Positions 1 through 64,000 of a stretch of 64,000 bases of DNA are shown here, piece by piece. The DNA lies in NCBI GenBank assembly GCA_025916675.1, contig CP098402.1:3219205-3283204 (forward strand), in the 5' to 3' direction. The stretch comes from Phycisphaera sp. (lineage in GTDB: Bacteria > Planctomycetota > Phycisphaerae > Phycisphaerales > UBA1924). The translations under genes and the position numbers were made by a program. Within the stretch, counting starts at the first letter, position 1. Each line of letters starts with the position of its first letter. The notes beneath the pieces were generated by a model, which was not told the origin of the DNA, ran no database searches, and saw only the letters and a list, made by a program, of their open reading frames with translations.

Positions 1-684
1 GGTGCTCATCGCGGTGAGCCGCACGAACCCGGTCATGCCCAGGGGGTGGATCATCGAGTGGCAGCCGCCGCTGACCATCACGTCGGCATCACCGCGTGCG
101 ATCACCTCGGCGGCCTCTCCGATCGCTTGCGTGCTCGCCGCACAAGCCGTCATGCAATTCATCGAGGGACCACGCAGGCCCAGCGCCGCCGCAAGGTGGG
201 CCAAGGCCATCTGCGGCTCCTGCTCCACCTCGCGCAGCAGGCCCAGCGCCCCGGCCCCCTCGGCCCACCGCCGATCATCGAGGCCCCGGGCGTCGGCGTC
301 CCAAGCCCCGATGCACAGCCGCCCAAACACCTCGCTGTCCGGGCTGCTCTCTCCGGCCCCGAGATACAACCCCGCCCGCTCCGGCACGACTCCACCGGCC
401 CCCAGCCCGGCCAGTTCCCAGGCTCGGGCCCCGGCGGCCAAGGCGAACTTGGTCGCTCGCCCAGCCGACGAATGCGAGCCGGCCAACGGACCAAGGGAAT
501 CCCGAAGGTCAAAACTACGCACCTCGGCCGCGAAGCTCGTGGCGAAGCCGCCCGCGTCGAACTGTTCTACCGGGCCAGCGGCGCTCTTGCCGCTCATCAT
601 GGCCTCCCACGCACCTTCCAAGCCGCAACCAACAGGTGTCACCCACCCCATCCCCGTGACTACAACCCGTCGCCCGCCGTGCAT
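1..684 (-). CDS. Beta-ketoacyl-ACP synthase II-like (FabF family), N-terminal 228 residues; runs off window start
   Basis: Read on the minus strand from an ATG at 684, the frame stays open to base 1. It begins MHGGRRVVVTGMGWVTPVG, the classic ketosynthase N-terminus. The nucleophile-elbow region reads MNCMTACAASTQAIGEAAE with the active-site Cys, followed by RGDADVMVSGG and MIHPLGMTGF as in FabF/FabB enzymes. The family condenses malonyl-ACP with acyl-ACP in fatty-acid or polyketide synthesis in the cytoplasm. The catalytic His residues lie beyond the window. A GAAAGGGG Shine-Dalgarno sits upstream of 684; an in-frame ATG at 714 is an alternative start. The gene diverges from the secreted-protein gene at 1217. 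Whether it serves primary fatty-acid synthesis or a secondary pathway cannot be decided here. Confidence 0.9.
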   Translation of the reverse strand, partial: MHGGRRVVVTGMGWVTPVGCGLEGAWEAMMSGKSAAGPVEQFDAGGFATSFAAEVRSFDLRDSLGPLAGSHSSAGRATKFALAAGARAWELAGLGAGGVVPERAGLYLGAGESSPDSEVFGRLCIGAWDADARGLDDRRWAEGAGALGLLREVEQEPQMALAHLAAALGLRGPSMNCMTACAASTQAIGEAAEVIARGDADVMVSGGCHSMIHPLGMTGFVRLTAMST

Positions 685-1216
685 GCAATGGCCCCTTTCA
701 GTGGCTCGCGCCATCCCATTGAGCCTAGCTCACAGGCGGCTTCTGGTGCGATCGGGCGGAGCGAAATTACGCAAAACTACCACCATCGTGTACAAAAAAT
801 ACCATGCGGCCGCAAAATACTCTTGACAACTCCGCGCCGTTGCTTCATTACTACAAGGGGAAAAAGTTGGAAGGGCTCGTGGGAAGCTGGGGGCAGATTC
901 TTCAATCCGATCGGTAGGCTTGCGTTCCTGAAGATCGGTTACCACCAGCAACACACGACACGCCACCGGCTCAATGCGAGTTGAAGTGCGTCGCCTCGTG
1001 AGCGTGCACGACGGATATCGCGTTGGCGTGTGGCATGCAGAGGAAAGAAGGTGGCGATTGGCAATATGTAAGTTGCTGCTCACCACAATTTGAAATTGTC
1101 TGCTTGCTGACTCGGGATTCCTCGTTGGGATCCGAATCGTTTGTTGCATCGAGTAGTGGCCGGTATCGTGCCAGCCGCAGAACATGTAGTTCCTAATTTT
1201 TGGGGGACTTGAAGAG
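685..1216. other. Divergent intergenic region between ketosynthase and dockerin-tailed gene
   Basis: No convincing gene. It must hold both divergent promoters. On the plus strand there is TTGACA at 823-828 with CATTAC 17 bases later (weak -10). On the minus strand TTGCGG is followed 17 bases on by TACACG, also weak. The long open frames here lack ribosome sites and are GC-rich shadows. Confidence 0.4.
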
Positions 1217-3127
1217 ATGAATACCCAGAAGGTTTTGGCCGCTGCCGCGATCCTCGCTGCCGCCGGCACCACGTTCGCCCAGGTTTCGCCTGGCGCGTTT
1301 GCTCCCGACGCCACCGATGACATGGAAAGCTATCCCGGTGCTCGCACCTTCCTCGGCACCTTGTTCGCTGGCGATGTCGCCGTTGGCGGTGCCCTGAGTT
1401 TTGCCTCGGTCGACTTCGGCGACTGGCTGGACTTCCGCACTCCGGGTGGCCCGATCACGCCCACCTCGGGCAGTAAGTTCGGCACCATCTTCGGCTTCGG
1501 TGAAGTCACCCTGGACTTCACCGGGATCGGCGGTGTCACCGGCTTCGGCTTCTCGGCTAGCGCCGCTGGCGTTGGCGCCGACACCATCGAGTTCTTCGAC
1601 CTCGGTGGTGCCTCGATCGGTCTGTTCACCGACGCCGATGGCTACGGCCCCGGCGACGGCAGCATGATCGACCTGAGTTGGACCTCCACAGTCGCCATCG
1701 GCTCGGTCCGCCTGGACGGTCCCGAGACCGCGTTCGACGACTTTATCTACATCCAGGGCGACGTCCCGGCGCAGATCCTGCTGTTCGAGTCGGCCAACGA
1801 CGGGCACGAGATCTCCGCCGCCGACAACCTCGGCCTGAACTACGACCTGATCGACGGCGACTTCGTCGCGCTGAATGCCGATCTGAACAACGGTCAGTAC
1901 AACGCCGCCATCATCCACAACCCCTGCTGCTTCTTCGGCGCCGGCTTCGACGCCGAGCTCGACACCTTCGTCAGCGGCGGCGGTCGCGTCCACTTCTCCT
2001 ACTGGAACATGGACGCCGACGTAGCGCTCCAGGGCACCCTGGGCGTCGACAGCGCGGTCGACTTCTTCGCCCCGCGTCCGGTCTTCGACAACGCCGGCCA
2101 CCCCTCGTGGGGCGGCGCGGCCAGCCCGGTTGCCGTCGATGGCACCGATCCCTGGAACGACAACGGCGACAGCATGACCGGTGACGAGGTCGTCTCGACC
2201 TTCGACAGCACCTCGGGCGATGGCGCGACCATCGTCAGCAACGAGAACCGCACGCTGACCAACGGCTTCGAGTACGACACGCTCGACGAGACCGGCGTCG
2301 TCGCCCTGCTCGAGGCCCAGATCGACTGGGTCCTCAACAGCGCTCCCCCGCCCCCGCCTCCGGGCAGCCTCATCGTCCAGTTCCAGTCTGGCAACGACGG
2401 CCACCTCGGCGCAGCTTCGGCCACCGCCGGCATCACGCCCGACCTGGACCTCTTCAGCGACTTCCCCGGCCTGACCGCTGCGCTGAACGATCCGGACTAC
2501 GGCATGGCCCTGGTCAGCAACCCCTGCTGCTTCTTCGACGCCGGCACCCCCGCCGCCTTCGATAGCTTCATCGCCAACGGCAACATCGCGCACCTGTCCT
2601 TCTGGAACATGGACGCGGACGTTGTGCTGCAGGGTGCCTTCGGCGTGGCTACGGCCATCGACTTCTTCACCCCCCGCTCGGTGCATGACAACGTTGGTCA
2701 CCCGTCGTGGGGCGGTGCCGGCACGGTCAACCCCGATGCGGCTCCCAGCCCGTGGAACGACAACGGCGACAGCATGACCGCTGCCGCCGGTGGCGCGGTT
2801 GTGGGTACGCACGACTTCGCTGGTGGCGACGGCGCCATCATCGTGGCCAACGGCGACAACACCCTGTTCAACGGCTTCGACTATGACTCCATGGTTGATG
2901 CCGAAGTCCGAGCCCTCGTGGCCGCCCAGCTTGGCTGGATTCCCAAGCCCGGTGATGACTGCTTCGCCGACTGCGATGGCGACGGCAGCCTCACGCTGTT
3001 CGACTTCCTCTGCTTCCAGAACCAGTTCGATGCTGGTGACCTGGCCGCCGACTGCGACGGGGACGGCATCCTCACGTTGTTCGACTTCCTCTGCTTCCAG
3101 AACGAGTTCGACGCCGGCTGCGACTAA
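1217..3127 (+). CDS. Secreted protein with two tandem WND-motif domains and C-terminal dockerin-like repeats
   Basis: 636 residues. The signal peptide is MNTQKVLAAAAILAAAGTTFAQ. Residues about 25-190 form one beta-rich domain. After it come two homologous domains (about 192-375 and 385-575), each carrying NPCCFF, a W-N-M-D-A-D-V motif, GHPSWGGA and PWNDNGDSMT, so this is an internal duplication separated by a Pro-rich linker. The C-terminus has two dockerin-like calcium-loop units (DCDGDGSLTLFDFLCFQN and a near copy), the planctomycete arrangement for surface or cell-wall anchoring. The function of the paired domains is unknown to me. The start is the ATG after a GGGGG-rich site at 1201-1206. 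A strong terminator follows. The gene is monocistronic. Confidence 0.85.
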   Translation: MNTQKVLAAAAILAAAGTTFAQVSPGAFAPDATDDMESYPGARTFLGTLFAGDVAVGGALSFASVDFGDWLDFRTPGGPITPTSGSKFGTIFGFGEVTLDFTGIGGVTGFGFSASAAGVGADTIEFFDLGGASIGLFTDADGYGPGDGSMIDLSWTSTVAIGSVRLDGPETAFDDFIYIQGDVPAQILLFESANDGHEISAADNLGLNYDLIDGDFVALNADLNNGQYNAAIIHNPCCFFGAGFDAELDTFVSGGGRVHFSYWNMDADVALQGTLGVDSAVDFFAPRPVFDNAGHPSWGGAASPVAVDGTDPWNDNGDSMTGDEVVSTFDSTSGDGATIVSNENRTLTNGFEYDTLDETGVVALLEAQIDWVLNSAPPPPPPGSLIVQFQSGNDGHLGAASATAGITPDLDLFSDFPGLTAALNDPDYGMALVSNPCCFFDAGTPAAFDSFIANGNIAHLSFWNMDADVVLQGAFGVATAIDFFTPRSVHDNVGHPSWGGAGTVNPDAAPSPWNDNGDSMTAAAGGAVVGTHDFAGGDGAIIVANGDNTLFNGFDYDSMVDAEVRALVAAQLGWIPKPGDDCFADCDGDGSLTLFDFLCFQNQFDAGDLAADCDGDGILTLFDFLCFQNEFDAGCD

Positions 3128-3187
3128 GCCGCGTTCTTCGATAGCCTGTTTTCCGGTCACAAGTAATACCTTCTGAGTGACCACAGG

Positions 3188-3216
3188 GGCCCCCGGAGTC
3201 CGCCGGGGGCCTTTTT
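3188..3216 (+). terminator. Rho-independent terminator after the 1217-3127 gene
   Basis: Perfect 9-bp stem GGCCCCCGG (3188-3196) with CCGGGGGCC (3203-3211), a 6-nt loop and TTTTT at 3212-3216. Confidence 0.9.
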
Positions 3217-3235
3217 CTGTGCGCACTCAGTCTTG

Positions 3236-3520
3236 TTAGTTTGTATGTTGGGACAATCCTGTGCCAGAGTCGAGCGTGAAGCCGCGCAAGAGCCCCGCCA
3301 GTTCTCGTTGCCCGAGTTCGAGCGACACCATCGCCCGCGTGTTGGCCTCCACCACACCCAGCACCACGCCCAGGGCTTCGCGCTCCTGCGAGAGCCGCCG
3401 GTGGGCTTCCTCGATCTGCTTCTCCCTCACGAGCCCGGCTCGCCGCTCGGTCAGCCACATCCACGCGATGAGCCCGGCCATGCCGAACTGCGCCAGCATC
3501 CCAACCGCATCCCCTTGCAT
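3236..3520 (-). CDS. Small single-span membrane protein with coiled coil (phage block, holin/spanin-like?)
   Basis: 94 residues from an ATG at 3520, two bases after the upstream stop. A transmembrane segment near the N-terminus (about residues 5-22, AQFGMAGLIAWMWL) is followed by a charged helix likely to form a coiled coil (REKQIEEAHRRLSQEREAL). It is last in the minus-strand phage structural block, where lysis-associated membrane proteins are common; that placement is the only functional hint. A longer reading frame from 3616 overlaps the previous gene and was not chosen. Confidence 0.55.
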   Translation of the reverse strand: MQGDAVGMLAQFGMAGLIAWMWLTERRAGLVREKQIEEAHRRLSQEREALGVVLGVVEANTRAMVSLELGQRELAGLLRGFTLDSGTGLSQHTN

Positions 3521-3522
3521 AT

Positions 3523-3918
3523 CTATTGCCCAACCTGGCGGAACACGGCCTCGTAGCCGATCGACCACTCGCGGCCGGCATCGACCGGACCGTGCTCTTC
3601 GTATCCCACCAGCCACATGTTGGTCCAGCTCTGGCCGTTGCCATCTTCGAGCGTGCCCTTCCCGGTGCTCGACGTCGCCGTGAGAGCGCCGGTGATCGCG
3701 TCACGCAGCGCCCACAGATCCGCCTCATTGGCCGCGACCAGACGGCCGCGCACGCTGACCGAGAGTTGCACAAGCCCGAGCTGCGACCACAAGGCCTGCG
3801 GCTGGGATTGCATCGTGGGCGACGTCCCTGGCTCGATCTCGGTTTGGCCACGCCGATGCATCACGAATCGGTGCGGGCCGCTGGCAAACAAGGGGGATCC
3901 ATCGAACATGCTCGGCAT
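3523..3918 (-). CDS. Phage structural protein, probable tail component
   Basis: 131 residues. ATG at 3918 has an AAAGGAAC ribosome site 8 bases upstream. The sequence is beta-rich with no recognised catalytic motif; the central stretch LVAANEADLWALRDAITGAL resembles small tail or tail-completion proteins. It lies between the connector/tail genes and the small membrane protein on the same strand, separated by a few bases to a few tens of bases. I infer a virion role from context; the family is not identified. Confidence 0.5.
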   Translation of the reverse strand: MPSMFDGSPLFASGPHRFVMHRRGQTEIEPGTSPTMQSQPQALWSQLGLVQLSVSVRGRLVAANEADLWALRDAITGALTATSSTGKGTLEDGNGQSWTNMWLVGYEEHGPVDAGREWSIGYEAVFRQVGQ

Positions 3919-3946
3919 GGCAGAAGTTCCTTTCTATGCTGGGGTC

Positions 3947-4366
3947 CTATCGCGACCCATCCTCGGCGTTGGAGACATCGATCGGGTCGGACACGCCGTC
4001 GCTCGAGAGCGCGGCCATCTTCACCCGCCGCTGCGCCTTGCCGCCCGGCTCGACCTCGTCGTGGACGGCGGTCACGACCACGCTCGCTTCGACCCTTCGC
4101 CGGCCGCCGCTGCCCGCTGTTGGTGACGTGAACAGCTCGAGCGTTCCTTCGTCGCCGGGCGTCGGCCCGTCGAGAGAGCCGCGCTCTAGGTCGGCCACAA
4201 GCTCGATCTCGACCCGCTGCTCGGGCACGTCGGCGAACGTGGCGAATGGCCCGAGGTTGCCCCACTCCAGCACCACGCGCTCGGGTGTGCGGTGGACGGC
4301 CACGCGTCGAACACGCTCGATCGTTTGCCCGAGCAGCCTCACAGATTGTGGATTCAGCACAAGCAT
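3947..4366 (-). CDS. Phage structural protein, tail-tube or head-tail joining candidate
   Basis: 139 residues from ATG at 4366 with GAGGAG upstream. Beta-rich and acidic in the middle (VEIELVADLERGSLDGP), ending in a polar tail. It follows the presumed connector gene by 13 bases. Position after capsid and connector genes fits a head-tail joining or tail-tube protein; no signature motif settles it. Confidence 0.5.
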   Translation of the reverse strand: MLVLNPQSVRLLGQTIERVRRVAVHRTPERVVLEWGNLGPFATFADVPEQRVEIELVADLERGSLDGPTPGDEGTLELFTSPTAGSGGRRRVEASVVVTAVHDEVEPGGKAQRRVKMAALSSDGVSDPIDVSNAEDGSR

Positions 4367-4379
4367 CGTGGATCTCCTC

Positions 4380-5009
4380 TTAGCCTCGCACGAGGTGCAT
4401 GAGCGCGGGCCGGCGCGTCGCGTCGATCACGCCATCGCCATCAAGGTCAAGGCCCACTGCCAGTGTCTGCCGAGCGCGCGAGAACATGTCGGCGTACATC
4501 GATGTCCGGGCGCCCAGAGCCGAGTTTGGCCCGCTAAGCGCCGAGGCCGCCGCGTACACCAGGTGCAGCGCACCGAGTGCCTCCGCGTGCGCAAGCGGCG
4601 CGTCATCGACAACAACTTCGGCGCCCGGGCCATCGGGCCGGTCGAGCCCCAGCATGCCCAGCAGCTGGCGGTGGACGATCACCAGTTGCGGCTCGAACGA
4701 CACGAGCGTGAACGAAACGCCCGAGGCATCTCCCGGCGGGATCGCGTCATCATCGACCGAGGCGCGCAGCTTGGAGACCTCGAGGACGGTGCCGGAGGTA
4801 ACCTCAGTGATCTCCAGCGGCACGCCGTTGAACACGATCACTTGGCCGGCTTGGGCCTGGGCTTCGGTGAACGTCGCGGACGCGCTCACGGTCGTGAGCG
4901 TCGTGCCGGTGATCCCCGCCGTGCCCGAAGCCAGGCGCCGCCCGGCCCAGAGCGCGTCGGTGAAGGCGTGCGGCTCGACGGCCAGCATGTCCCTGTCCTG
5001 TGCAAACAT
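4380..5009 (-). CDS. Phage head-tail connector / head-completion candidate
   Basis: 209 residues starting MFAQDRDMLAVEPHAF. The start at 5009 is favoured over a GTG at 5030 because AAGGAG lies six bases before it. The N-terminal third is helical; the middle (about 40-110) is a beta-rich Thr/Ser-rich domain, and the C-terminal half is helical. It directly follows the capsid gene, the usual place for connector or head-completion proteins. Alternative: a head decoration protein. Confidence 0.5.
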   Translation of the reverse strand: MFAQDRDMLAVEPHAFTDALWAGRRLASGTAGITGTTLTTVSASATFTEAQAQAGQVIVFNGVPLEITEVTSGTVLEVSKLRASVDDDAIPPGDASGVSFTLVSFEPQLVIVHRQLLGMLGLDRPDGPGAEVVVDDAPLAHAEALGALHLVYAAASALSGPNSALGARTSMYADMFSRARQTLAVGLDLDGDGVIDATRRPALMHLVRG

Positions 5010-5160
5010 CGGCTGCTCCTTGCGCGCCACGCGCGCTTCGTTCCAATCGATCCGTTCGTCAAACCCGCGAGCCGGTGTGATCCGACCCGCGAGCCGGCGG
5101 CCGCCCCCACACGAAACCGCCGTGCCCTTCGCTGCGGGCCACAGAGGGAGAAAGAGCCGG

Positions 5161-6333
5161 CTAGCTGGTGGCCAGGCCGCTCAGCAGGCCGTGCGCGTTC
5201 TCGTTGCGCATCTCGAGCGTGTACTCGCCGATGACCTGGCCCATGGCCGCATCACCAGTCGCTGCCAGCGGCTTGTAGTGGAAGCTGCGCCCTTCGAGCG
5301 GCATCACCTCGATGCGGCTGGAATCCAGCAGCAGCAGGCTGTCGGACGGCATCCACCGCGAGACAACCACGCGGCAGACGCCGAAGTCGCTCTCGTACAC
5401 GCTCACCAGGTCGCTGTAGCGATCATCGCTCGGCCCATAGCGGCGCGAGGACGTGAGGAACGCGTTGATGCGGCGCTTCTGCAAGCCGCCGCACACGATG
5501 GTGTCGATCGGGCCGGCCGACTGGTCCCAAACTTCGCGCAGAGCGGCGTTGAGGACTTCCTCGGTGAGCCCATCGGACCCACCACCCGATCCGCCGGGGA
5601 TGGCGCCCACGCCCGGCTCGAACTGGTTGGTGGCGATGCTGTGGATGATGCCGTCCATCGAGCGGCGGACGGTGCCCGAGCCCTGCTGCGTAGCCGCGGG
5701 TGAGACGCCGTTGATGACGCAGTTTTCCAGGTCGCGCAGCAATTCTCGCATGCGCTCCTGCTTCTGGTAGTCGAGCTCGTCGGCGATGCCGTGGGCGCGG
5801 ACGGCCTGCATCGACCCGCTGACCTCCACCGCGGAGGTGAAGATCTGCGTGTAGTTGGCCTTGCGCACGCGGTTGGTGAAGCGTGCGTCGGGCGCGTCGG
5901 CGCCCTCGAGGGCGGCGTTGCCCAGGATGGTGAGCACCATGTCTTCGGCCAGGGCGACCGGTGTGGTCGAGCCATACCCGCGGACGACGGTGAGGGTATC
6001 GGTCGCGATGCTGGTCACCAGCATGACCTCGGGCCCCTCGCCCGGGCGGACGAGGTCGCCGACGCGGAAGCGCGAGCCATCATCGACGTCGATGGTGGTA
6101 TCGGTGAGGGCCGTGGGCGAGAAGGCCTGCGCATCGACGAGCGCGGTATTGGGCAGCAGGTCGTCCTCGATCCACTCGTGGACGGTGCTGGCCGCAGCGC
6201 GTCGCGCATCGCCCAGGTGGTCGAGCAGGGGGGTCTCGAAGGGGCTGACGATGCCGATGATGTCCGAGACGTCCTCGACCAGTTCGGGCAGGCCGTCGCC
6301 GGCCGAGAAGGTTGCCTTACCAGTGAATGCCAT
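5161..6333 (-). CDS. Major capsid protein, SU10-type (DUF5309 family)
   Basis: 390 residues with AAAGGAG just upstream of the ATG. The N-terminal region contains VSPFETPLLDHLGDAR and VHEWIEDDLLPNTA. The central segment NYTQIFTSAVEVSGSMQAV, followed by HGIADELDYQKQERMRELLRD, is the hallmark of SU10 major head proteins, an HK97-fold group. The length fits the family. It would form the shell of an icosahedral head. The frame is intact with no stops or frameshifts, so decay is recent or the protein is still used. It follows the scaffold-like gene at 6864. Confidence 0.8.
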   Translation of the reverse strand: MAFTGKATFSAGDGLPELVEDVSDIIGIVSPFETPLLDHLGDARRAAASTVHEWIEDDLLPNTALVDAQAFSPTALTDTTIDVDDGSRFRVGDLVRPGEGPEVMLVTSIATDTLTVVRGYGSTTPVALAEDMVLTILGNAALEGADAPDARFTNRVRKANYTQIFTSAVEVSGSMQAVRAHGIADELDYQKQERMRELLRDLENCVINGVSPAATQQGSGTVRRSMDGIIHSIATNQFEPGVGAIPGGSGGGSDGLTEEVLNAALREVWDQSAGPIDTIVCGGLQKRRINAFLTSSRRYGPSDDRYSDLVSVYESDFGVCRVVVSRWMPSDSLLLLDSSRIEVMPLEGRSFHYKPLAATGDAAMGQVIGEYTLEMRNENAHGLLSGLATS

Positions 6334-6399
6334 GCGATTCTCCTTTGGTCAAAATCGGGTGCTTGGCGAGCAGAGAAAGTGGGAGCAAAGGGCGTGTGA

Positions 6400-6864
6400 C
6401 TAGTTGGCGCGTCGCAGGCGCAGGTACTTCATGAGGGCGCGCCGGTCGCCGGTGGCGCGTGCGTCGTCGTGCGCACGATCGACCACCGCGCGACCCGGCG
6501 CGCCCTGGGAGGGATGGCTCGGGCTCATGGCCGACGCGCGTGCCGAGCTGGCCCGGAAGAGCGCGGGCCGCTCGCGTTGGAGCTGGGCGATCACACGCTG
6601 GGGCGTGGCGTCATCGTCGCCCTCGAGGCGGCTCTCGACCAGCAGCGCGAGCGACTCGGTGTCGAGCGCGCCGGCCTGGGCCAATCCCCGTTCGATGGAG
6701 CCCCGGCGTTCGAGCCTGCTGGCGCGGTCGCGCAGGTCGTTGAGTTGCGCGTCGCGGGCGCGGAGCTGGTCGGCCAGGTCGTGCGCCATCTGGGTGCGTT
6801 CGGCCAGGGCCTCGCGCAGGTCGTTGTCGGTGTTGGTTGGCTCGTTGGGTGTGTTCTCAGGCAT
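6400..6864 (-). CDS. Scaffold-like phage protein
   Basis: 154 residues beginning MPENTPNEPTNTDNDLREAL. The ATG at 6864 overlaps the portal stop by 8 bases and has AGGAGA upstream. A long N-terminal charged helix with heptad character (about 15-65) is followed by an Ala/Arg-rich tail, typical of capsid scaffolding proteins that sit between portal and capsid genes. It does not carry a recognisable protease. Role inferred from shape and gene order. Confidence 0.6.
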   Translation of the reverse strand: MPENTPNEPTNTDNDLREALAERTQMAHDLADQLRARDAQLNDLRDRASRLERRGSIERGLAQAGALDTESLALLVESRLEGDDDATPQRVIAQLQRERPALFRASSARASAMSPSHPSQGAPGRAVVDRAHDDARATGDRRALMKYLRLRRAN

Positions 6865-7399
6865 TGGTGTTCTCCTTTGCGGTTGTGGGGCGGGGGGCGG
6901 CGTAGCCCAGCTCGGCCAGCACGCGCTCGGGGTTGATGCCCAGCTCGTTCTTGCGCTGGGCGCTGGCGAGCCGGTCATCCTGATCGAGGTCGATGGCATC
7001 GGGCCAGTGGACGCTGACCTTGCGGTCCTGCGGCTCGGTGGCGAAGGTGCCCGCGCGGTCGAGGGCCTCAAGGATGAGGGCGCTCACTCGTGCGATTCCG
7101 GTGCCGTAGCCGACGCGCTTGCGGCGGGTCTTGCTGAGGAGTCCCAGCATGGTCACGCGGAGCGCGTTGCCGCTGGAGAGGTTGCCGATCTTGGCGCGGA
7201 CGACGCCGGCGGCGATGGGCGGCACGCCTGAGGTCTTGTCCATCGCCTCGCGGATCTCCTCGACGTGGACGGTCTCGCTGGGCGAGTCGGCATCGCCACC
7301 AAACGCGGTGACCTGGGCGTCGGGGTTGTCGGTGCTCAGCACGCGGCCCGGGCCAATGCGGACTTGGTCGAACCCCTCGATGCCCTTGGCCAGATACAT
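6857..7399 (-). pseudogene. Phage portal protein, C-terminal fragment
   Basis: About 180 residues homologous in style to the C-terminal half of portal proteins: an RIGPGRVLSTDN segment, then EEIREAMDKTSGVPP and KIGNLSSGNALRVTM, then a helical tail ending near GYAAPRPTTAKEN. Portal proteins are usually 450 residues or more, so the N-terminal half is missing. The break falls exactly at 7399/7400, where the non-coding repeat with CTTGAACCAAGAAACAC begins. No terminase is present upstream, so the phage block was severed here by recombination. An in-frame ATG at 7399 is fortuitous. Confidence 0.75.
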
Positions 7400-7600
7400 C
7401 TTGAACCAAGAAACACAGCCACAGATCAGCCACTATGGGCTCTCAGGGCGGTTCTCTGGATCGATCAGTCGACCTCGTCTGACCTCGATCAACCGTAATG
7501 TAGTGCAGGAATTATGGTGGGCGGGGTGTGTTTGCCTGAGCCAGCACTCGCTGAGGCCATCAATGCTAGAAAATTGGAGTGAGAGGATCGAGCTGATTTT
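7400..7600 (+). repeat. Non-coding repeat, copy A (5'-truncated)
   Basis: Shares with copies at 15829 and 18597 the start CTTGAACCAAGAAACAC, then GATCGATCAGTCGACCTCG, TCTGACCTCGATCAACC and TGTAGTGCAGGAATTA. The 5' half seen in the other copies is absent, because portal sequence begins instead. Downstream, GTGAGAGGATCGAG with TAGTCAGAT (about 7574-7605) looks like a decayed version of the tRNA-like gene that follows copy B. Confidence 0.75.
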
Positions 7601-8165
7601 TTGTAGTCAGATCAGCCTCTGGGGCTGGAATTACAGACTCTAGTTTGGGGTGAAAACCGCGAGCCTCCTCGCATACGCTCGGCTGTTAGCTCGCTCTACG
7701 ACGGTTTCTGCAACTAGAACATTGTCAAACCCAACCCAGCGGCCAAGGCTGAGCGATCCAGAAGCAGCTCCGGACGGCCGGGTGCGGTGACACCCAACCT
7801 GGGGCAATTTCAGCCCAGGAAAAACAACGACACCGAGGCCGAGACCTGTCTTCACGGGCAATGTCGTCCCAATCAGGCAACTCACCAGAAGGTACTAGCT
7901 ACGTTACCACAAGACGAAGCTCATGCCATGCAAGGCTCACCATTGACACGCGGCAGGGTCGACAGAGTCTCTGGATTTGGGATGATGTGACCGCCTGGGC
8001 GTGAGTGCCCGCTGAGGATGATCCGGGTTACCCATGATGACGCATTTGAACAATTTTACGAGCGACCTGCTAGATCAGCGGCCAAGGGCCCAATTCTTTG
8101 TGTGGGGCCCGCCCGGCACTGGTGCGGCTCGTCCCACGAATTCGATTTTTGGAAGGAGATCAAAC
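7601..8165. other. Intergenic region, no supported gene
   Basis: One minus-strand frame (7640-7885) contains GRWVGFDNVLVAE, reminiscent of the domain preceding exosortase-type tails, but it lacks a good start and tail. It is treated as possible debris of a secreted-protein gene. A GGAAGGAG ribosome site at the right edge serves the next gene. Confidence 0.3.
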
Positions 8166-8788
8166 ATGCGTTCTACCCATATGCTGGCGGCCGCCGCGGG
8201 GTTGGCCGCCCTGGCGGGCACGGCTGCCGACAGATATCACCCAATGGCTGGATCATCGAGGTCCAAGACCCCGTCTTGGCTCTTCCCGGCCACAGCAGCG
8301 GGCTTCCGCAAATGACGACCGTCGAGGTGTACGCCAAATTCGACAGCGCAGTGGACTATGCATTCGCGGCAGGTATCTACGACTTCATTGCCAACGAGGC
8401 CGGTGGCTGGAGTGACAACACCCTGGTGGTGCCATTTGGACCAAACGAGACCAGCGCAAGCGTGTCATTGCCCGGCGATCCCGATGCCACTAGTGCAACA
8501 CTCGGGCAAATCTACTTCCTGCCAGCGGGCATCTTCGCCGATCCCACTAACCCCGCCCTGGTGTGGACCATGAAGTTCACAGCCACCGAGTTCACGCCGC
8601 GGTTCATCGACCTGGAGACCATTACCAGCCGGTTCGCCCTGTACATCGACGGTGCGTTGCCGGATTCCAGGTCCCTCGATACCGCTCTCCTGATGGAGGG
8701 CAGCGGGCAGATCCAGATCATCCCCGTACCGAGCGCTCTCGCGTGCCTGGGCCTGGCGGGCCTGACACTGGTGCGCCGCCGGCGCTGA
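8166..8788 (+). pseudogene. Exported PEP-CTERM-like protein, frameshifted
   Basis: ATG at 8166 follows GGAAGGAG and opens a good signal peptide, MRSTHMLAAAAGLAALAGTA. Near 8222-8232 the frame then breaks. The continuation is one base out of phase (QISPNGWIIEVQDP onward) and runs to 8788 with the tail PVPSALACLGLAGLTLVRRRR, a short hydrophobic sorting helix capped by Arg. The protein matches the intact paralog at 58368-58982 over PAGIFADPTNP, the FxxYxD-like segments and the tail. A single-base indel would restore it, so this is either a young pseudogene or a sequencing error. A hairpin terminator follows. Confidence 0.75.
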
Positions 8789-8818
8789 TACGGTTCGTTT
8801 ATCTTGTAGCTCTCTTCT

Positions 8819-8848
8819 CCACGCCCCGGCCCGCCGGGGCGTGGTTGT
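8819..8848 (+). terminator. Hairpin terminator after the 8166-8788 gene
   Basis: 11-bp perfect stem CCACGCCCCGG (8819-8829) and CCGGGGCGTGG (8834-8844) with a 4-nt loop; only a short T tract follows. Confidence 0.7.
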
Positions 8849-8995
8849 GCGCGCTCGGAGTGCGTCTCGCATCCACGTCGCTGCTGCAAAAATGTGTGAG
8901 TAGAACTGTTAGATCGCGGCGGCGGAAGCCAACTCCTTTCAGTGGGCAGCGCGATGTCTCGCGTACCCAACGGTGAACTGCGAAGGAGAATCCAG

Positions 8996-11350
8996 ATGGA
9001 AACAGTAAAACAAACGGTGTCGGCAAGCCAGAACTTCCCACCCGCTGAGACCGGGGGCATGGCGAGCGCCTCTCGACCGGGACGAGGAACCCTTGGGGCA
9101 TTGCTTGCCGCGGCAGGCACGGCGATGGTCGGTATTGGCGGCATGGCCAACCTTGTTGGAATGAGCAGTACCGTAGCGTTGGTGGGGTTGGTCACATCAC
9201 CCCAGTGTGCGTTTGCACAGTGCGGCGACGAAGAGTTGTCGCAATCGACGGATCCCGACGTGATCCAGGCCTCCCGGGCGGCCTGGTGCGGCACGCTGGA
9301 CTTCAACGAGCAGACGCAGATCGGCCGGGGCTTCACAGCCCCTTACGACCTGACGATCTCGTGCGTGACGTTCGGTGTCACACGCAACACCGGAGCCGAC
9401 TGGCCGTGCCAAGTGCGCATCCTGGGCGGGGCCATCACCGATCCCTACGCGTCCCGGCCGGTGCTGGCCGAGGCAACGGTGGTAGTGCCCGCGGGGACGA
9501 CCAGTGAGTTCTTCACGGCCGCGTTACCGGCGGCGTTCGTTCCGGAGGGACAGGCGTTCATCGTCGAGCTCGACACGCCCTCGCGCAACCCCGCGACCGG
9601 TGGTGATGGCGAGTTGCTCTCGTTGGGGTTCAACGCTCTGGGCCAGTCATCCCCGACCTACCTGCGTTCGGAGGCCTGCGGCCTGCCCGAGTTTACCGAT
9701 GTATCGGGCTTGGGATTTCCCAACAGCCATGCCGCGATCTCGGTGGGCGTCACCGCCGGGTATGCCGTGCCGGTGCTCGGAGGGTTTCCGATCAGCCCGA
9801 TCGGGCCTGTGGCGCTGGGTACGGTGGGTGGTGAAGTGGCCGCCTATGGCGATGGGAGTGCCGCACCCTTTGGCCTGTCGGTCGCTTACGGCGATCTGAC
9901 AATGGGGGTCGACGCATCGTTCCGTGCGCTCTCGACGGACGATCAGATAGACCCGACGGTGACCATCGCCTTCAAAAGCGATCCCGGTGCGGCAGGTGAT
10001 CGCATTGTGTTCCGGAACAACCCCGCGACGTCGGACGAGGCGGTGCTCGAACTCGATTTTGATTCAGCGGGGTTTGATCGGTTCAACGTCCACGTGTTCC
10101 GAGAGGGCGAACTGGTCGGGACACTCGAGGACCAGACCTCGGGCTCGGTGCGGTTCATGAACCCCGACGAGGCCTTCTGGAATTGGGTCAAGGGGCTCTT
10201 CGGCATCGGGGTGGAGGCCGGCTGCCAACGCGATATAGAGTATTTCGAGAGCGGCGCCGTAAAGAGGGATCGGTCCTTCTACGGCGTGCGGACCCCCCCC
10301 GCAGTCGTCGCGCCAACGACAGGGGGCGGACCGACACTCCTCGGCGACGAGATCTGGATCGAGCCATTTGAGCCGTCGATCAGCGTGTCGCCACCAGTGA
10401 TGGTGGAGTTCACAGCGACGGGCATCGTGGGCATCGCGATTGACGTGAGCGCGAGCGCACCCGGCGTGGTCATCGGCGAGGCCGAGACCAGCCTCCGGCC
10501 CTTTGGCACCGGCACCGTGACCCAAGTTGGCGTCTCGATGAGGGCCATCGACGAGACGGGCGCGCATTCGTTGACCGCGACGGATGTCACCGGCGACGGG
10601 CTCGCCGACCTTCGCTATCGTAAGCGGGCCCCCCGTGATAGGGACGATGGGCGCCTTCGCATGGAGCTTGGCGGCGTGGTGTCGGCCTCGGTGGGCATCG
10701 ATGTGCTGGCACCCGATCCGGCGGCGGCCTGCATGACGGTGTGCTCGTTCGAGGTTGGGTCCTTCATCATTCCCTCCGGCAAGATGAGTTTGGATCCCTG
10801 GCCGATCGATCCCGATCTTGTAGCGGTCGCGCCCGACTTCACGGGCGTGGGCGACGAGACGTACACCCTCCAGATCTTCGACCTGTCCGGCACGCTGGTG
10901 CACGAGGAGTCCGGGCTCCAGGGCATTGCTGGCGGATGCTCAAGTTGGCCCTCGGAGATTGGCAAACTCGGTGGGACCACGCCATGCTTTAAGACCTGCT
11001 ACCCACCCGATTCGGTCTTCCGCACGGCGGGCGGTCTGGAGTTCGATGTGCATGAGCTGCGCGCGCTGGCCGAAGGAGCACCCGATGCGGGCCCGCTCGC
11101 GTCGCTGGACTTCAGCATTCTCAATATGGACGAGTTGGTGCTGTTCGACCCGGTCACCGAGTTGCCAGCGATCGCTAAGCCCTGCCGCGCCGACATCGAT
11201 GGCGACGGCGCGCTCACGATCTTCGACTTCTTGGCCTTCCAGAACCTCTTCTCGGCCGGCGACCCGGCCGCCGACTTCGACGACGACGGCCAGTTGACCA
11301 TCTTCGACTTCCTCTTGTTCCAGAACGAGTTTTCAGCCGGCTGCCCGTAA
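8996..11350 (+). CDS. Large secreted protein with C-terminal dockerin-like repeats
   Basis: 784 residues from ATG at 8996, preceded by AAGGAG; an upstream in-frame start at 8942 lacks a ribosome site. An unusually long N-region precedes a hydrophobic export segment (about 35-75, ending near CAFAQC). The N-terminal domain has paired Cys residues (SCVTFGVTRNTGADWPC). The middle is beta-rich. The last 60 residues hold two dockerin-like units (DIDGDGALTIFDFLAFQN and DDDGQLTIFDFLLFQN), as in the protein at 1217. Likely exported and surface-anchored. Its substrate or partner is unknown. A terminator follows at 11383. Confidence 0.8.
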   Translation: METVKQTVSASQNFPPAETGGMASASRPGRGTLGALLAAAGTAMVGIGGMANLVGMSSTVALVGLVTSPQCAFAQCGDEELSQSTDPDVIQASRAAWCGTLDFNEQTQIGRGFTAPYDLTISCVTFGVTRNTGADWPCQVRILGGAITDPYASRPVLAEATVVVPAGTTSEFFTAALPAAFVPEGQAFIVELDTPSRNPATGGDGELLSLGFNALGQSSPTYLRSEACGLPEFTDVSGLGFPNSHAAISVGVTAGYAVPVLGGFPISPIGPVALGTVGGEVAAYGDGSAAPFGLSVAYGDLTMGVDASFRALSTDDQIDPTVTIAFKSDPGAAGDRIVFRNNPATSDEAVLELDFDSAGFDRFNVHVFREGELVGTLEDQTSGSVRFMNPDEAFWNWVKGLFGIGVEAGCQRDIEYFESGAVKRDRSFYGVRTPPAVVAPTTGGGPTLLGDEIWIEPFEPSISVSPPVMVEFTATGIVGIAIDVSASAPGVVIGEAETSLRPFGTGTVTQVGVSMRAIDETGAHSLTATDVTGDGLADLRYRKRAPRDRDDGRLRMELGGVVSASVGIDVLAPDPAAACMTVCSFEVGSFIIPSGKMSLDPWPIDPDLVAVAPDFTGVGDETYTLQIFDLSGTLVHEESGLQGIAGGCSSWPSEIGKLGGTTPCFKTCYPPDSVFRTAGGLEFDVHELRALAEGAPDAGPLASLDFSILNMDELVLFDPVTELPAIAKPCRADIDGDGALTIFDFLAFQNLFSAGDPAADFDDDGQLTIFDFLLFQNEFSAGCP

Positions 11351-11382
11351 CCTCGTGATCAGAGGGAACACATGTGCGCTCA

Positions 11383-11411
11383 CCACGCTCCCGCCAAACG
11401 CGGGGGCGTGG
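11383..11411 (+). terminator. Hairpin terminator after the 8996-11350 gene
   Basis: 12-bp stem CCACGCTCCCGC (11383-11394) with GCGGGGGCGTGG (11400-11411), including one G-T pair, 5-nt loop. The T tract is weak (CTATTT). Confidence 0.65.
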
Positions 11412-11446
11412 CTATTTGATCCCTGGTAATCTGTGGAAAGGTTGTT

Positions 11447-11644
11447 ATGAAACCACTGATTGCGTTCTTCGTGTTAGGTGGCGTGATGGTGCTGCTGGCG
11501 GCGGTGGCCATTGGGGCCATGATCAGCATTGGTAGCGGGCGGCCGAGCTGGCTGCTCATCGGCGTGTTCGTGCTGGATTCGCTCGCACTCTTGCTCTTGG
11601 CCGGCCATTCGGTGCTCCGGCGGCGCAAAAGCAACGAGCGGTGA
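11447..11644 (+). CDS. Small two-span membrane protein
   Basis: 65 residues with two hydrophobic helices (about 3-27 and 34-54) and a C-terminal Arg/Lys cluster (VLRRRKSNER), consistent with N-in, C-in topology. ATG has GGAAAGG upstream. It faces the kinase gene tail-to-tail with a 25-base gap. No family recognised. Confidence 0.6.
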   Translation: MKPLIAFFVLGGVMVLLAAVAIGAMISIGSGRPSWLLIGVFVLDSLALLLLAGHSVLRRRKSNER

Positions 11645-11669
11645 GTGAGCGTGGCGCCTGTGGGCAGGG

Positions 11670-14600
11670 TTATTCGAGCGGCTCGGCCTCACGCCAGTAA
11701 TTCTCGTTCCCTCGGATGTACCCGAGCAGCTCATTGAGGTCGGTGATGCCGATCCAGGGGTCCTGGCCAGAGGTGTAGAGCTTCGTGCCGTCGGGACTCA
11801 GAGCGATCGAGAAGATGGAGCGGTCATGCACCGGCAGCTGCGCCAGCTCGACGCCCGCGTGCGGGTCGATCACGACGATCGAGCCACCCGGGCCGACCGC
11901 GAAGAGCACGCTGCCCCGGGGATGGAAGACCAGGTCGTATGGCCCCCACGGCAGCCCCCTGATCGTGCGCAGCAAATCGCCGCTTTCGGCATCCCATACG
12001 CGCAGGGCGCGGTCGTCGCCGCCGGTGACGGCCAGCTCGCCGTCGGACGACCACGCAACGGCCCGGATGGTCGTACCGTGGCCGTAAAGCTCGTGAAGTT
12101 GCTCGCCGGTCTCCAGGTCGAGCACGGTGGCTTTGGCGGGCTCCCATGAACTAGAAACGGCCGCGCACAACAACCGGCGGCCATCGGGACTGAACCTGAC
12201 CATCGGGAGGCGATGCATCCCAGTGTGGTACGCGAATGGCTCCACTGGCCCATCGTGTCCCGCTTCCCTCCACACCCGGATCACGCCGCCGAAGTCGCCA
12301 GCGGCGATCGATCGACCGTCGAGGCTGTATTGCACGCTCCAGAGCGGGGGCAGGCCCTCAGCGACGACGCGCAGCGGCCGGCCATCGGACTTCCACTCAC
12401 GGATCGCGCCGTCGGCTCCAGTGGTCAGCAGAGTCGCGCCATCGGGCGACCAGCACACAGCGTTGATTTCGTCGTCGTGGGCCGGGATCGGGGTTGCGTC
12501 GTGCGGCTCCCGGATCGGCCGGATGTACAGCGTGCCCACATCGTCGCCCCAGGCCAGCGTGCCATGGAGAGAGGTGGTAATCGACATCTGCGTCTGCGGA
12601 TTCGTCTTGATCCGCGTCAGCCACGGGCGGTCGGTTGTGGCATAGACAGCGACGCCGTCGGCCGCGGTCATCGCCGCCAGCGGCGGGTCCCCCGCGGATG
12701 CAATCCTGCCGAAGGCGCCGGTATCATCGTGCCGCAGGTCGAGCCCGGGCACCGCGAAGATCATGAGCACGCCGTCGGTGGTCCCCGTCACGATGAGCGA
12801 ACGGTCCTGGCTGTCGAACACGATCTGCCCGATATTGACCGTTGGCGCATCAACGCGCGACAGCAGTTCCGGGGCCGCCGATACATCGAACAAGAGGAGT
12901 TGGTCACCGACTGCCGCAGCGAGCATTTGGCCATCATGGCTCAGGACCGGGGAGACCATCCGATCGTACTTGCCGGCCAAAACAGGCACATTGGGAATAT
13001 CGACGGATCGGTGCACATCCCAGTTGGGCGGTCGCGCAATGGATACGCGGGCGGAGGACTGGTCTCGGGTGCCGACCAAGAGGAACAGTTCGCCTTGCGC
13101 GTCCCGGTCCAGGTGCACCCAGAAAATCTCCGGCCCGAACAGGGCGAGGGAAGTTCCGTCGTCAACGTTCCAGACCAGGGTCGAGCCCAGCTCCGGCTCG
13201 TTGAGACGCACCAAGACCCGGCCTTCGTCCTCGACCAGCATGGAATATGCCGATTGCTCGGAGGCGAACGATGGCCCGACCACGGTGCCTTGGTCCACAT
13301 CCCAGACCTGCGCCGTCCTCTTGCCGTCCAACTCGCCATGCAGCACGACGTACCGCCCGTTCGGGCTGGCAACCGAGGTCGTGGGCCAGGACGCTAGCTC
13401 CGGCGTGGGCTTGATCGGCCGGCCGTCAAACGACCACGACCATCGCGAGCCGCTGTTGTCGATGGCCCACATCAACTCACGCTCGGGGTCGAGCCCCACG
13501 CTGCGGAAGAAGGTGTCGGCGCGGGCTCGCATCAGGCGCGGCAAGCCCGCGTAGAACTCGGCCAGCGACCACGCCGAACGCAACCGGCTGGCGGGGGCCT
13601 CCCACAACGCCAAGTCGCTCGTGGTGATGCCCGCAGCGATGGCTTCGTCCCACAAGAGCGCCTCGGCCTGCTGCGGATCGCCGGCCTTGGCCATGAACCG
13701 GGCCCGCTGCACAGTGCTGTCCGAGAGCGTGGCTTCGATTTCGCGGCGTGCCCGGTCGAGGTCGGTCGCCAGTAGGGCGAAGCCGATGGCCGCCAGCAGC
13801 ACGGTCAGCGCGACGATCGCCACCGCGGCCGAGGCGGCACGGTTTCGCAGCACGAGCTTGCGTAGCACATATGTCGCACTGTCGCGGCGGGCGGCGATTG
13901 GGTTCCCGGCCAGGTAATCTTCAATGTCCTCGGCCAGGGCCGATGCGCTGGCGTACCGACGCTGGGGATCCTTGGTCAGGCATCGAAGCACGATGGTCTG
14001 GACATCCTTCGGCAAACGTGGCACGGAGCGCGACGGCGGCGCGGGCATAGTCTCGGCCGCGTGCCGAGCCACCGCGGCAATCGGGCCGTCGCACGGGTAG
14101 GGCGAAACACCGGTCAGCAGGCGGTAAAGCATCATGCCCATCGAATAGACATCGCTGCGCGCGTCGGTGTGCTCGTGCTGCTCGTTCAGCCGTTCCGGGG
14201 CGGCGTAGGCGGGCGTGCCAGCGAAGCTCTCGGTCATCGGCGCGTTGGAGCGCGCGTCGGGGGCCGTCTCGATCGAACGCGCCAGCCCGAAGTCGAGCAC
14301 GCGGGGCACGCCGTGCTCGTCGACCAGGATGTTGCTTGGCTTGATGTCTCGGTGGATGATGCCGGCCGTGTGCGCGTGGCCCACGCCCATCGCGACCTGC
14401 ACTATCAGCCGCATGACGGCGTCAGCGCGCGCCTTGCCGCCGCTGCTGGCCCGGCCGAGCGTGTCCTCGACGTAGTGGTCCAGCGGAACACCGGTCACGA
14501 ACTCCATCGCGACGTACCGCCCTCCGTCGGTCGCCGCGCCCGACTGGAAGATGGTGACGATGTTGGGATGGCGCAGGCCCGCGGCTAGCTCAGTCTCGCG

Positions 14601-14978
14601 TTCGAAGCGGTACACCTGCCGGTCGCTGGCGAACGCCCCGGCCAGGAGCATCTTGATCGCCGCGGGCCGCTTTGTATCGCTCTGGATAGCCCGGTAGACC
14701 ACACCCTGCCCGCCGCAGCTGATCTCCTCGACGATGCGATAGCCGGGGATGCTGTCGCGTTCGGGCAGGGGGCGAGATGATACCTGGGGATGCAACTCGC
14801 CCCGCAGGGCCTCGGCCAAGTCGCCCGCAGCGTGGATCAGGAAGCGATCGTTCGCGCGCACCGCTTCGAGCTGGGCCTTGCACGCCGGGCAGCGCGCCAC
14901 GTGCCGGCGCACGGCCGGCGTCGCCTCGTCGCGCGAGGCCAGCGTTTCGAGATCCGAGGCACCTGGGCAATCGCGCAT
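11670..14978 (-). CDS. Transmembrane Ser/Thr kinase with anti-sigma zinc motif and WD40 repeats
   Basis: 1102 residues. Residues 26-33 carry H-x3-C-x2-C, the zinc motif of ZAS anti-sigma factors. The kinase domain (about 75-345) has a Gly-rich loop (CGGQGVVYRA), AAIKML, HRDIKPSN, DFGLARS and an APE segment, so it is complete. A transmembrane helix lies near 390-412. The remainder folds as WD40-type blades, with repeats of the type VRFSPDGRRLL, AVAWSSDGELAVTGGDD and SIALSPDGTKLYTSG. The ATG overlaps the stop of the ECF sigma gene upstream (TGATG), so the two are translationally coupled. I infer a membrane kinase that both sequesters and phosphorylates its sigma partner, a known planctomycete layout. 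Confidence 0.9.
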   Translation of the reverse strand: MRDCPGASDLETLASRDEATPAVRRHVARCPACKAQLEAVRANDRFLIHAAGDLAEALRGELHPQVSSRPLPERDSIPGYRIVEEISCGGQGVVYRAIQSDTKRPAAIKMLLAGAFASDRQVYRFERETELAAGLRHPNIVTIFQSGAATDGGRYVAMEFVTGVPLDHYVEDTLGRASSGGKARADAVMRLIVQVAMGVGHAHTAGIIHRDIKPSNILVDEHGVPRVLDFGLARSIETAPDARSNAPMTESFAGTPAYAAPERLNEQHEHTDARSDVYSMGMMLYRLLTGVSPYPCDGPIAAVARHAAETMPAPPSRSVPRLPKDVQTIVLRCLTKDPQRRYASASALAEDIEDYLAGNPIAARRDSATYVLRKLVLRNRAASAAVAIVALTVLLAAIGFALLATDLDRARREIEATLSDSTVQRARFMAKAGDPQQAEALLWDEAIAAGITTSDLALWEAPASRLRSAWSLAEFYAGLPRLMRARADTFFRSVGLDPERELMWAIDNSGSRWSWSFDGRPIKPTPELASWPTTSVASPNGRYVVLHGELDGKRTAQVWDVDQGTVVGPSFASEQSAYSMLVEDEGRVLVRLNEPELGSTLVWNVDDGTSLALFGPEIFWVHLDRDAQGELFLLVGTRDQSSARVSIARPPNWDVHRSVDIPNVPVLAGKYDRMVSPVLSHDGQMLAAAVGDQLLLFDVSAAPELLSRVDAPTVNIGQIVFDSQDRSLIVTGTTDGVLMIFAVPGLDLRHDDTGAFGRIASAGDPPLAAMTAADGVAVYATTDRPWLTRIKTNPQTQMSITTSLHGTLAWGDDVGTLYIRPIREPHDATPIPAHDDEINAVCWSPDGATLLTTGADGAIREWKSDGRPLRVVAEGLPPLWSVQYSLDGRSIAAGDFGGVIRVWREAGHDGPVEPFAYHTGMHRLPMVRFSPDGRRLLCAAVSSSWEPAKATVLDLETGEQLHELYGHGTTIRAVAWSSDGELAVTGGDDRALRVWDAESGDLLRTIRGLPWGPYDLVFHPRGSVLFAVGPGGSIVVIDPHAGVELAQLPVHDRSIFSIALSPDGTKLYTSGQDPWIGITDLNELLGYIRGNENYWREAEPLE

Positions 14979-15610
14979 CAGCCGTTCTCGTCGTAGGCCA
15001 CGGTCAGCTCCTGCACGATCTCACGCAAGCGGCCTGTGAGTCGATTCTTGACGACGTAGACCGCGTCGACCGAGATGCTGCACTGGGCGGCCACCTCCTC
15101 GGCCGGCACGCCACGGATGGCAAACAACTCAAAGGCCCGCAGCGTGTCCGCCTGCACCCGGCTGGTGTCGCGCAGGATCGACATGGCCTCGATCACGATG
15201 GCACGCTCGCGTTCGCGATCCCAAGCGTCCTGGAGCAGGCGTTGGTCGGCCCAGGCATCGTCCAGCAACTCATCACCGGTATTGGCCGGCCCCCGAGCGG
15301 CTCGTCGCCGCAGCCCAGAGCCCACGTTGCTGGCGATGCCGATGAGCCACGAGCTCAGCCGCCCCCGCCCGCGCTGGTATCGTCCCTGGGCGTACGCCCG
15401 CGCGAACTCGGCAAGGGTCTGCTGGGCCATTTCGGCCGCATCATCGCCGGCGAACCCAAGACGGTGGGCAAAGGCGGTCAAGATCGGTCGGTAGCGGGCA
15501 TCGAAACTCTCCCATGCCAGCACATTATCCCTGTCATGCAATTCTTCCAGCAGCCGCGTCGTAGTGCGCGTATTGGATATTCCCAAGCTGGGAGGGAGTG
15601 GCGTGGACAT
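14978..15610 (-). CDS. ECF-family RNA polymerase sigma factor
   Basis: 210 residues. Region 2 is visible at about 30-105 (AWESFDARYRPILTAFAHRLG, D-D-A-A-E-M-A-Q-Q-T, SSWLIGIASN). Region 4 lies at about 150-200 (RAFELFAIRGVPAEEVAAQC, then VDAVYVVKNRL), a helix-turn-helix that binds the -35 element. Its stop overlaps the kinase start by one base (TGATG). The kinase N-terminus has the anti-sigma zinc motif, so kinase control is the likely regulation. No strong Shine-Dalgarno precedes ATG 15610. Upstream lies the nested inverted repeat at 15657-15750. Confidence 0.85.
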   Translation of the reverse strand: MSTPLPPSLGISNTRTTTRLLEELHDRDNVLAWESFDARYRPILTAFAHRLGFAGDDAAEMAQQTLAEFARAYAQGRYQRGRGRLSSWLIGIASNVGSGLRRRAARGPANTGDELLDDAWADQRLLQDAWDRERERAIVIEAMSILRDTSRVQADTLRAFELFAIRGVPAEEVAAQCSISVDAVYVVKNRLTGRLREIVQELTVAYDENG

Positions 15611-15656
15611 GCCCGATGGTATGCGGGACAGCGTTCGGTCTTATCTATGAAGAACA

Positions 15657-15750
15657 CTGACCCTCCCTAGATGGGGGTGTCACGATTTGTCCTGCGAGGC
15701 CCAGCCAGACTCGAATGACAGTCTTGGGCCTTGATCAAAAGGAGGGTCAG
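15657..15750. repeat. Nested inverted repeat, MITE-like
   Basis: Outer arms CTGACCCTCC (15657-15666) and GGAGGGTCAG (15741-15750) are perfect 10-bp inverted copies. Inside, AGGCCCA...AGACT (15697-15711) pairs with AGTCT TGGGCCT (15720-15731) around an 8-nt loop. The 94-bp unit has no coding capacity. It lies between the sigma operon and IS debris, and its ends resemble IS3-type termini (TGACC). Confidence 0.6.
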
Positions 15751-15758
15751 GCGATGGA

Positions 15759-15780
15759 TGACCTGCTCCCCAAAATCTAG
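15759..15780 (+). repeat. Solo IS3-type end
   Basis: TGACCTGCTCCCCAAAATCTAG matches, in this orientation, the ends found at 17911, 18951 and 23321 on the other strand. No transposase lies inside it. Confidence 0.6.
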
Positions 15781-15828
15781 CAACCTGCGATGTGACCACT
15801 CGGCGAAATGGACTGGATTCAGGGGGAA

Positions 15829-16140
15829 TGGTCACGGAATGGGTGTTTACAAATATGGGTGGGGCTCCGTGCCATTTGTAGTGCAATGGCTGTACATCGC
15901 AAGTGGTTTGTATGTGCGCAACACACGACCACGAATTGGCTTACGACATCAGAGAACAGCCTGCTTGTTTACGTCTTGAACCAAGAAACACACCCCAAAA
16001 AACAGCCTTCACGGCCATTGAAGGCTGTTTCAAGGGTCGATCAATCGACCTCATCTAACCTCGATTAACCGAAATGTAGTGCGCAACTTTGGATGCACAG
16101 AGTGCAGCTGCTGGTCCCGCTATCTGCTCAGGCCACTACT
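15829..16140 (+). repeat. Non-coding repeat, copy B (longest copy)
   Basis: Begins GGTCACGGAATGGGTGTTTA and continues through GGGCTCCGTGCCATTTGTAG, GTGCAATGGCTGTACATC, TTACGACATC and CTTGAACCAAGAAACAC. It contains a 12-bp hairpin (AAACAGCCTTCA at 15999-16010 with TGAAGGCTGTTT at 16018-16029) and the near-palindrome GGTCGATCAATCGACC. It ends directly at the 3' side of the tRNA-like gene. It aligns along its length with copy C and over its last half with copy A, and has no usable reading frame. Confidence 0.8.
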
Positions 16141-16214
16141 CGGGGTGAGAGGATTCGAACGTCCGACCTTCTGGCTCCTAGTCAGACGCGCTGCCCAAGC
16201 TGCGCTACACCCCG
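16141..16214 (-). tRNA. tRNA-Pro-like gene, anticodon AGG; possibly decayed
   Basis: On the minus strand the 74-nt sequence folds as a tRNA. The acceptor stem CGGGGTG/CACCCCG is perfect (7 bp) and the D stem GCGC/GCGC is perfect. The anticodon loop CTAGGAG gives anticodon AGG (Pro, CCN reading if A34 is deaminated), and the T loop is TTCGAAT. There is one A-C mismatch next to the anticodon loop and one C-C mismatch in the T stem. No CCA is encoded. A bacterial tRNA-Pro(AGG) is unusual; TGG, GGG and CGG are the norm. It may be a relic or an attachment-site copy. Confidence 0.65.
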
Positions 16215-16259
16215 TATGTGCCCCCAGCCCTCCACTGGCCCCATCCAATACCATGGGCC

Positions 16260-16569
16260 ATGCTCGATCACGCTGCACTGCTCGTCCGCTCAATTGAGGG
16301 CATGCTCGCCCGCCTCGGGCAGGTCGATGCTGATTGCGGCCCGATCGAAGAATTCCCGGGCGAGGGCACCCGCGAGCTCTATCTGGGCCCGCCGGGCCGG
16401 CCAGGCCGCCTCCTGCTCATCGAGCCTCTCGGTGAGGATGGCCCATACGCCCGAGCGCTCTGGAAGCGCGGTCCCGGGCTGCACCACGCGGCCTTCGCCA
16501 CCGCCAGCATCGACGCGTTTCTCAGCGATAACCCCGGATGGCTGCTCCACCCGATCAGCCTTAAGACGC
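16260..16569 (+). pseudogene. VOC/glyoxalase-like protein, 3'-truncated
   Basis: From ATG 16260: MLDHAALLVRSIEGMLARLG, then GTRELYLGPPG, RLLLIEPLGEDGPYARAL, GLHHAAFATASIDAFL and GWLLHPISLKT. This is the VOC fold seen in methylmalonyl-CoA epimerase-like and glyoxalase proteins, with metal-binding His near the start and in GLHHAAF. The domain should continue another 20-30 residues. After HPISLKT the reading frame changes character and runs to 16670 with Arg/Ser-rich nonsense, while a different frame (16570-16908) becomes protein-like. A recombination junction near 16565-16570 is inferred. Confidence 0.65.
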
Positions 16570-16908
16570 GTGACACATCGGCTCGTACGATCAATCGGGC
16601 AACAGGTCTGCGTTCAGGCTCTCGCCACGCTGATCCCGTGGGCAGCGTTCGCGGCGTACACCGCGATTAAGTCAAAATCGTCGCAGTGCGCGCCGGTCAT
16701 TGCCGTGCTGTCTGCAGACATGATCGCCGTCGTGCTTCTCGGCATCGGCCTGTCGTATCTGGTCTATCGCCTCATCGTTTGGCAGGTCAACCGCACGAGA
16801 CGCGAGACGAACGCTCACCGAAGCCAATCTCACACATTGGCGTGCCCAGCAAGATCTCGCGGGACTGTTCTGGCCCCGAGCCACCGGCGGCCGAGTCCCC
16901 AAGGATGA
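16570..16908 (+). CDS. Two-span membrane protein or fragment
   Basis: 112 residues if read from GTG 16570. Two hydrophobic stretches, VQALATLIPWAAFAAYTAI and VLLGIGLSYLVYRLIVW, are followed by a basic tail. No ribosome site is seen, and the frame arises where the VOC gene is broken, so this may be the 3' part of a foreign gene rather than an independent one. No family recognised. Confidence 0.35.
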   Translation: MTHRLVRSIGQQVCVQALATLIPWAAFAAYTAIKSKSSQCAPVIAVLSADMIAVVLLGIGLSYLVYRLIVWQVNRTRRETNAHRSQSHTLACPARSRGTVLAPSHRRPSPQG

Positions 16909-17125
16909 GACAGGTACAATTCTGACGAAGCAGGCAGCGGGTGCCAGAGTGGTCGATGCGAATGACGGCGTTTCGGATGCGTTGGCGGCGCTACAACCAG
17001 CCGTGCGTCGATGAGCCGCGACGACTTGCGTTTGCGCCGCGTGAGATCACTAAACGCCCGGCGAACCGCAGCGTGCCGATGCTGAACGGCCGCCGAGCAC
17101 CCCTCCGGCTATCGAGATCCGCTCC

Positions 17126-17671
17126 ATGACCATGCACGAACGCGACGGCCGCTACTTCGCCGATACCGCCCGGGTCGTAGGTGATGTCCGCCTCGGCCGA
17201 GAGGTCAACATCTGGTACGGCGCCACGATCCGAGGTGATGTCGCGCCGGTGGTCATCGGTGACCGTACCAATGTTCAGGACAACGCTGTCATCCACTGTG
17301 ACCACCGCTACGCCAATGTCATCGGCGACGATGTCATCATCGGTCACGGTGCCATCGTGCACGGCGAGACGATCGGTTACAACACGCTCATCGGCATGGG
17401 CGCGGTCATCCTCGGGCGTACCAACATCGGCAGCGGTTGCATCATCGGAGCCGGCGCCGTCGTGCCGCCGGGGCTCGAAGTGCCCGATGGCTCGGTCGTG
17501 ATGGGTGTCCCGGGCAAGATCATCCGCCGGGTCAACGATCCAGACCGGGCCTACCTGGCCAAGTTGCCAACGCACTATACCGCCCTGGCCCGCAAGCATG
17601 TGGCCGACCCAGATCAACCCGTGATCTTTGAGATGAGCGAGATCCTGAACGCAGACCTGTTGCCCGATTGA
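17126..17671 (+). CDS. Gamma-carbonic-anhydrase-like hexapeptide protein
   Basis: 181 residues of left-handed beta-helix hexapeptide repeats: VRLGREVNIWYGATIRGDV, then NVQDNAVIHCDH, VIGHGAIVHG, TLIGMGAVILG and CIIGAGAVVPPG. The His residues in IHCDH, VIGHGAIVHG and nearby match the metal ligands of the YrdA/gamma-CA family. The length fits. Such proteins bind zinc or iron as trimers; many have no measured carbonic anhydrase activity. The start is the first ATG of MTMHERD. A single gene surrounded by recombination debris. Confidence 0.85.
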   Translation: MTMHERDGRYFADTARVVGDVRLGREVNIWYGATIRGDVAPVVIGDRTNVQDNAVIHCDHRYANVIGDDVIIGHGAIVHGETIGYNTLIGMGAVILGRTNIGSGCIIGAGAVVPPGLEVPDGSVVMGVPGKIIRRVNDPDRAYLAKLPTHYTALARKHVADPDQPVIFEMSEILNADLLPD

Positions 17672-17708
17672 TCGTACGGGCCGATCTGGAACGCAAGCTG
17701 CCAGCTTC

Positions 17709-17858
17709 TTAGTAATGCGGCCGCCACCGGTAGTACGGCTGCGCGGTGATCCCCAGCCGCCGCGTGACCTCGGGAACCTTCATCCCTAGGCCCAGCAGCA
17801 CCTCCGCCTCGCGGAGCTTATTGATGATCTGTTCCACGCTGTGCTCGATCCGTGCCAT
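17709..17858 (-). pseudogene. IS3-family transposase OrfA, N-terminal remnant
   Basis: MARIEHSVEQIINKLREAEV followed by LLGLGMKVPEVTRRLGITAQ and YYRWR is the helix-turn-helix start of IS3-type OrfA (TnpA). It stops after 49 residues where about 90 are expected, and no OrfB follows. The matching IS end lies upstream at 17911-17939, the usual distance from the OrfA start. Confidence 0.75.
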
Positions 17859-17910
17859 GACAAGACCTGCCTTCTCAGGTGCGTCCGATCCCACCAAAGG
17901 ACCGCATAGC

Positions 17911-17939
17911 AGATGGACTAGATTCTGGGGGGCGGGTCA
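17911..17939 (-). repeat. IS3-type terminal repeat belonging to the OrfA remnant
   Basis: Minus strand TGACCCGCCCCCCAGAATCT, continuing AGTCCATCT. Near-identical to the ends at 18951-18972 and 23321-23344. Confidence 0.65.
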
Positions 17940-18249
17940 GATGTCCTGAGCAACAAACAGGCATCGATCTCGTGCCAAGTGATGGTACGGCATCATGAGG
18001 TCGGGTATGACTGTGGTGACGATACTGTAAGGAGATGATCGACCCCCCAAATTGGGGGGAGTGCTTGTTGTCCAGCCGCCAAAGAGCCCAGAGCCCAGAG
18101 GCCAAGGTCGATTGTGATTGCTCCAAAGAGGTGGACAGGTGGCTGTACGTGTGGCAGGTGGTGAGTCATACGTTGGGACATGCACCGACGTATACTCTTG
18201 TATTACCCGTTGTGGCTGATGAACGCACTCAACAATCAAGGAAATACGC

Positions 18250-18492
18250 ATGGCCTATCACTCGACGACGGACAAGGTTGCTGGTGGCGTCGTGGGCTCG
18301 GTTTGTGGTGCGAAGTCTGGGGCCGTTGTTGGAGGCATACTCGGTTGTGTCGGAGGGCCAGTGGGAGCGGTGGTTGGTGCGAAGCTCGGCGCGATTGCTG
18401 GCGGCGCAATCGGCGGGACTCTTGGTGCAAAGGATCCCAAGAATGCAGTGAATGCTGTGAGGCGGCAGCAACTCATGAATCGGATCAGATAG
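18250..18492 (+). CDS. Glycine-zipper small protein
   Basis: 80 residues with AAGGAAA upstream of the ATG. Residues about 10-60 repeat G-x3-G spacing (GGVVGSVCGAKSGAVVGGIL, GGAIGGTLGAK), the glycine-zipper pattern of membrane-inserting or outer-membrane-associated small proteins and of some bacteriocin-like peptides. No double-glycine leader is obvious. It sits between two repeat/IS remnants without partner genes. TATACT at 18191-18196 could be its -10 element. Function unassigned. Confidence 0.6.
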   Translation: MAYHSTTDKVAGGVVGSVCGAKSGAVVGGILGCVGGPVGAVVGAKLGAIAGGAIGGTLGAKDPKNAVNAVRRQQLMNRIR

Positions 18493-18596
18493 ACTTGGAG
18501 TTCCATAGGCGTCGATTGCCAGGCGATGGAACATGTCGGTGAGCGAGTAGCCAACGCATTGCTAGTGGGTACCGCTGTGGCTGGACTCTAAGGTAA

Positions 18597-18898
18597 AGGT
18601 CACAGAACGGGTGTTTAGCTCACTCTGGGTGGGCTCCGTACCAATTGTAGTGCAATGGCTGTACATCACAAGTTAATTCTACGTGCGCAAGACACGATCA
18701 CGAATTAGTTTACGACATCAAAGAACAGCCTCGCTATCGACCTCTTGAACCAAGGAACACACCTCAAAAGCAGCCGTCACGGCCTCTGAGGGCGACTCCA
18801 TGGGTCGGTCAGTCAATCTGATCCGACCTCGATCGACCAATTTGTAGTGCAGAAATTACTGGTACACAGCGCGAGTGCCCGCCCGATTGCTCACGGTG
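18597..18898 (+). repeat. Non-coding repeat, copy C
   Basis: Parallels copy B from GGTCACAGAACGGGTGTTTA through GTGCAATGGCTGTACATCAC, TTACGACATCAAAGAACAGC, CTCTTGAACCAAGGAACACA, GACCTCGATCGACC and TTGTAGTGCAGAAATTA. The hairpin of copy B is decayed. Where copy B meets the tRNA-like gene, copy C runs into an IS3-type end. Confidence 0.8.
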
Positions 18899-18907
18899 CG
18901 ATCGACC

Positions 18908-18972
18908 TTGGGACAAGCGCATCCTGCCAAGTTATCACATAGCGGATGGACTGGATTCTGGGGGGCAGGTCA
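18908..18972 (-). repeat. IS3-type right-end remnant
   Basis: The stretch GGGACAAGCGCATCC...GCGGATGGACTGGATTCTGG...GGCAGGTCA aligns with 23285-23344 (GGGACAAGCGCACCC...AGGTGGACTAGGCTCTGG...CCAGGTCA). Both end, on the minus strand, in TGACCTG(C/G)CCCC. Confidence 0.6.
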
Positions 18973-19151
18973 AGACCTCCTTGCCCGGCGCGTCTCCTAA
19001 GTAGAAGTGATCCTGGCCGCAACACCACCAGTATGACGACAACACAGTACCGAGGACCCGAGGTTGAACGCAGACAATCCTGTGCAAGGCCTGAGCGACG
19101 TAGCAAACGTCTTCGTCAAGAGCATCACAAACAGCTGGCTCGTTGCGTCGC

Positions 19152-19157
19152 TATAAT
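19152..19157 (+). promoter_or_regulatory. Candidate -10 element of the lipoprotein gene
   Basis: A perfect TATAAT lies 58 bases before ATG 19215. No good TTGACA-like -35 is present at 16-18 bases, so an activator or alternative sigma factor may be needed. Confidence 0.4.
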
Positions 19158-19214
19158 TGCATTGCACGATGACATGTCTCACGCAGGGCTTTGCGACCAT
19201 TTGGAGAACATAGA

Positions 19215-20078
19215 ATGAGAAGAGCCTTAAACTGTTGGCACGGCGCCCTGACGATGACGGTAGCTATGTGCGCAAGTGGATGCAGTTCAGCTGCACAGTT
19301 CAGGCCGGCGAGCAGTGCGCTGTCACGCATTGTATCGTCGCGCGGGTTTGAACCTACAGATTCGCCGCTATCTTATTATGCTCCTGGTGCCGTATTGAAA
19401 CGTGACGAGAACGGGAAGTGGAGAGTAGCCTCCGTCGGACTTCCTACTGGCTCGCTAAGGCCGGTGATCCCAGAAGACGATGTTCCGCGCGCAGCTCTCG
19501 GTGACGAGACCTGGGACGAAGTTGTTGTTGCGTCGAGCGAATTCATTGGGGGCGACATCCACCTAGGTCTGATTCCGACCGTCTTGTCTGGGCCAGACCT
19601 TGAAGCGTCTTTGCAACGAGCCGGCATGTCATTCGTTAAGGTTGACCCCGGCACAGTGACTGTGCACAGTCTCGATGTTCGGCGACTCGAGCAGTTCATC
19701 AGAGATCTTAACGAAGCTGACGTTGAGTTCTTTCGAGATACGGTTATCTTGTGGCAGACAGTAACTTGGGCCGGCGCTAAAGTCGAATCGCTCGACTGGC
19801 AAGGCCGCAGACTCACGCTAGACGCCAATGTGATCCAACGCGAGATCGGTGAGATCGATGCCGGAGCCACCGGCGACCTGTCATGGCTTTCAGATGGCGT
19901 GGTGGTGATCGACGAGCCACGCGTAGTTGGCTACGTACCGTACAGGCCAGTCATACGAACCGGATATCAAGGTGGGGGCTACGCTGTCGAGTGGACACCC
20001 CTCACCGAGCCTGAGAAACGAGATCTCGAAGCCGCGTTATCCACCGGTGGATTGGAGCTTCTTTCGGAGGTTCGCTAG
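19215..20078 (+). CDS. Putative lipoprotein of unknown function
   Basis: 287 residues beginning MRRALNCWHGALTMTVAMCA, with a lipobox ASGC just after; Cys at about 22 would be lipidated. GGAG precedes the ATG. The mature part has a region about 60-190 rich in acidic and beta-prone sequence (EEFIGG-like SSEFIGGDIHLGLIPTVLSG) that may be a secretin/STN-type or BON-like fold; I do not recognise it. Its 3' end overlaps the convergent lipoprotein gene by 42 bases. GC content is lower than in the flanking host genes, suggesting transfer. Confidence 0.65.
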   Translation: MRRALNCWHGALTMTVAMCASGCSSAAQFRPASSALSRIVSSRGFEPTDSPLSYYAPGAVLKRDENGKWRVASVGLPTGSLRPVIPEDDVPRAALGDETWDEVVVASSEFIGGDIHLGLIPTVLSGPDLEASLQRAGMSFVKVDPGTVTVHSLDVRRLEQFIRDLNEADVEFFRDTVILWQTVTWAGAKVESLDWQGRRLTLDANVIQREIGEIDAGATGDLSWLSDGVVVIDEPRVVGYVPYRPVIRTGYQGGGYAVEWTPLTEPEKRDLEAALSTGGLELLSEVR

Positions 20079-21722
20079 GCGATGCACTAACTCATCCTGT
20101 GCCTCGCGCTGCCTCTGGCCCTCGTAGGCAAGACGCACACTTGCCATAAGCATCTCTGCATCTGAATCTTGAACCACACCGATCGCGGCAAGTGCGGCAC
20201 TATCACACTGCACTTCATCCTTAGTGAGTTCAGGAAAAACATGGGCCAGTTCATGAAGCAGTAGAAAATCAACTAGTAATAGGTAGCGACGGTAAACCTC
20301 GTCAGTAGCGTTCGTTGTGCGGGATGTGCGAGGAAGGCCAGGGACACCCACCCAGGTTTCCAAGGTCGAGTCAATAGTGCTTGCACCAGCGCTTACAAAT
20401 GCCAATGTGAGAAGATCAAATAAGAACGCAGAGTTGGCACGAATGCGGATCTCGCTGCTAATGAACTCAATGTCGGCCGTCCCTCGGTCTATCAGATCGA
20501 TCGAGACAGGTTGCTCAAGACCGAACGCATCGAGGATGGAGCCAACCCTCTCGCCCAGTATCTCCGAAGGAAAACCAGCCTGCTCCCAGTTCTCGCCTGC
20601 GAGTGTCCGCAGTGTGCTCGTAGCGCTCGCAAGGTCCATTTCCACGGGAGGGTGACCGGAGTAACTGCTCACGCGAAGCATCGCGTCTAAAACCTGCAGT
20701 CGTGCTTCAATGCGCTCACCGGGGGGCGTGCGCCGTTCGTCGCTTCGTGTGATCGCAGCGAACTCTGATCCAGCCGCGGTCTCCCGAGGCCGGGTTCTGA
20801 TCGACCCCGTCGACACATCAGGGACAGCAATCAGATCGACAAACTGATCCGCGCGAGTTGACATAGGTGCGTAGATCTGGTTGTTAATCCAGCACGTCCA
20901 CGCTCGCCTACGCCACTCGGGAAGACCTATTTCATGTGTGATCGCACTTAGATAGACCAACCGATAGGAGGTGGGAAAAGTCTGTTCGGGTAGAAAGTAG
21001 AGTCCTTCTGCGTCGTCAAAGGCCGGGGCAAAAATGTCCGTATGCTCCCAAAACAAATTGCGTTCTGACGGAGAAAGCGACTGGAACGAATTTGCGGTTG
21101 GCGGCCAGCTAACACGATTGCGGACTCGTTCATCGGAATAGTAGGGGTACACGATCATCCCCATGTTCGCGCCATCCCTTGTAACCCGAGTCAGACCTCG
21201 GTCGATCGCAGCCTGCTCGTCGGGAACTGTTGAACCAGCGCGAATTGAATGGGGTGCATCTGTGAAGTCGAAAAGCGTCTGATAGTCCTGCTCGAATTGA
21301 TGCGTTGCACTGGCACCCGACTCGATGGCGGCAAGTGATTGCCAGATAGTAAGAAGAGGTGGCAGCATCCCAGAGATTATTGGTTGCTCGCCGTGATAGG
21401 TTGGACCCTGCTTGATCTCAGGAAGGGCACCAACCGCCTTCTCTGAGAAGTAGTCGATTAATCGCCGAATGTCGGTCTTTCTTGGAGAGTCATTCACTGT
21501 TGCGCGGGTGAGCGGCGTAACTCGCGAGAAGATCGTCGGTGGTGCGGGCGGATTATGAGCGAAGAGTGATTTGGGCTTGGGCTGAAACACGCAGCCGGAC
21601 AGGGGCACCATGGCTGCAAGTACACCAATAGAGGAGAGCAGCAAGAAGCGCTGGCTGTGGCCCCACAGAGGAGATCCCGTATGCCAAGAAGAAGTTGTAA
21701 GACTGAGTCGTAGGAGCTTCAT
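20037..21722 (-). CDS. Putative lipoprotein with zincin motif HELAH
   Basis: 561 residues from ATG 21722. The N-terminal signal contains SIGVLAAMVPLSGC, a lipobox with Cys near residue 44. Near residue 490 lies LLLHELAHVFPE, an HExxH zinc-metallopeptidase motif in a hydrophobic helix, with acidic residues 10-15 positions downstream (DEVQCDSAA) that could supply the third ligand. The bulk (about 60-450) matches no family I know. An upstream in-frame start at 21782 would add 20 residues before the signal. Convergent with, and overlapping, the lipoprotein gene 19215-20078; the two may form a pair acquired together. Confidence 0.65.
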   Translation of the reverse strand: MKLLRLSLTTSSWHTGSPLWGHSQRFLLLSSIGVLAAMVPLSGCVFQPKPKSLFAHNPPAPPTIFSRVTPLTRATVNDSPRKTDIRRLIDYFSEKAVGALPEIKQGPTYHGEQPIISGMLPPLLTIWQSLAAIESGASATHQFEQDYQTLFDFTDAPHSIRAGSTVPDEQAAIDRGLTRVTRDGANMGMIVYPYYSDERVRNRVSWPPTANSFQSLSPSERNLFWEHTDIFAPAFDDAEGLYFLPEQTFPTSYRLVYLSAITHEIGLPEWRRRAWTCWINNQIYAPMSTRADQFVDLIAVPDVSTGSIRTRPRETAAGSEFAAITRSDERRTPPGERIEARLQVLDAMLRVSSYSGHPPVEMDLASATSTLRTLAGENWEQAGFPSEILGERVGSILDAFGLEQPVSIDLIDRGTADIEFISSEIRIRANSAFLFDLLTLAFVSAGASTIDSTLETWVGVPGLPRTSRTTNATDEVYRRYLLLVDFLLLHELAHVFPELTKDEVQCDSAALAAIGVVQDSDAEMLMASVRLAYEGQRQREAQDELVHRLANLRKKLQSTGG

Positions 21723-21983
21723 GGTGATGATCGCCTCTAGTGAATAAGCCCAGAGCCTAAGGGGGTGAGCGTGGGAGTGCACACGCCGCGGCGCCTGGCT
21801 GGTGCCGCGGCCGACACAGTGGGCGCGAGCATCATAGTCGGGCCGCTGATCAACCCGATCCTGTACTGGAACCTGTGAGCGACTTTTGCAAGCAGCTTAA
21901 GCACGTGCACGACAATACCGATCGCTACGCGATCGATCCAGGGTAAGCGCCGAGCATGGGAGCCGCGCGGGGCTGAGTCCGCC

Positions 21984-22052
21984 TCAGCACCCCGCGTCGA
22001 ACGCATTCTGAAAGGCGAGGAAGTCGAATAGGGTGAGGCTGTCGTCATGGCC
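21984..22052 (-). pseudogene. Dockerin-like C-terminus, cut by an IS element
   Basis: The minus strand reads DDSLTLFDFLAFQNAFDAGC then stop at 21984, the second dockerin-like unit seen intact at 3127 and 11350. Upstream coding sequence is lost at about 22050, where the IS3-family element begins. It is the tail of a destroyed secreted-protein gene. Confidence 0.8.
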
Positions 22053-22141
22053 TAACACCCGTGCGCTCGTACCTGTTTCCTGATCCATCCGTAGGGTGAG
22101 GTTTCGCGCAAGAATCCGGCCTTTGTTTGCAGGCCAGGATC

Positions 22142-22408
22142 ATGAAGAGGTCGAGATTTACCGAGGAGCAGATTGCGTTCGCGTTGCGGCAAGCCGAGGG
22201 CGGTGCCGCCGTCCGGGACGTCTGCCGGAAGATGGGCGTCAGCGAGCAGACCTTCTACCGCTGGAAGAAGAAGTTCGCCGGTATGGGCGTGGCCGAGGTG
22301 CGTCGGCTGAAGGCGCTCGAGGAAGAGAATCGGAAGCTGAAACAGCTCGTCGCGGATCTCAGTCTCGACAAGCACATTCTTCAGGACGCCCTCAAGGGAA
22401 AGCTCTGA
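22142..22408 (+). CDS. IS3-family transposase OrfA
   Basis: 88 residues from ATG 22142: MKRSRFTEEQIAFALRQAEG, then VRDVCRKMGVSEQTFYRWKK (helix-turn-helix), then a leucine-zipper-like coiled coil LEEENRKLKQLVADLSLDKH. It binds IS ends and partners with OrfB. A canonical -1 slippery heptamer G-GGA-AAG at 22396-22402 lies just before its stop, for making the OrfAB fusion. Confidence 0.9.
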   Translation: MKRSRFTEEQIAFALRQAEGGAAVRDVCRKMGVSEQTFYRWKKKFAGMGVAEVRRLKALEEENRKLKQLVADLSLDKHILQDALKGKL

Positions 22409-23247
22409 GGCCTGGTCGTCGCCGGGAGATGGTGAAGAGGACGCAGTCGGCGTACGGCCTGAGCGAACGTCGTGCGTGCGAGGTGATACGCCATCCCCGG
22501 GCCACACAACGCTACGAGAGCGTGAAGGACGATCAGGCCGTGCTGAGATCACGAATCAAGGAGATCGTGGGTGTACGCGTGACGTGGGGCTACCAGCGGA
22601 TCTGGATTAAGCTGCGCCGGGAGGGCTGGACGGTGAATCGCAAGCGTGTATACCGGTTGTACCGAGAAGAAGGGCTCTGTGTCGGCCGGCACAAGCCGCG
22701 TCGACATCGCAGCAGCGTGACGCGACCGGAGTTGACCAGGGCGACTCACACCAACGAGAGCTGGAGCATGGACTTCATGTCGGACCAGCTCTTCGATGGC
22801 CGCCGATTCCGGCTGCTGACGATCGTGGATGACTTCACACGCGAGAGCCTGGCGATCGAGGTGGCCAGCGGCTTGCGCGGCGACGACGTGGCGAGGGTGC
22901 TCGATCGGATCAAAGCCGAGCGCGGCTCGCTGCCACAGAAGATCCGCGTGGACAACGGCAGCGAGTTTACGAGCAAGCGTCTCGACCAGTGGGCGTACCT
23001 GAACGGGGTCCGCTTGGACTTCAGCCGGCCCGGGAAGCCCACGGATAACGGGCTGATTGAGGCGTTCAACGGGCGGATCCGTGCCGAATGCCTCAACGAG
23101 AACTGGTTTCTTTCGCTCGACGATGCCAGGGAGAAGATCGAAGGCTGGAAGCTGCATTACAATCAAGACAGACCACACAGCGCCTTGGGAAGCCTGGCCC
23201 CCGAGGAATTCGCTGCATCATCCGGCCGGGTCCGCCCGGCCGGATGA
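22402..23247 (+). CDS. IS3-family transposase OrfB (DDE integrase), expressed by -1 frameshift
   Basis: After the slip the frame reads ALRPGRRREMVKRTQSAYGL and continues 281 residues. The rve integrase core is complete: first Asp in SWSMDFMSD, second in KIRVDNGSEFTS, Glu in LIEAFNGRIRAECLNENWF. A helix-turn-helix-like HTH_21 domain (YGLSERRACEVIRH, TWGYQRIWIKLRREG) precedes it. ATG 22429 is an internal start for OrfB alone. The element looks competent. Confidence 0.9.
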   Translation, partial: ALRPGRRREMVKRTQSAYGLSERRACEVIRHPRATQRYESVKDDQAVLRSRIKEIVGVRVTWGYQRIWIKLRREGWTVNRKRVYRLYREEGLCVGRHKPRRHRSSVTRPELTRATHTNESWSMDFMSDQLFDGRRFRLLTIVDDFTRESLAIEVASGLRGDDVARVLDRIKAERGSLPQKIRVDNGSEFTSKRLDQWAYLNGVRLDFSRPGKPTDNGLIEAFNGRIRAECLNENWFLSLDDAREKIEGWKLHYNQDRPHSALGSLAPEEFAASSGRVRPAG

Positions 23248-23252
23248 TGCAG
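23213..23252. repeat. Perfect 18-bp hairpin over the orfB stop
   Basis: CTGCATCATCCGGCCGGG (23213-23230) is mirrored by CCCGGCCGGATGATGCAG (23235-23252) with loop TCCG. The orfB stop codon lies inside the right arm. It could be a terminator, an IS end, or a REP-like insertion. Confidence 0.8.
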
Positions 23253-23284
23253 ATCCCTAAACCCAGCACTGGTACAGGAACGGG

Positions 23285-23344
23285 GACAAGCGCACCCCGC
23301 CGCTTTGTCGCATACCAGGTGGACTAGGCTCTGGGGCCAGGTCA
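23285..23344 (-). repeat. IS3-type end remnant
   Basis: Homologous to 18908-18972; the minus strand begins TGACCTGGCCCCAGAGCCTA. It may be the true right end of the adjacent IS or a separate relic. Confidence 0.55.
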
Positions 23345-23495
23345 GCGTGATACCATCCACAGGCAGTTGATTTCAAAGAGCGCTTCCTGATCGAGGTGGT
23401 TCCAATTTGATGCCTGTCTTGTTGCGACCTAGTACCATGCCTCACCCCTGACGCAAAATCCAGTCTGCTACATCACCTCGCAGTAGAAAACCATT

Positions 23496-25421
23496 ATGTA
23501 CCTGTCTCGACTAGAGATTGAGAACTTCCGTATCTTCGGCTCCCGTGATGAGGACCGCCACCTTGAGCTCACTCTACACCCCGGCCTGAGCCTTCTCGTC
23601 GGAGAGAATGACTCTGGAAAGACGTCCGTTGTTGACGCTCTACGATTGCTCCTGGGTACACTGCCCGAAGAGTACTACCCTATCACCACAGATGATTTTC
23701 ACTGCCGAGACGGCAATCGGCGGACATCCCTAGCAATCTCGGCTGAGTTCGCCGGTCTCTCCGAGACCGAAGCCGCGGCCTTTCTTGAGTACCTTGAGGT
23801 TGCTGAGGATGAGAAGGAGTCGCCCTACCGGTTGCGCGTCACGCTTTCGGCGACAATCGAAGAGGCGAACGCAACCTCTTCCAGGCGCAATCCCGTCAAG
23901 TGGGATCGCCGAGCCGGACCGGGAGATGACCCGCCTCGATTTGACGGCCCTTCACGCAATCTACTTCGGGCAACGTACTTGAAGCCGCTTCGCGACGCGG
24001 TGAGCGAATTGACTGCCAAAAAGGGATCTCGGCTCTCGCAGATTCTGCAGTCCTACCCGCAACTCCGGGGGCAGGAAGTCAGCGATTGGGACCCCGACAA
24101 ACCGGAGTCAAGCCCGACTACTCTTATCGGCATCCTCCGCAAAGCCGAGCACGAGATTCGCAGCAGCGCCGCCATCGTCACCGCAGAGTCGAGTTTAAAC
24201 AGCGACTACCTTGAACGCTTCAGCATTGGTCCTTCCCCTCTCAAAGGTCGGATCGGAATGCCGTCGCAGGAATTGCGACAACTCCTGGAGCGCATGGAGC
24301 TGACTCTTGCGGATCACGACCCCGGAGCGAGTCGAGGCCTTGGTCATCACAACGTTCTGTTTATGGCTGCAGAGCTGCTTGCTCTTGAACGCGATGACGA
24401 GCCTTGCTTGCCGTTGATTCTGATCGAGGAGCCCGAAGCGCACCTCCACCCCCAGCTCCAGGTTCGACTCCTTGAATTCTTCCGAAGTGAAACCGGCGCG
24501 GACACAAATGGCGGCCTGCAGATTCTCCTGACAAGCCATAGTCCCAACATCGCATGCAAGGTGCCGCTTCCAGACATCACTCTGATGCATGCCGGGAGGG
24601 CTTTCTCGCTTGCGCCGATCCATACCAAGCTCGATCCCTCCGACTATGAATTCCTGGAGCGTTTTCTCGACGTCACGCGCTCAGAACTGCTCTTTGCACG
24701 CGGCTTGCTGGTCGTCGAAGGGGACGCAGAGGCTATCGCGATCCCAATCATCTCCGACCTGATCGGTTGCTCTCTGTCCGAGCGTGGAGTCTCTATCATT
24801 AACGTTGGCTCCGTCGGCTTGTTCCGCTACTCACGCATTCTGCAGCGAACGGACGGACCGGACATTCCAGTGCGCGTGGCCTGTATCGCCGATCGGGATG
24901 TGCCTCCAGATGAAGCGAAAGAACATCTTACCCCAGAGCGGCTTACTGCTGGCGATCTCTCCGACGAACAAGTGCAAGCAAGGGTCACGGCCCTCACGTC
25001 CGATGATGGTGGCCCGATTCAGACATTCGTGTCCGACGCGTGGACATTCGAGTATGATCTGGCCCTTCATGGCCTCTCAAGAGAGATGCACGCCGCTGTC
25101 ATGTTGGCGGTCAAGTCAAAGAGTCGTCGTCGCGCACTGACTCCTCCCGAGTACCGGCAAATACTGCGCGCGGCGTTTAGAGAGCACGCGGCTTGGGTTG
25201 CAGCCGGAGACACCGGAGAAGTGATCGCCGTCAGAGTCTATGCACCATTGCTGAACTCTCGGGCCTCCAAGGCCGAGGCCGCCCAGCAACTGGCCCGACT
25301 CCTTCGGAGGCTTGCCAGGAGACGGCTCCTTGACTTAGAGCCGAGACTTCCGCCGTATCTGGTGGCAGCTATCCGATACGCGTCGCGGAATGACGAGGTC
25401 GCAAACACGGCACCCGGATGA
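23496..25421 (+). CDS. gajA: OLD-family ATP-dependent nuclease, GajA-like (Gabija)
   Basis: 641 residues. The N-terminal ABC-type ATPase has Walker A GENDSGKT at 36-43 and Walker B/D-loop LILIEEPEAHLHPQL near 306-320. The C-terminal TOPRIM domain has LLVVEGDAEA near 403-412 and IADRDVP near 463-469, giving the Glu and DxD metal residues. This is the OLD nuclease layout. Its stop overlaps the start of a UvrD-like helicase (ATGA), the two-gene order of Gabija, where GajA nicks DNA under nucleotide control. It is longer than the commonly cited GajA (about 580). Moderate GC with IS and repeat debris upstream suggests a defence island. Confidence 0.8.
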   Translation: MYLSRLEIENFRIFGSRDEDRHLELTLHPGLSLLVGENDSGKTSVVDALRLLLGTLPEEYYPITTDDFHCRDGNRRTSLAISAEFAGLSETEAAAFLEYLEVAEDEKESPYRLRVTLSATIEEANATSSRRNPVKWDRRAGPGDDPPRFDGPSRNLLRATYLKPLRDAVSELTAKKGSRLSQILQSYPQLRGQEVSDWDPDKPESSPTTLIGILRKAEHEIRSSAAIVTAESSLNSDYLERFSIGPSPLKGRIGMPSQELRQLLERMELTLADHDPGASRGLGHHNVLFMAAELLALERDDEPCLPLILIEEPEAHLHPQLQVRLLEFFRSETGADTNGGLQILLTSHSPNIACKVPLPDITLMHAGRAFSLAPIHTKLDPSDYEFLERFLDVTRSELLFARGLLVVEGDAEAIAIPIISDLIGCSLSERGVSIINVGSVGLFRYSRILQRTDGPDIPVRVACIADRDVPPDEAKEHLTPERLTAGDLSDEQVQARVTALTSDDGGPIQTFVSDAWTFEYDLALHGLSREMHAAVMLAVKSKSRRRALTPPEYRQILRAAFREHAAWVAAGDTGEVIAVRVYAPLLNSRASKAEAAQQLARLLRRLARRRLLDLEPRLPPYLVAAIRYASRNDEVANTAPG

Positions 25422-27373
25422 TACGACTGCCTGCTTTTTCCAATGATGAGATTGACCGTGTTGTCGAGGCGCTTGGTCTCCAGTGTGATGAAGAGCGAAG
25501 AGCAATCCTCGCCCATCGCGACACCGCGGACATCCGTGCTTGCGCGGGGAGTGGAAAGACGACCCTTCTGGTCACCAAATTGGCACTCTTGACAGATGCG
25601 TGGGCAGATCGGTATCGCGGCATTGCGATTCTGTCACATACCAATGTCGCGCACCGCGAGATTCGCAAACGCTTCTCTCACGTGCCGGGGCTCAGGGCTC
25701 TCGAAGGGTATCCGCACTTTCTAGGCACTATCCAAGCCTTCGTAGACGTGTATCTCGGAATCCCGGGCGTCATCGCTAATTTCGGTATTCGGCCCGTCGT
25801 CATCGACGACGAGAGGTTCGGCACTGCCGCCATGCGAGCAATTGGCCATCAGAGCTACGCCACCGCGACGGGCTGGTTGAAGAGGCAACACAATGGCGAG
25901 GCGCTGGTCCGTGGGCTGCACTTCGCACTCGACGAATCAGACCAAGTGGTTCTGGCATCAGCCGGAGGATCGCTTCCGTCGATTGCGAGCGCAACCGGTA
26001 AAGCCCTTGTCCAACTCAAGGCTCAGTTGCTGAAGCAGGGCCTCTTCCGGTTTGATGATATGAACGCAATGGGTCTCTGGTACGCCCGCCACCGCAAGCG
26101 TGCTGCGGACGCGGTCGCGAGGCGGTTTCCCGTCGTCTTCATTGATGAAACGCAGGACACTGATCCTGAACAGGCTTCCCTGCTCGACCTGATCTTCCAC
26201 AGACGTTCGGTTGTCCAGCGATTCGGCGATGATCGCCAAGCGATCTATCGCGGAGTCTCGCAGAGTGAACCCGGCGCCGGTTTTCCGCGGGCGGGCCACT
26301 TGTCCATGACATCGTCTAGGAGAGCCAGTCCCTCGATTGCGAAGCTCTCTGAGAATGTGTGCAACGGGACCGTTGAGGCAATGCAAGGGAATGCGAGCAA
26401 TCCAGATCGCTGTCACACTGTGTTCGTCTTCTCGTTGGATAGAGTCACCGAAGTCATACCTGCATTTGCACGACACGCTGCCGCGGAGATTGGCCATGAG
26501 CTCAACGCCAATGAGATCAAGGCCATCGGCTTTCGAAGAGACGGCGCCTCAGTCGAAAACAAGATTCCGGGGATACTGGCAGACTACTGTGGGCCTCATG
26601 TGACCATTGGACAGGGCTCATCGAGGTCGCTATCAATGCTGTCTGAGTACGATCACGCGGCACGGTCGGAGGTGATTGCCGAGCGCGGCACTGGTGCCGG
26701 CAGCAACCAATTGCTCAACGCCGCCTGTCATATTCTCGAATTGCAGGGCGTGCGACTGGACGGACAGGTCTATACCCCGCGCCGGCTTCTTCGCAGGCTG
26801 CGAGAGCTCGATCATGCGCACAGTCCGAAGCTCTCGAGGGTGTTGGCTCACCGGCTGGGCCGCGATCTGGAGGCGGGAGACGGCGGACTGGGTGCCTTTT
26901 CCACCGACTTGCTGGAGAGCCTGAAGCCGTTGTGCGATGACGACTGGAATGCTCAAGTCATCGCGTTTTGTGCTGTGCCAGAAGACACGGTCATATCTGA
27001 CGGTGGACTAGCACCGCCGGCGCGCCCTGCTAGTGATGGCGTAGAGGTGGCCACGGACATTGGAACCATGGAGGTTGGCATTGGGACTATTCACAGCGTG
27101 AAGGGTGAAACGCTCGAAGCTGTGTTGGTGCTGACTACGTACTTTCACGACCATGATCTCAAACAGCTGATTGCAGCGGGTTTTCTGAGCGGGCTGCGGC
27201 CAACCGCCGCGAAGGCTAGGCAAAAGCGCCTTCAGGAGAATGTCAAGCGGATACACGTTGCGATGACAAGGGCTCGGCAGCTTGTTTGCCTTGCCATACG
27301 AGATGATCATTTGTCCGCAGATCAACGCGCTGCCATGGAACGGATGGGTTGGACGTTTAAGTCCGTGGATTGA
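25418..27373 (+). CDS. gajB: UvrD/PcrA-like SF1 helicase, GajB-like (Gabija)
   Basis: 651 residues. Walker A is CAGSGKTTLL (near 43-52), motif Ia ILSHTNVAHREI, Walker B VVFIDETQDTDPEQ (near 237-250), motif III QRFGDDRQAIYRG, motif V TIHSVKGETLEAVLVL and motif VI HVAMTRARQL, so all core SF1A motifs are present. In Gabija, GajB senses DNA termini and acts with GajA to halt phage infection. The ATGA overlap with gajA implies coupled translation. It is larger than typical GajB (about 500), so it may be a distinct OLD-helicase pair rather than classical Gabija. Confidence 0.8.
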   Translation: MIRLPAFSNDEIDRVVEALGLQCDEERRAILAHRDTADIRACAGSGKTTLLVTKLALLTDAWADRYRGIAILSHTNVAHREIRKRFSHVPGLRALEGYPHFLGTIQAFVDVYLGIPGVIANFGIRPVVIDDERFGTAAMRAIGHQSYATATGWLKRQHNGEALVRGLHFALDESDQVVLASAGGSLPSIASATGKALVQLKAQLLKQGLFRFDDMNAMGLWYARHRKRAADAVARRFPVVFIDETQDTDPEQASLLDLIFHRRSVVQRFGDDRQAIYRGVSQSEPGAGFPRAGHLSMTSSRRASPSIAKLSENVCNGTVEAMQGNASNPDRCHTVFVFSLDRVTEVIPAFARHAAAEIGHELNANEIKAIGFRRDGASVENKIPGILADYCGPHVTIGQGSSRSLSMLSEYDHAARSEVIAERGTGAGSNQLLNAACHILELQGVRLDGQVYTPRRLLRRLRELDHAHSPKLSRVLAHRLGRDLEAGDGGLGAFSTDLLESLKPLCDDDWNAQVIAFCAVPEDTVISDGGLAPPARPASDGVEVATDIGTMEVGIGTIHSVKGETLEAVLVLTTYFHDHDLKQLIAAGFLSGLRPTAAKARQKRLQENVKRIHVAMTRARQLVCLAIRDDHLSADQRAAMERMGWTFKSVD

Positions 27374-27709
27374 CTCCGCGACGACATAGCAGATTCATAT
27401 GATTGCACTCGATCTGCGGGAAGCGTATGCACGACCTTATTGCAGTACGTTCTGGTGTTCAGAGTGCCACAGCGAGCACGGAGGCCCAGGTGTTCTCTTG
27501 CTTCGTCCTTGGTCCTGTCCCGCATCGGAGCCCGGAACGGCAGCTCTCCTCTCATGCACGGCAGCCACAGGTGCTCGAGCGTGATGAGGTTTGGCTAGCG
27601 GCGGGAACATCAAGCCCAAGACCTCAAAGAGACTATGATGAAAACCGGGGGCAGGTCACGAGTGGTCTAGACTACGAGTCGGATCGGCGCGAACCTGTCG
27701 TGCGGAATC
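27374..27709. other. Intergenic region with a solo IS-type end
   Basis: No gene is supported. GGGGGCAGGTCA at 27647-27658 is, on the minus strand, TGACCTGCCCCC, matching the IS3-type ends elsewhere in the window. It suggests an IS excision or decay between the Gabija-like pair and the following genes. Confidence 0.45.
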
Positions 27710-28423
27710 ATGGGAATTGTCATGGCAGCAACTGTTCTCAACCCAGCGGTTCGAATCGCGATAAGCGCTCCATTGATCGCCGCCGCCTTTTCAATCGGTG
27801 TGTTCGTCGCCCGAAACGCCGGGTGGATTGAAACGCCGAGCTTTGCTGACGACGGCAATACCTTCATGGCGTGGAAGACTGGTGTCATCGGAGACGCCCA
27901 GACGATCTGGCGGATCGCTGTCCATGGGCTTATTCCAGCCGTGCTTATTGATTGGCTGTGGTGGCGAAAGAAGGAAGATTGGAAAGCATTCCTCTCTCTG
28001 CTCGCGTTGGTGCTCGCCGGAGCCATGATTATTATCGTGGCCAGTGCTATCTTCCCAAAGTCGCCGCTGCCTCGCATTCTTCAGAGACTGATGCCATCTG
28101 CGTTAATAGACAGCGCACGATTGCCGGCGCCGGATGTCTCCAAGACGGCCGGAACGTTCATCGACCTTGTCCGCGATGGGCACATCACAGCGGCGGACAC
28201 GCTCACTTCGGATGAAGCGAGAACGAGTCCGCTTCAACTGGCGCTTCTAGCGCACGTACTCACCGATTACCCCGGCGAGGTCTCGTTCATCAATGCGTCT
28301 GGCGGCTACGCCCGTTGCCGAGTTACGCTTGGACTTGGCGATTGCGAACTAGATTTCGATCTTGAACGGCACGCACGGATGTGGCTCGTCCACGACTGGT
28401 ACGCTCGATCTGAATTTGAATGA
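27710..28423 (+). CDS. Three-span membrane protein of unknown function
   Basis: 237 residues (233 if started at ATG 27722, which has a closer GGAA). Hydrophobic helices are at about 12-35, 60-82 and 92-118; the rest (about 130-237) is a soluble, likely cytoplasmic domain with ASGGYARCRVTLGLGDCELD, a beta-rich segment ending in Trp/His-rich WLVHDWYARS. No family recognised. It sits 0.3 kb after the Gabija-like pair and 7 bases before the next gene, so it probably forms an operon with that gene. Confidence 0.6.
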   Translation: MGIVMAATVLNPAVRIAISAPLIAAAFSIGVFVARNAGWIETPSFADDGNTFMAWKTGVIGDAQTIWRIAVHGLIPAVLIDWLWWRKKEDWKAFLSLLALVLAGAMIIIVASAIFPKSPLPRILQRLMPSALIDSARLPAPDVSKTAGTFIDLVRDGHITAADTLTSDEARTSPLQLALLAHVLTDYPGEVSFINASGGYARCRVTLGLGDCELDFDLERHARMWLVHDWYARSEFE

Positions 28424-28430
28424 GAAGTAT

Positions 28431-29852
28431 ATGTGCATAGCTCACTCATATCACTGGCTCTTTGTCGCAACAGCTCTCATCATGGGCACCGGTACTTTCG
28501 CCGACGATGTTGTCATCAAGACATTTGCTGGACGGTGGACCTGGCCGGCGTACTACACCGAAGCGGAAGTGAAGCGATTCGCTCGCAATCAGTATCCTCC
28601 GAGGGAGGCGCACGAATACGCGGCAAGATCGGGGTCGACAATATTGAGTTGGAACATCACCGAGGTCAAAACTCGGAGGAAGCTGGGAGGGCACAACGAT
28701 CTGTGGTGGGGTCGCCCGTGGTTTGAAGTCAAATTCTCGCGGCAGATCGAGGTGGAAGAAGAGAAACACGAAAATGATGGTTCGGAAGCTGAGCCAGATG
28801 TCCTTGATCGGCTGCTGGCCGTCTACACCCCGAATCACATTCCAAGCGGTGCCTGGACGCCGGAAGATGCTAAACGAATCGCGGACTCTGTCGCAGAGGA
28901 AGCCAGCGCCGCACTGTTCAGTTCCATCCACGACGTCGGTCGTGATTCTTCCTTCGATCCCGACCAACTGGAACGCGGGTTCCTCCGCACACACTCGACG
29001 TTGGTCGAAGAGTTTGGGCAGACCCTCGTCAAAGACCTCGGCGTAGGCGTCGACCCCGCCGAGCGAATGTTCACTGAAGCTCTGGCGACCGCGATCGCTG
29101 GCCGACAGGGTGCCTCTCCGACATCAAGAACGTGGGGCACCCCACACGACTCACTCGCCGACCGCATCAATGCCGCGTCCTCCGTAGCCAACGCAATCGA
29201 AACCAAGCCATCGATACGTGGTGACCTCACTGACCAGGTCTCTGATATGATCGCTCGCGCATCCCAACACCCCACACAACAACGGCCGAACCCCGCACGC
29301 GATTTTTGGACCAAACCCGAGCAGACCATCCTTCGACTCGCGAAAGGCGCCTCCGCTCACCTGACTTTGTCCAGGCAACGCAATCGCATCGGTCGAGAGA
29401 TGTTCACGATCCGTAACAACCGTGACCAACAGCCGTCGGCCCCATCGCGAGCAAGCCTATCCGAAGCGCCAGAGCCCGCGAGGCGTCCAATAATGTTGCA
29501 TACGGAAGCTCAACTGCTGATGGGAGCGACGCGAGTCGTGATCTACGTGACCGATGTTACGTGGAACGTCTCACCCGGTGACACGAGCAGGGATGCATGG
29601 ATTCTGGTCGGTCGCGCCGCCAAGCGATACGACAAGCTCATTGTCTATGGCTATGCCGATGAGCCCACAACCTATCCCAGTGTGCCGGGGATGACCCGAT
29701 TCTCCGGCGTCCCTTCCGGCCTTTTGCGCAAGCTGAACCACAAGATCACGTACTCAAAGACCTATTACGGTCGAGAGAAACTCGAGGAAATGATGGAATC
29801 CGACTACTACGACGACTACGACTGGCACCGCTTCGAGCCCACCAGTCGCTGA
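28431..29852 (+). CDS. Exported protein of unknown function
   Basis: 473 residues from ATG 28431. The N-terminus MCIAHSYHWLFVATALIMGT, then GTFADD, is a signal peptide with a likely Ala cleavage site. A Trp/Arg-rich first domain (FAGRWTWPAYYTEAEVKRF) is followed by a helical middle. The C-terminal domain contains YVTDVTWNVSPGDTSRDAW and YGYADEP, then a tail of acidic Tyr/Asp residues (YYDDYDWH). I recognise no family. The gene is co-oriented with 27710-28423 after a 7-base gap. Confidence 0.6.
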   Translation: MCIAHSYHWLFVATALIMGTGTFADDVVIKTFAGRWTWPAYYTEAEVKRFARNQYPPREAHEYAARSGSTILSWNITEVKTRRKLGGHNDLWWGRPWFEVKFSRQIEVEEEKHENDGSEAEPDVLDRLLAVYTPNHIPSGAWTPEDAKRIADSVAEEASAALFSSIHDVGRDSSFDPDQLERGFLRTHSTLVEEFGQTLVKDLGVGVDPAERMFTEALATAIAGRQGASPTSRTWGTPHDSLADRINAASSVANAIETKPSIRGDLTDQVSDMIARASQHPTQQRPNPARDFWTKPEQTILRLAKGASAHLTLSRQRNRIGREMFTIRNNRDQQPSAPSRASLSEAPEPARRPIMLHTEAQLLMGATRVVIYVTDVTWNVSPGDTSRDAWILVGRAAKRYDKLIVYGYADEPTTYPSVPGMTRFSGVPSGLLRKLNHKITYSKTYYGREKLEEMMESDYYDDYDWHRFEPTSR

Positions 29853-29857
29853 CTACC

Positions 29858-30110
29858 AGTTCGATGAGCCACTCCCGGACAACTTCTGCGGTCAATTCGG
29901 AACCGTAATCATTCCAAATGTACTCCGAACTGCCGTGTGTGATAAACTATCACTCCGGACGATTGAGAACGTTCTCCGAGTTCAGTGTCCTCACCACATC
30001 GATCGCCATGCACTCGCCTGAGTATTTGTCGACGATCGTCAGCAGGCGGACGAACCGACCATTGTGCGTCCGGGCCAGTACTCCAAGGGTGAAATGCCCA
30101 GGAAGGGGGC
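29858..30110 (-). pseudogene. IS3-family OrfB remnant, frameshifted
   Basis: The minus strand reads GRFVRLLTIVDKYSGECMAI then VVRTLNSENVLNRP and a stop. After a frame change it continues as WNDYGSELTAEVVREWLIEL. These match the core of IS3 integrases (RLLTIVD..., D-N-G-x-E-F...VREWL). Several substitutions, including N-D-Y for the usual S-D-N, show long decay. Confidence 0.75.
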
Positions 30111-30272
30111 TAGATCGTTAGTCGCATGTTGACATGCGATGGTCTCTCTTTCAACTGCGACAAACTGGCCGCTCGCTACAGTCGTCTTCAGAATTATAAT
30201 AGAAAAGCGCTGGCTGTTGGGATCTAGGGTAACTCGACACGTGCAAGTCGGGTCACAAAGGAAACACAGACA

Positions 30273-31067
30273 ATGGTAACTGAGCGTGACTGGGAGAGGA
30301 TCGAGGAGATCGTGAAGCCGTTCGCCGAGCGCCGCAAACAGTGGTTCGAGTTGCCATTCGTCATCGCGCTCATCGGCGCGCTGATCGGCGCGGGCGCGTC
30401 ACTTGGCGGCGTCGCGATCAACGACCATTTTGCCGCGAACCGGGCCGTCGTCGAGCGGGAAAAGGCATACGGCCGAGAGCAGCAAGCAGAGTTCGACTCC
30501 TTGGTCACGACAGGACTAAAGCTGGCTAACGATGCCGACGGTTTGGCCAAGGCGTTTTGGTACCTTGTCGACAAAAACAACCAACGGGTAGGTACTGCGG
30601 TTGCGCATTCTGGGGCGGCGACGCTCGACGAGCTCAGCAGTCGCGCCGCCGTGTTCCGCGACATGTACGCCGAGTGGAAGACGCAAGTCGAGGTCGTAAT
30701 GGCGCGGATGCCGAATGACCCACGTACAAAGTGCCTTGAGGATGCGCAGAGCGCACTACATGAAGTGAACATCCTGCTTGCTGAGATGCTGGTCTTCCGT
30801 GAGCAACTTGTTCAAAGGGTGTGGCGCAACCTAGACAAAGATGCCCGCGCCCCGTACCTCGTCCGCCGACAAACAGGGCAGTCCCAAGACCCAAATGATC
30901 TGATCTCGGTCATTTCGAAGTTCTATCGGAGAAAGCCCAATGGAGCGCAACCTATCGAGTTTCCGGACGAGAACGGGGCGAGCTACATCGAGAACGCTCG
31001 GAAGGAACTGCAAGAGGCGGCCGGGTTGCTTCGGCCCAGCGAAACCGACGAGAAGGCCGACACCTAG
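30273..31067 (+). CDS. Membrane-anchored coiled-coil protein of unknown function
   Basis: 264 residues. Begins MVTERDWERIEEIVKPFAER. One transmembrane segment (about 27-50, FVIALIGALIGAGASLGGVA) is followed by a long helical region (about 55-190) and a polar C-terminus. AAGGAAACACAG precedes the ATG. The architecture (short cytoplasmic lead, one helix, long coiled coil) is seen in sensor or effector anchors, but no domain is identifiable. It is separated from neighbours by IS debris on the left and non-coding sequence on the right. Confidence 0.6.
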   Translation: MVTERDWERIEEIVKPFAERRKQWFELPFVIALIGALIGAGASLGGVAINDHFAANRAVVEREKAYGREQQAEFDSLVTTGLKLANDADGLAKAFWYLVDKNNQRVGTAVAHSGAATLDELSSRAAVFRDMYAEWKTQVEVVMARMPNDPRTKCLEDAQSALHEVNILLAEMLVFREQLVQRVWRNLDKDARAPYLVRRQTGQSQDPNDLISVISKFYRRKPNGAQPIEFPDENGASYIENARKELQEAAGLLRPSETDEKADT

Positions 31068-31595
31068 CATCGACAAGGTCCGCTGCATTCGGGAGTCTCT
31101 GCACCACCACATGCTCGGCGAGAGGATGAAAGGGCACAATCAAACAATGCCGTAAACATAGATGGCCATGGCACCTGCTAGAGCCATCAGACATGTTGAA
31201 TCGGGGTAATCGGATTTGAACTTCGTCGTTCTTGCAGAAAATCACTAGTCTTCGAAGGCATCGAGCACGCAATGCGACTCGCTAGTTGCCGTCCCGACTC
31301 TCAAGATCTCTGCGAAGCTTGAACCACGCAGGCCGGTGATCCGATACTGCTGAGAAGATCTCGTTGCGTAGTCAGCTGTGTTGATCCTACCATGGCCGGG
31401 TCCTGGTCAACCAGACCCTGACGAAGGATGCGCGATTCAATCGTGTCAGCCGGGGCGTCTGCACGGCCAAGTAGTCAGTAGATGCGCTCGAGATCTACGC
31501 TGTCACGAATTGAGTTCTGGATCATGAGTGGCACATAAGATAGTATGTTACTGGCCTGCAAATGAGTGACATAAATTGGCGCGGACTATTGTTGC
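31068..31595. other. Intergenic region at the left edge of the plasmid-like element
   Basis: No gene is supported. At 31200-31225, TCGGGGTAATCGGATTTGAAC resembles the 3' end of a minus-strand tRNA (T arm plus acceptor), but the rest does not fold, so it could be an attachment-site relic. Confidence 0.3.
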
Positions 31596-31868
31596 TTAGA
31601 GCAGGTCCATCAGGTCGTTGCGTAGAGTCTGTTCTTGGCTATCGGCTGTACTGAGTCGTCGCTCTCCCCACTCGATGACATCGCTGAGCCGTGCATAGCG
31701 GACACGTCCGCGTCGCTCGAACGGCAGCTCATCGGCTTCCATCGCTTCGATGACGCGTTCGCGTCGCATGCGTTCGCGCTTGCGAATCTGCTCGACGCTG
31801 AGCCAGACCGGGCCATCGTGCGGCTGGCTGGTGGGCGGCGGCGGATTGGGCGGAATGCGGTGGGCCAT
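31596..31868 (-). CDS. Excisionase-like / MerR-type small DNA-binding protein
   Basis: 90 residues from ATG 31868. A Pro-rich lead (RIPPNPPPPTSQPHDGP) is followed by WLSVEQIRKRERMRRERVIE and LPFERRGRVRYARLSDVIEW, the winged helix-turn-helix pattern of excisionase/MerR-like proteins that read a site, then bind through the R-R-G-R wing. It lies at the edge of a plasmid-like element containing partition and integrase genes. Control of excision or of the parA operon is likely. Confidence 0.6.
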   Translation of the reverse strand: MAHRIPPNPPPPTSQPHDGPVWLSVEQIRKRERMRRERVIEAMEADELPFERRGRVRYARLSDVIEWGERRLSTADSQEQTLRNDLMDLL

Positions 31869-31991
31869 CACCACGTGCCGTGGCCCATCCAGTCCGACCC
31901 CGACGCGGCAAACCGGACAACGCTCGATTGGACCGGCTTAGTATCGATCAGTTCCTGAAACGACCCATGCGATCGATGATCCTCGGTGCGA

Positions 31992-32447
31992 TCACCGGCG
32001 TCGTGTCTGCTTGAGCGCCAGCAGCAGGAAGTCCGCGATGGCGTCCTCGTACTCGGCCATGCCGAGCCGGTCGCCGTAGGACGGCCGGTCGATCTTCGGC
32101 GCCTTGGCGGCGATCGTGGCCAGTTCGTCCTGGGCGCGGATCGCCAGCGTCCACAGGGCCCGGGTGACCTCGCTGCCCTTCACAGTGGATTGCATGTAGG
32201 ACGACAGGGTCCTCGCGAGCCGCTCCACCTCTTTCGCCTCGCTGGCCGTCACCCTCGTCTTGATGTGGATGACTAGGTCGCTGCGTTCTCGCCGGCGGGT
32301 TCGTCCTCTCGCCCCCTCCTCCGCTCCGCGGTCTGTTTGTGGCGCAGGACCTTCCGGCACAGGCGGAGATGCCACGGGCCCAACGATCGCCGCCACGTGG
32401 TCCCTCACCAGCGGATTGACGGCGGGCCGGTCGCGACGCTTAGCCAT
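31992..32447 (-). CDS. Ribbon-helix-helix centromere-binding partner of ParA
   Basis: 151 residues. The N-terminal 65 are basic and disordered. From about 65, DLVIHIKTRVTASEAKEVER then LARTL...VKGSEVTRALWTLA is a ribbon-helix-helix signature. Its ATG overlaps the parA stop by 8 bases, the typical type Ib parA-parG/parB-like arrangement, in which this protein binds direct repeats upstream of parA and stimulates ParA ATPase. The repeats at 33396-33610 are its probable target. Confidence 0.65.
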   Translation of the reverse strand: MAKRRDRPAVNPLVRDHVAAIVGPVASPPVPEGPAPQTDRGAEEGARGRTRRRERSDLVIHIKTRVTASEAKEVERLARTLSSYMQSTVKGSEVTRALWTLAIRAQDELATIAAKAPKIDRPSYGDRLGMAEYEDAIADFLLLALKQTRRR

Positions 32448-33330
32448 CGGCCCCTGCCCTCCTCGCACCGCTCATGGCCAGCTGTCCACGCCGCTCCTGC
32501 TCGGCGGCCTCCAGCCGGTCCAGCACCTCACGGGCCAGCTTCCGGTACTCCTCGGCCACTTTGTGCTTCGGCTCGGTCTGGAAGATGGTCCGCCCGCTCA
32601 TCTGGGCGGTCGGCACGGCCGTGGCCCGGCTGATCCGGTTCTTGAAGTCGCCATACAAGCCAGCATCGACGAACGTCTCGTCGACCCAGTCGATGATCTC
32701 ACGGGCGATCTTGGTGCGTTTGTTCACGCAGGACAACGAGACGCCCAGCAGCTTCAGGTTCGGGTTGTTGGATCGGCGCACGGTGTCGATGTCGCTCATC
32801 GCGTCGTTGAGCCCCTCGATCGCCAGGCGTTCCGGGGTCGCGGTCAGGATGAACCACTCGGCCACCCGGTACGCCGCGGCGGTGGGCGTGCTGATGTTGG
32901 GTGCGGTATCCAGGAAGACGAAGTCCCACCGCCCCGTCGCCACGAGCTTTTCGATGGGCCGGCGCAGGCAGTCCCGGTAGTCGGTCAGCCTGTGGACCCT
33001 GGCCAGCTCGGCGTCCACGCACTCCAGGTCGCGATTCGCTGGGATCAGGGACACGCCCTCGGGGAACTCGATCCCCTCCTCCAGGTCCGTTTCGAGAGCA
33101 ACGGTGACCGGATCCTCGTCGCCCAGCAGCACCTCGTAGCTGCCCTGGTAGCTGTCGGGCGGCACGCCCAGGCTGCGGGTCGCGCCGCAGTTCGCATCGA
33201 GATCGATGATGAGCGAGCGCTTCCCCATCGTGCCCAAGGCTGTCGCCAGATTGATCGTTGTGGTCGTCTTGCCGACGCCGCCTTTCTGGTTCCCGACGGC
33301 GATGACGGTGGTCGAGTGTGTGTGTCGCAT
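32440..33330 (-). CDS. parA: ParA-family partition ATPase
   Basis: 296 residues. The deviant Walker A is NQKGGVGKTTTTINLA at 14-29, Walker A' LIIDLDANCGATRSLG near 40-55, Walker B FVFLDTAPNISTPTA near 137-150, and the C-terminal segment has LLGVSLSCVNKRTKIAREI. GGGGAGAA precedes the ATG. It segregates plasmid or integrated element copies together with the downstream ribbon-helix-helix partner, with which it overlaps by 8 bases. There is no N-terminal helix-turn-helix, so regulation falls to the partner protein. Confidence 0.9.
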   Translation of the reverse strand: MRHTHSTTVIAVGNQKGGVGKTTTTINLATALGTMGKRSLIIDLDANCGATRSLGVPPDSYQGSYEVLLGDEDPVTVALETDLEEGIEFPEGVSLIPANRDLECVDAELARVHRLTDYRDCLRRPIEKLVATGRWDFVFLDTAPNISTPTAAAYRVAEWFILTATPERLAIEGLNDAMSDIDTVRRSNNPNLKLLGVSLSCVNKRTKIAREIIDWVDETFVDAGLYGDFKNRISRATAVPTAQMSGRTIFQTEPKHKVAEEYRKLAREVLDRLEAAEQERRGQLAMSGARRAGADG

Positions 33331-33393
33331 GAGTTCTCCCCAGTTTTTGTTGTCGAGTTGGTGTGGGCGTCAGCGGCACCGTCCGGGGTCGAA

Positions 33394-33612
33394 CGATCTG
33401 GACCGATCAATAGGGTCAATACGTTCTGGACCGGACGACATGCCCCGATGCCCACGACGACCACTCTGGCACGATCTCCCCGAAGCTGTCAACGGCTCTG
33501 GGCCGCGCGGATGGGAAGCCTGTGGATATGTCCTTGGATTCGAGATCGTTCGGCCCCGATCAACATGCCCCGGTCGTTCGGGGTACTTCGTCTGGACCCA
33601 CACGTTCGGGGC
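33394..33612. repeat. Short direct and inverted repeats upstream of parA: candidate centromere
   Basis: TCTGGACC occurs at 33396, 33425 and 33590. CGTTCGG plus G/C-rich extension occurs at 33547, 33574 and 33603, with a further CGTTCGG at 33771. ATGCCCCG (33440, 33565) faces CGGGG(T/C)A in inverted orientation. Iterated 7-8 bp motifs ahead of a parA with a ribbon-helix-helix partner are typical of parS/parH-type sites, and could also be iterons for the divergent rep-like gene. Confidence 0.55.
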
Positions 33613-33781
33613 ACAACGGGTTTGGTGCGTGAGAAGTGGGAAGCTGGTGGCGGGTTGACGCGCGGTAGCGACTCGCTCACCGTGGGACTGAGCCACCACG
33701 GCTCCCCGGAACCGGTTCGATCCCCGAGCCGGCGGGCCCAACCACACACGGAGGCGCATGGCGTAGCGAGCGTTCGGCACG

Positions 33782-33853
33782 AAAAAGCCGCCCAATAGGG
33801 CGGCTCTCCTCGATCGGGTCGGTGGACCGCACACGATCGTCTTCAGATCTCAC
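33782..33853 (-). ncRNA. Candidate counter-transcribed small RNA in the rep-like leader
   Basis: A minus-strand promoter at 33860-33888 would start transcription near 33853. About 50-70 nt on lies a perfect 8-bp hairpin (AGCCGCCC/GGGCGGCT, 33786-33805) followed on the minus strand by TTTT. No minus-strand gene needs this terminator. The RNA would be antisense to the leader of the rep-like gene, as in plasmid copy-number control. Alternatively it is the start and attenuator of a long parA leader. Confidence 0.4.
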
Positions 33854-33859
33854 ACTCCG

Positions 33860-33888
33860 AAGATACCGCGATCCGTGTTCACCGTCAA
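33860..33888 (-). promoter_or_regulatory. Minus-strand sigma-70-type promoter
   Basis: TTGACG (33888-33883), 17-base spacer, TATCTT (33865-33860). This scores 5/6 and 4/6 against consensus and points away from the rep-like gene. Confidence 0.5.
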
Positions 33889-33940
33889 CCCCAATCGGGA
33901 GGGCCGGGGGGACCGCTACGCCCGCGCGGAAGGAGGCCGC

Positions 33941-35491
33941 ATGGCAGGACACAACGCAGTCGCACAATCGCGACGATCACACGAAACACAGTATGGCACA
34001 TGGGAGGAGGGGATCGAGGGCTCGTTTCGCTCGATCAGCGCGCACCAGCTCTGCATGGCCTGGTGGCTGCACGTCGATGGCCACATCACCCGTAAGCAGC
34101 TGCGAGTGTACTTCGCGGCCCACGAGATGGCCGAGCGGCGCAGGGCGGCCAGTGCAAGCATGCGAAACAAGACAAGGCCGTTGTACACGATCGAGGAGGT
34201 CGCCGACATAATCGGTGGCCGGGGCACCAAGAGCGCGTTGGCAGAGCTGCGAGCAGATGTTCGCCAGCTGAAGGCTCTGGGGCTGGTTGCGATCGAGTCA
34301 CACGAGATCGGATTCGCGAGCTCGATCAAGCAGATCGATATCGAGGACGCGTCGTCGTTCGGGGCCATGTACGAGCGCGTGCCCAATGGACGACGGACCG
34401 TGCCGGTCCCCAGGCGCACCCTGCGAGCACTCGCGGCAGGCTTGAGTCGTGGAGTCACGGGTGTGATGCTTGCGACCCTGATCCGCTCGCTGTTCTGGCA
34501 CAAGAGCTCCGGCACGTACCGCGTCGATGGCAGGACCAAGGGCTCGTGGATCACCGAGGTCTTCGGCATCAGCCGCCGGGCGGTGACCGATGCGCGGGCG
34601 ACGCTGATTGAGCTCGGCTGGCTCGAGCCGTGCGAGACGCCGCAGTGGGCGTTGAACCGGTGGGGCGCGCACGACAAGATCAACACCGACTGGTGTCCGG
34701 GCGATGCGACCCAAGCGAAGACAACCTCGAACGACAACCAACAGACCGGTAAATCTGCTAGCCCAAGGAGCGAATTCTCGGGCGGATCTGCCAGCCCTAA
34801 TCTCACAGACTCGCTTCCCCTGAAGGGGAATCAAGAAACCAGAAGGCTCCGCCACGCGCGGAGCCGGTCTGGTGTCGAAACCGACCCGAGTGAGGGAGGG
34901 GGCTCGGCGCGCGTGGTGAAGCAAAGGCACTACAAGCGGCGTTCATCGAAGCAACCAAGGAAGCGGAGCAGGGCGAAGCCGAACATCCGCGATATCCAAT
35001 CGATCGACCTCGCCAGCATAGATCGCCTGCTGGACCTGCACGGCCAGGCGACCAAGTTCGGGCTCTGGCCGGCCGGCGAGGCAGCCCGGCTCGATTTCGT
35101 CGCGCTCGCCGAGCGAGCAAGGGCCCGGGGTAGGCGGGCCGGAGCGATGTTCTACTGGCTGCTCCGTGAGCGCAAGACGGTATTCATCACCCAGCACGAC
35201 GAGGATCGGGCAGCGCGGCGGATCAAGGCGCACCTGCACGGGCCACTGCGTGAAACGAGGTCCGAGGATCCTCCGAGCCAGGGTCATGGGGCCCGCTCGG
35301 AGGACCTCGGCCGCGACGAGTTGTTCGTCGTGGCGTGCGTACGCGTGGCCAAGCAGCAGCGGATCGATCCGGCAGACATAGCCCGCAAAGCCAAGGGCTG
35401 GACTCGGCAGGTCTGGGATGAGGCCTACGACGCGTTCCAGAGGGCCCAGTTCGAGCGGCAGAACCCGATGGCGGGGAACCCGGCTACTTGA
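33941..35491 (+). CDS. Winged-helix replication-initiator-like protein
   Basis: 516 residues from ATG 33941, seven bases after AGGAGG. The N-terminal half (about 10-230) has two helical wing-type modules: ARXX-rich helices around YTIEEVADIIGGRGTKSALA, and TGVMLATLIRSLFWHKSSGT with GSWITEVFGISRRAVTDARA (helix-turn-helix). A Ser/Arg-rich low-complexity linker (about 250-345) joins a C-terminal helical domain. It diverges from parA across the repeat region, the usual place for a plasmid replication initiator. No relaxase or primase motif is visible; a transcriptional regulator is the alternative. Confidence 0.55.
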   Translation: MAGHNAVAQSRRSHETQYGTWEEGIEGSFRSISAHQLCMAWWLHVDGHITRKQLRVYFAAHEMAERRRAASASMRNKTRPLYTIEEVADIIGGRGTKSALAELRADVRQLKALGLVAIESHEIGFASSIKQIDIEDASSFGAMYERVPNGRRTVPVPRRTLRALAAGLSRGVTGVMLATLIRSLFWHKSSGTYRVDGRTKGSWITEVFGISRRAVTDARATLIELGWLEPCETPQWALNRWGAHDKINTDWCPGDATQAKTTSNDNQQTGKSASPRSEFSGGSASPNLTDSLPLKGNQETRRLRHARSRSGVETDPSEGGGSARVVKQRHYKRRSSKQPRKRSRAKPNIRDIQSIDLASIDRLLDLHGQATKFGLWPAGEAARLDFVALAERARARGRRAGAMFYWLLRERKTVFITQHDEDRAARRIKAHLHGPLRETRSEDPPSQGHGARSEDLGRDELFVVACVRVAKQQRIDPADIARKAKGWTRQVWDEAYDAFQRAQFERQNPMAGNPAT

Positions 35492-35537
35492 AATAGCGGA
35501 TTTTAGGATCTGTAGTGAATATACTTATGAGTTATGC

Positions 35538-35566
35538 TTGACATATATGTCAAGATATGCGATAAT
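35538..35566 (+). promoter_or_regulatory. Strong promoter with palindromic operator for the ubiquitin-like operon
   Basis: TTGACA (35538-35543), 17-base spacer, GATAAT (35561-35566). TTGACATATATGTCAA (35538-35553) is a perfect 16-bp palindrome covering the -35. ATATGC/GCATAT form a second inverted repeat around the -10. AGGAGG and ATG 35591 follow. The XRE regulator encoded second in the cluster is the likely ligand. Confidence 0.8.
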
Positions 35567-35590
35567 GTGCATATAGGCAGGAGGCCTGGG

Positions 35591-36163
35591 ATGGTTGATA
35601 CGGACGGATCGCTCGCGTTCAACGACGATGGGGTGCTGCCACCGGGCGAGTACCTCATGACTCTGGAAGAGCTCGAACGCTCGATGCTCGTTCTGGGGCC
35701 GACCGGGCCGAATCGGAGCGTGACATGGGACAGCCAGTGGCGACGGGACCTCGTCGCGAACCTAGCCATTCTCGTGAAGCAGCTCTGGGCGGCCGGGATC
35801 GAGGAGGTATTCATCGATGGCTCGTTCGTGGAGGACAAGGACCACCCCAACGACATCGACGGTTACTTCGTCTGCGATCCCATGCGTCTGGCGACGGGCG
35901 AACTCGAGCGGTCCCTCAACAAGCTCGACCCGTCCAAGTGCTGGACCTGGGACCACAACAAGAGGCGGTCCTACCGGGGCTATCCCAAGGGCCAATTGCC
36001 CATGTGGCATGCCTACCGCGTCGAGCTCTACCCGCACTACGCCGGGTCCATCGCTGGCAAGGACAGCCATGGGAACGAACTGGAATTTCCCGCCTTTTTT
36101 CGGACCTGCCGGCGGACCGATGCGCCCAAGGGGATTGTCCGGATTGTGAAGGCGGGGCAGTAG
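35591..36163 (+). CDS. Nucleotidyltransferase-fold protein (DUF6932-like)
   Basis: 190 residues from ATG 35591 with AGGAGG seven bases upstream. The motif FIDGSFVEDKDHPNDIDGYF has G77-S78 and D88-x-D90, the GS...DxD signature of the pol-beta nucleotidyltransferase fold; a third acidic residue may be in YRVELYPHY. It is small, without an obvious substrate domain. First gene under the palindromic promoter, followed by an XRE regulator and the ubiquitin-like genes. In the NTase fold it could nucleotidylate a protein or RNA, or act as a MenA/HEPN-MNT-type toxin or antitoxin; which one is unknown. Confidence 0.7.
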   Translation: MVDTDGSLAFNDDGVLPPGEYLMTLEELERSMLVLGPTGPNRSVTWDSQWRRDLVANLAILVKQLWAAGIEEVFIDGSFVEDKDHPNDIDGYFVCDPMRLATGELERSLNKLDPSKCWTWDHNKRRSYRGYPKGQLPMWHAYRVELYPHYAGSIAGKDSHGNELEFPAFFRTCRRTDAPKGIVRIVKAGQ

Positions 36164-36235
36164 GAGGAAAGAGAATGTGAAGATCGACGGCAGGGAGAGA
36201 AACCGAGGGAGAGAAACAGTAACGGGAAGGTCGAG

Positions 36236-36691
36236 ATGATCCGCAACGAGAGCGAGTACCAGAAGGCAGTTGAGCGTGCGGAAGCCGAACGACAACGATT
36301 CGCCGAACACGAGGCGGCGTGGAGGGAGCAGGGTTTTACCGACGAGCAGATCGTAAAGCTCCGTGAGCCCTTGGAATCCTTCCACCTCCAATTGGTGGAA
36401 GAGATCGAGAGCTACGAGCGGCTCAAGCAGGGGCAGATCGACGAGTTCGAGAACCTCGATGGCCTGCGTCAGGTGCTCATTGGGCTGCGCATCGCGCGCG
36501 GCATGAGCCAGCGTGACCTGGCCAAGCAACTGGGCGTCTCGGAGACCCAGGTCTCCCGGGACGAACGCAATGAGTACCACGGGGTCACCGTCGAGCGGGC
36601 CCACCGGGTGCTCGAAGCGCTCGGAGTCAAGCTGGTCACGCGCGTCGAAGTCCAGCCATTGCCCCCGGGAAGTGGGGGGGCGGCGGCGTAG
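36236..36691 (+). CDS. XRE-family HTH regulator with N-terminal coiled coil
   Basis: 151 residues. The N-terminal 70 residues form a charged coiled coil (SEYQKAVERAEAERQRFAEH). The helix-turn-helix lies at about 80-130: LRIARGMSQRDLAKQLGVSE followed by TQVSRDERNEYHGVTVERA. A Pro/Gly-rich tail ends the protein. The layout resembles HigA-type antitoxins with an N-terminal dimer arm. It probably represses the promoter at 35538 through its 16-bp palindrome. The pairing with the upstream NTase is compatible with a toxin-antitoxin or guard unit feeding the Ubl operon. Confidence 0.75.
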   Translation: MIRNESEYQKAVERAEAERQRFAEHEAAWREQGFTDEQIVKLREPLESFHLQLVEEIESYERLKQGQIDEFENLDGLRQVLIGLRIARGMSQRDLAKQLGVSETQVSRDERNEYHGVTVERAHRVLEALGVKLVTRVEVQPLPPGSGGAAA

Positions 36692-36757
36692 TCCGCCGAG
36701 CACGAAGACACCTAGCCGGGATGGACCCGAGCACCACAACCACGGAGGTAGATCGAC

Positions 36758-37081
36758 ATGGCAGAGCACAAGACCGACGAATTGAACGAACTCGATATCG
36801 AGCAGTACACCAAGAGCAATCCGTCAGACCAGAAGCCCGATGCACGGGTCTACATCATCCGCATCGACCGCGAAGTCCAACGCGTCTCGCAGAAGGAGCT
36901 CTCCGGAGAAGAGATCCTCCAATTGGTCCAGAAGTCCGCGCAGACCCACAAGCTCTTCCAGAAGCTCAGGGGACGCGAGCCCGAAGAGATCGACGCGAAC
37001 CAGACCGTGAGTTTTGTGGCTCCTGGAGTCGAGCGATTCATGACCATCCCGCTGGACACGACGGAGGGCTCCCGTGGCTAG
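36758..37081 (+). CDS. Ubiquitin-like protein, multiubiquitin family, single domain
   Basis: 107 residues; GGAGG lies nine bases before the ATG. After a charged N-tail of about 28 residues, one beta-grasp unit follows: RVYIIRIDREVQRVSQKELS, then GEEILQLVQKSAQTHK and NQTVSFVAPGVERFMTIPL, the pattern of the prokaryotic multiubiquitin domain. It ends DTTEGSRG, so a terminal Gly is present without further processing being required. It is the presumed modifier activated by the E1 and passed to the E2 encoded next. The stop overlaps the E2 start by 8 bases. Confidence 0.75.
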   Translation: MAEHKTDELNELDIEQYTKSNPSDQKPDARVYIIRIDREVQRVSQKELSGEEILQLVQKSAQTHKLFQKLRGREPEEIDANQTVSFVAPGVERFMTIPLDTTEGSRG

Positions 37082-37484
37082 TCCTCGGCGTGAATTCGTC
37101 CTTCGTTCCGAGGACGTTGCATATCTCGACGAATCCGGACGCCCGTGGGAGGCCATCCAGAGCGGGTCGGATCACTGGGTTCTCATCCATGAGTACCCGG
37201 TGCCCGATGCGTACCAGACCTCCACCGTTTCCGTGGCCCTCCAGTTGCCATCGAGCTACCCGGACGTGCAGATCGACATGGCCTACTTCAGCCCCGCGCT
37301 CTCGCGGGCCGATGGCGGGTTGATCAACACGATCACGTCGCACGAGATCGACGGCCAGGTGTGGCAGCGGTGGTCCCGACACCGTACGAATCAGAATCCG
37401 TGGCGCCCGGGCGTTGATTGCATCGAGACGCACATGCTCCTTGTGGGCGAGTGGCTCGCACGCGAGCTGAGAACGGCCTCATGA
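37074..37484 (+). CDS. E2-like ubiquitin-conjugating-fold protein (prokaryotic E2 family E)
   Basis: 136 residues from GTG 37074. Core features: DHWVLIHEYPVPDAYQ, ALQLPSSYPDVQIDMAYFSP (the E2 Pro/Tyr-rich strand region), then QVWQRWSRHRTNQNPWRPGV and DCIETHMLLVGEWL. The family-typical R-W-S-R-H and W-R-P-G segments are intact. A single Cys lies in GVDCIETH, where many relatives have Asp, so it may not be the thioester Cys. Function: carries Ubl from E1 to target. The reading frame overlaps both neighbours (8 bases, then ATGA), so stoichiometric coupled translation is likely. Confidence 0.75.
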   Translation: MASPRREFVLRSEDVAYLDESGRPWEAIQSGSDHWVLIHEYPVPDAYQTSTVSVALQLPSSYPDVQIDMAYFSPALSRADGGLINTITSHEIDGQVWQRWSRHRTNQNPWRPGVDCIETHMLLVGEWLARELRTAS

Positions 37485-38857
37485 AAATCCGTATGACCGG
37501 GAGCCAGCACGCGGAGCTGAAGGGGCATCTATTTCCAGGAGACGGCGAGGAAGCCGTCGCGGTGGCTCTGTGTGGGCGATGCGGATCCGACGCCCTGATG
37601 GTCCACGAGATTCGGCTCATTCCGCACGAAGCGTGTGATCGCAGCCCCTTGCGTGTGACGTGGCCGCCGACGATGGTGGGGGACTTGCTATCTCGCGCAA
37701 ACACCGGCGCGATGGCCGTGCTCAAGCTGCATTCCCATCCTAATGGTCTTGAGGAGTTCTCTGGGACGGATGATCACTCGGATCGTGTCTTCTTCGAATC
37801 CGTCTTCGGATGGGTGGATGATGACCGTCCCCACGCGAGTGCGGTCATGCTTCCCAACGGTCGCGTGTTCGCCCGAACGGTCCACACCGATGGGGCATTT
37901 GGGGTGGTTTCCAAGGTCAGCATCATCGGCGATGACATCGCCATCTGGGCGAATGACGTGGACGAAGCCGTGCCTGGCTTCGCGGTCCGCCACGCCCAAC
38001 TCTTCGGCGCGGGGACGACGAATCTGCTCAGAAGGCTGACCATCGGTGTCGCAGGGTGCTCGGGAACCGGCAGCCCGCTCGTCGAGCAACTGGCCCGCCT
38101 GGGTGTCGGCGAGCTTGTGCTTGTCGACCCCGATCACGTCGAAGAGAAGAACCTCAACCGGATCGTCGGGGCAACCATGGAGGATGCCCGGAACGCCCGG
38201 CCCAAGGTCCAGGTGTTGGCGCGTTCGGTGGAGGCGATGGGCCTCGGCACCATCGTCCGGCCATACGCGTCCGAGTTACAGGACAGAGACGCCCTCGGGG
38301 CTCTGGCGAAGTGCGATGTGGTCTTTGGGTGCATGGACAGCTTGGCTGGCCGGAACGTGCTGAATCGCCTGGCCCGCTACTACACGATCGCGTACATCGA
38401 TGTAGGGGTGAAGCTCGATGGTGATGGCAAGGGCGGCGTCGACCAGGTGGCCGGATCGGTGCACTACCTGCGCCCCGACGGGGCCGGGCTCATGCAGCGG
38501 GGTGTCTTCAGTTCCGAAGCTCTCAGGGCGGAGAACCTCCGCGACACGGACCCGGAGGACTACGCCGATCAGGTCCAGCGCGGCTACATCAGGGGTATTC
38601 GCGAGGACCGGCCCGCGGTGGTCAGCGTGAACAGCTACTTCGCGAGCCTCGCGGTCCTGGAGCTTCTCTCACGCTTGCACGAGTTTCGCTCCGATGACAA
38701 CGCCGCGTTCGCGGCTCAGCGCATCAGCCTGACCAACACGCTCTGGCAGCGTGAAGCGGACCAAGGGGCGAGCAATAGAGAGCTGAAGATGGTGGGCAGG
38801 GGGGACGACTCCCCATTGCTGGGCATGCCGGCCCTGGGAGAGGTGGGAATTCGATGA
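37481..38857 (+). CDS. JAB-E1 fusion: JAMM deubiquitinase-like domain plus ThiF/E1 activating enzyme
   Basis: 458 residues. The N-terminal JAB domain has LHSHPNGLEEFSGTDD with H84, H86 and D97, a complete JAMM zinc site; the acidic pair in GDGEEAVAVAL may supply the Glu. The E1 domain has the ATP loop GVAGCSGTGSP at 189-199, then LVLVDPDHVEEKNLNRI (adenylate-binding Asp, Asn, Arg), and GCMDSLAGRNVLNRLA. It should adenylate the Ubl C-terminus, and the JAB would process or remove it. ATGA overlaps join it to both neighbours. Confidence 0.85.
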   Translation: MKIRMTGSQHAELKGHLFPGDGEEAVAVALCGRCGSDALMVHEIRLIPHEACDRSPLRVTWPPTMVGDLLSRANTGAMAVLKLHSHPNGLEEFSGTDDHSDRVFFESVFGWVDDDRPHASAVMLPNGRVFARTVHTDGAFGVVSKVSIIGDDIAIWANDVDEAVPGFAVRHAQLFGAGTTNLLRRLTIGVAGCSGTGSPLVEQLARLGVGELVLVDPDHVEEKNLNRIVGATMEDARNARPKVQVLARSVEAMGLGTIVRPYASELQDRDALGALAKCDVVFGCMDSLAGRNVLNRLARYYTIAYIDVGVKLDGDGKGGVDQVAGSVHYLRPDGAGLMQRGVFSSEALRAENLRDTDPEDYADQVQRGYIRGIREDRPAVVSVNSYFASLAVLELLSRLHEFRSDDNAAFAAQRISLTNTLWQREADQGASNRELKMVGRGDDSPLLGMPALGEVGIR

Positions 38858-39198
38858 GCTGGTTCCGTCGCCTCTGGTCGTGGTTCAAGAACCTCTTCGT
38901 CGAGCGTCCCTCAACCTTCGAGACAGCGCGAGTCGAGGAAGCGCCCGAGATCCTGCGGCCGCAAACGGTCTACCTCATCGGCGAAGACGGTGGCATCTGG
39001 AGCGTGGCGATGCGCTGCCCGTGTGGGTGTGGTGCGGACATCCATCTCAGCACGGTGGGGGGGCGGCCGAGATGGTCCGTGCGCACCGAAGAGGACGACA
39101 CGGTGACGCTTTCGCCATCCGTATGGCGAAAAGCCGGGTGCAAGAGCCACTTCTTCTTGCGGCGAGGCATGATCCAATGGTGCGCGGAGAGTCCATGA
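38854..39198 (+). CDS. DUF6527-like protein of the ubiquitin-like operon
   Basis: 114 residues. A Trp-rich start (MSWFRRLWSWFKNLF) is followed by a compact domain with MRCPCGCGADIHLS, VGGRPRWSV and CKSHFFLRRGMIQWC, where the Cys pattern could bind zinc. Small Cys-rich DUF6527 proteins are a recurrent companion of bacterial Ubl-E2-E1/JAB operons; I assign it on motif and context. It overlaps the E1 stop by ATGA and is last in the coupled run. Its catalytic role is not certain. Confidence 0.7.
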   Translation: MSWFRRLWSWFKNLFVERPSTFETARVEEAPEILRPQTVYLIGEDGGIWSVAMRCPCGCGADIHLSTVGGRPRWSVRTEEDDTVTLSPSVWRKAGCKSHFFLRRGMIQWCAESP

Positions 39199-39257
39199 CT
39201 TCGACTGGCGTGATCTCATAGATCTGACGATGGATGAAAAGCCGAAGGAGTCAAAGC

Positions 39258-39671
39258 ATGGCGAACGTTCGCATCCACTGGACCACCGAGCCCGATGACG
39301 ATAACGAGCTTCTCGAATGCCGAGGGGCCTTGTACGCGTTGTGCGATCCGGAGACCGACAAGGTTCTGTACCTCGGCAAGGCCGACCGGCAGACCGTGCG
39401 TCAGCGTATCGCCTGTCGATCCAAGGATGGTGTGCTGGAGTACATTGATGTTGTACTCGACATACCAGAATATGTTGTCCGGGTGGGCGAGATCTCGACG
39501 GCGTGTCGGCTCACCGCCCAGCTACTGGGCGATATCGAGTCTCTCTTGATCCGTGAGCTCGCTCCGCCCGCCAATATCCAGTGTGTTTACGAGCGGATCA
39601 GCCGGCCAGGGATGCAAGTATCGTGTTCGGGGGATTGGCTGGCTCGGCATCGGAACTTTGTGGATGCCTGA
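39258..39671 (+). CDS. GIY-YIG superfamily nuclease-like protein
   Basis: 137 residues from ATG 39258 with GGAG upstream. GALYALCD (GIY strand, Y26), then VLYLGKADRQTVRQR (YIG equivalent Y38-L-G40, Arg 48/50), then DIESLLIRELAPPANIQ (catalytic-type Glu and Asn). All GIY-YIG landmarks are present except that GIY and YIG are A-L-Y and Y-L-G. It follows DUF6527 by 59 bases in the same direction, and could be an accessory effector of the Ubl system. Its last 150 bases are antisense to the end of the convergent lipoprotein gene. Confidence 0.7.
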   Translation: MANVRIHWTTEPDDDNELLECRGALYALCDPETDKVLYLGKADRQTVRQRIACRSKDGVLEYIDVVLDIPEYVVRVGEISTACRLTAQLLGDIESLLIRELAPPANIQCVYERISRPGMQVSCSGDWLARHRNFVDA

Positions 39672-40076
39672 AGCCTTGCTCCGTGGTCCCAACTGTGCTT
39701 CAAGCTGATCGAGGATCTGCTTCAGACAACCGTGTGGCTCGGGATGCCCGGGCATAAGCCTGTGGGCCCACGCGTACGCCCGGAGGGCCCGCTCGAGCTC
39801 GCGCTGATTCTCGAATACGACACCCAACTGGAGATACGCCGGCCCATGCGCGGGATCGGCCTCGATCGCTTTGCGGAGCAGCGCCTCACCCCGTTCGAGA
39901 TCCGGCTCGGTTCCATCGATCAGCAAGATCGCTGACTCGGTTAGCCGATGCGCCTTCGCCCACTCACCACTGAGCGGCATCGAGCCATACAACCCCACCG
40001 GCGGCGGCGAGGCGCAGCCAGTTCCCATCACAACCACCAAAACCAGAGCGACCCTCGCGTGCGCGATGTTGATCAC
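39522..40076 (-). CDS. TPR lipoprotein, C-terminus possibly replaced
   Basis: 184 residues from GTG 40076, immediately after the upstream stop. ALVLVVVMGTGCASPP is a lipoprotein signal with lipobox Cys near 21. Residues about 60-115 form TPR helices (GEALLRKAIEADPAHGPAYL, LGVVFENQRELERALRAYAW). The last 55 residues (39522-39680) lie antisense to the GIY-YIG gene and look unlike the rest, so the true C-terminus was probably cut when the Ubl island arrived. Outer-membrane or periplasmic location expected. Confidence 0.6.
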   Translation of the reverse strand: MINIAHARVALVLVVVMGTGCASPPPVGLYGSMPLSGEWAKAHRLTESAILLIDGTEPDLERGEALLRKAIEADPAHGPAYLQLGVVFENQRELERALRAYAWAHRLMPGHPEPHGCLKQILDQLEAQLGPRSKASGIHKVPMPSQPIPRTRYLHPWPADPLVNTLDIGGRSELTDQERLDIAQ

Positions 40077-40850
40077 TCACGCCGGATCGAGCACGAGCTG
40101 CCACGCCGTGATGATGGCGCCGAGGTTGGTGTCGAAGCTTGTCTTGGCGGCGGCGACATCGATCTTGGCGAGCTCGTCGCCGATGATGGTCTGGTGGTGG
40201 TCTAAGGGATCCTGCCCGAGCTTGGCATCGATCCGCACGCCGTTGAGGGCGTCTCGGAGGGCGATGGCCTCGGCGTGGGTGCGATCGGCGACCTTGTAGT
40301 ACTCGGGATAGCGGAGGTCGTTTTCGGAGCTGATGTCGGCCAGATCGGCGAGGATGTTCCCGCCCAGCCCATCGGTGGCGGCGTTGTACAGGTCGCCCTG
40401 TCGTGCTTCCATCGTGGCTCGTGTCGAGGCTTCCCGCGCGATGGCGTCGTCGAGGTCCTGCTGGGTAGCTTCGCCGGGTGTGCCGGCCCGGAAGGCGCGC
40501 TGGAGCCGCTGCATCTCGGCCTTGGCCGAACCGTGGGCGGTCATCGCCTGTCGGAGGCTGGTGTAGTTTGTGACGTCGAGGTGGGTGACGGCTCGGTTTG
40601 CGAGTGCCGTGGTCGCCGTGGCATCGAGGCCAACCGCCGCGAGTGCTTCTGGCGTGAGCCCCACGCGTCGCAGCTCACGATCGACGTCGTGCAATTCGGG
40701 CGTGACCATGCGCAGGATCGCCCGGGCGGTGATGGCCCCGGCGGCGGTTGGTTTTGGCGAGGAAGTGATGATGCCCGCGATGAGCATTGCGCCTGCGGCA
40801 GCGGTGACGCTGCCGATGGGAAGCCAGAGCTTGGTTGGATTGAGGGTCAT
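40077..40850 (-). CDS. Membrane-anchored protein of unknown function
   Basis: 257 residues. One N-terminal transmembrane helix (about 10-30, LPIGSVTAAAGAMLIAGIIT) is followed by a long, mostly helical Ala/Asp-rich domain. No catalytic motif is evident. It is co-transcribed with the TPR lipoprotein (stop and start directly abut: TGA then GTG). GGAGATCGCC precedes the ATG. Possibly a two-gene envelope unit. Confidence 0.55.
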   Translation of the reverse strand: MTLNPTKLWLPIGSVTAAAGAMLIAGIITSSPKPTAAGAITARAILRMVTPELHDVDRELRRVGLTPEALAAVGLDATATTALANRAVTHLDVTNYTSLRQAMTAHGSAKAEMQRLQRAFRAGTPGEATQQDLDDAIAREASTRATMEARQGDLYNAATDGLGGNILADLADISSENDLRYPEYYKVADRTHAEAIALRDALNGVRIDAKLGQDPLDHHQTIIGDELAKIDVAAAKTSFDTNLGAIITAWQLVLDPA

Positions 40851-41370
40851 GGCGATCTCCTATGGGCCCGCACGTGTCACATTGAGGCGGGCGTGATATC
40901 GGTTCCTCGAATCGGCGAATCGCGATGCCGCTCTTGGCATCGCTTCGCACATCTTGAACGCATCCGGGATCGGCTCGCTGCCAGAACATCGGCGGTGAAC
41001 TTCTTTTGTTATACCGCAAACGATCTGTGATGCAAGCGCATTTGCGCGCGAAACGCATCAGGACTTCCGGCTGCGTTGGAATGCCTAGCCCCTTTGGGGG
41101 GGTGTGCAAGTTTTTCTTCAAAACTAGGGTTTGTCCGCTTGCATGGACTCGGATTCGGCGTTCCAATGGTGGGTGAGCGATCGCTGCCCCCCGTCGAGTT
41201 GTTCCGGTGCGTGCGCGTGGTCGTGACAATCCGAATCTGTTCGAATCAGCTTGTTCAGATGTGTACCGGATCGAGTTGTACCGGAAAACCCAGTGCGAAC
41301 GAGAACCCCCCGCGAGCGAATGGCTCAAGGGGCGGGGCGCGATCCCCGCAAACTATCGTCGGAGGCGACA
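40851..41370. other. Intergenic region upstream of the RHS gene
   Basis: No gene is supported. It must hold the divergent promoters of the membrane/TPR pair and the RHS gene. A poly-G run (GGGGGGG) with flanking T-rich sequence at about 41092-41115 is the only notable feature. Confidence 0.3.
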
Positions 41371-44300
41371 ATGTGTATTTCACGTACCAACGGCTTGTCC
41401 AACGGTCTGCGAAGCATGCTGCGGATGGTGGGTGTGGCGAATGGCCCTCCCGCCGGCATCCGGGCGGGTGCCCGTGAAGGTGCTCGATGGAAGGGCTCTG
41501 GTGCGGTCGCTTGTGTGATGTGTGCGGGGCTCGCGCTCTCATCTTCTTCGCTGGCCGATGATGTGCTGAATTTGTACGACGCGCAATTGGTGACCTACCA
41601 AGCCTCGCCCACAAGCGTGCAGGATCTCGCTCCTCGCGCGGGCCAGCGCGGCGTTCACTTGGATGGCTCTGGGCGCGCGGGCGGCCTGATGGGCGGGGTC
41701 ATTCCCGGCCACTCGGGCTCGGACCTTGGCTTCAACAGCAAACGGATGCTGGGCGGGTACGTGGACCTGTTCAATGGCGCGGTGCGGGTGACCGACGTGG
41801 ATCTTGCATTCCCGGCTGATCCCGGTGGCAACTGGGTGATCGGCCGGACGTACAACACGCGTCAGGACGACTCGGGGCACCACGTGAGCCAGGGCCCCCA
41901 GGGCAACAACTGGGCGATGGCGAACCCCGAGATCGCGCTCTTCGAGGGCGCGACGGATGATCTGGATGTTTTGTATGTGGTCGCCGGTGCGGACCGCTAC
42001 GCGGCGTTCAAGCGGATCGGGGTCAGCGACGACGAATTCCAGGGGATCAACGGGGCTACGGGCGTGGTGCAGTACGCGGCCGGTGCCGGCAGCGAGCCTG
42101 ATACTTACACGCTGACGCAGCCCGATGGGACCCAGATGGTCTTCTTTGGGTTCGATGGCGATTCGGGCGTGGCCGCCGGCCAGCTGTGGAAAAAGATCGG
42201 CCCCGACGGGGACACGGCCTTCGTGGGCGATGCGACGACGGGGTCGACGGCGATCGAGGTCGGTTTCGACACGGTGGGCGTGAGCCCCGCCAACAAGCTC
42301 ACCGTCGCGTACGACTCGATCGGCAATGGCGGGAGGCGGTACACGTACACCTACCTGGGCGGCCAGCTGACCAAGGTCGAGGCGGAGATCTGCTCGAGCG
42401 GCGATTGGTCGAGCCCGGGCACGGTGACGAAGGTCGGCCAGGTGGACTACGTCTACTACGGCTCGTCGGAGAGCTACGGCAGCGACGGCGATCTGAAGTC
42501 GGTCACGGTGACGATGCCGAGCAACGAGAGCGGCGAGGACCTGATCACGAAGAAGTACTACCGCTACTGGGTGGATCCCTTCAGCGACAGCACGAACCCC
42601 GGGCACGCGAGCGCGTTGCAGTACATCGTGGAGGCCGAGGGGTACCGGGCGGCGGACTACGACGATAGCACGTTTAATGACACCCCGCTGACGATGAGCG
42701 AGAGCGCGCTCAAGCTGTACGCGGCGGCGTACTTCGAGTACAACTCGTCGCGGCAGGTGGACAAGGCGTGGTTCAACGGGCGCTGCGGCTGCGCGGGCGG
42801 GCTGAATGGCGAGCACGAGATCACGTATGGGACCACTGGGAGCGAGGCGTCGCCGTACGACGACGCGTGGAAGCGTCGTGCGATCGTGGAGCAGCCCGAT
42901 GGCTTGTACGTGAGCACGCTGTTTGATGAGGGCGGGCAGGTCTATGGGGAGGTGAAGACCCACGGCGATCCGTCCTCGGCTCCGGGGGACACCTGGGCGA
43001 CGCTGGCGGTGCGCGGCAGCGACGCCTTGGTCGACGAGATCGCCACGCCGGCGAACGTGACGGCGTACACGCACTCGACCGGGGCGTTTACCCGGTCGAA
43101 CACCGTGGGCCTGGTCCGGGTCGTGGACCGCGTGTCGAGCGGGTCGCTGACCGGTTTTGTCGAGGGCTACGAATTCAAGACCGGCGCGACCGGCACGGCG
43201 TACGTGGAACGCCAGATGGACTACGAGACGCGCGGGCTGACGATCGGCAGCGCGACGCTCAATGTGCCCTTCGTCGATGCGCAGCGGTCGGTCTTCGCCG
43301 ATAGCGAGACCAGCGGGACGCTGGCGGCGGCGGACTACGACGAGACGACGGTGGGCCGGACCTGGTGGAGCGCGACAGCGACGGACATCGGCTCCATCCG
43401 ACCCAAGGCGATCACGACGACGCTTCCGGCGGTGGTGACTGCCGAGAACGGCGAGAACACAACCCACACCCGGATCGCCTACGTGCGCCAGAACGGCCAC
43501 ACGGCCTTCGTGAAGGCCGAGGACGATATCTACGACTACATGGAGTACGACGACGGCCTCTTGGTCGAGTCGATCCGCGACGCGACGCTGGATGCGGCGA
43601 GCACGTACGACGCGGACCCCAATGGGGTCTTCGGCATCACCGAGAACGGCGACGGCTGGGGCGTCACGACGACCTACGCCTACGACGACCAGGGGCGGCG
43701 GACCCAGATGACCGCGCCCGATGGCGACGTGAGCGAGGTGTACCGGACGGTCCTGCTGGACCGCCGGTCGGTGACGGTGAGCATCCCGCTGGTGACCACC
43801 GGCCCGACGACCTATTACGGGCCGGCAAGCGTGTCGGTGTCCGACCACGCGGGCAACGGCGTGGCCTCGATGCAGGTCTCCCTGAGCGGCGGCAGCACGA
43901 CGACGGCCTTGTCGAGTTGGATCGACGAGACCGATACGGATCCGCTGCTGGCGGTGGGCCACGGGACGGTGTCGCGGTACTCGACGGCGGTGTACACCGA
44001 GTCGGGGGCGCTGCTGGAAGAGAGCCGGAGCTATTTCGATATCCCCGCGAGCGGCGACGGCACCGAGGGGACCCACTACGACGCGACGACCTTTGCGTAC
44101 GACGGCATGGGGCGTCGGATCCGGACCAAGGACGCCACGGGGACGATCAGCCGGGCGGTGTACGACAAGCTGGGGCGGATGACGTCCAGCGAGATCGGGA
44201 CCAACGACGAGGGCGACGAGGGCGGTGACACCACCGGCACGAACAACATGGTGACGGTCTCTGCGACCGAGTACGACGGGACCAACGATGGCGGGAACAG

Positions 44301-47300
44301 CTACGTCACCAAGACGACGGCGTACACCCAGGGCTCGCTCGGCGGGCCCCGCGCCACCGAGTACAGCCACGACGTGCGTGGGCGGACTATCCTGACCGAG
44401 GGCGCGGCGGCCCCGCACTCCTTGGTCAAGCTGGACAACCTGGGCCGGACGCTGGCGGCGGGCCGGTACAGCTCGGTGAGCGGGCTGACGGTCTCGAGCG
44501 ATCCGACGAGCGTGACGGGCAACCGGGTCGCTTTGAGCGAGATGGACTACGACTCGCGTGGGCGTGTGTGGCAGAGCGAGCGTCACGAGATCACCCAATC
44601 GACCGGGGCTAGCAATACCACCCTGGAAAGCCTGACTTGGTACGACGAGGTGGGCCGGACGATCAAGGTGCAGGGCGGGCAGCTGGCCAAGACCGAGTAC
44701 GACCGGCTGGGCCGGGCGACCGACCGGTTTGTGCTGGGCAAGACCGACGATACCTTGTATGCGCACGCGGAGGGCGTGAGCGGCGACCACGTGATGGAGC
44801 AGATGGTCACAGCGTACGAGAGCAACGACTCGAATCTCGTGTTTGCCTCGGCGGCCATCCAGCGTGACCACGACGACACGAGCACGACCGGCGAGCTGGA
44901 CAGCGGGGCCGATGGCGACCTGCTGGCCTTCACCGCGGCGAATATTACCGGGCGGATCCAGATCAGCGCGACGTGGTACGACGTGCTGGACCGGCCGGTG
45001 ACCAGCGCCTTCTACGGCACCAACGGGGGCTCGACCTTCGATCGCGATGGCCTGGCCACGCCCGGTCAGGGCGTCGCCACGGTGATCGTGAGCGACACGA
45101 CGTACAACGCCGACGGCGAGGTCTCCACGAGCATCGATCCTGAGAACGTGGCCACGGTGTTTGCCTACGACGACCTGGGCCGGCAGACCTCGGTGATCCG
45201 AAATTTCGTAGACGGCACGCCCGGCACGGTGACCGACGACGAGGATTTGTACACCTGGTTTGAGTACGAGGACGGGCTTCGGATCCGCATGATCGTCGAC
45301 CAGGACGCCGACGGGGCCAAGGACGTGGCGGCGAACCCGAGCACGGCCGACGACCAGATCACCCGGTGGGTGTACGGCGTGGCCAAGGGGACGGTGAGCA
45401 CCGGCAAGAGCGAGGTGGCGTCCGGTCGGATGCTGCGCGCGGTGGTGTACCCCGACTCGACCAACACGGCCGACGAGGGCTCGGACATCGATACGAGCGA
45501 CGCCGACGTGGTGTCGTTTAGTTACAACGCTCTGGGCCAGGTGGTGCGCCGCGAGGACCAGGCGGGCAACGTGATCGAGACGGCCTACGACGATCTGGGC
45601 CGGTCGACCAGCTCGGCGGTGACGACGCTGGACGCCGACTTCGACGGCGCGGTGCGTCGCGTGGAGCAGGCGTATCTGGATCGAGGTCTGCTGGACACGG
45701 TGACCCAGTACGACGCGGCGACGAGCGGCACGGCGACCGATGAGGTCAAGTACAGCTACGACGGCTGGGGGAACGCGACCAAGATCGCGCAGGATCACGA
45801 CTCGGTCATTAGCGCGAACGCGCACGACGTGGAGTTTACCTATGTGAAGGCCACGCCCACGGGCGGCCGCAAGACGATCCGCCGCAGCGAGATGGACTTC
45901 CCCACGGGGTACACGGTCCAGTACTCGGTGCCGGCTACCGGCATCGGCAACGCGCTGGTGCGCGTGGACTCGGTGAAGCTGGTCAACGGGCAGAGCTCGG
46001 TGACGGTGGCCACGTACGACTACCTGGGCACGAGCGGGCTGGTGGGCACGACGCTGCCCGAGCCGGACGTGTTTAGCGAGCGTTTTGATTCGTCTGGTGA
46101 TTACACCCAGCTGGATCGGTTTAACCGGCCGGCGACGTGGACCTGGACGCGGGATCTGAACACAACTGACGTCGACTTCTATGACGTAGATATCACCTTC
46201 AACGAGCGTGGCGACATCGAGCGGACCATCGACAACGTGATGGTCGGCAGCGGTGGCACACACTACTTCGACCGTGTCTACGCGCTCGATGCGCTGGGCC
46301 GGGTGTTGGGCGAGGAACGTGGCGATTGGAATGGCTCGACGATCAGCACGACCCGCGAGGAACGCAACTGGTCGCTTACGGCCACGGGCAACTGGGCGAC
46401 GCGTGACTATGACTTGGACGGGTCGGGCACGGATTTCGCCGAGGACAACACGACGCCGCTATCGACACACTTCACGAACGCCAACGAGTGGACCTATCGC
46501 AACATCACCACCGGTGGCAGCGACTTGGATCCCGACCACGACGGCAACGGGAACATGATCGACGACGGGGGCGACTACGACTACAAGTACGACGCCTGGA
46601 ACCGGCTGACGACGATCTTCGTGCGCGACACCACAAACGTAGTGACCGAGTACCGCTACAACGGCCTGGGCCAGCGGATCGCCGAGTCCGATGGGACAGA
46701 CACCGAATATCTGATCTACGACGACCGCTGGCGGCTGATCAGCCGTCACGACGGCACATCCGATTACCTGGAGGAGCTCCTCTACCACCAGGCCGGCCTG
46801 GACGGCTATGGCGGCGACAGCGACATAGACTCAGTGGTCATGCGCCGCACCTTTCTGTCAACTGGATCGCCGCAGACCGAGGATCAGCGGTGGTACGTGC
46901 TGCAGAACTGGCGGCAGGACGCCGTGGCGATCATCGACGAGGCGGCCGTGCAACGGGAGCGTCTCTTCTTCAGCCCGTATGGCCGCGCTTTCGGTATGGT
47001 GGCGGGCGACACGCCCGATACGGGCTTCGACGGCGAATACGACGGGACGGATGACACGGCCATCAGCAGCTGGAGCGGCTATGACGCCTACGTCGACGTA
47101 GACCTGGACGGTGACGTGGACAACGACGACGCCAGCTTCACCACCAATGCCAGCATGGGCTGGGACGTGCTCAGCCGGGATGGGTCGACCGTCGGGTATG
47201 CGGGGTACGTGCAGGACGATTACGTGCCAACGGTGAATCACGTGCGAAATCGCGTGCTGAAGACCGATCTGGGCCGGTGGATCCAGCGCGATTTGGCGGG

Positions 47301-48084
47301 GTACATAGATGGACCCAGCCTATATGAGTACTCAATGTCGCAACCGTTGGCCCTTCGTGATCCGCACGGACTTTCAAGTCGAGATTTCTTCACTTGGAGC
47401 GCAAAGCGACTTGTGTTGCATTACTTGGGAGGTTCGGGCAGCACATATGAATTAACTGGTGCCATGCAGCGCAACTACTTGAAATGCAGTAACGTTCAAG
47501 ATGCAGTTAGTGAAATCAGGGATCGCGTCAGAGATGCAGGAAGACAAGCAGTATGGCTCGCCACATCGTTAATTGACTGCGATTGCCGCACACCCCTCCC
47601 GCGTGCCATTAGCTTTACTCTCAAGGGGAATGGTGACGTTCCTGTGAGACGTCCGTACAACCCACATGTTGTTGCGGCCAATCCTAGAGGAGCGATCATT
47701 GTTCCTCAGATCGATATATGTTTCGTAATCGGCGCCCATCAGATTCGATATTCATTTAGATGTGGAATTCATGCTGGTTGTACATCGTTTCCATGGTCGC
47801 TTCCTGGCGATGTGTCTGCAAACTATTCATGCGCAGTGTCATATCGTATGAACGATCGTTTTCAAGATCTCGCTGACATCATGGACCTCGCGCATCGATA
47901 TGCACAAATGCCGTGGTTTCTTAAGGGCATCGGACCAGTGCTATTGCCTCCTGCAAAACCGATTAGCCAGTGGGCTGATCAGCAATTAGGGACGCCGTAC
48001 TTGATTCTCGGGAAGTGGTCGGAAGGCTTGTACGAGATCTTTGAAACTAAGCGGCCATTTGGAGTATGCACCGGCGGTGATTGA
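41371..48084 (+). CDS. RHS/YD-repeat secreted protein with variable C-terminal (toxin-like) domain
   Basis: 2237 residues from ATG 41371, seven bases after GGAGGCGA. A signal-type segment (VACVMCAGLALSSSSLADDV) is near 50-70. The body is filled with YD/RHS units (YDELGR-like motifs such as YDDLGRSTS, YNALGQVVRREDQAG and YDALGRVLGEERG). The core closes with RWIQRDLAGYIDGPSLYEYS and DPHGL near 1997. The last about 236 residues are unrelated, Cys-rich and lower in GC, as expected of a polymorphic toxin tip (CGIHAGCTSFPW, SCAVSYRMNDRF). I cannot name its activity. An immunity-like gene follows. Confidence 0.85.
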   Translation: MCISRTNGLSNGLRSMLRMVGVANGPPAGIRAGAREGARWKGSGAVACVMCAGLALSSSSLADDVLNLYDAQLVTYQASPTSVQDLAPRAGQRGVHLDGSGRAGGLMGGVIPGHSGSDLGFNSKRMLGGYVDLFNGAVRVTDVDLAFPADPGGNWVIGRTYNTRQDDSGHHVSQGPQGNNWAMANPEIALFEGATDDLDVLYVVAGADRYAAFKRIGVSDDEFQGINGATGVVQYAAGAGSEPDTYTLTQPDGTQMVFFGFDGDSGVAAGQLWKKIGPDGDTAFVGDATTGSTAIEVGFDTVGVSPANKLTVAYDSIGNGGRRYTYTYLGGQLTKVEAEICSSGDWSSPGTVTKVGQVDYVYYGSSESYGSDGDLKSVTVTMPSNESGEDLITKKYYRYWVDPFSDSTNPGHASALQYIVEAEGYRAADYDDSTFNDTPLTMSESALKLYAAAYFEYNSSRQVDKAWFNGRCGCAGGLNGEHEITYGTTGSEASPYDDAWKRRAIVEQPDGLYVSTLFDEGGQVYGEVKTHGDPSSAPGDTWATLAVRGSDALVDEIATPANVTAYTHSTGAFTRSNTVGLVRVVDRVSSGSLTGFVEGYEFKTGATGTAYVERQMDYETRGLTIGSATLNVPFVDAQRSVFADSETSGTLAAADYDETTVGRTWWSATATDIGSIRPKAITTTLPAVVTAENGENTTHTRIAYVRQNGHTAFVKAEDDIYDYMEYDDGLLVESIRDATLDAASTYDADPNGVFGITENGDGWGVTTTYAYDDQGRRTQMTAPDGDVSEVYRTVLLDRRSVTVSIPLVTTGPTTYYGPASVSVSDHAGNGVASMQVSLSGGSTTTALSSWIDETDTDPLLAVGHGTVSRYSTAVYTESGALLEESRSYFDIPASGDGTEGTHYDATTFAYDGMGRRIRTKDATGTISRAVYDKLGRMTSSEIGTNDEGDEGGDTTGTNNMVTVSATEYDGTNDGGNSYVTKTTAYTQGSLGGPRATEYSHDVRGRTILTEGAAAPHSLVKLDNLGRTLAAGRYSSVSGLTVSSDPTSVTGNRVALSEMDYDSRGRVWQSERHEITQSTGASNTTLESLTWYDEVGRTIKVQGGQLAKTEYDRLGRATDRFVLGKTDDTLYAHAEGVSGDHVMEQMVTAYESNDSNLVFASAAIQRDHDDTSTTGELDSGADGDLLAFTAANITGRIQISATWYDVLDRPVTSAFYGTNGGSTFDRDGLATPGQGVATVIVSDTTYNADGEVSTSIDPENVATVFAYDDLGRQTSVIRNFVDGTPGTVTDDEDLYTWFEYEDGLRIRMIVDQDADGAKDVAANPSTADDQITRWVYGVAKGTVSTGKSEVASGRMLRAVVYPDSTNTADEGSDIDTSDADVVSFSYNALGQVVRREDQAGNVIETAYDDLGRSTSSAVTTLDADFDGAVRRVEQAYLDRGLLDTVTQYDAATSGTATDEVKYSYDGWGNATKIAQDHDSVISANAHDVEFTYVKATPTGGRKTIRRSEMDFPTGYTVQYSVPATGIGNALVRVDSVKLVNGQSSVTVATYDYLGTSGLVGTTLPEPDVFSERFDSSGDYTQLDRFNRPATWTWTRDLNTTDVDFYDVDITFNERGDIERTIDNVMVGSGGTHYFDRVYALDALGRVLGEERGDWNGSTISTTREERNWSLTATGNWATRDYDLDGSGTDFAEDNTTPLSTHFTNANEWTYRNITTGGSDLDPDHDGNGNMIDDGGDYDYKYDAWNRLTTIFVRDTTNVVTEYRYNGLGQRIAESDGTDTEYLIYDDRWRLISRHDGTSDYLEELLYHQAGLDGYGGDSDIDSVVMRRTFLSTGSPQTEDQRWYVLQNWRQDAVAIIDEAAVQRERLFFSPYGRAFGMVAGDTPDTGFDGEYDGTDDTAISSWSGYDAYVDVDLDGDVDNDDASFTTNASMGWDVLSRDGSTVGYAGYVQDDYVPTVNHVRNRVLKTDLGRWIQRDLAGYIDGPSLYEYSMSQPLALRDPHGLSSRDFFTWSAKRLVLHYLGGSGSTYELTGAMQRNYLKCSNVQDAVSEIRDRVRDAGRQAVWLATSLIDCDCRTPLPRAISFTLKGNGDVPVRRPYNPHVVAANPRGAIIVPQIDICFVIGAHQIRYSFRCGIHAGCTSFPWSLPGDVSANYSCAVSYRMNDRFQDLADIMDLAHRYAQMPWFLKGIGPVLLPPAKPISQWADQQLGTPYLILGKWSEGLYEIFETKRPFGVCTGGD

Positions 48085-48097
48085 ATAGGGGCATTAC

Positions 48098-48562
48098 TTG
48101 TTTCTTAATGATGGATTTGAATTGGTACCACGAAAACTGAGCAATGATTACTTTGTGGTCATTGAGCAAGGCTATGTCATTTTGTTTCATGGCATTGACA
48201 ACTACCAACGAAGTTTTGAAATCAATGAGTGTTTGTGGTTTTCGTCCAATTCGGACATTTTTGTGATAGCGGAACATTCTTTACTTTCTGATACTCACAT
48301 TGTTGTGCGTTCTTTTGATACCGCGGCCTCAGAATGGTCTGTGAGAAGACTGGATGACAGTACTGAGGCGATAAATGAGTATCTGGCGACACTTGGCGCG
48401 GATCTCCGGCCTCAGGATATCAGATTGGCGGGCGGCTATGGCTATGTAAAGCCCGCGATCCAGTTCACGATGCTAATATTTCTTGGCATAGTATTTTTAA
48501 TCGCGGTGCTTTTTGCTTTACGTGTAGTATTGAGGCGCAGCCGGCGCGATCAGTCATCATAG
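48098..48562 (+). CDS. Putative immunity protein for the RHS tip, membrane-anchored
   Basis: 154 residues. No ATG is available; translation starts at TTG 48098, with AGGGG eight bases before, directly after an in-frame stop. Residues 1-115 are a soluble beta-rich domain; about 124-146 form a transmembrane helix (FTMLIFLGIVFLIAVLFALR) and an Arg-rich tail. GC content is as low as the RHS tip. Immediate downstream position (13 bases) and membrane anchorage fit an immunity protein against a secreted or membrane-active toxin. Family unknown. Confidence 0.6.
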   Translation: MFLNDGFELVPRKLSNDYFVVIEQGYVILFHGIDNYQRSFEINECLWFSSNSDIFVIAEHSLLSDTHIVVRSFDTAASEWSVRRLDDSTEAINEYLATLGADLRPQDIRLAGGYGYVKPAIQFTMLIFLGIVFLIAVLFALRVVLRRSRRDQSS

Positions 48563-48659
48563 AGTCGCTGTAGATTCCGAAAAAATATTAGCCTCGTTGA
48601 TTGAAATGTATCCGTTGACACGTACTTCTGATTAAGTGTTAAACCCTGTACTGACTTTA

Positions 48660-48704
48660 GGTACCTATACGCAGCTGAGACGCTTCAACCGGCCGACGCC
48701 ATGG
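48660..48704 (+). pseudogene. Displaced RHS-core fragment
   Basis: Reads GTYTQLRRFNRPTPW, matching DYTQLDRFNRPATW of the RHS gene (at about 46105-46140) at 11 of 13 aligned positions. It is followed by a different sequence to a stop at 48752. A remnant of another RHS gene lies beyond the toxin-immunity unit. Confidence 0.6.
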
Positions 48705-48725
48705 CGACCATCGAAGAGGCGGCGG

Positions 48726-49775
48726 TCAATATCTCACCTTAAATGTAGGTGAATCTTCCGGCCTTGATCTTCTCCGGTCGTACAGCCTGGTCGTTGCGAT
48801 CGAGGAGTGTCCGAGCCACATCTGGACGTAGGCGATGTCGGCTTGGTGCTCGAGGGCGTTGGTGGCGGCGGTTGCGCGCAGGGCGTGCAGGCACAGCCCA
48901 TCCATGGTGATGCCGGCCGCGGCGCCGTACTTCTTGAGCAGCTTGTAGATCCCGTCACCGGTAATGGCCAGGTCCATGCGTCCAGTGCGGTTGTTGCGGA
49001 CGGGGCGGAAGAGGGCGCCCGACCGGTCCTCGCGGTGCTTCGCCGCGGTGAGGTACTCCTGGATCGCCGAGAGGGCCGCCGGATGCACCGGCACGTAACG
49101 GGTCTTCGAGCCCTTGCCAAAGACGGTGAAGTGCATGACCCCACGCCGCTCGCGCATGTCGAGCACGCGCAGGTCGGCGACCTCGGATCGCCGGAGCGCA
49201 TGGAACAGGTACGTGGCCAGGATGGCCCGGTCCCGCCTGGCCTTGATGGAGCCGGGGTCCTTGCCCTTCATGGGCGCCGCCAGCAGGTCCCGAGCCTGAG
49301 CGTCCGAGAGCGCGGGCGTCTTGCCCTCATTGGCGCCCTCGGTGGGCCGCTTGACGCCGGCCACGGGGTTGCTCTCGACGGCGTTCTCGTTGCAGAGGTA
49401 GTCATACAGCGAGCTGACGGCCGAGAGCTTGCGGCGGATCGTCGCCGGGGCCAGCGGCCGAGGCAGGCCATCAGGACCAGGGGCCGTGGGGGGGGCGGAG
49501 CTCTCGAGGACGCTCCGCCAGGCGATGACGTGGGCCCGTGTGACCTCCCGGAACTCCTCGGCCCGCTCGATGCCACAGAAGGCCACGAAGGCCTCGACGT
49601 CGGTCTTGTAGGCCCGCCTGGTGTTGGGGTTGGCGATGTTGGCCAGCCAGACGGCCGCCGCCGGCACGTCGGCCAGCCCCTGGAACTGCCCAGCCGTCAG
49701 GGCGCGTTCTGACGCGGGCCCAACCCGTACAATCTCTGAACTACTACCCGTACCTATTCCATCCATATCGGCCAT
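48726..49775 (-). CDS. Tyrosine recombinase / integrase (XerC/D-like)
   Basis: 349 residues from ATG 49775 (an upstream frame to 49802 is possible). The SAM-like N-terminal core-binding domain (about 25-145) has NTRRAYKTDVEAFVAFC and ATIRRKLSAVSSLYDYL. The catalytic domain has Arg in FHALRRSEVADL, Lys in GKGSKTRYVPVHP, HALRATAATN (His, Arg), WLGHSSIATT (His) and TRLYDRR (nucleophile Tyr). All five catalytic residues are present. It can integrate or resolve the element carrying it. It lies between the RHS remnant and the toxin-antitoxin genes. Confidence 0.9.
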   Translation of the reverse strand: MADMDGIGTGSSSEIVRVGPASERALTAGQFQGLADVPAAAVWLANIANPNTRRAYKTDVEAFVAFCGIERAEEFREVTRAHVIAWRSVLESSAPPTAPGPDGLPRPLAPATIRRKLSAVSSLYDYLCNENAVESNPVAGVKRPTEGANEGKTPALSDAQARDLLAAPMKGKDPGSIKARRDRAILATYLFHALRRSEVADLRVLDMRERRGVMHFTVFGKGSKTRYVPVHPAALSAIQEYLTAAKHREDRSGALFRPVRNNRTGRMDLAITGDGIYKLLKKYGAAAGITMDGLCLHALRATAATNALEHQADIAYVQMWLGHSSIATTRLYDRRRSRPEDSPTFKVRY

Positions 49776-49836
49776 TCTAGTATTGATAATGTATTTTATC
49801 AAGAATAAATAGTGGGGCCAATCTACCTCAATTTCC

Positions 49837-49888
49837 TTGACAAACCCGCAACACTATGCGACCCTAAACGTACAACCAAGCGTACAAC
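49837..49888 (+). promoter_or_regulatory. Promoter/operator region of the toxin-antitoxin operon
   Basis: TTGACA at 49837-49842 and direct repeats CGTACAAC at 49869-49876 and 49881-49888 (12-base spacing), just before GAGG and ATG 49904. Tandem repeats next to the start are typical autoregulatory sites for Phd/YefM antitoxins. No convincing -10 at 17 bases. Confidence 0.45.
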
Positions 49889-49903
49889 TACACGAGGCAC
49901 GCC

Positions 49904-50197
49904 ATGACCCGCACCGACGACATCACCACGGCCAGCGACTACCGCAGCCACCAGGCCGACACCCACGCCAAGCTCCGTGAGACCGGGCGGCCCATCTTCA
50001 TCACCAATCGCGGCCGGCCAGAGGCCGTGCTCCTGAGCCCCGAGGCCTACGACGAGCTGCTCGACCAGGCCCAGCTTCCCGAGATCCTGGCCGCGATCCG
50101 GCAGAGCGAGCAAGAGTTCGCGGATGGGAAGGGTGTCGACGCCTTCGAAGCGATCCAAGGGATCGCTGAACGGCATGGCCTCACGCTCGATCGATGA
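49904..50197 (+). CDS. Phd/YefM-type antitoxin
   Basis: 97 residues. TTASDYRSHQADTHAKLRET then GRPIFITNRGRPEAVLLSPE and AYDELLDQ is the Phd/YefM fold (DNA-binding N-terminus). The C-terminal half is the toxin-neutralising tail. GAGG precedes the ATG, with direct-repeat operator sites upstream. Its stop overlaps the toxin start (ATGA). Confidence 0.85.
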   Translation: MTRTDDITTASDYRSHQADTHAKLRETGRPIFITNRGRPEAVLLSPEAYDELLDQAQLPEILAAIRQSEQEFADGKGVDAFEAIQGIAERHGLTLDR

Positions 50198-50514
50198 GCT
50201 ATCGCATGGCCTTCAGTTCCGGGGTCCACGATGCCATCGCGGACCAAACGGAATACCTCCTCGAGAGCGGTGCCGGTGAAGCCGTCGTGACTGACTGGCT
50301 CGCGCGCCTGCATGACAAGCTCCAGGCCTTGAGAGAGTATCCGAGGCTGTATCCCAGGGCCGAGCTCGTTTCACGTGCTAAGGGGTATGGTGTCCACCGC
50401 CTGAACCACGGCGAACACGCGCTGTTCTACCGCATCGATGACGATCGGCGTGTGGTCGAGGTGCTCGACTTCCGGCACGGCCGGCGGAAGCCGACGACGG
50501 AGATCGGAGCTTGA
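50194..50514 (+). CDS. RelE/ParE-family toxin
   Basis: 106 residues. Fold landmarks: FSSGVHDAIADQTEYLLESG, LHDKLQALREYPRLYP, and GYGVHRLNHGEHALFYRIDD followed by VVEVLDFRHGRRKP, the central strands of RelE/ParE toxins. The overlap with the antitoxin stop means coupled translation. Target (ribosome or gyrase) is not decidable from sequence. Confidence 0.8.
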   Translation: MSYRMAFSSGVHDAIADQTEYLLESGAGEAVVTDWLARLHDKLQALREYPRLYPRAELVSRAKGYGVHRLNHGEHALFYRIDDDRRVVEVLDFRHGRRKPTTEIGA

Positions 50515-50554
50515 GACTGCTTAGAACTGGGCCGATCAACAAGGGAGGTGCCCC

Positions 50555-50809
50555 ATGAGCCGGTCCTTCAACCTCTCCCTCACCGATGAGTTGCGGTCAT
50601 TCGTCGACCAGCAGTCCGGTCCGGGAACGACTTTCTCGACGCCCAGCGAGTTCATCCAGGCGTTGATTCGCGAGAAGAAGGACCGCTTGGAAGCGGCGTC
50701 CATACGGGCCGCTGTGCTCGAGGGCTACTCGGACATCCGAGCCGGCTGGTTCCGCCGCTACGAGGGCGATCTGCGGTCGATGCTGGTCAACGCCCGGCGT
50801 CGGCCGTGA
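50555..50809 (+). CDS. ParD/CopG-type antitoxin
   Basis: 84 residues with AAGGGAGG upstream. MSRSFNLSLTDELRSFVDQQ then TFSTPSEFIQALIREKKDRL is the ribbon-helix-helix of ParD antitoxins; the tail (VLEGYSDIRAGWF) would wrap the toxin. The toxin gene that should follow is decayed, so it may act as an orphan or as a solitary regulator. Confidence 0.75.
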   Translation: MSRSFNLSLTDELRSFVDQQSGPGTTFSTPSEFIQALIREKKDRLEAASIRAAVLEGYSDIRAGWFRRYEGDLRSMLVNARRRP

Positions 50810-50821
50810 CGACCCCGTATC

Positions 50822-51037
50822 ATGCGCAGGGCGGAGCTCGGCCTGATCAAAGTTGAGGACTACTCGATCGAGCGATCGCACGAGCTGGTCACGAAGACGG
50901 TGCTGGAGCAACCGTCCATCCTGGACGCAACGGTGGGAGCTTTCGAGTCGATTCAGATTGCAGGCTCTGACCGCTTAAGCTTCCGCTCACATCCAAAACA
51001 TCGATCGCCGGCATTCGTTTCTGGAAGAGTCCTGTAA
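50822..51037 (+). pseudogene. Decayed ParE toxin
   Basis: MRRAELGLIKVEDYSIERS resembles the start of ParE (RAELGxxDLEDIxxYSIE) with an internal deletion. After about 25 residues the sequence loses similarity. It lies 12 bases after the ParD gene, the normal toxin position. Confidence 0.55.
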
Positions 51038-51067
51038 AGACGGGATCGTTCTGCTGCTGCCTTTGTT

Positions 51068-51661
51068 TCAGGCAGTTGGTCCGAATCCCCGCTGTTCGAG
51101 ATACCGGCGGGCGTACTCGCGCACTTTTCCCATGGTCTCGTTTACTCGCCGGCGATCTTCAAAGCCGCACTCGCGACCGATGTCTGCGATGCATCGTGGA
51201 CGCAGGGCCAGGAATGACCGAAGCAGGAGCCGCGTCATCCGGCGGGCGGCCTTGTCCGTTTGGCTCCGGGCGTCACGCTGCACTTGCTTCGCACCCCAAA
51301 GATGAGCCTTGAGGGTTGCAACACGGAGCTCCTGGTTAAGGATGCCGTGCCAGATTGGGAAAACGTCGGTACTCTCGCCGCCAGCAAGCGGCTCAACGGG
51401 CGTCCGGGGGCTCCGGCGCCAATGGTCGACGATCCTTCGCCGCACAATCGTGCTTACCTGTGGCCTGATGTTGTCCCAGCTTTGACCGCGGCGTCGCAGC
51501 ATCCAAACGTCAAGACGGGCATTCTGCTCGACATCCTGGCGATCCGCCTCCAGGGCTCGTCCGGCCATTCCGTGATACACCTGAACACGGATGCGCCTGT
51601 CAATGTCACTTGGGAGCTGTTGCGGAAGGTTGGGGTCGTGGTGATCGGGAATGGCTGACAT
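51068..51661 (-). CDS. Sigma-70 family (ECF-like) factor with divergent C-terminus
   Basis: 197 residues from ATG 51661, after GGAGAG. Region 2 is visible: ADRQDVEQNARLDVWMLRRR and SWDNIRPQVSTIVRRRIVDH with WRR, the DNA-melting and -10-reading part of ECF factors. The C-terminal part (about 130-195) is Arg-rich and helical (RCIADIGRECGFEDRRRVNE), and could be region 4, but is diverged. It may read a promoter of the element rather than serve general transcription. No anti-sigma gene is adjacent. Confidence 0.6.
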   Translation of the reverse strand: MSAIPDHHDPNLPQQLPSDIDRRIRVQVYHGMAGRALEADRQDVEQNARLDVWMLRRRGQSWDNIRPQVSTIVRRRIVDHWRRSPRTPVEPLAGGESTDVFPIWHGILNQELRVATLKAHLWGAKQVQRDARSQTDKAARRMTRLLLRSFLALRPRCIADIGRECGFEDRRRVNETMGKVREYARRYLEQRGFGPTA

Positions 51662-51778
51662 GGGGCGGCTCTCCAAGGCCGCCCTATCGCTCTATGGCTA
51701 CCCCGGCGGCAAGGGAGCCCATTGAGCTGCGAGTTGGTCGAGAATCGCTGGCATTGCTTTTGGCCTCAACAAAGAAAC

Positions 51779-51811
51779 ACATCCCGGGGTCGCTAAACCA
51801 AGCCGGGATGT
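51779..51811. repeat. Inverted repeat (terminator-like hairpin)
   Basis: ACATCCCGG (51779-51787) and CCGGGATGT (51803-51811), 15-nt loop. The region 51662-51884 holds no other supported feature. Confidence 0.5.
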
Positions 51812-51884
51812 CGATGCGTGGTGTCTACCCACCAGAAAATGTTGTCGGTACTCCAAGATGTCTATGCGTCTGATCAGAATTCCG

Positions 51885-52112
51885 TTACATTCCCATGATG
51901 ACCCGCATATCGTGGACCTGTTCGAGGATCAGACGGTCGACAAGAGGATCATCGGTCAAGTGTTCAGCGGTCACCTCCGTGATTCGCTCGGGTGTCAAGT
52001 CTGGTTCCCGAGCCAGCGTGCGTGCGATCAGGCAAACAGCGTCGTCTGCCCGCTCCTGAGCATCAGTCGTGCGGATGGGGCTTGCCGTGCTGGTCGTGGC
52101 TCGTCTTGCCAT
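51885..52112 (-). CDS. Small acidic protein, paralog of 52410-52802
   Basis: 75 residues from ATG 52112 (GTG 52202 possible). The C-terminal EVTAEHLTDDPLVDRLILEQ then VHDM matches the other protein (VAEHLTDDPQVDEEIL...DM). It overlaps the His-rich gene upstream. Function unknown; the shared AEHLTDDP-VD core suggests a small family with a common partner. Confidence 0.5.
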   Translation of the reverse strand: MARRATTSTASPIRTTDAQERADDAVCLIARTLAREPDLTPERITEVTAEHLTDDPLVDRLILEQVHDMRVIMGM

Positions 52113-52293
52113 GCTGGCTGCCGTGCCCTGGCGTGTGCTGGTCGTCGCGATGATTGCCCTCCGAGTCCTGATGACCGGATCCGCGTTTCGCGACAGAATC
52201 ACCCTGCATGTGCCGGCCGTGTGCGTCGTGAGGTTGGCCTAGAGCGGCCGGTTTGACGTTGTCCAAGGCGTTTGGTTGGGTGTTGTGAGTCAT
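52063..52293 (-). CDS. His/Gly/Asp-rich small protein
   Basis: 76 residues, GGAGAT upstream of ATG 52293. The sequence is low-complexity, rich in His, Asp and Gly (GHGSQHGKTSHDQHGKPHPH), as in metal-binding or stress-swelling hydrophilic proteins. It is 50 bases out of phase with the following gene. It may be intrinsically disordered; metal binding is a guess from composition. Confidence 0.5.
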   Translation of the reverse strand: MTHNTQPNALDNVKPAALGQPHDAHGRHMQGDSVAKRGSGHQDSEGNHRDDQHTPGHGSQHGKTSHDQHGKPHPHD

Positions 52294-52409
52294 GGCGGAT
52301 CTCCTATGTGTCTACGTGCTAGGCCCGCCCATCCGGGCGAGTTTTGCGTGTGCCTACACGAGTGAGATCGTCGCTGCTGCGGCCATGTCCGCCGTATTGC
52401 GAAAATTTT

Positions 52410-52802
52410 TTATGGAGACGGGTCTTCCGGTTGGATGCGATCCCGGATTGGATTGACTCGGAGGACCTGGGCCATATCCCGGGTGGTCCGAAGGATCTCT
52501 TCGTCTACCTGCGGATCGTCGGTCAGGTGCTCGGCGACCATATCGGCAAACCACGCCTGGAATGCCTCCTCCGAGGGCTTCTCTCCGCCAGGATCCAGCT
52601 GATCGGACCAGTCGGTCACGGCCTTCGAGATCGCTTCCAGCGCGTCCTGGGCCTGGTCCTGCTGTTTTGTAGTCAGGGGAGTTCGTGAGGAGGGTTGGAA
52701 TGGGTGCATGCTGTCCACTTTACGGTTAGAGGCAGTTCGTCCACCCCTTCTATCTCGGTGGATGGTGCTACTCGATCGTCCCGCGTTCGGCAGCTCTGCC
52801 AT
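52410..52802 (-). CDS. Small protein, paralog of 51885-52112
   Basis: 130 residues from ATG 52802, with AAGGGGGAAC upstream, which is why this start is preferred over 52709. A basic N-tail is followed by QDQAQDALEAISKAVTDWSD and the shared ADMVAEHLTDDPQVDEEILR. All-helical prediction. Function unknown. Confidence 0.55.
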   Translation of the reverse strand: MAELPNAGRSSSTIHRDRRGGRTASNRKVDSMHPFQPSSRTPLTTKQQDQAQDALEAISKAVTDWSDQLDPGGEKPSEEAFQAWFADMVAEHLTDDPQVDEEILRTTRDMAQVLRVNPIRDRIQPEDPSP

Positions 52803-52907
52803 GAGTTGTTCCCCCTTGATAGCACAAATCCCCCATCCCGTGCAAGAGGCACCGGAAAGGGACCGGGAAATCTCGGTCGAGAATTTGATTATGGGCCACG
52901 CTGGCCC

Positions 52908-53642
52908 TTATACGTCGAGGCTGTCTATCGGCCGCCTGCCCGTCGCCGACACACATTCTGCAGTGAGGGTCGCCTCGGGCGACAGCCGCTTGAGCCCCGC
53001 GGCGAGCTCCAGGGCCGCGGTTTCGACCAGCCGTTCTAGAACCGGATCCAGCCGGTCGAGGACGAAGTACGCGTTCGTGGTCTCGCGGCTGATCATGGTC
53101 CGGCGGCACTGGCGCCAGTTCCATCTCCGGCAGGTCACGCCCAGGCCATCGATCCAGATAACCTCGCCGGGAGTGGGACGCTCAATGGCCAACTCGCCTT
53201 GGGCGCTGATGGCGAATTCCTCGTCGCCGCGGGCGAAGCGCAAGGTGGGCGTGTCTAGGACCTGGTCGAGGTCCTCTCCGCCAATGGGGATGAGGTGCTT
53301 GAGGCTGATGGCGTTGTACAGGTCGACGATGGGGTTGATCGTGGGCAGCTCTCGACCGGCGATCACGCGCTTGAGCATGGCCTCGGGCGAGCAGTGGTGC
53401 CGGCTCGGCTTCGCTCCAAAGGCGCTGTAAGCACGACGCCATGCGGCCAGGCGGGGATCCAGGGCCTGGCCCTCGGCCGCGTGCTCGAGCCGCTGGCCGG
53501 ACTCGGCCAACCGCAGCAGGGCCCCGCACCACGGGGCCGGGCCGCGATTATCGAGGCCCGCACCGTAGATCACGATGGCCTGGTAGCCGGGGTAGGCCCC
53601 ATAGATCGCCTCGTCGACGCTAACACGAAGTCGAACGCTCAT
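52908..53642 (-). CDS. B3/B4 (PheT-like tRNA-binding) domain protein
   Basis: 244 residues from ATG 53642, AGGAG upstream. GYQAIVIYGAGLDNRG, AWRRAYSAFGAKPSRHHCSP, then LPTINPIVDLYNAISLKHLI and PTLRFARGDEEF are the B3/B4 domain hallmarks found in phenylalanyl-tRNA synthetase beta and in stand-alone proteins that check amino acids or D-aminoacyl-tRNA. It could clear mischarged tRNA or act on small substrates. The preceding gene on the same strand has a 53-base gap. Confidence 0.75.
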   Translation of the reverse strand: MSVRLRVSVDEAIYGAYPGYQAIVIYGAGLDNRGPAPWCGALLRLAESGQRLEHAAEGQALDPRLAAWRRAYSAFGAKPSRHHCSPEAMLKRVIAGRELPTINPIVDLYNAISLKHLIPIGGEDLDQVLDTPTLRFARGDEEFAISAQGELAIERPTPGEVIWIDGLGVTCRRWNWRQCRRTMISRETTNAYFVLDRLDPVLERLVETAALELAAGLKRLSPEATLTAECVSATGRRPIDSLDV

Positions 53643-53695
53643 CCTGTTCTCCTTGCGCGCGAACGCGCGGGCCACACTTCGAGGCCGATTGGAAC

Positions 53696-55003
53696 CTACT
53701 TCAGGCTGTGGACGCCGAGGCAGGGCGCCACGACCTTCTCCTGAAAGATGTGCCTGGAGGATGCGGGCACGTTGAAGTGCGTCGCGTACAGCCAGCTCAG
53801 GCCTGCCGGCTTCTTCAGGCCCAGCTCGCACTGGGTGACCCGGATGGCCAGGTCGCGTTGGGGCTTGAAGGCCCGCCACAGCGTGGGTGCATCGTGTCGC
53901 GCCAGCGTCAGGCGGCCGGTCGAGCCCTCGATCGCCAGTAGCCCCGATTCCAGGAGGTGGTGGAAGTGCAGCAGGGTGCACTGGGCGTCCGTGTCGGCAT
54001 CCAGCCCGCCAAGGCGATGGGCGTCGAGCCCGAGGCGGACGATCGTGTTCGACGCGGCGATGCGGCCGGCACGCTCGGGTCCGAACATACGGCCCGCAAC
54101 TTCAAGGGCCACGCCATCGGCCCGGAACTCCTCGAAGCCGCAGTACGTCGCGTTGGGCAGGTGGCCCCCTCCCAGCTTCTCCGAGAGATGGATGCCGTTG
54201 CCGTGGCCCGCCGCGTCGTGCAACCCGTACTCCATGGCGGCCGCCTCGACCATGCCGTCTACGCCACCGACGAGGCCGGTGAGCAGCGCGGCGGTCGGTT
54301 CGTCCAAGATCCGCTTGATGCACTCCATCGCGTCACCGAAGCGCTTGCGCTGCTCGGTCATGTCGTTGAACGCGGGCCCGCGGTGGGACTCGGTCCACCC
54401 CCAGCCGTCCGGCACCACGAAGGCCTCTCCGCCTGCGCCCCCCACGGCCCCTGCGGCATGCGAGACCTCGATACCGATCGCCTCCGGCGGGTTCTGGGGC
54501 GGATGGCCGAAGAGGTCCTCGCTGACCGCCGCCACGTGGCCAAGGTCCACGCGGGGCTTGAGCCGGCCGCAAAGCATGGATAGCACATCGTGGTCGACCC
54601 CGTCTCGCTGCTGGCGATACCGCCCCAGCAGCAGCACGTCACCCCGGGGCCCGATGAACTCCCGGGCGGCGAAGGCGGCGCTCAGCCCATCCCAGCGTCC
54701 CTCCCGAAGGGCGTCCCGCAGCAGCTCCAGCCATCGCTGGGGGAAGCGTTGGGTCGCGCGGCCCAGGTGGTCCACCAGCGCCGCGACATCGTGGAGGTCA
54801 CCGTGGGCGATCGCGTCCTGGAGATCGGTGAGCACATGGTCGACATCCTCGCTCTCGTCAATCGACGCGACTTCTGGAGGGCGCGCGTCCGGGTCTCCCG
54901 CATGGTCGCTGTATCGCCAGGGCGTTGGGCGATCGTTCGATCCCGTGATGAGCCTGTCTTGGTGCGATTCCTGATGGGTCCGCACGCCGGGGTGGGTCCA
55001 CAT
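53696..55003 (-). CDS. M49-like zinc hydrolase candidate
   Basis: 435 residues from ATG 55003, after AAGGAG. The motif H262-D-A-A-G-H267 followed 24 residues on by F-E-E-F-R-A-D (E291/E292) mirrors the HELLGH...EECRA(D/E) pair of peptidase family M49 (dipeptidyl peptidase III). Asp replaces the catalytic Glu, which could reduce or change activity. Other His-rich segments (SEKLGGGHLPNATYCG) lie between. The rest is mainly helical. It is much shorter than DPP III (about 700), so only the catalytic half is comparable. It may hydrolyse small peptides or amides, or be a structural relative. Confidence 0.45.
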   Translation of the reverse strand: MWTHPGVRTHQESHQDRLITGSNDRPTPWRYSDHAGDPDARPPEVASIDESEDVDHVLTDLQDAIAHGDLHDVAALVDHLGRATQRFPQRWLELLRDALREGRWDGLSAAFAAREFIGPRGDVLLLGRYRQQRDGVDHDVLSMLCGRLKPRVDLGHVAAVSEDLFGHPPQNPPEAIGIEVSHAAGAVGGAGGEAFVVPDGWGWTESHRGPAFNDMTEQRKRFGDAMECIKRILDEPTAALLTGLVGGVDGMVEAAAMEYGLHDAAGHGNGIHLSEKLGGGHLPNATYCGFEEFRADGVALEVAGRMFGPERAGRIAASNTIVRLGLDAHRLGGLDADTDAQCTLLHFHHLLESGLLAIEGSTGRLTLARHDAPTLWRAFKPQRDLAIRVTQCELGLKKPAGLSWLYATHFNVPASSRHIFQEKVVAPCLGVHSLK

Positions 55004-55262
55004 GCCGAAACTCCTTCGTTCACGCGGGCCACGGAAGCACCCTCGCACCGGGACCATCAATGGCTCAAGCCACGCACGTGTGGCCGCCCGCCGGAGGGTG
55101 CTTCCGTAACCTGCGTCCCCCAAATCACTTGGAGTGTTGAAAGCTGAATCGTCCGGCCGGGACCAATGTCCGGCCGCTTTGGACGACAGCAGTCGCCCAA
55201 GACCTCGGGTTCCGCTGGTTTGGCGCCGTGAAAACCACACTAATTAAGTCAATCGATTTTAC

Positions 55263-55291
55263 TTGACTAAATAAACTAAGTCTTGTAGACT
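55263..55291 (+). promoter_or_regulatory. Promoter with operator repeats and leaderless-type spacing for the VapBC operon
   Basis: TTGACT (55263-55268), 17-base spacer, TAGACT (55286-55291); ATG 55298 is seven bases from the -10 end, and no Shine-Dalgarno exists, so the mRNA should begin at or near the A of ATG. AGTCAA/TTGACT (55247-55268) and AGTCT/AGACT (55279-55291) are inverted repeats suitable for an antitoxin operator. Confidence 0.6.
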
Positions 55292-55297
55292 AATTCA

Positions 55298-55540
55298 ATG
55301 GAAACCATCAACATCCATGAGGCCAAGACCCACCTCTCCCGGCTCCTCCAGCGGGCGGCCCGGGGCGAAGAGTTCATCATTGCGAAGGCCGGCAAGCCCA
55401 TCGCGAAGCTCGTCGGCTTCCGCGAGAGCCACCAGCCCCGTACGGGGGGCCACTGGAAGGGGCTGGTCCGCATCGGCGAAGACTTCGACGCGCCCCTGCC
55501 CGACGAGGTCGACCAGGCGTTCCGGGGACCGGCGCAGTGA
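55298..55540 (+). CDS. vapB: Phd/VapB-type antitoxin
   Basis: 80 residues. METINIHEAKTHLSRLLQRA then EEFIIAKAGKPIAKLVGF is the Phd/VapB dimer and DNA-binding fold. The tail (EDFDAPLPDEVDQAFRG) would block the PIN active site. Overlaps the toxin start (GTGA). Predicted leaderless mRNA. Confidence 0.85.
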   Translation: METINIHEAKTHLSRLLQRAARGEEFIIAKAGKPIAKLVGFRESHQPRTGGHWKGLVRIGEDFDAPLPDEVDQAFRGPAQ

Positions 55541-55917
55541 CCGGGTTCCTGCTCGACACGCACGCCCTGCTGTGGTGGCTCAGCGATCCCGAGAAGCTCT
55601 CCGGAGAAGCCCGGACTGCGCTCACTGACGGTCAGAACTCGGTATACGTGAGCTCGGCGGCAGGGTGGGAGATGGCCATCAAGAAGCGGCTGGGACGGCT
55701 CGACTATCCGGCCAACCTGGCCGAGGTGCTCGACAAGGACCACATCGCCGTGCTGCCGATCACGCTCCCGCACGCGCTCGCCGTCTCGGATCTGCCGATG
55801 CACCACCAGGATCCGTTTGACCGGATGATGCTCGCCCAGGCGATGATCGAGGGCCTCGTGCTCGTCACCCGCGACGACGACATCCGCAAGTATGACATCA
55901 AGGTGCTCGTTGCCTGA
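55537..55917 (+). CDS. vapC: PIN-domain toxin, VapC-like
   Basis: 126 residues from GTG 55537. PIN acidic residues: FLLDTHALLWW (D7), SAAGWEMAIK (E46 region), HHQDPFDRMMLAQAM (D near 90) and LVTRDDDIRKYDIKV (D near 113). Typical of VapC endoribonucleases. Confidence 0.85.
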   Translation: MTGFLLDTHALLWWLSDPEKLSGEARTALTDGQNSVYVSSAAGWEMAIKKRLGRLDYPANLAEVLDKDHIAVLPITLPHALAVSDLPMHHQDPFDRMMLAQAMIEGLVLVTRDDDIRKYDIKVLVA

Positions 55918-55965
55918 ATGTCGGCAGATATCACCTGAAATTCAGCGATCTTTGGCCTCAAGCAT

Positions 55966-56778
55966 TCAGGCGTCTTTTGTATCGAGTGTCGTTCGAGTCA
56001 GCGACCACGCGACCGCAACGACGAGCAGGACGACGCTCAAGACGGCAACGATCTGGAACACGATCACATTGCTGCCCGGTGAGCCTTCCAGCTCTTGGGC
56101 GTGCAGTGGCATGTCGTCGACCGCGGCGAGTACGGTCGACCGGGCCGATTCGATCAGTCCCCAGAACAACGGGATCACGACCACGAAGAATCCGGGCACC
56201 ATCCCGAGCGTCGGGAGCGAGCGTTGCTCCCGGGCCCGCTCGAGCGTCCACACGAACACGGCGATCCAGCAGAGGGTCGCGAGCACCCCGGCCGCCACCA
56301 CGGTCAGGCTCGTGACGCCTTCGATGGTTTGGATCCACTTTGCCTGGGTGTCGTAGCCGCTTGGGTAGAAGAACGTCTGGCCCGCGTCTGCCATCCGGAC
56401 CAGCAGGAGGTACATGCCTCCGACAACGGCGACGCCGAGCGAGCCGATGAGTCGCACGCTTTTGCCGGAAAGAGCTAGATCCAGCGTCCGCATTGCGAAG
56501 AACGACGTGACGAGCATGATCGCGATGAACCACAGCAGCCAGTGCGAGGGATCGCTCATGCGCCGCCCTACGCCCCACGCGAATTCCCAACGGTCGGTGA
56601 GGCCTATCTGCCAGGCCTTGAGAAAGTACCAGCCAAGCACGATTGGCAGGAGCAAGCACGCAACCCCCAGGTTGTGGCGGCCGAGCCTGACTGGTTCTCG
56701 CCCCAGGAGCCACCAAATCCCGATGCCATGGGCGGCAAGCACGATGAGCGCGATGGTCCAGTTGGCTGCTTCGTTCAC
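55966..56778 (-). CDS. Polytopic membrane protein of unknown function
   Basis: 270 residues from GTG 56778, with GGAGAC upstream. About seven hydrophobic helices (starts near 8, 38, 80, 110, 155, 195, 240). No transporter or enzyme signature recognised. It abuts the VapBC pair tail-to-tail. Confidence 0.6.
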   Translation of the reverse strand: MNEAANWTIALIVLAAHGIGIWWLLGREPVRLGRHNLGVACLLLPIVLGWYFLKAWQIGLTDRWEFAWGVGRRMSDPSHWLLWFIAIMLVTSFFAMRTLDLALSGKSVRLIGSLGVAVVGGMYLLLVRMADAGQTFFYPSGYDTQAKWIQTIEGVTSLTVVAAGVLATLCWIAVFVWTLERAREQRSLPTLGMVPGFFVVVIPLFWGLIESARSTVLAAVDDMPLHAQELEGSPGSNVIVFQIVAVLSVVLLVVAVAWSLTRTTLDTKDA

Positions 56779-56855
56779 AGGGTCTCCGCTTCATCTGACC
56801 GGCGCCTCGGTCCAAGTTTCTCGATGCGCTGCGTACCTAGTAGCATGCGCATGCT

Positions 56856-57047
56856 TTACGACGCCAGTTCTATCAGAGCCAACCACGCCAGGAGGATGGC
56901 CAGCACCCCAGCCAGCGTGGCCTCCACGAGCGTGCGAACGCGAAGCTCTGGCTCGATCGGATTCAGGTGCGGCTGGGACTCGGTGGGCGGGTGCGTCCGC
57001 TTCGGGGGCATTACGGCAAGGTCGAGTGGCTGATGTTGCTTGGTCAT
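56856..57047 (-). CDS. Small single-span membrane protein
   Basis: 63 residues, one C-terminal transmembrane helix (LVEATLAGVLAILLAWLALI) and a charged N-terminal half. The start ATG has AAGGCG at some distance. Tail-anchored topology likely. Function unknown. Confidence 0.5.
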   Translation of the reverse strand: MTKQHQPLDLAVMPPKRTHPPTESQPHLNPIEPELRVRTLVEATLAGVLAILLAWLALIELAS

Positions 57048-57159
57048 CGCGAAACGCCTTGTATCCGGTTATGCTGAACGATCGATTCAGAGCCAGATCG
57101 TAACGGCGCTGCCCATTGAGCCGAGCCCTCGCCCGTCGCAAGAAATGCTACGATCGGGC

Positions 57160-57315
57160 ATGTCGACACATCCTCCCGAGATTGGGCCCGTCGTGCTTCC
57201 GATTCCGCTTTGGGACATCGTCCAGTGGGTGCTCGCCGGCCTCGCCATCCAGGCGGTCCTCCTTATCGTTGTGATCGCCATCAAGCTGGCTCTTGGCCGC
57301 GGTCGCCGTTGGTGA
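57160..57315 (+). CDS. Small single-span membrane protein
   Basis: 51 residues from ATG 57160: MSTHPPEIGPVVLPIPLWDI, then WVLAGLAIQAVLLIVVIAIK and a basic tail. Weak ribosome site. Divergent from 56856-57047; the 3' end overlaps the end of the ArdC gene by 35 bases. Confidence 0.45.
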   Translation: MSTHPPEIGPVVLPIPLWDIVQWVLAGLAIQAVLLIVVIAIKLALGRGRRW

Positions 57316-58165
57316 TCCAGTCCGCCGCCTTCTGCCCCGCTCCCGCGGCGTGGACGACCAGCTTCTCATCGCCGGCAAGCCTCTTGCGCCACCCCTGGAT
57401 GTACGCGGCCGATTGTTCGACGGTCTCCTGGCCGATGCCGGCGGCCGCGGCGAGGAACGCCGCTCCCATCTCGGCGACCAGCTCCTCCTTCGAGTAGTCC
57501 GGCGATCCGAACGGCGCAGAGTCGGTATCCAGGCCGCGATCCAGGCGTGAGCTGTGGCCGGTTGAATGCACCAACTCGTGGAAGAGCGTCGCGTAGTACC
57601 CCTCGCGATCAACGAACCGCTCCGGCTCTGCGATGCGGACCAGGTCCTCGCTTGGCCGGTAGAACGCCAGGTGTCCACCGTGCTCGATGCGGGGCCCGCC
57701 GGCGTAGCCGTCGACAATGGCCGCTGCGGCCTCGATGGGAATGAAGGGTTCGGGATCTTCCTCGACCTCGATCGCCCCGGGAACCTTGATCCCCTCGCAT
57801 TGCTCGGCGTTGAAGACGGTGCATCGGCGCAGGACCGGGACGGTGATGTCCTCGCCGGTCTCCTTGTCCTGGGTGGCGTGCTGCTTCCAAAAGATGACCA
57901 GCGCGCCCTTTTCGCCCTTGCGAACGTGCCCGTTCCTGGCCTTAGCCTGGCGGAAGGTCAGCCAGTACGGCGAGCCGTAGCCTTGGAGCCAGCCGGTGAC
58001 GGCCAGGAGGAAGACGTTGATGCCGCGGTACTCGCGGCTGGACTCGAGGTTCTTGGGATACCCACCAGATCCTCCACCACGGATCGGGTGGCGCCATGGC
58101 ACGACGCCCCGGTCGAGCAGTTCGAGGATGCGATCGGTGACCGCCTGGTAGATCTCTCGCGACAT
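57281..58165 (-). CDS. ardC: ArdC-like antirestriction protein, zincin
   Basis: 294 residues from ATG 58165. The N-terminal ArdC domain (about 1-120) has MSREIYQAVTDRILELLDRG, VPWRHPIRG, NVFLLAVTGW and FRQAKARNGHVRKGEKG, the ssDNA-binding module. The C-terminal zincin has HELVHSTGH at 196-204 with SKEELVAEMGAAFL supplying the third ligand. Such proteins travel with conjugative plasmids and shield incoming DNA from restriction. The gene is on the strand opposite the mobC-relaxase pair that follows. Confidence 0.85.
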   Translation of the reverse strand: MSREIYQAVTDRILELLDRGVVPWRHPIRGGGSGGYPKNLESSREYRGINVFLLAVTGWLQGYGSPYWLTFRQAKARNGHVRKGEKGALVIFWKQHATQDKETGEDITVPVLRRCTVFNAEQCEGIKVPGAIEVEEDPEPFIPIEAAAAIVDGYAGGPRIEHGGHLAFYRPSEDLVRIAEPERFVDREGYYATLFHELVHSTGHSSRLDRGLDTDSAPFGSPDYSKEELVAEMGAAFLAAAAGIGQETVEQSAAYIQGWRKRLAGDEKLVVHAAGAGQKAADWITNGDRGQEPA

Positions 58166-58367
58166 GGCCGCTGTGTGCCACAGCCAGGACCGGCGGTCAA
58201 GGCTGGCTTCGGCAAACATACCATCGTGCTTATTCGGGCCTGCCTCGATGTCATATTGATTGAGGGAACAAGCACTGGACACCGAGCGAATATCCAAGTG
58301 GTGCCGCTGCGATCGTGTGGTACATTGAACACTGGCAGCCACTTTCCGTCATATTGGGAGAACCGCA

Positions 58368-58982
58368 ATGCTTCATCATCAGAGCGCCACCGTGATTCTC
58401 TTCACCCTCGGTACTCTCGTGAGTTGTCCTGTTGTCGCCAGTGGTCAGGCTCTTTTCTTGGACGTTGGCGATCCCAGCCCAACTCGGCCGGGCGAGATCA
58501 ACACCATGACCCTGGGGGCTAGCTTCGACCGCAGCGCCGACTACGCCGTTGCCGGTATCGCCACGAGCCTGGTTTACAACGAGGTCCGTGGCGAGTTCTT
58601 GTTCAGCAACCCCCGTCTCATCGCTCCGATGGCCGGCCCAGGAACGTCGGCCGGCGTCCTTGCGGCCTCCTCGATCGACGACATCATCGCGGGGCAGCTC
58701 AATTTCCCTCCCGCAGGAATCTACGCCGACCCAACGAATCCGATCTTCTTCTGGGCGGTCGACTACACGTTCGAGTTCGATCCCGCTGGTGGGCCGGCGG
58801 TCCTTGACCTCCAGACCGTTACCACGCGGTTCGACGTGTACGTGAGCATGGATTCGGCTACCAGCGAGAGCCGGCTCGGCGACCTCCGAGAGGTTGATCA
58901 GCAGCTTGTCATCTTCCCTACCCCCGCGAGCGGCTCGGCACTGTTCCTGGGGATCGCGATGGCGACACGCCGCCGACGCTAG
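58368..58982 (+). CDS. Exported PEP-CTERM-like protein, paralog of 8166-8788
   Basis: 204 residues, GGGAGA upstream. Signal peptide to about residue 27 (VSCPVVASGQA). Shares with the frameshifted gene at 8166 the NFPPAGIYADPTNP segment, the LQTVTTRFDVYV-like strand and a C-terminal tail FPTPASGSALFLGIAMATRRRR, a short hydrophobic helix with Arg cap resembling exosortase sorting signals. It should be exported and processed at the cell surface. Function unknown. It lies as host-type DNA inside the conjugative region, or was carried along. Confidence 0.75.
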   Translation: MLHHQSATVILFTLGTLVSCPVVASGQALFLDVGDPSPTRPGEINTMTLGASFDRSADYAVAGIATSLVYNEVRGEFLFSNPRLIAPMAGPGTSAGVLAASSIDDIIAGQLNFPPAGIYADPTNPIFFWAVDYTFEFDPAGGPAVLDLQTVTTRFDVYVSMDSATSESRLGDLREVDQQLVIFPTPASGSALFLGIAMATRRRR

Positions 58983-59271
58983 AAGCTCCATCCATCCGGC
59001 CATATCCCGCTGACTGACAATCTCCCCTTCCTACAGCCCGCCAGACCTCACGAGTCTGCTAGGGCGTGCTCGTCTGGTGCCGACGGCCTTCTCCTTTCGT
59101 TGTGTGTTGCCAGAAGATGCGACGCTCGCACGGCGGGCCCGCTGCAAGCAAAATGACGGCTTCCACCCTGCGCTTCGCTTGTGCGGACCCTCCGCAATTT
59201 TGCTTTCCGCTCTACGCCCTCGATCCGTGCCATCCGCTGTGCATCGGCAACACAAACAGAAAGGAAAACCG

Positions 59272-59553
59272 ATGACACAAGTACCAACCACCAACAAGCC
59301 AGCAGAGACGATCCGCGACGGCAGCCTGAAGGCGACGATCTGGAAGAACCCCCCGAAAACGGGTGACGACAAGGGCCCGTTCTACAGCGTCCAGATCACC
59401 CGGACCTGGCGTGACGAGCATGGCACCTACCACGACAGCGACCGCTTCAGCCGGTCCGAGCTGCTCCGCGTCGCCCGACTGGCGAACAGGGCTTACGACC
59501 GAGAGCTCGAGCTCCGGGCGGCCGAGCCCAAACCCAACGCCAGCAGGGCGTAG
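59272..59553 (+). CDS. Small conserved-type protein of the mobile region
   Basis: 93 residues from ATG 59272, AAAGGAAA upstream. KATIWKNPPKTGDDKGPFYS and VQITRTWRDEHGTYHDSDRF form a compact beta domain followed by a helix (RSELLRVARLANRAYDRELE). Followed by its own terminator. Common type of small protein in planctomycete mobile DNA, by my reading; function unknown. Confidence 0.6.
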   Translation: MTQVPTTNKPAETIRDGSLKATIWKNPPKTGDDKGPFYSVQITRTWRDEHGTYHDSDRFSRSELLRVARLANRAYDRELELRAAEPKPNASRA

Positions 59554-59561
59554 CACACTCC

Positions 59562-59597
59562 GCCCGCTCCGGTCCCAACTGGCCGGGGCGGGCTTCT
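59562..59597 (+). terminator. Terminator after 59272-59553
   Basis: 11-bp stem GCCCGCTCCGG (59562-59572) with CCGGGGCGGGC (59583-59593), one G-T pair, then TTCTTC. Confidence 0.75.
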
Positions 59598-59625
59598 TCA
59601 ACCACCAACGAAAGGACTATCCACT

Positions 59626-59859
59626 ATGTCAGAAGACCACCCCAGACCTGTTGCGTTGCTCCGGCTCGGCCGGCTCGAGGCCGCGATCAATGAGCGATTC
59701 ACGAGGCCAGACCCGGAGCACCCGCACCGGCTCGACTTTGTGCTCACCATCCGGAGCCGCGACGGCAGCCGCTTCGACGGGCTCACGATTGATGACCTTC
59801 CGGTCGCCGAGAAGCTGATCGCTTGGGCGTACGACTGGTTGTTCGACGCCAACAGCTAA
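59626..59859 (+). CDS. Small acidic protein of the mobile region
   Basis: 77 residues, GAAAGGA upstream. ALLRLGRLEAAINERFTRPD and LTIDDLPVAEKLIAWAYDWL are its conserved-looking parts. It has its own terminator downstream (59876-59907). Function unknown. Confidence 0.55.
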   Translation: MSEDHPRPVALLRLGRLEAAINERFTRPDPEHPHRLDFVLTIRSRDGSRFDGLTIDDLPVAEKLIAWAYDWLFDANS

Positions 59860-59875
59860 TCAACCGCCTCTTGTC

Positions 59876-59910
59876 AAGGCCGGTTCTCCACACGGGGGGC
59901 CGGCCTTCTT
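59876..59910 (+). terminator. Terminator after 59626-59859
   Basis: AAGGCCGG (59876-59883) pairs with CCGGCCTT (59900-59907), 16-nt loop, then CTT. Confidence 0.65.
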
Positions 59911-59998
59911 CGTGTCTACGGGCGAACTCATCGGTATCCGCCCAGAATCGAGATCCCGCCAGCTCCCGCTCGTCTTCGGCGTGCGTTAGACTGATGGC

Positions 59999-60334
59999 AT
60001 GGACGACACCCTTCGCCAGTCGATCGAGCGTTTCACCGCCGAGCTCGCATCATGGCTCGAGCAACCCGGCGAGGCCTCGAAGGAGCTCGCCGCCATCCGC
60101 TTCCGGATCGACACTCTGAAGGGCCAGCTCAGCGGCCCAGGGCTCAACGAGATGCTCAAGGGCCTGGCCGATGCCGAGCGTGCGGCCGAACGCCAACGCC
60201 AGCACGAGGCCGCCCTCGCCATCGCGGAGCTGTGCCGGCCTTTGGGCGTGGTATTGGAGCCCAAGGAGCCACCCAAGCGCAAGCCCAGGGCTCGGAGCCA
60301 GAACAAGCCCACGGCACAGCCCAGGGGCGAGTGA
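59999..60334 (+). CDS. Small helical protein of the mobile region
   Basis: 111 residues: two long helices (LRQSIERFTAELASWLEQPG, NEMLKGLADAERAAERQRQH) and a basic Lys/Arg-rich tail (EPPKRKPRARSQNKP) suited to nucleic-acid contact. Followed by a GC hairpin at 60339-60361. Confidence 0.55.
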   Translation: MDDTLRQSIERFTAELASWLEQPGEASKELAAIRFRIDTLKGQLSGPGLNEMLKGLADAERAAERQRQHEAALAIAELCRPLGVVLEPKEPPKRKPRARSQNKPTAQPRGE

Positions 60335-60338
60335 CGGC

Positions 60339-60361
60339 GGGCCCCAAGCTTGCGGGGGCCC
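60339..60361 (+). terminator. Hairpin after 59999-60334
   Basis: GGGCCCC (60339-60345) with GGGGCCC (60355-60361), 9-nt loop; no clear T tract. Confidence 0.5.
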
Positions 60362-60501
60362 TCATTGGCGGGTCACTCACGGTTCACAGAGATGGTTCGG
60401 AGCAACCCGAAAACGCATCCATTTGCATGTGGAACAACCGACGCACTTGACCTGGTGCGGTGAGGGTGGCAAAAATCTGCTGCAATTGGATAGCCAGATA
60501 T

Positions 60502-60708
60502 GTTTTTGCTATGCAAAAACTCACAATCTACCCACCTGGAGGGTGTGCAGAGGCATGATCTGGCCAACGTGTCCCCGTTGGATCGGGACCAAGGACCGGC
60601 CGTCCTTGGATGCGGCGTTCCGGTTCATGGACGGATCACTCTGCCCGTTCGTTGGCGGGTCGTAATCGTGCCATGAACCGGGGGGTCTCGCCCGGTGGTT
60701 GAGACCCC
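60502..60708. other. Candidate oriT: cluster of five inverted repeats before mobC
   Basis: In order: GTTTTTGC-TAT-GCAAAAAC (60502-60520); CCAACG...CGTTGG (60564-60581); CCAAGGAC-CGGCC-GTCCTTGG (60589-60609); CCGGTTCATGG...CCATGAACCGG (60620-60681); GGGGTCTC...GAGACCCC (60682-60708). Packed inverted repeats directly upstream of mobC and the relaxase gene are the usual form of an origin of transfer. The nick site cannot be named. Confidence 0.6.
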
Positions 60709-60743
60709 GGTCCGATTGCGAGGGCGTTAGGGAGAGCGTGGGC

Positions 60744-61118
60744 ATGGCACAGACCCAAGCAGCACAGAAGGGGCCCGGCGGGAGGCCAAAGCTCGACGAC
60801 GAAGAGCGTCGGTGCCGGCCGACACACATCCGCTGGACGATCGCCGAGTACAACAGCATCCACACGAACGCCGACCTGGCGGGGGTGAGCGTGAGCGAGT
60901 ACGTCCGGCGGCGATCGCTCGGCCTTCCGGTGGTGGCTAAGCACGCCAGATCGGACGCCCGATTGGTGCACGAACTCAATGCGATCGGGGTGAACCTGAA
61001 CCAGATCGCGCGCAACCTCAACACCGGCCGTAAGGGCGTGCGTGCGGTCGATCTCGACGACATTCTGGTCCAACTCCGTGACGCCCTCGGCCGGGCTATA
61101 GAGCAGCTTGATGATTAA
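60744..61118 (+). CDS. mobC: MobC-like relaxosome accessory protein
   Basis: 124 residues from ATG 60744, GGGAGA upstream. Ribbon-helix-helix style N-terminus (THIRWTIAEYNSIHTNADLA, SVSEYVRRRSLGLPV), then ELNAIGVNLNQIARNLNTGR, the MobC family motif. It binds oriT hairpins and helps the relaxase. Its stop overlaps the relaxase start. Confidence 0.8.
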   Translation: MAQTQAAQKGPGGRPKLDDEERRCRPTHIRWTIAEYNSIHTNADLAGVSVSEYVRRRSLGLPVVAKHARSDARLVHELNAIGVNLNQIARNLNTGRKGVRAVDLDDILVQLRDALGRAIEQLDD

Positions 61119-62562
61119 CGTTGTGACCGAACACGGATCGAGCTTCAAGGGCCTCATGGCCTATCTGTTGCATGACGTTGGTTCGCGCGATTCGTCCGAG
61201 CGCGTGGCCTTCACGCACACGCACAACCTGGCGACTGATGACGCGGAGCAGGCCTGGAAGGTGATGGTCGCGACGGCCAAGAGCCAGGCCGATCTGAAGG
61301 CCTCCGCCGGTATCAAGAACACCGGCCGCCGCTCCCACAAGACTGTCACGCACTACGTGCTGTCATGGCACCCGAGCGAGTACGAGACGCTCACCCGTGA
61401 AGAGATGATCAACGCCGCGACCCAGTCTTTGCGCTACCTCGGGGTCGATGAGGGCGAGCGGATCGGCAAGAAGGTGACCGCCAAGCGGACCCAGCGCGGC
61501 GACGAGCACCAGGCGATCTTCGTGGCCCACGACGAGGGGCCGGGCAAGCCGAAGCACATCCACGTCGCACTCAATCGTGTGCATCCAGAGCATGGGGTCA
61601 TGCTGCCGGACACGAAGGACTACGAGAAGCTGAGTGCATGGAGTTTGGACTTCAGGCGAGCCCAGGGCAAGGAGCACCTGTGCCCCGAGCGTGTGAAGAA
61701 CGCGGCGAAGCGGGCCCAGGGCGTGCTGACGTCTCATGTACGCAAGCCACGGAACGTGTACGAACAGGAGCAGGCGATCGAGGCCGCCCAAGATCCGAAG
61801 CACAAGACCGAGCTCGAGATGTTGGCCAAGAAGACCAAGGAGATCCGCGCCAAGGAAGCGATGATCAGAACCAGGAACGCCGAAGGCCTCCGCACGCTCG
61901 AGATGAAGCATATCGCGGCCATGACATCCGAACGCGATCGGGCGGCGAGGGTCATCAGGGCCAAGCGGTCTGAGATCCGTGCAGCCTACGCGACCAAGAT
62001 CGACGCTCTGACCGAGAAGCAACGCGGTGAACGCGACGCGTTCTTCGAGGGCTACCGCACCGCCGCCGGCCACGCTCGCAACGCGTGGCAGGCATTCCAG
62101 ACCAAGGAGTGGATGCGGGACATCCGGACCAAGCCCCTCCACTCCATCAAGCACGCCTTCACGCTGGCCTACGACGCGGGCTTGCAGCTCAACGACATCG
62201 AACACTTCCACAGGCGGGAGATTGCGGTACTCCGCGGTCAACGCAGAGCCGAGGAGCGCGAAGCGGGCCGAGAGGTTCGACAATCGCAGAAGGCCAGGAT
62301 GGCCACGCTGCGGCAGGACTACACGCGGGACCGCCTGGGCTTCTTGCTCGAGCGGCAGATGGACCGGGCCAAGCTGCGGGCCGAGTGGCGGCAGCTCGAG
62401 AAAGACCGGCAGCGGACCGTGAGCCGTGGCGGACGCACGTGGGCCGCGTCACCCCAGGGTTCCAAAGAGGGTGTTTCGGATGAAGTCCTCGAGAAGGCCA
62501 GGCTAATGCGTGAGGCCCGTGAGCAACGCCGGCGTGATCGAGGCCGAGGGCTCGAGCGGTAG
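61111..62562 (+). CDS. mobA: Relaxase / mobilization nuclease (MobA/VirD2 type)
   Basis: 483 residues from ATG 61111, overlapping the mobC stop. HYVLSWHPSE near 80 and KPKHIHVALNRVHPEHG near 147-163 give the histidine triad of MOBP/MOBQ-type relaxases; Tyr residues near the N-terminus (YLLHDVG) may include the nucleophile. The C-terminal 300 residues are a long Arg/Lys/Glu-rich coiled coil typical of mobilization proteins. It nicks oriT and leads the strand to the coupling protein encoded at the window end. Confidence 0.85.
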   Translation: MINVVTEHGSSFKGLMAYLLHDVGSRDSSERVAFTHTHNLATDDAEQAWKVMVATAKSQADLKASAGIKNTGRRSHKTVTHYVLSWHPSEYETLTREEMINAATQSLRYLGVDEGERIGKKVTAKRTQRGDEHQAIFVAHDEGPGKPKHIHVALNRVHPEHGVMLPDTKDYEKLSAWSLDFRRAQGKEHLCPERVKNAAKRAQGVLTSHVRKPRNVYEQEQAIEAAQDPKHKTELEMLAKKTKEIRAKEAMIRTRNAEGLRTLEMKHIAAMTSERDRAARVIRAKRSEIRAAYATKIDALTEKQRGERDAFFEGYRTAAGHARNAWQAFQTKEWMRDIRTKPLHSIKHAFTLAYDAGLQLNDIEHFHRREIAVLRGQRRAEEREAGREVRQSQKARMATLRQDYTRDRLGFLLERQMDRAKLRAEWRQLEKDRQRTVSRGGRTWAASPQGSKEGVSDEVLEKARLMREAREQRRRDRGRGLER

Positions 62563-62570
62563 CAATCGGT

Positions 62571-62843
62571 TTAGATCCCCCAACGTTCCCGCCGGCGTCC
62601 ATCCAGCCACGCGACAATCCCGCTGAAGGCCTCGTCGAAGCCGAGGTTCTGCAAGCGTGCCTCTTCGTCGGCGTACCCGGCGAGCTCGGCGTAGGAGAAC
62701 CCGTTGAGCAGGACGAGCGAGTCGGCCTGCTCCCAGACCAGACGGAAAGCGGTGCACGAGCGCGTCGAGCCGTCGGGGAGCGAGATCTCTCTCGTTTCGC
62801 GCTCGATCCAGCGCTCGATCTTGTATTCGGTCCAGAAGCCCAT
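62571..62843 (-). CDS. Small protein of unknown function
   Basis: 90 residues from ATG 62843. MGFWTEYKIERWIERETREI and LVLLNGFSYAELAGYADEEA, ending FSGIVAWLDGRRRERWGI. Its 3' end faces the relaxase end with 8 bases between. No family recognised; the weak ribosome site makes it uncertain. Confidence 0.5.
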   Translation of the reverse strand: MGFWTEYKIERWIERETREISLPDGSTRSCTAFRLVWEQADSLVLLNGFSYAELAGYADEEARLQNLGFDEAFSGIVAWLDGRRRERWGI

Positions 62844-62892
62844 GCACCATCATGCCATGAACCGGCCGCTCCGTGCAAGTTCTCGAGGCCTG

Positions 62893-63195
62893 CTACATCC
62901 CCTGTCCTCGGGTTGCCCGCTCGAACGCCTGCTTGGCCGCCTTGCGGCGCATCTCCAGCCGGGCCCGGATCGCCTCGATCTCCTTCAGGATCTTATGGTC
63001 CTGCTGCGTCCGAGCCTCGCGCGCGACCGAGCCCATCGGGGTGAGCGTCTGCTGGGGCTTCGGCTGGGAGAGCTGCTTGTGCAGCTCGTCGATCTGAGCC
63101 CTGTTCACCGGCCGTGCGACGGGGATGATGTCCCGATCGCGTGGTGTATTCGGTGACGCATGATCGTTGAATCCGGTATGGGTGTCATCGGGCAT
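62893..63195 (-). CDS. Small helical protein of the conjugation module
   Basis: 100 residues, AAGGAG upstream of ATG 63195. RAQIDELHKQLSQPKPQQTL and QQDHKILKEIEAIRARLEMR form long helices. The start overlaps the previous gene's stop by 11 bases, so it is in the transfer operon. Role unknown. Confidence 0.6.
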   Translation of the reverse strand: MPDDTHTGFNDHASPNTPRDRDIIPVARPVNRAQIDELHKQLSQPKPQQTLTPMGSVAREARTQQDHKILKEIEAIRARLEMRRKAAKQAFERATRGQGM

Positions 63196-63544
63196 GGCGT
63201 GCTCCTTCGTGCGTGCTTACCTGGCCACTCGCCTGGGCGTCGGTGAGCCTTCCGATCAACTGTTTCAGCCGCTGGTGCACCGGTGGCTGCGGCCTCATGA
63301 ACTTCACCACAGGCACGTCTTCGTGTGACAGCGGGCCCCCGAGCTTGGTCGGGCCCGTCAGGGTCCAGTACTCGGCGTACAGCACGGTGTTGATGCGGGG
63401 GTCTGCGCTGGTGCGTGACTCCCATCGCACGTGCGGCAGGCCAACAACGTCGGCGACGACCACCAGGCCCACCAGGAAGCCGACACACGCCAAGAGCCGT
63501 GACACGCTCGAGCGTGGCTTGAGTTCGTTCGCTGACCTTCCCAT
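63185..63544 (-). CDS. Membrane-anchored protein of the conjugation module
   Basis: 119 residues from ATG 63544, AAAGGAGG upstream. One transmembrane helix (about 16-35, RLLACVGFLVGLVVVADVVG), then a periplasmic or cytoplasmic domain. It lies between the coupling protein (stop one base before its start) and the next gene (11-base overlap), so probably a transfer accessory protein. Confidence 0.6.
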   Translation of the reverse strand: MGRSANELKPRSSVSRLLACVGFLVGLVVVADVVGLPHVRWESRTSADPRINTVLYAEYWTLTGPTKLGGPLSHEDVPVVKFMRPQPPVHQRLKQLIGRLTDAQASGQVSTHEGARHAR

Positions 63545-63545
63545 C

Positions 63546-64000
63546 TCAGCCTCCTTTCGACGGCTTGCGGTAATACGGGTTGGGTGCCGCCCGGCGGCGG
63601 AGCCTGGGGTTGCGGAAGTACGGCGTGGTCATGACCTTGAACGGCGGGCTGTTCTTGTAGAAGACCAGGGCCTTGTTCTCGGGCAGCTCGCGGACCTGCT
63701 CGGGCAGGATCAGCCGCTGGCCGTGTTGGCTGGTCGAGGTCGAGTAGTCTGGGCCCGAGCGGTTGCCGAAGCCGTCGGGCCGAACGCTGTGCGACGTTTG
63801 GTGGGCCGTCTTGCTGCCGGCCAGGTCGGCGAGCATCTTGCAGGTCTCACGGTCGCGAACGCCGAGACCAACGACCATCTCGCACATGGCGAGCAGCTCC
63901 CGCGCGCGTGAGTCGCCGTAGATTGCTCGCAGCTGCTCGTACGATTGCAGATAGATGATGGGCACCAGGCCGAGCTTCCGGCCGAGCGCGACACATTTAA
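63546..64000 (-). CDS. Type IV coupling protein, VirD4/TraG-like, C-terminal part
   Basis: Open from the window end (KCVALGRKLGLVPIIYLQSYEQLRAIYG) to the stop at 63546. RARELLAMCEMVVGLGVRDRET and LPEQVRELPENKALVFYKNSPP with FKVMTTPYF are the C-terminal ATPase-end signatures of VirD4/TraD coupling proteins. Walker motifs lie outside the window. It couples the relaxosome to a type IV secretion channel, so a conjugation machine probably continues beyond. Confidence 0.85.
   Translation of the reverse strand, partial: KCVALGRKLGLVPIIYLQSYEQLRAIYGDSRARELLAMCEMVVGLGVRDRETCKMLADLAGSKTAHQTSHSVRPDGFGNRSGPDYSTSTSQHGQRLILPEQVRELPENKALVFYKNSPPFKVMTTPYFRNPRLRRRAAPNPYYRKPSKGG

Follow-up and report, generated by a model that had tools for sequence, protein, structure and literature searches.

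Tandem accretion of integrative elements is already known. In the ICESt1 type, IMEs and ICEs are arrayed together with CIMEs, as set out in PMC5704250 and PMC7563491. The Dehalococcoides ssrA islands are tandem and bounded by short direct repeats, and 15 of them lack an integration module and are listed as possible CIMEs in PMC3146451. For islands in tDNA, the Islander report (PMC4383910) gives an anticodon-centred crossover. The stretch analyzed here (the window) comprises 64,000 nucleotides of the 3.62-Mb genome of a Phycisphaera sp., in which an earlier note had described three diverged non-coding repeat copies, A, B and C. These copies are interpreted as att sites of one tyrosine-integrase system, forming a tandem array in a phage portal gene (probability about 0.88). 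The copies look like docking points for elements that inserted side by side into a gene left whole in related bacteria, a known arrangement in an unusual target. As in ICESt1-type accretion, the modules share att sites, some have no integrase and an integrase-bearing element stands at the end; unlike it, the target is a phage-derived portal gene that is left split. The Dehalococcoides islands of PMC3146451 use a serine recombinase and a tmRNA target, whereas a tyrosine recombinase and a portal gene are involved here.

The three diverged copies lie where they had been placed. A search of the genome with copy B returned three matches, itself included, and no fourth; a DNA-level search for the repeat in 60 other genomes gave none (0/60). 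CTTGAACCAAGAAACAC is found at 7400 and 15975, with one mismatch at 18744 and with three mismatches at a fourth place, 51764, whereas 0.02 matches would be expected at up to 3 mismatches; TGTAGTGCA occurs four times against 0.16 expected. From the core through TGTAGTGC, identity is 76% between A and B, 73% between A and C, and 77% between B and C. The 5' block thought common to all copies is indeed present in B and C (81% identical) but not in A, which begins at the core because the portal gene is on its left. Copy B (plus strand) comprises a P arm (15832..15973) with arm site TGTAGTGC at 15877-15884, -97 from the core, and a core-P' arm part (15974..16086) with TCTTGAA at 15974-15980, an arm site at 16075-16082 (+101) and the near-palindrome GGTCGATCAATCGACC. 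Copy C is built likewise on the plus strand: P arm 18603..18742, arm site TGTAGTGC 18646-18653 (-97), core TCTTGAA 18743-18749 with P' arm (18743..18854), and arm site 18843-18850 (+100). The core letters upstream of TCTTGAA differ in B and C (TACGTCTTGAA, GACCTCTTGAA), a point against a single att system. Copy A (7399..7510, plus strand) consists of portal flank, core and P' arm, with its arm site TGTAGTGC at 7499-7506, +100 from the core, as fits an attL of the whole insertion.

Copy A abuts a phage portal gene of which 180 C-terminal codons remain (6857..7399, minus strand; phrog_104 portal, 1.7e-7). It had been proposed that copy A cuts this gene at its first base, but the methionine encoded by the ATG at 7399 is internal, and about 311 further codons lie 67 kb away on the same strand, outside the window, at G000:C1:3293822-3294754 (74618-75550 on the window scale). 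In all six congeners the two portal flanks adjoin each other with an 11-bp overlap, TACATCTTGAA, a sequence present at both insertion ends in this genome: the left core at 7395..7405 (plus strand) and the right-junction repeat at window-scale 74619-74629. No element match longer than 300 bp (E up to 1e-30) was found in the 18-kb loci of the six congeners. When joined, the flanks give a single frame of 488 amino acids, counted from the second residue, that is identical to the portal of congener G005 at 441 of 494 positions with 6 gap letters. The breakpoint suspected at the CTTGAACCAAG edge is real. The insertion measures 67.2 kb, with copy A as its left boundary and the right junction (attR) 10.6 kb past the window end. 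Its target gene is interrupted, one core sequence stands at each end, and relatives have the site empty, as expected of an integrative element; its attB lies in the portal gene, and not inside a tRNA gene as a tRNA-targeted island would require.

An integrase gene is present at one end of the insertion, directly inside the right junction (L058 9486-10739, minus strand; phrog_1 integrase, 8.3e-15). Its AlphaFold model (mean pLDDT 80.1, pTM 0.50) matches structures of XerA, Tn1549 Int and lambda Int (PDB 1z1b among them), and on this model the protein is a tyrosine recombinase with a lambda-Int/Xer fold. The structural matches barely cover the N-terminal domain of the model, which is only tentatively assigned as arm-binding. 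A sequence search of the PDB returned nothing up to E = 1. The box I arginine is a canonical integrase motif. Like lambda-type integrases, the protein has a catalytic and core-binding fold, and arm sites surround the core; unlike them, it finds no match in Pfam (E up to 5; nor was a Pfam recombinase match seen in the three family members scanned), the box I arginine is off the usual place in nine aligned relatives, and its arm-binding domain is tentative.

The arm sites are singled out by a motif derived entirely from other genomes. A position weight matrix (PWM) was built from 19 sites in the integrase loci of nine relatives, none from this genome. Over 82.8 kb and both strands, its six top sites (16.5-23.6 bits; the next score 13.7 and 11.3) are those of A, B (two), C (two) and the right junction. 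Because locus L104 had been found through a pattern built from the repeats, it does not contribute to the final motif; an earlier run that included it gave the same six top sites. TCTTGAA occurs 10 times on the plus strand of the 82.8 kb, and just four of these occurrences have a plus-strand TGTAGTGC no more than 110 bp away, namely those of A, B, C and the right junction. Outside the arm motif, the P arm of the right junction fails to align with its counterparts in B and C: identities are 53% and 59%, and an arbitrary stretch reaches 52%. Thus, the integrase at the right end may not recognize B and C well.

Since B and C carry the core with both arms, they are taken for att sites within a tandem array, and the island is most simply construed as three modules. 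E1 (7400..15973; 8575 bp core to core) and E2 (15974..18742; 2769 bp) both have predicted att sites at their two ends (the A/B and B/C cores and arms), as CIMEs do. No integrase was found in either: a tblastn search with the integrase across 7.4-18.7 kb, up to E = 10, gave a single chance-level piece (E 4.8), and family scans of selected E1 and E2 ORFs detected no integration genes. E2 contains an apparently truncated glyoxalase-like gene, a gamma-carbonic-anhydrase-like gene and a transposase (HTH_Tnp_1) relic. The glyoxalase-like gene, beside the tRNA-like gene, is absent in 6/6 congeners (E up to 0.001) and is therefore useless as a synteny marker. E3 begins at 18743, fills the window to 64000 and ends beside the integrase at window-scale 74,623, 55,880 bp core to core. 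E3, which may be an IME or an ICE, carries genes for a NikA/MobC-type mobilization protein and a MobA/VirD2-type relaxase (60699..62562, plus strand), and its cargo includes Gabija-type GajA and GajB genes (23496..27373, plus strand; PADLOC, 601.5 and 402.9 bits). E3 also contains a XerC/XerD-like recombinase (48726-49802) with no visible link to the repeats; an integron/attC reading was rejected, this recombinase scoring far below the integron-integrase cut-off.

The tRNA-Pro-like gene next to copy B (16140..16214, minus strand, anticodon AGG) is detected by both ARAGORN and Rfam. It is 88% identical to the genome's tRNA-Pro(GGG) and, at 46.8 bits, scores lowest among the 46 tRNAs found in the genome; three other tRNA-Pro genes (UGG, CGG, GGG), seen among the 34 of the other 45 tRNAs that were inspected, score better. 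The gene is unsplit, about 160 bp inside the core and beyond the arm site, and is a degenerate passenger of the element. Compared with the 34 tRNA stretches, A and C had no match below E = 0.04, and copy B matched strongly on tRNA genes only. The tRNA-like smear seen at the end of copy A is not significant, its score being reached by 24 of 500 resampled sequences (here and below, first-order Markov resamples, not exact shuffles). Searches of phage and plasmid collections with copy B (15700-16260) matched on the tRNA or from less than 30 bp away (best 20 of 422 and best 20 of 64 matches), and are uninformative on the repeat for that reason. A hairpin believed common to the copies is strong in B (z -5.3, minus strand) but not in A (z -1.1) or C (z -1.8). 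In B it is a perfect 12-bp stem (16000..16030, minus strand) with a run of Ts after it on the same strand, and resembles an intrinsic terminator for the minus-strand tRNA-like gene. The right edge of copy C does carry an IS-end relic, as had been noticed (18938..18981, minus strand), and another abuts the left end of copy B (15794..15834, minus strand); neither score is reached by any of 500 resamples. Both relics are probably of IS3 type, given the transposase pieces nearby.

The integrase family is also present in 15 other genomes among 301, often beside tRNA genes. Far ends were sought in six of these relatives, and a core repeat was found in five (none in G051); two elements, in G078 and G294, have two far core copies and are likewise read as tandem. 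The integrase-bearing element of G040 lies at a tRNA-Met gene and has a core repeat of 39 bp, and its far-end P' arm is similar to those of A, B and C (0/500 resamples each). At the other far ends similarity is poor or partial, which counts against the att-site model. The far end of G246 is similar to the P' arm of B only (0/500; A 6, C 14) and that of G294 chiefly to C (1/500; A 18, B 22); similarity is weak for G078 (A 4, B 190, C 3 of 500) and absent for G002 (145-187 of 500). Pairs of GTAGTGC 23 bp apart are found in 9 of 17 other integrase loci, and in 14 of 17 when the variants CACTACA (two loci) and GTCGTGC (three), accepted only after the sequences had been read, are included; L075, L076 and L079 have no such pair, variants included. 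A degenerate P' arm pattern matched 12 stretches in genome contigs and none in viral contigs. Two are in Phycisphaeraceae: L104, with a tRNA-Gly and two arm sites 23 bp apart, and L106, which at 152,815 bases is as long as the G040 contig and is probably the same record; the other 10, in other taxa, may be due to chance. Sister elements with two mapped ends lie within tRNA genes, and the duplicated part, judged by eye, runs from the anticodon region towards one tRNA end. In this they resemble the tDNA islands of the Islander report (PMC4383910), unlike the window's element, which is outside tRNA genes.

Among other explanations, the earlier note's own null, a plain segmental duplication of an intergenic region by tRNA-Pro, would account for three diverged copies near each other with a tRNA-like gene adjoining B. 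It leaves unexplained why copy A starts exactly at the portal breakpoint, with the same 11 bp and an integrase 67 kb away, and why an arm motif from other genomes selects all four sites; since six congeners have the site empty, it is refuted as far as A and the right junction are concerned, and it is extremely improbable overall. That the elements used tRNA-Pro, the repeats being its 3' flank, was suggested by the tRNA-Pro gene next to copy B and would suit integrase relatives that frequently lie beside tRNA genes. This reading is rejected for the present insertion because the portal gene, not the tRNA, is split; the unsplit tRNA sits within the element, the supposed remnant in copy A is insignificant, and hardly any likelihood is left to it. 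Equally little credence can be given to a dispersed functional non-coding RNA or REP/MITE-like element, to which the conserved blocks, the near-palindrome and the hairpin in B might point: the hairpin is not retained in A and C, the sole Rfam match in the window at the gathering threshold is the tRNA, and the 60 other genomes had no copy. The mobile or recombinogenic non-coding element once proposed is likewise unsupported, as just three copies were found, in one island, each at an expected att position.

A single composite island whose true ends are A and the right junction, with B and C derived from a duplicated internal segment that carried an att site, is unlikely, though less so. B and C resemble each other in both arms (81%, 77%), and E2 is only 2.8 kb long and holds transposase and IS-end relics, which makes an IS-driven rearrangement plausible. 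Such a duplication would need to place the core with both arms twice, an outcome that accretion yields automatically, and two far core copies occur in 2/6 related elements too. The alternative inference in the earlier note, that the repeats are att sites of integrative elements, is strongly supported by the split target, the 11-bp core at both ends, the adjacent integrase, the independent arm motif and the six empty sites.

Comparison with the six empty sites shows that the 67.2-kb composite island entered the portal gene by site-specific recombination at the 11-bp core TACATCTTGAA. Copy A is the left junction (attL), and B and C are internal sites of P-core-P' form whose arms lie about -97 and +100 from the core. 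Under the tandem-array reading, the 8.6 kb from A to B (E1) and the 2.8 kb from B to C (E2) would be CIME-like, with att ends and no integrase, and the 55.9 kb from C to the right end (E3) carry the integrase and relaxase. The E3 integrase may bind TGTAGTGC-type arms through its N-terminal domain and exchange strands at TCTTGAA. An exchange between A and the right junction would remove all three modules together and reunite the two portal halves; one between C and the right junction would free only E3.

The portal gene belongs to a widespread cluster. A portal match was found in 49 of 61 genomes, this one included; in the order, 162 of 301 genomes have the portal and 159 of 301 an SU10-type capsid. 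Portal/capsid gene order is the same in 6/6 congeners, as might be seen if these were vertically kept structural genes of a gene transfer agent (GTA). The large-terminase family PF03237, of the kind a GTA would need for packaging, was found in 0/7 genomes of the genus, and 10 of 41 genomes searched have a match, six above the cut-off. Neither the portal/capsid cluster nor the integrase is described in the titles and abstract openings listed by literature searches. One speculative and unlikely scenario is that an integrase lineage using tRNA anticodon regions elsewhere switched to the portal gene of a phage-head cluster retained in much of the order, and that a defense-bearing stack reversibly silences a GTA-like or other domesticated capsid system; the shut-off would be reversible because excision at the outer sites would re-join the gene.

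With these observations, what had been a puzzling set of repeats becomes a series of exactly located recombination sites with a testable att grammar: a TCTTGAA core, TGTAGTGC arms and arm pairs 22-23 bp apart. They show that elements can integrate into a portal gene of phage origin, and the split portal is a natural knock-out for learning the role of the portal/capsid cluster.

The open reading frame immediately left of copy A, the first of three repeat copies (A, B and C, at 7400, 15829 and 18597), is the C-terminal part of a phage portal protein (phrog_104, 1.7e-7). Within G000, a genome of one 3.62-Mb contig, the window occupies C1:3219205-3283204. The N-terminal part of the portal lies in the same genome and on the same strand, at 74618-75550 in window numbering continued past the window's end, and the portal gene is full-length in all six congeners. 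When aligned to each congener, the sequence left of the insertion, taken up to 7405, and that to its right, taken from 74619, meet with an 11-base overlap; the left-hand flank figure for genome G002 is from a separate, earlier alignment run. The overlap, TACATCTTGAA, stands at either end of the insertion. Once joined, the flanks encode 488 aa in one open frame (the count starts at the second residue), and 441 of 494 residues are identical to the G005 protein. In the six congener loci of 18 kb, no element matches longer than 300 bp were found. The insertion is therefore precise and spans 67,224 bp from core to core.

The interrupted gene belongs to a minus-strand phage-head cluster of portal, SU10-type capsid protein and five small genes (3236-7399, plus the N-terminal portal half beyond the window). 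The order of the seven genes is kept in six of six congeners. The portal frame is matched in 49 of 61 genomes, G000 included; across the order, roughly half of 301 genomes have the portal and roughly half the capsid, with the SU10-type capsid family in 159. A PF03237 terminase was found in none of the seven genomes of the genus. The cluster may be a gene transfer agent or a domesticated capsid system of another kind.

The earlier note had described three repeat copies and proposed a search of the genome and its relatives. With copy B as query, the whole of G000 yielded A, B and C only, and 60 other genomes yielded no match. All three contain CTTGAACCAAGAAACAC, with one mismatch in C; B and C can be aligned across about 250 bp, and A aligns to the others solely from the core TCTTGAA to the right. 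The hairpin thought to be shared has a strong stem in B, not in A or C. In B it resembles an intrinsic terminator for the tRNA-Pro-like gene (minus strand, anticodon AGG, 16140-16214), lying downstream of that gene on its strand. This gene scores lowest among the 46 tRNAs of the genome, shares 88% identity with the tRNA-Pro(GGG) gene and, with stems read by eye, has mismatches in the T-stem and the anticodon-stem closing pair; it is probably a pseudo-tRNA. The adjoining glyoxalase-like gene (16218-16670) appears truncated and has no match in the six congeners. The tRNA-like tail ascribed to copy A does not stand out from chance, as 24 of 500 first-order Markov resamples reach its score. IS-end relics adjoin B on its left and C on its right, the latter as first reported.

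The insertion ends in an integrase gene (9486-10739 of the fetched stretch L058), which starts some 80 bp in from the right core. Its product, of 417 aa, matches phrog_1 (integrase, 8.3e-15) and no Pfam model; of its family, made up of this protein and relatives L063-L078, three members were scanned and gave no Pfam recombinase match. Matches with E up to 1e-20 occur at 17 other places in 15 other genomes of 301. Nine aligned relatives all keep RH, LGH and Y in the catalytic half, but the canonical box I arginine is missing from its usual position in them. An AlphaFold model built on nine sequences (mean pLDDT 80.1, pTM 0.50) matches XerA, Tn1549 Int, lambda Int and Cre, with a whole-chain rmsd that is large (about 10-20 A) because of domain placement and about 3 A for catalytic domains alone. 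Lambda Int binds arm sites through its N-terminal domain. The alignment to lambda Int begins at model residue 8; as few structural rows cover this part, a lambda-like arm-binding domain is proposed tentatively. A second, XerC/XerD-like tyrosine recombinase (48726-49802), within the element called E3 below and beside a Phd/ParE pair, may mark a nested element.

A direct GTAGTGC pair, 23 bp apart, precedes the integrase in 9 of the 17 other places, and in 14 once variants noticed afterwards are counted. A weight matrix built from 19 such arm sites at nine loci, none from G000, was run over both strands of 82.8 kb. Its best six sites were, in order, C (P', the right arm), B (P, the left arm), C (P), A (P'), B (P') and the right junction. 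Their offsets from TCTTGAA are +100 in A, -97 and +101 in B, -97 and +100 in C, and -71 at the right junction. TCTTGAA occurs ten times on the plus strand of these 82.8 kb, with a plus-strand TGTAGTGC within 110 bp at only four: A, B, C and the right junction.

The split portal gene, the 11-base core at both ends, the integrase at the right end and the preference of a foreign arm matrix for A, B and C bear out the suggestion of repeated att sites of integrative elements. Copy A is the left att site (attL) of the insertion as a whole. In B and C the core is flanked by both a P and a P' arm, as expected of an att site between tandem elements, so the insertion reads as a putative array of A, E1 (8.6 kb), B, E2 (2.8 kb), C, E3 (55.9 kb) and attR. 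E1 and E2, in which no integrase was found, resemble cis-mobilisable elements (CIMEs), and E3 carries the integrase, a NikA/MobC protein and a relaxase. The main rival to this tandem array is internal duplication instead of separate integrations. A simple picture is also contradicted by the P arm of E3 itself, which shares with the P arms of B and C nothing but the arm motif; either E3 is a related element that arrived later, or the arms have drifted, as may be the case.

E3 also contains a Gabija-type GajA/GajB pair (23496-27373; PADLOC 601.5 and 402.9 bits), a row of multi-ubiquitin, E2-like and E1/JAB-like genes (36758-38857) predicted to be a prokaryotic ubiquitin-like conjugation set, two ArdC-type antirestriction genes (57281-58342; L058 5864-6751) and two toxin-antitoxin pairs. 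An RHS-repeat frame of 2277 aa lies in the same element, at 41251-48084.

ARAGORN, given 15 of the 17 integrase loci, places a tRNA no more than about 150 bp from the integrase in seven; in other loci, fragments of a tRNA could be made out by eye. A second att core, sought in 21 to 60 kb fetched from each of six relatives, was found in five and was absent from the fetched stretch of G051. The core repeat is 39 bp in G002 and G040 (48 and 8 kb away), and the second core of G246 is about 37 kb away. G078 (L088/L087/L086) and G294 (L094-L096), with elements at tRNA-Gly genes, each have two far cores, 8.7 and 7.7 kb apart respectively, enclosing a second module of about 8 kb in a tandem arrangement; beyond the second far site of G294 lies an integrase-like piece (37.6% over 125 aa). 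The G040 far end has a stretch that resembles the P' arm of each of A, B and C (0 of 500 resampled sequences in each case) and takes in the near-palindrome region as well as TGTAGTGC. G246 matches B (0 of 500), with poorer scores for A (6) and C (14); G294 matches C (1), with poorer scores for A (18) and B (22); the similarity is weak in G078 (3 for C, 4 for A, 190 for B) and absent in G002.

Accretion with CIMEs is already well described (PMC5704250, PMC7563491 and PMC3146451), and the mechanism is known. Judging by the papers listed in literature searches, what may be new is the att layout of this integrase family and the use as a target of a portal gene kept by much of the order.
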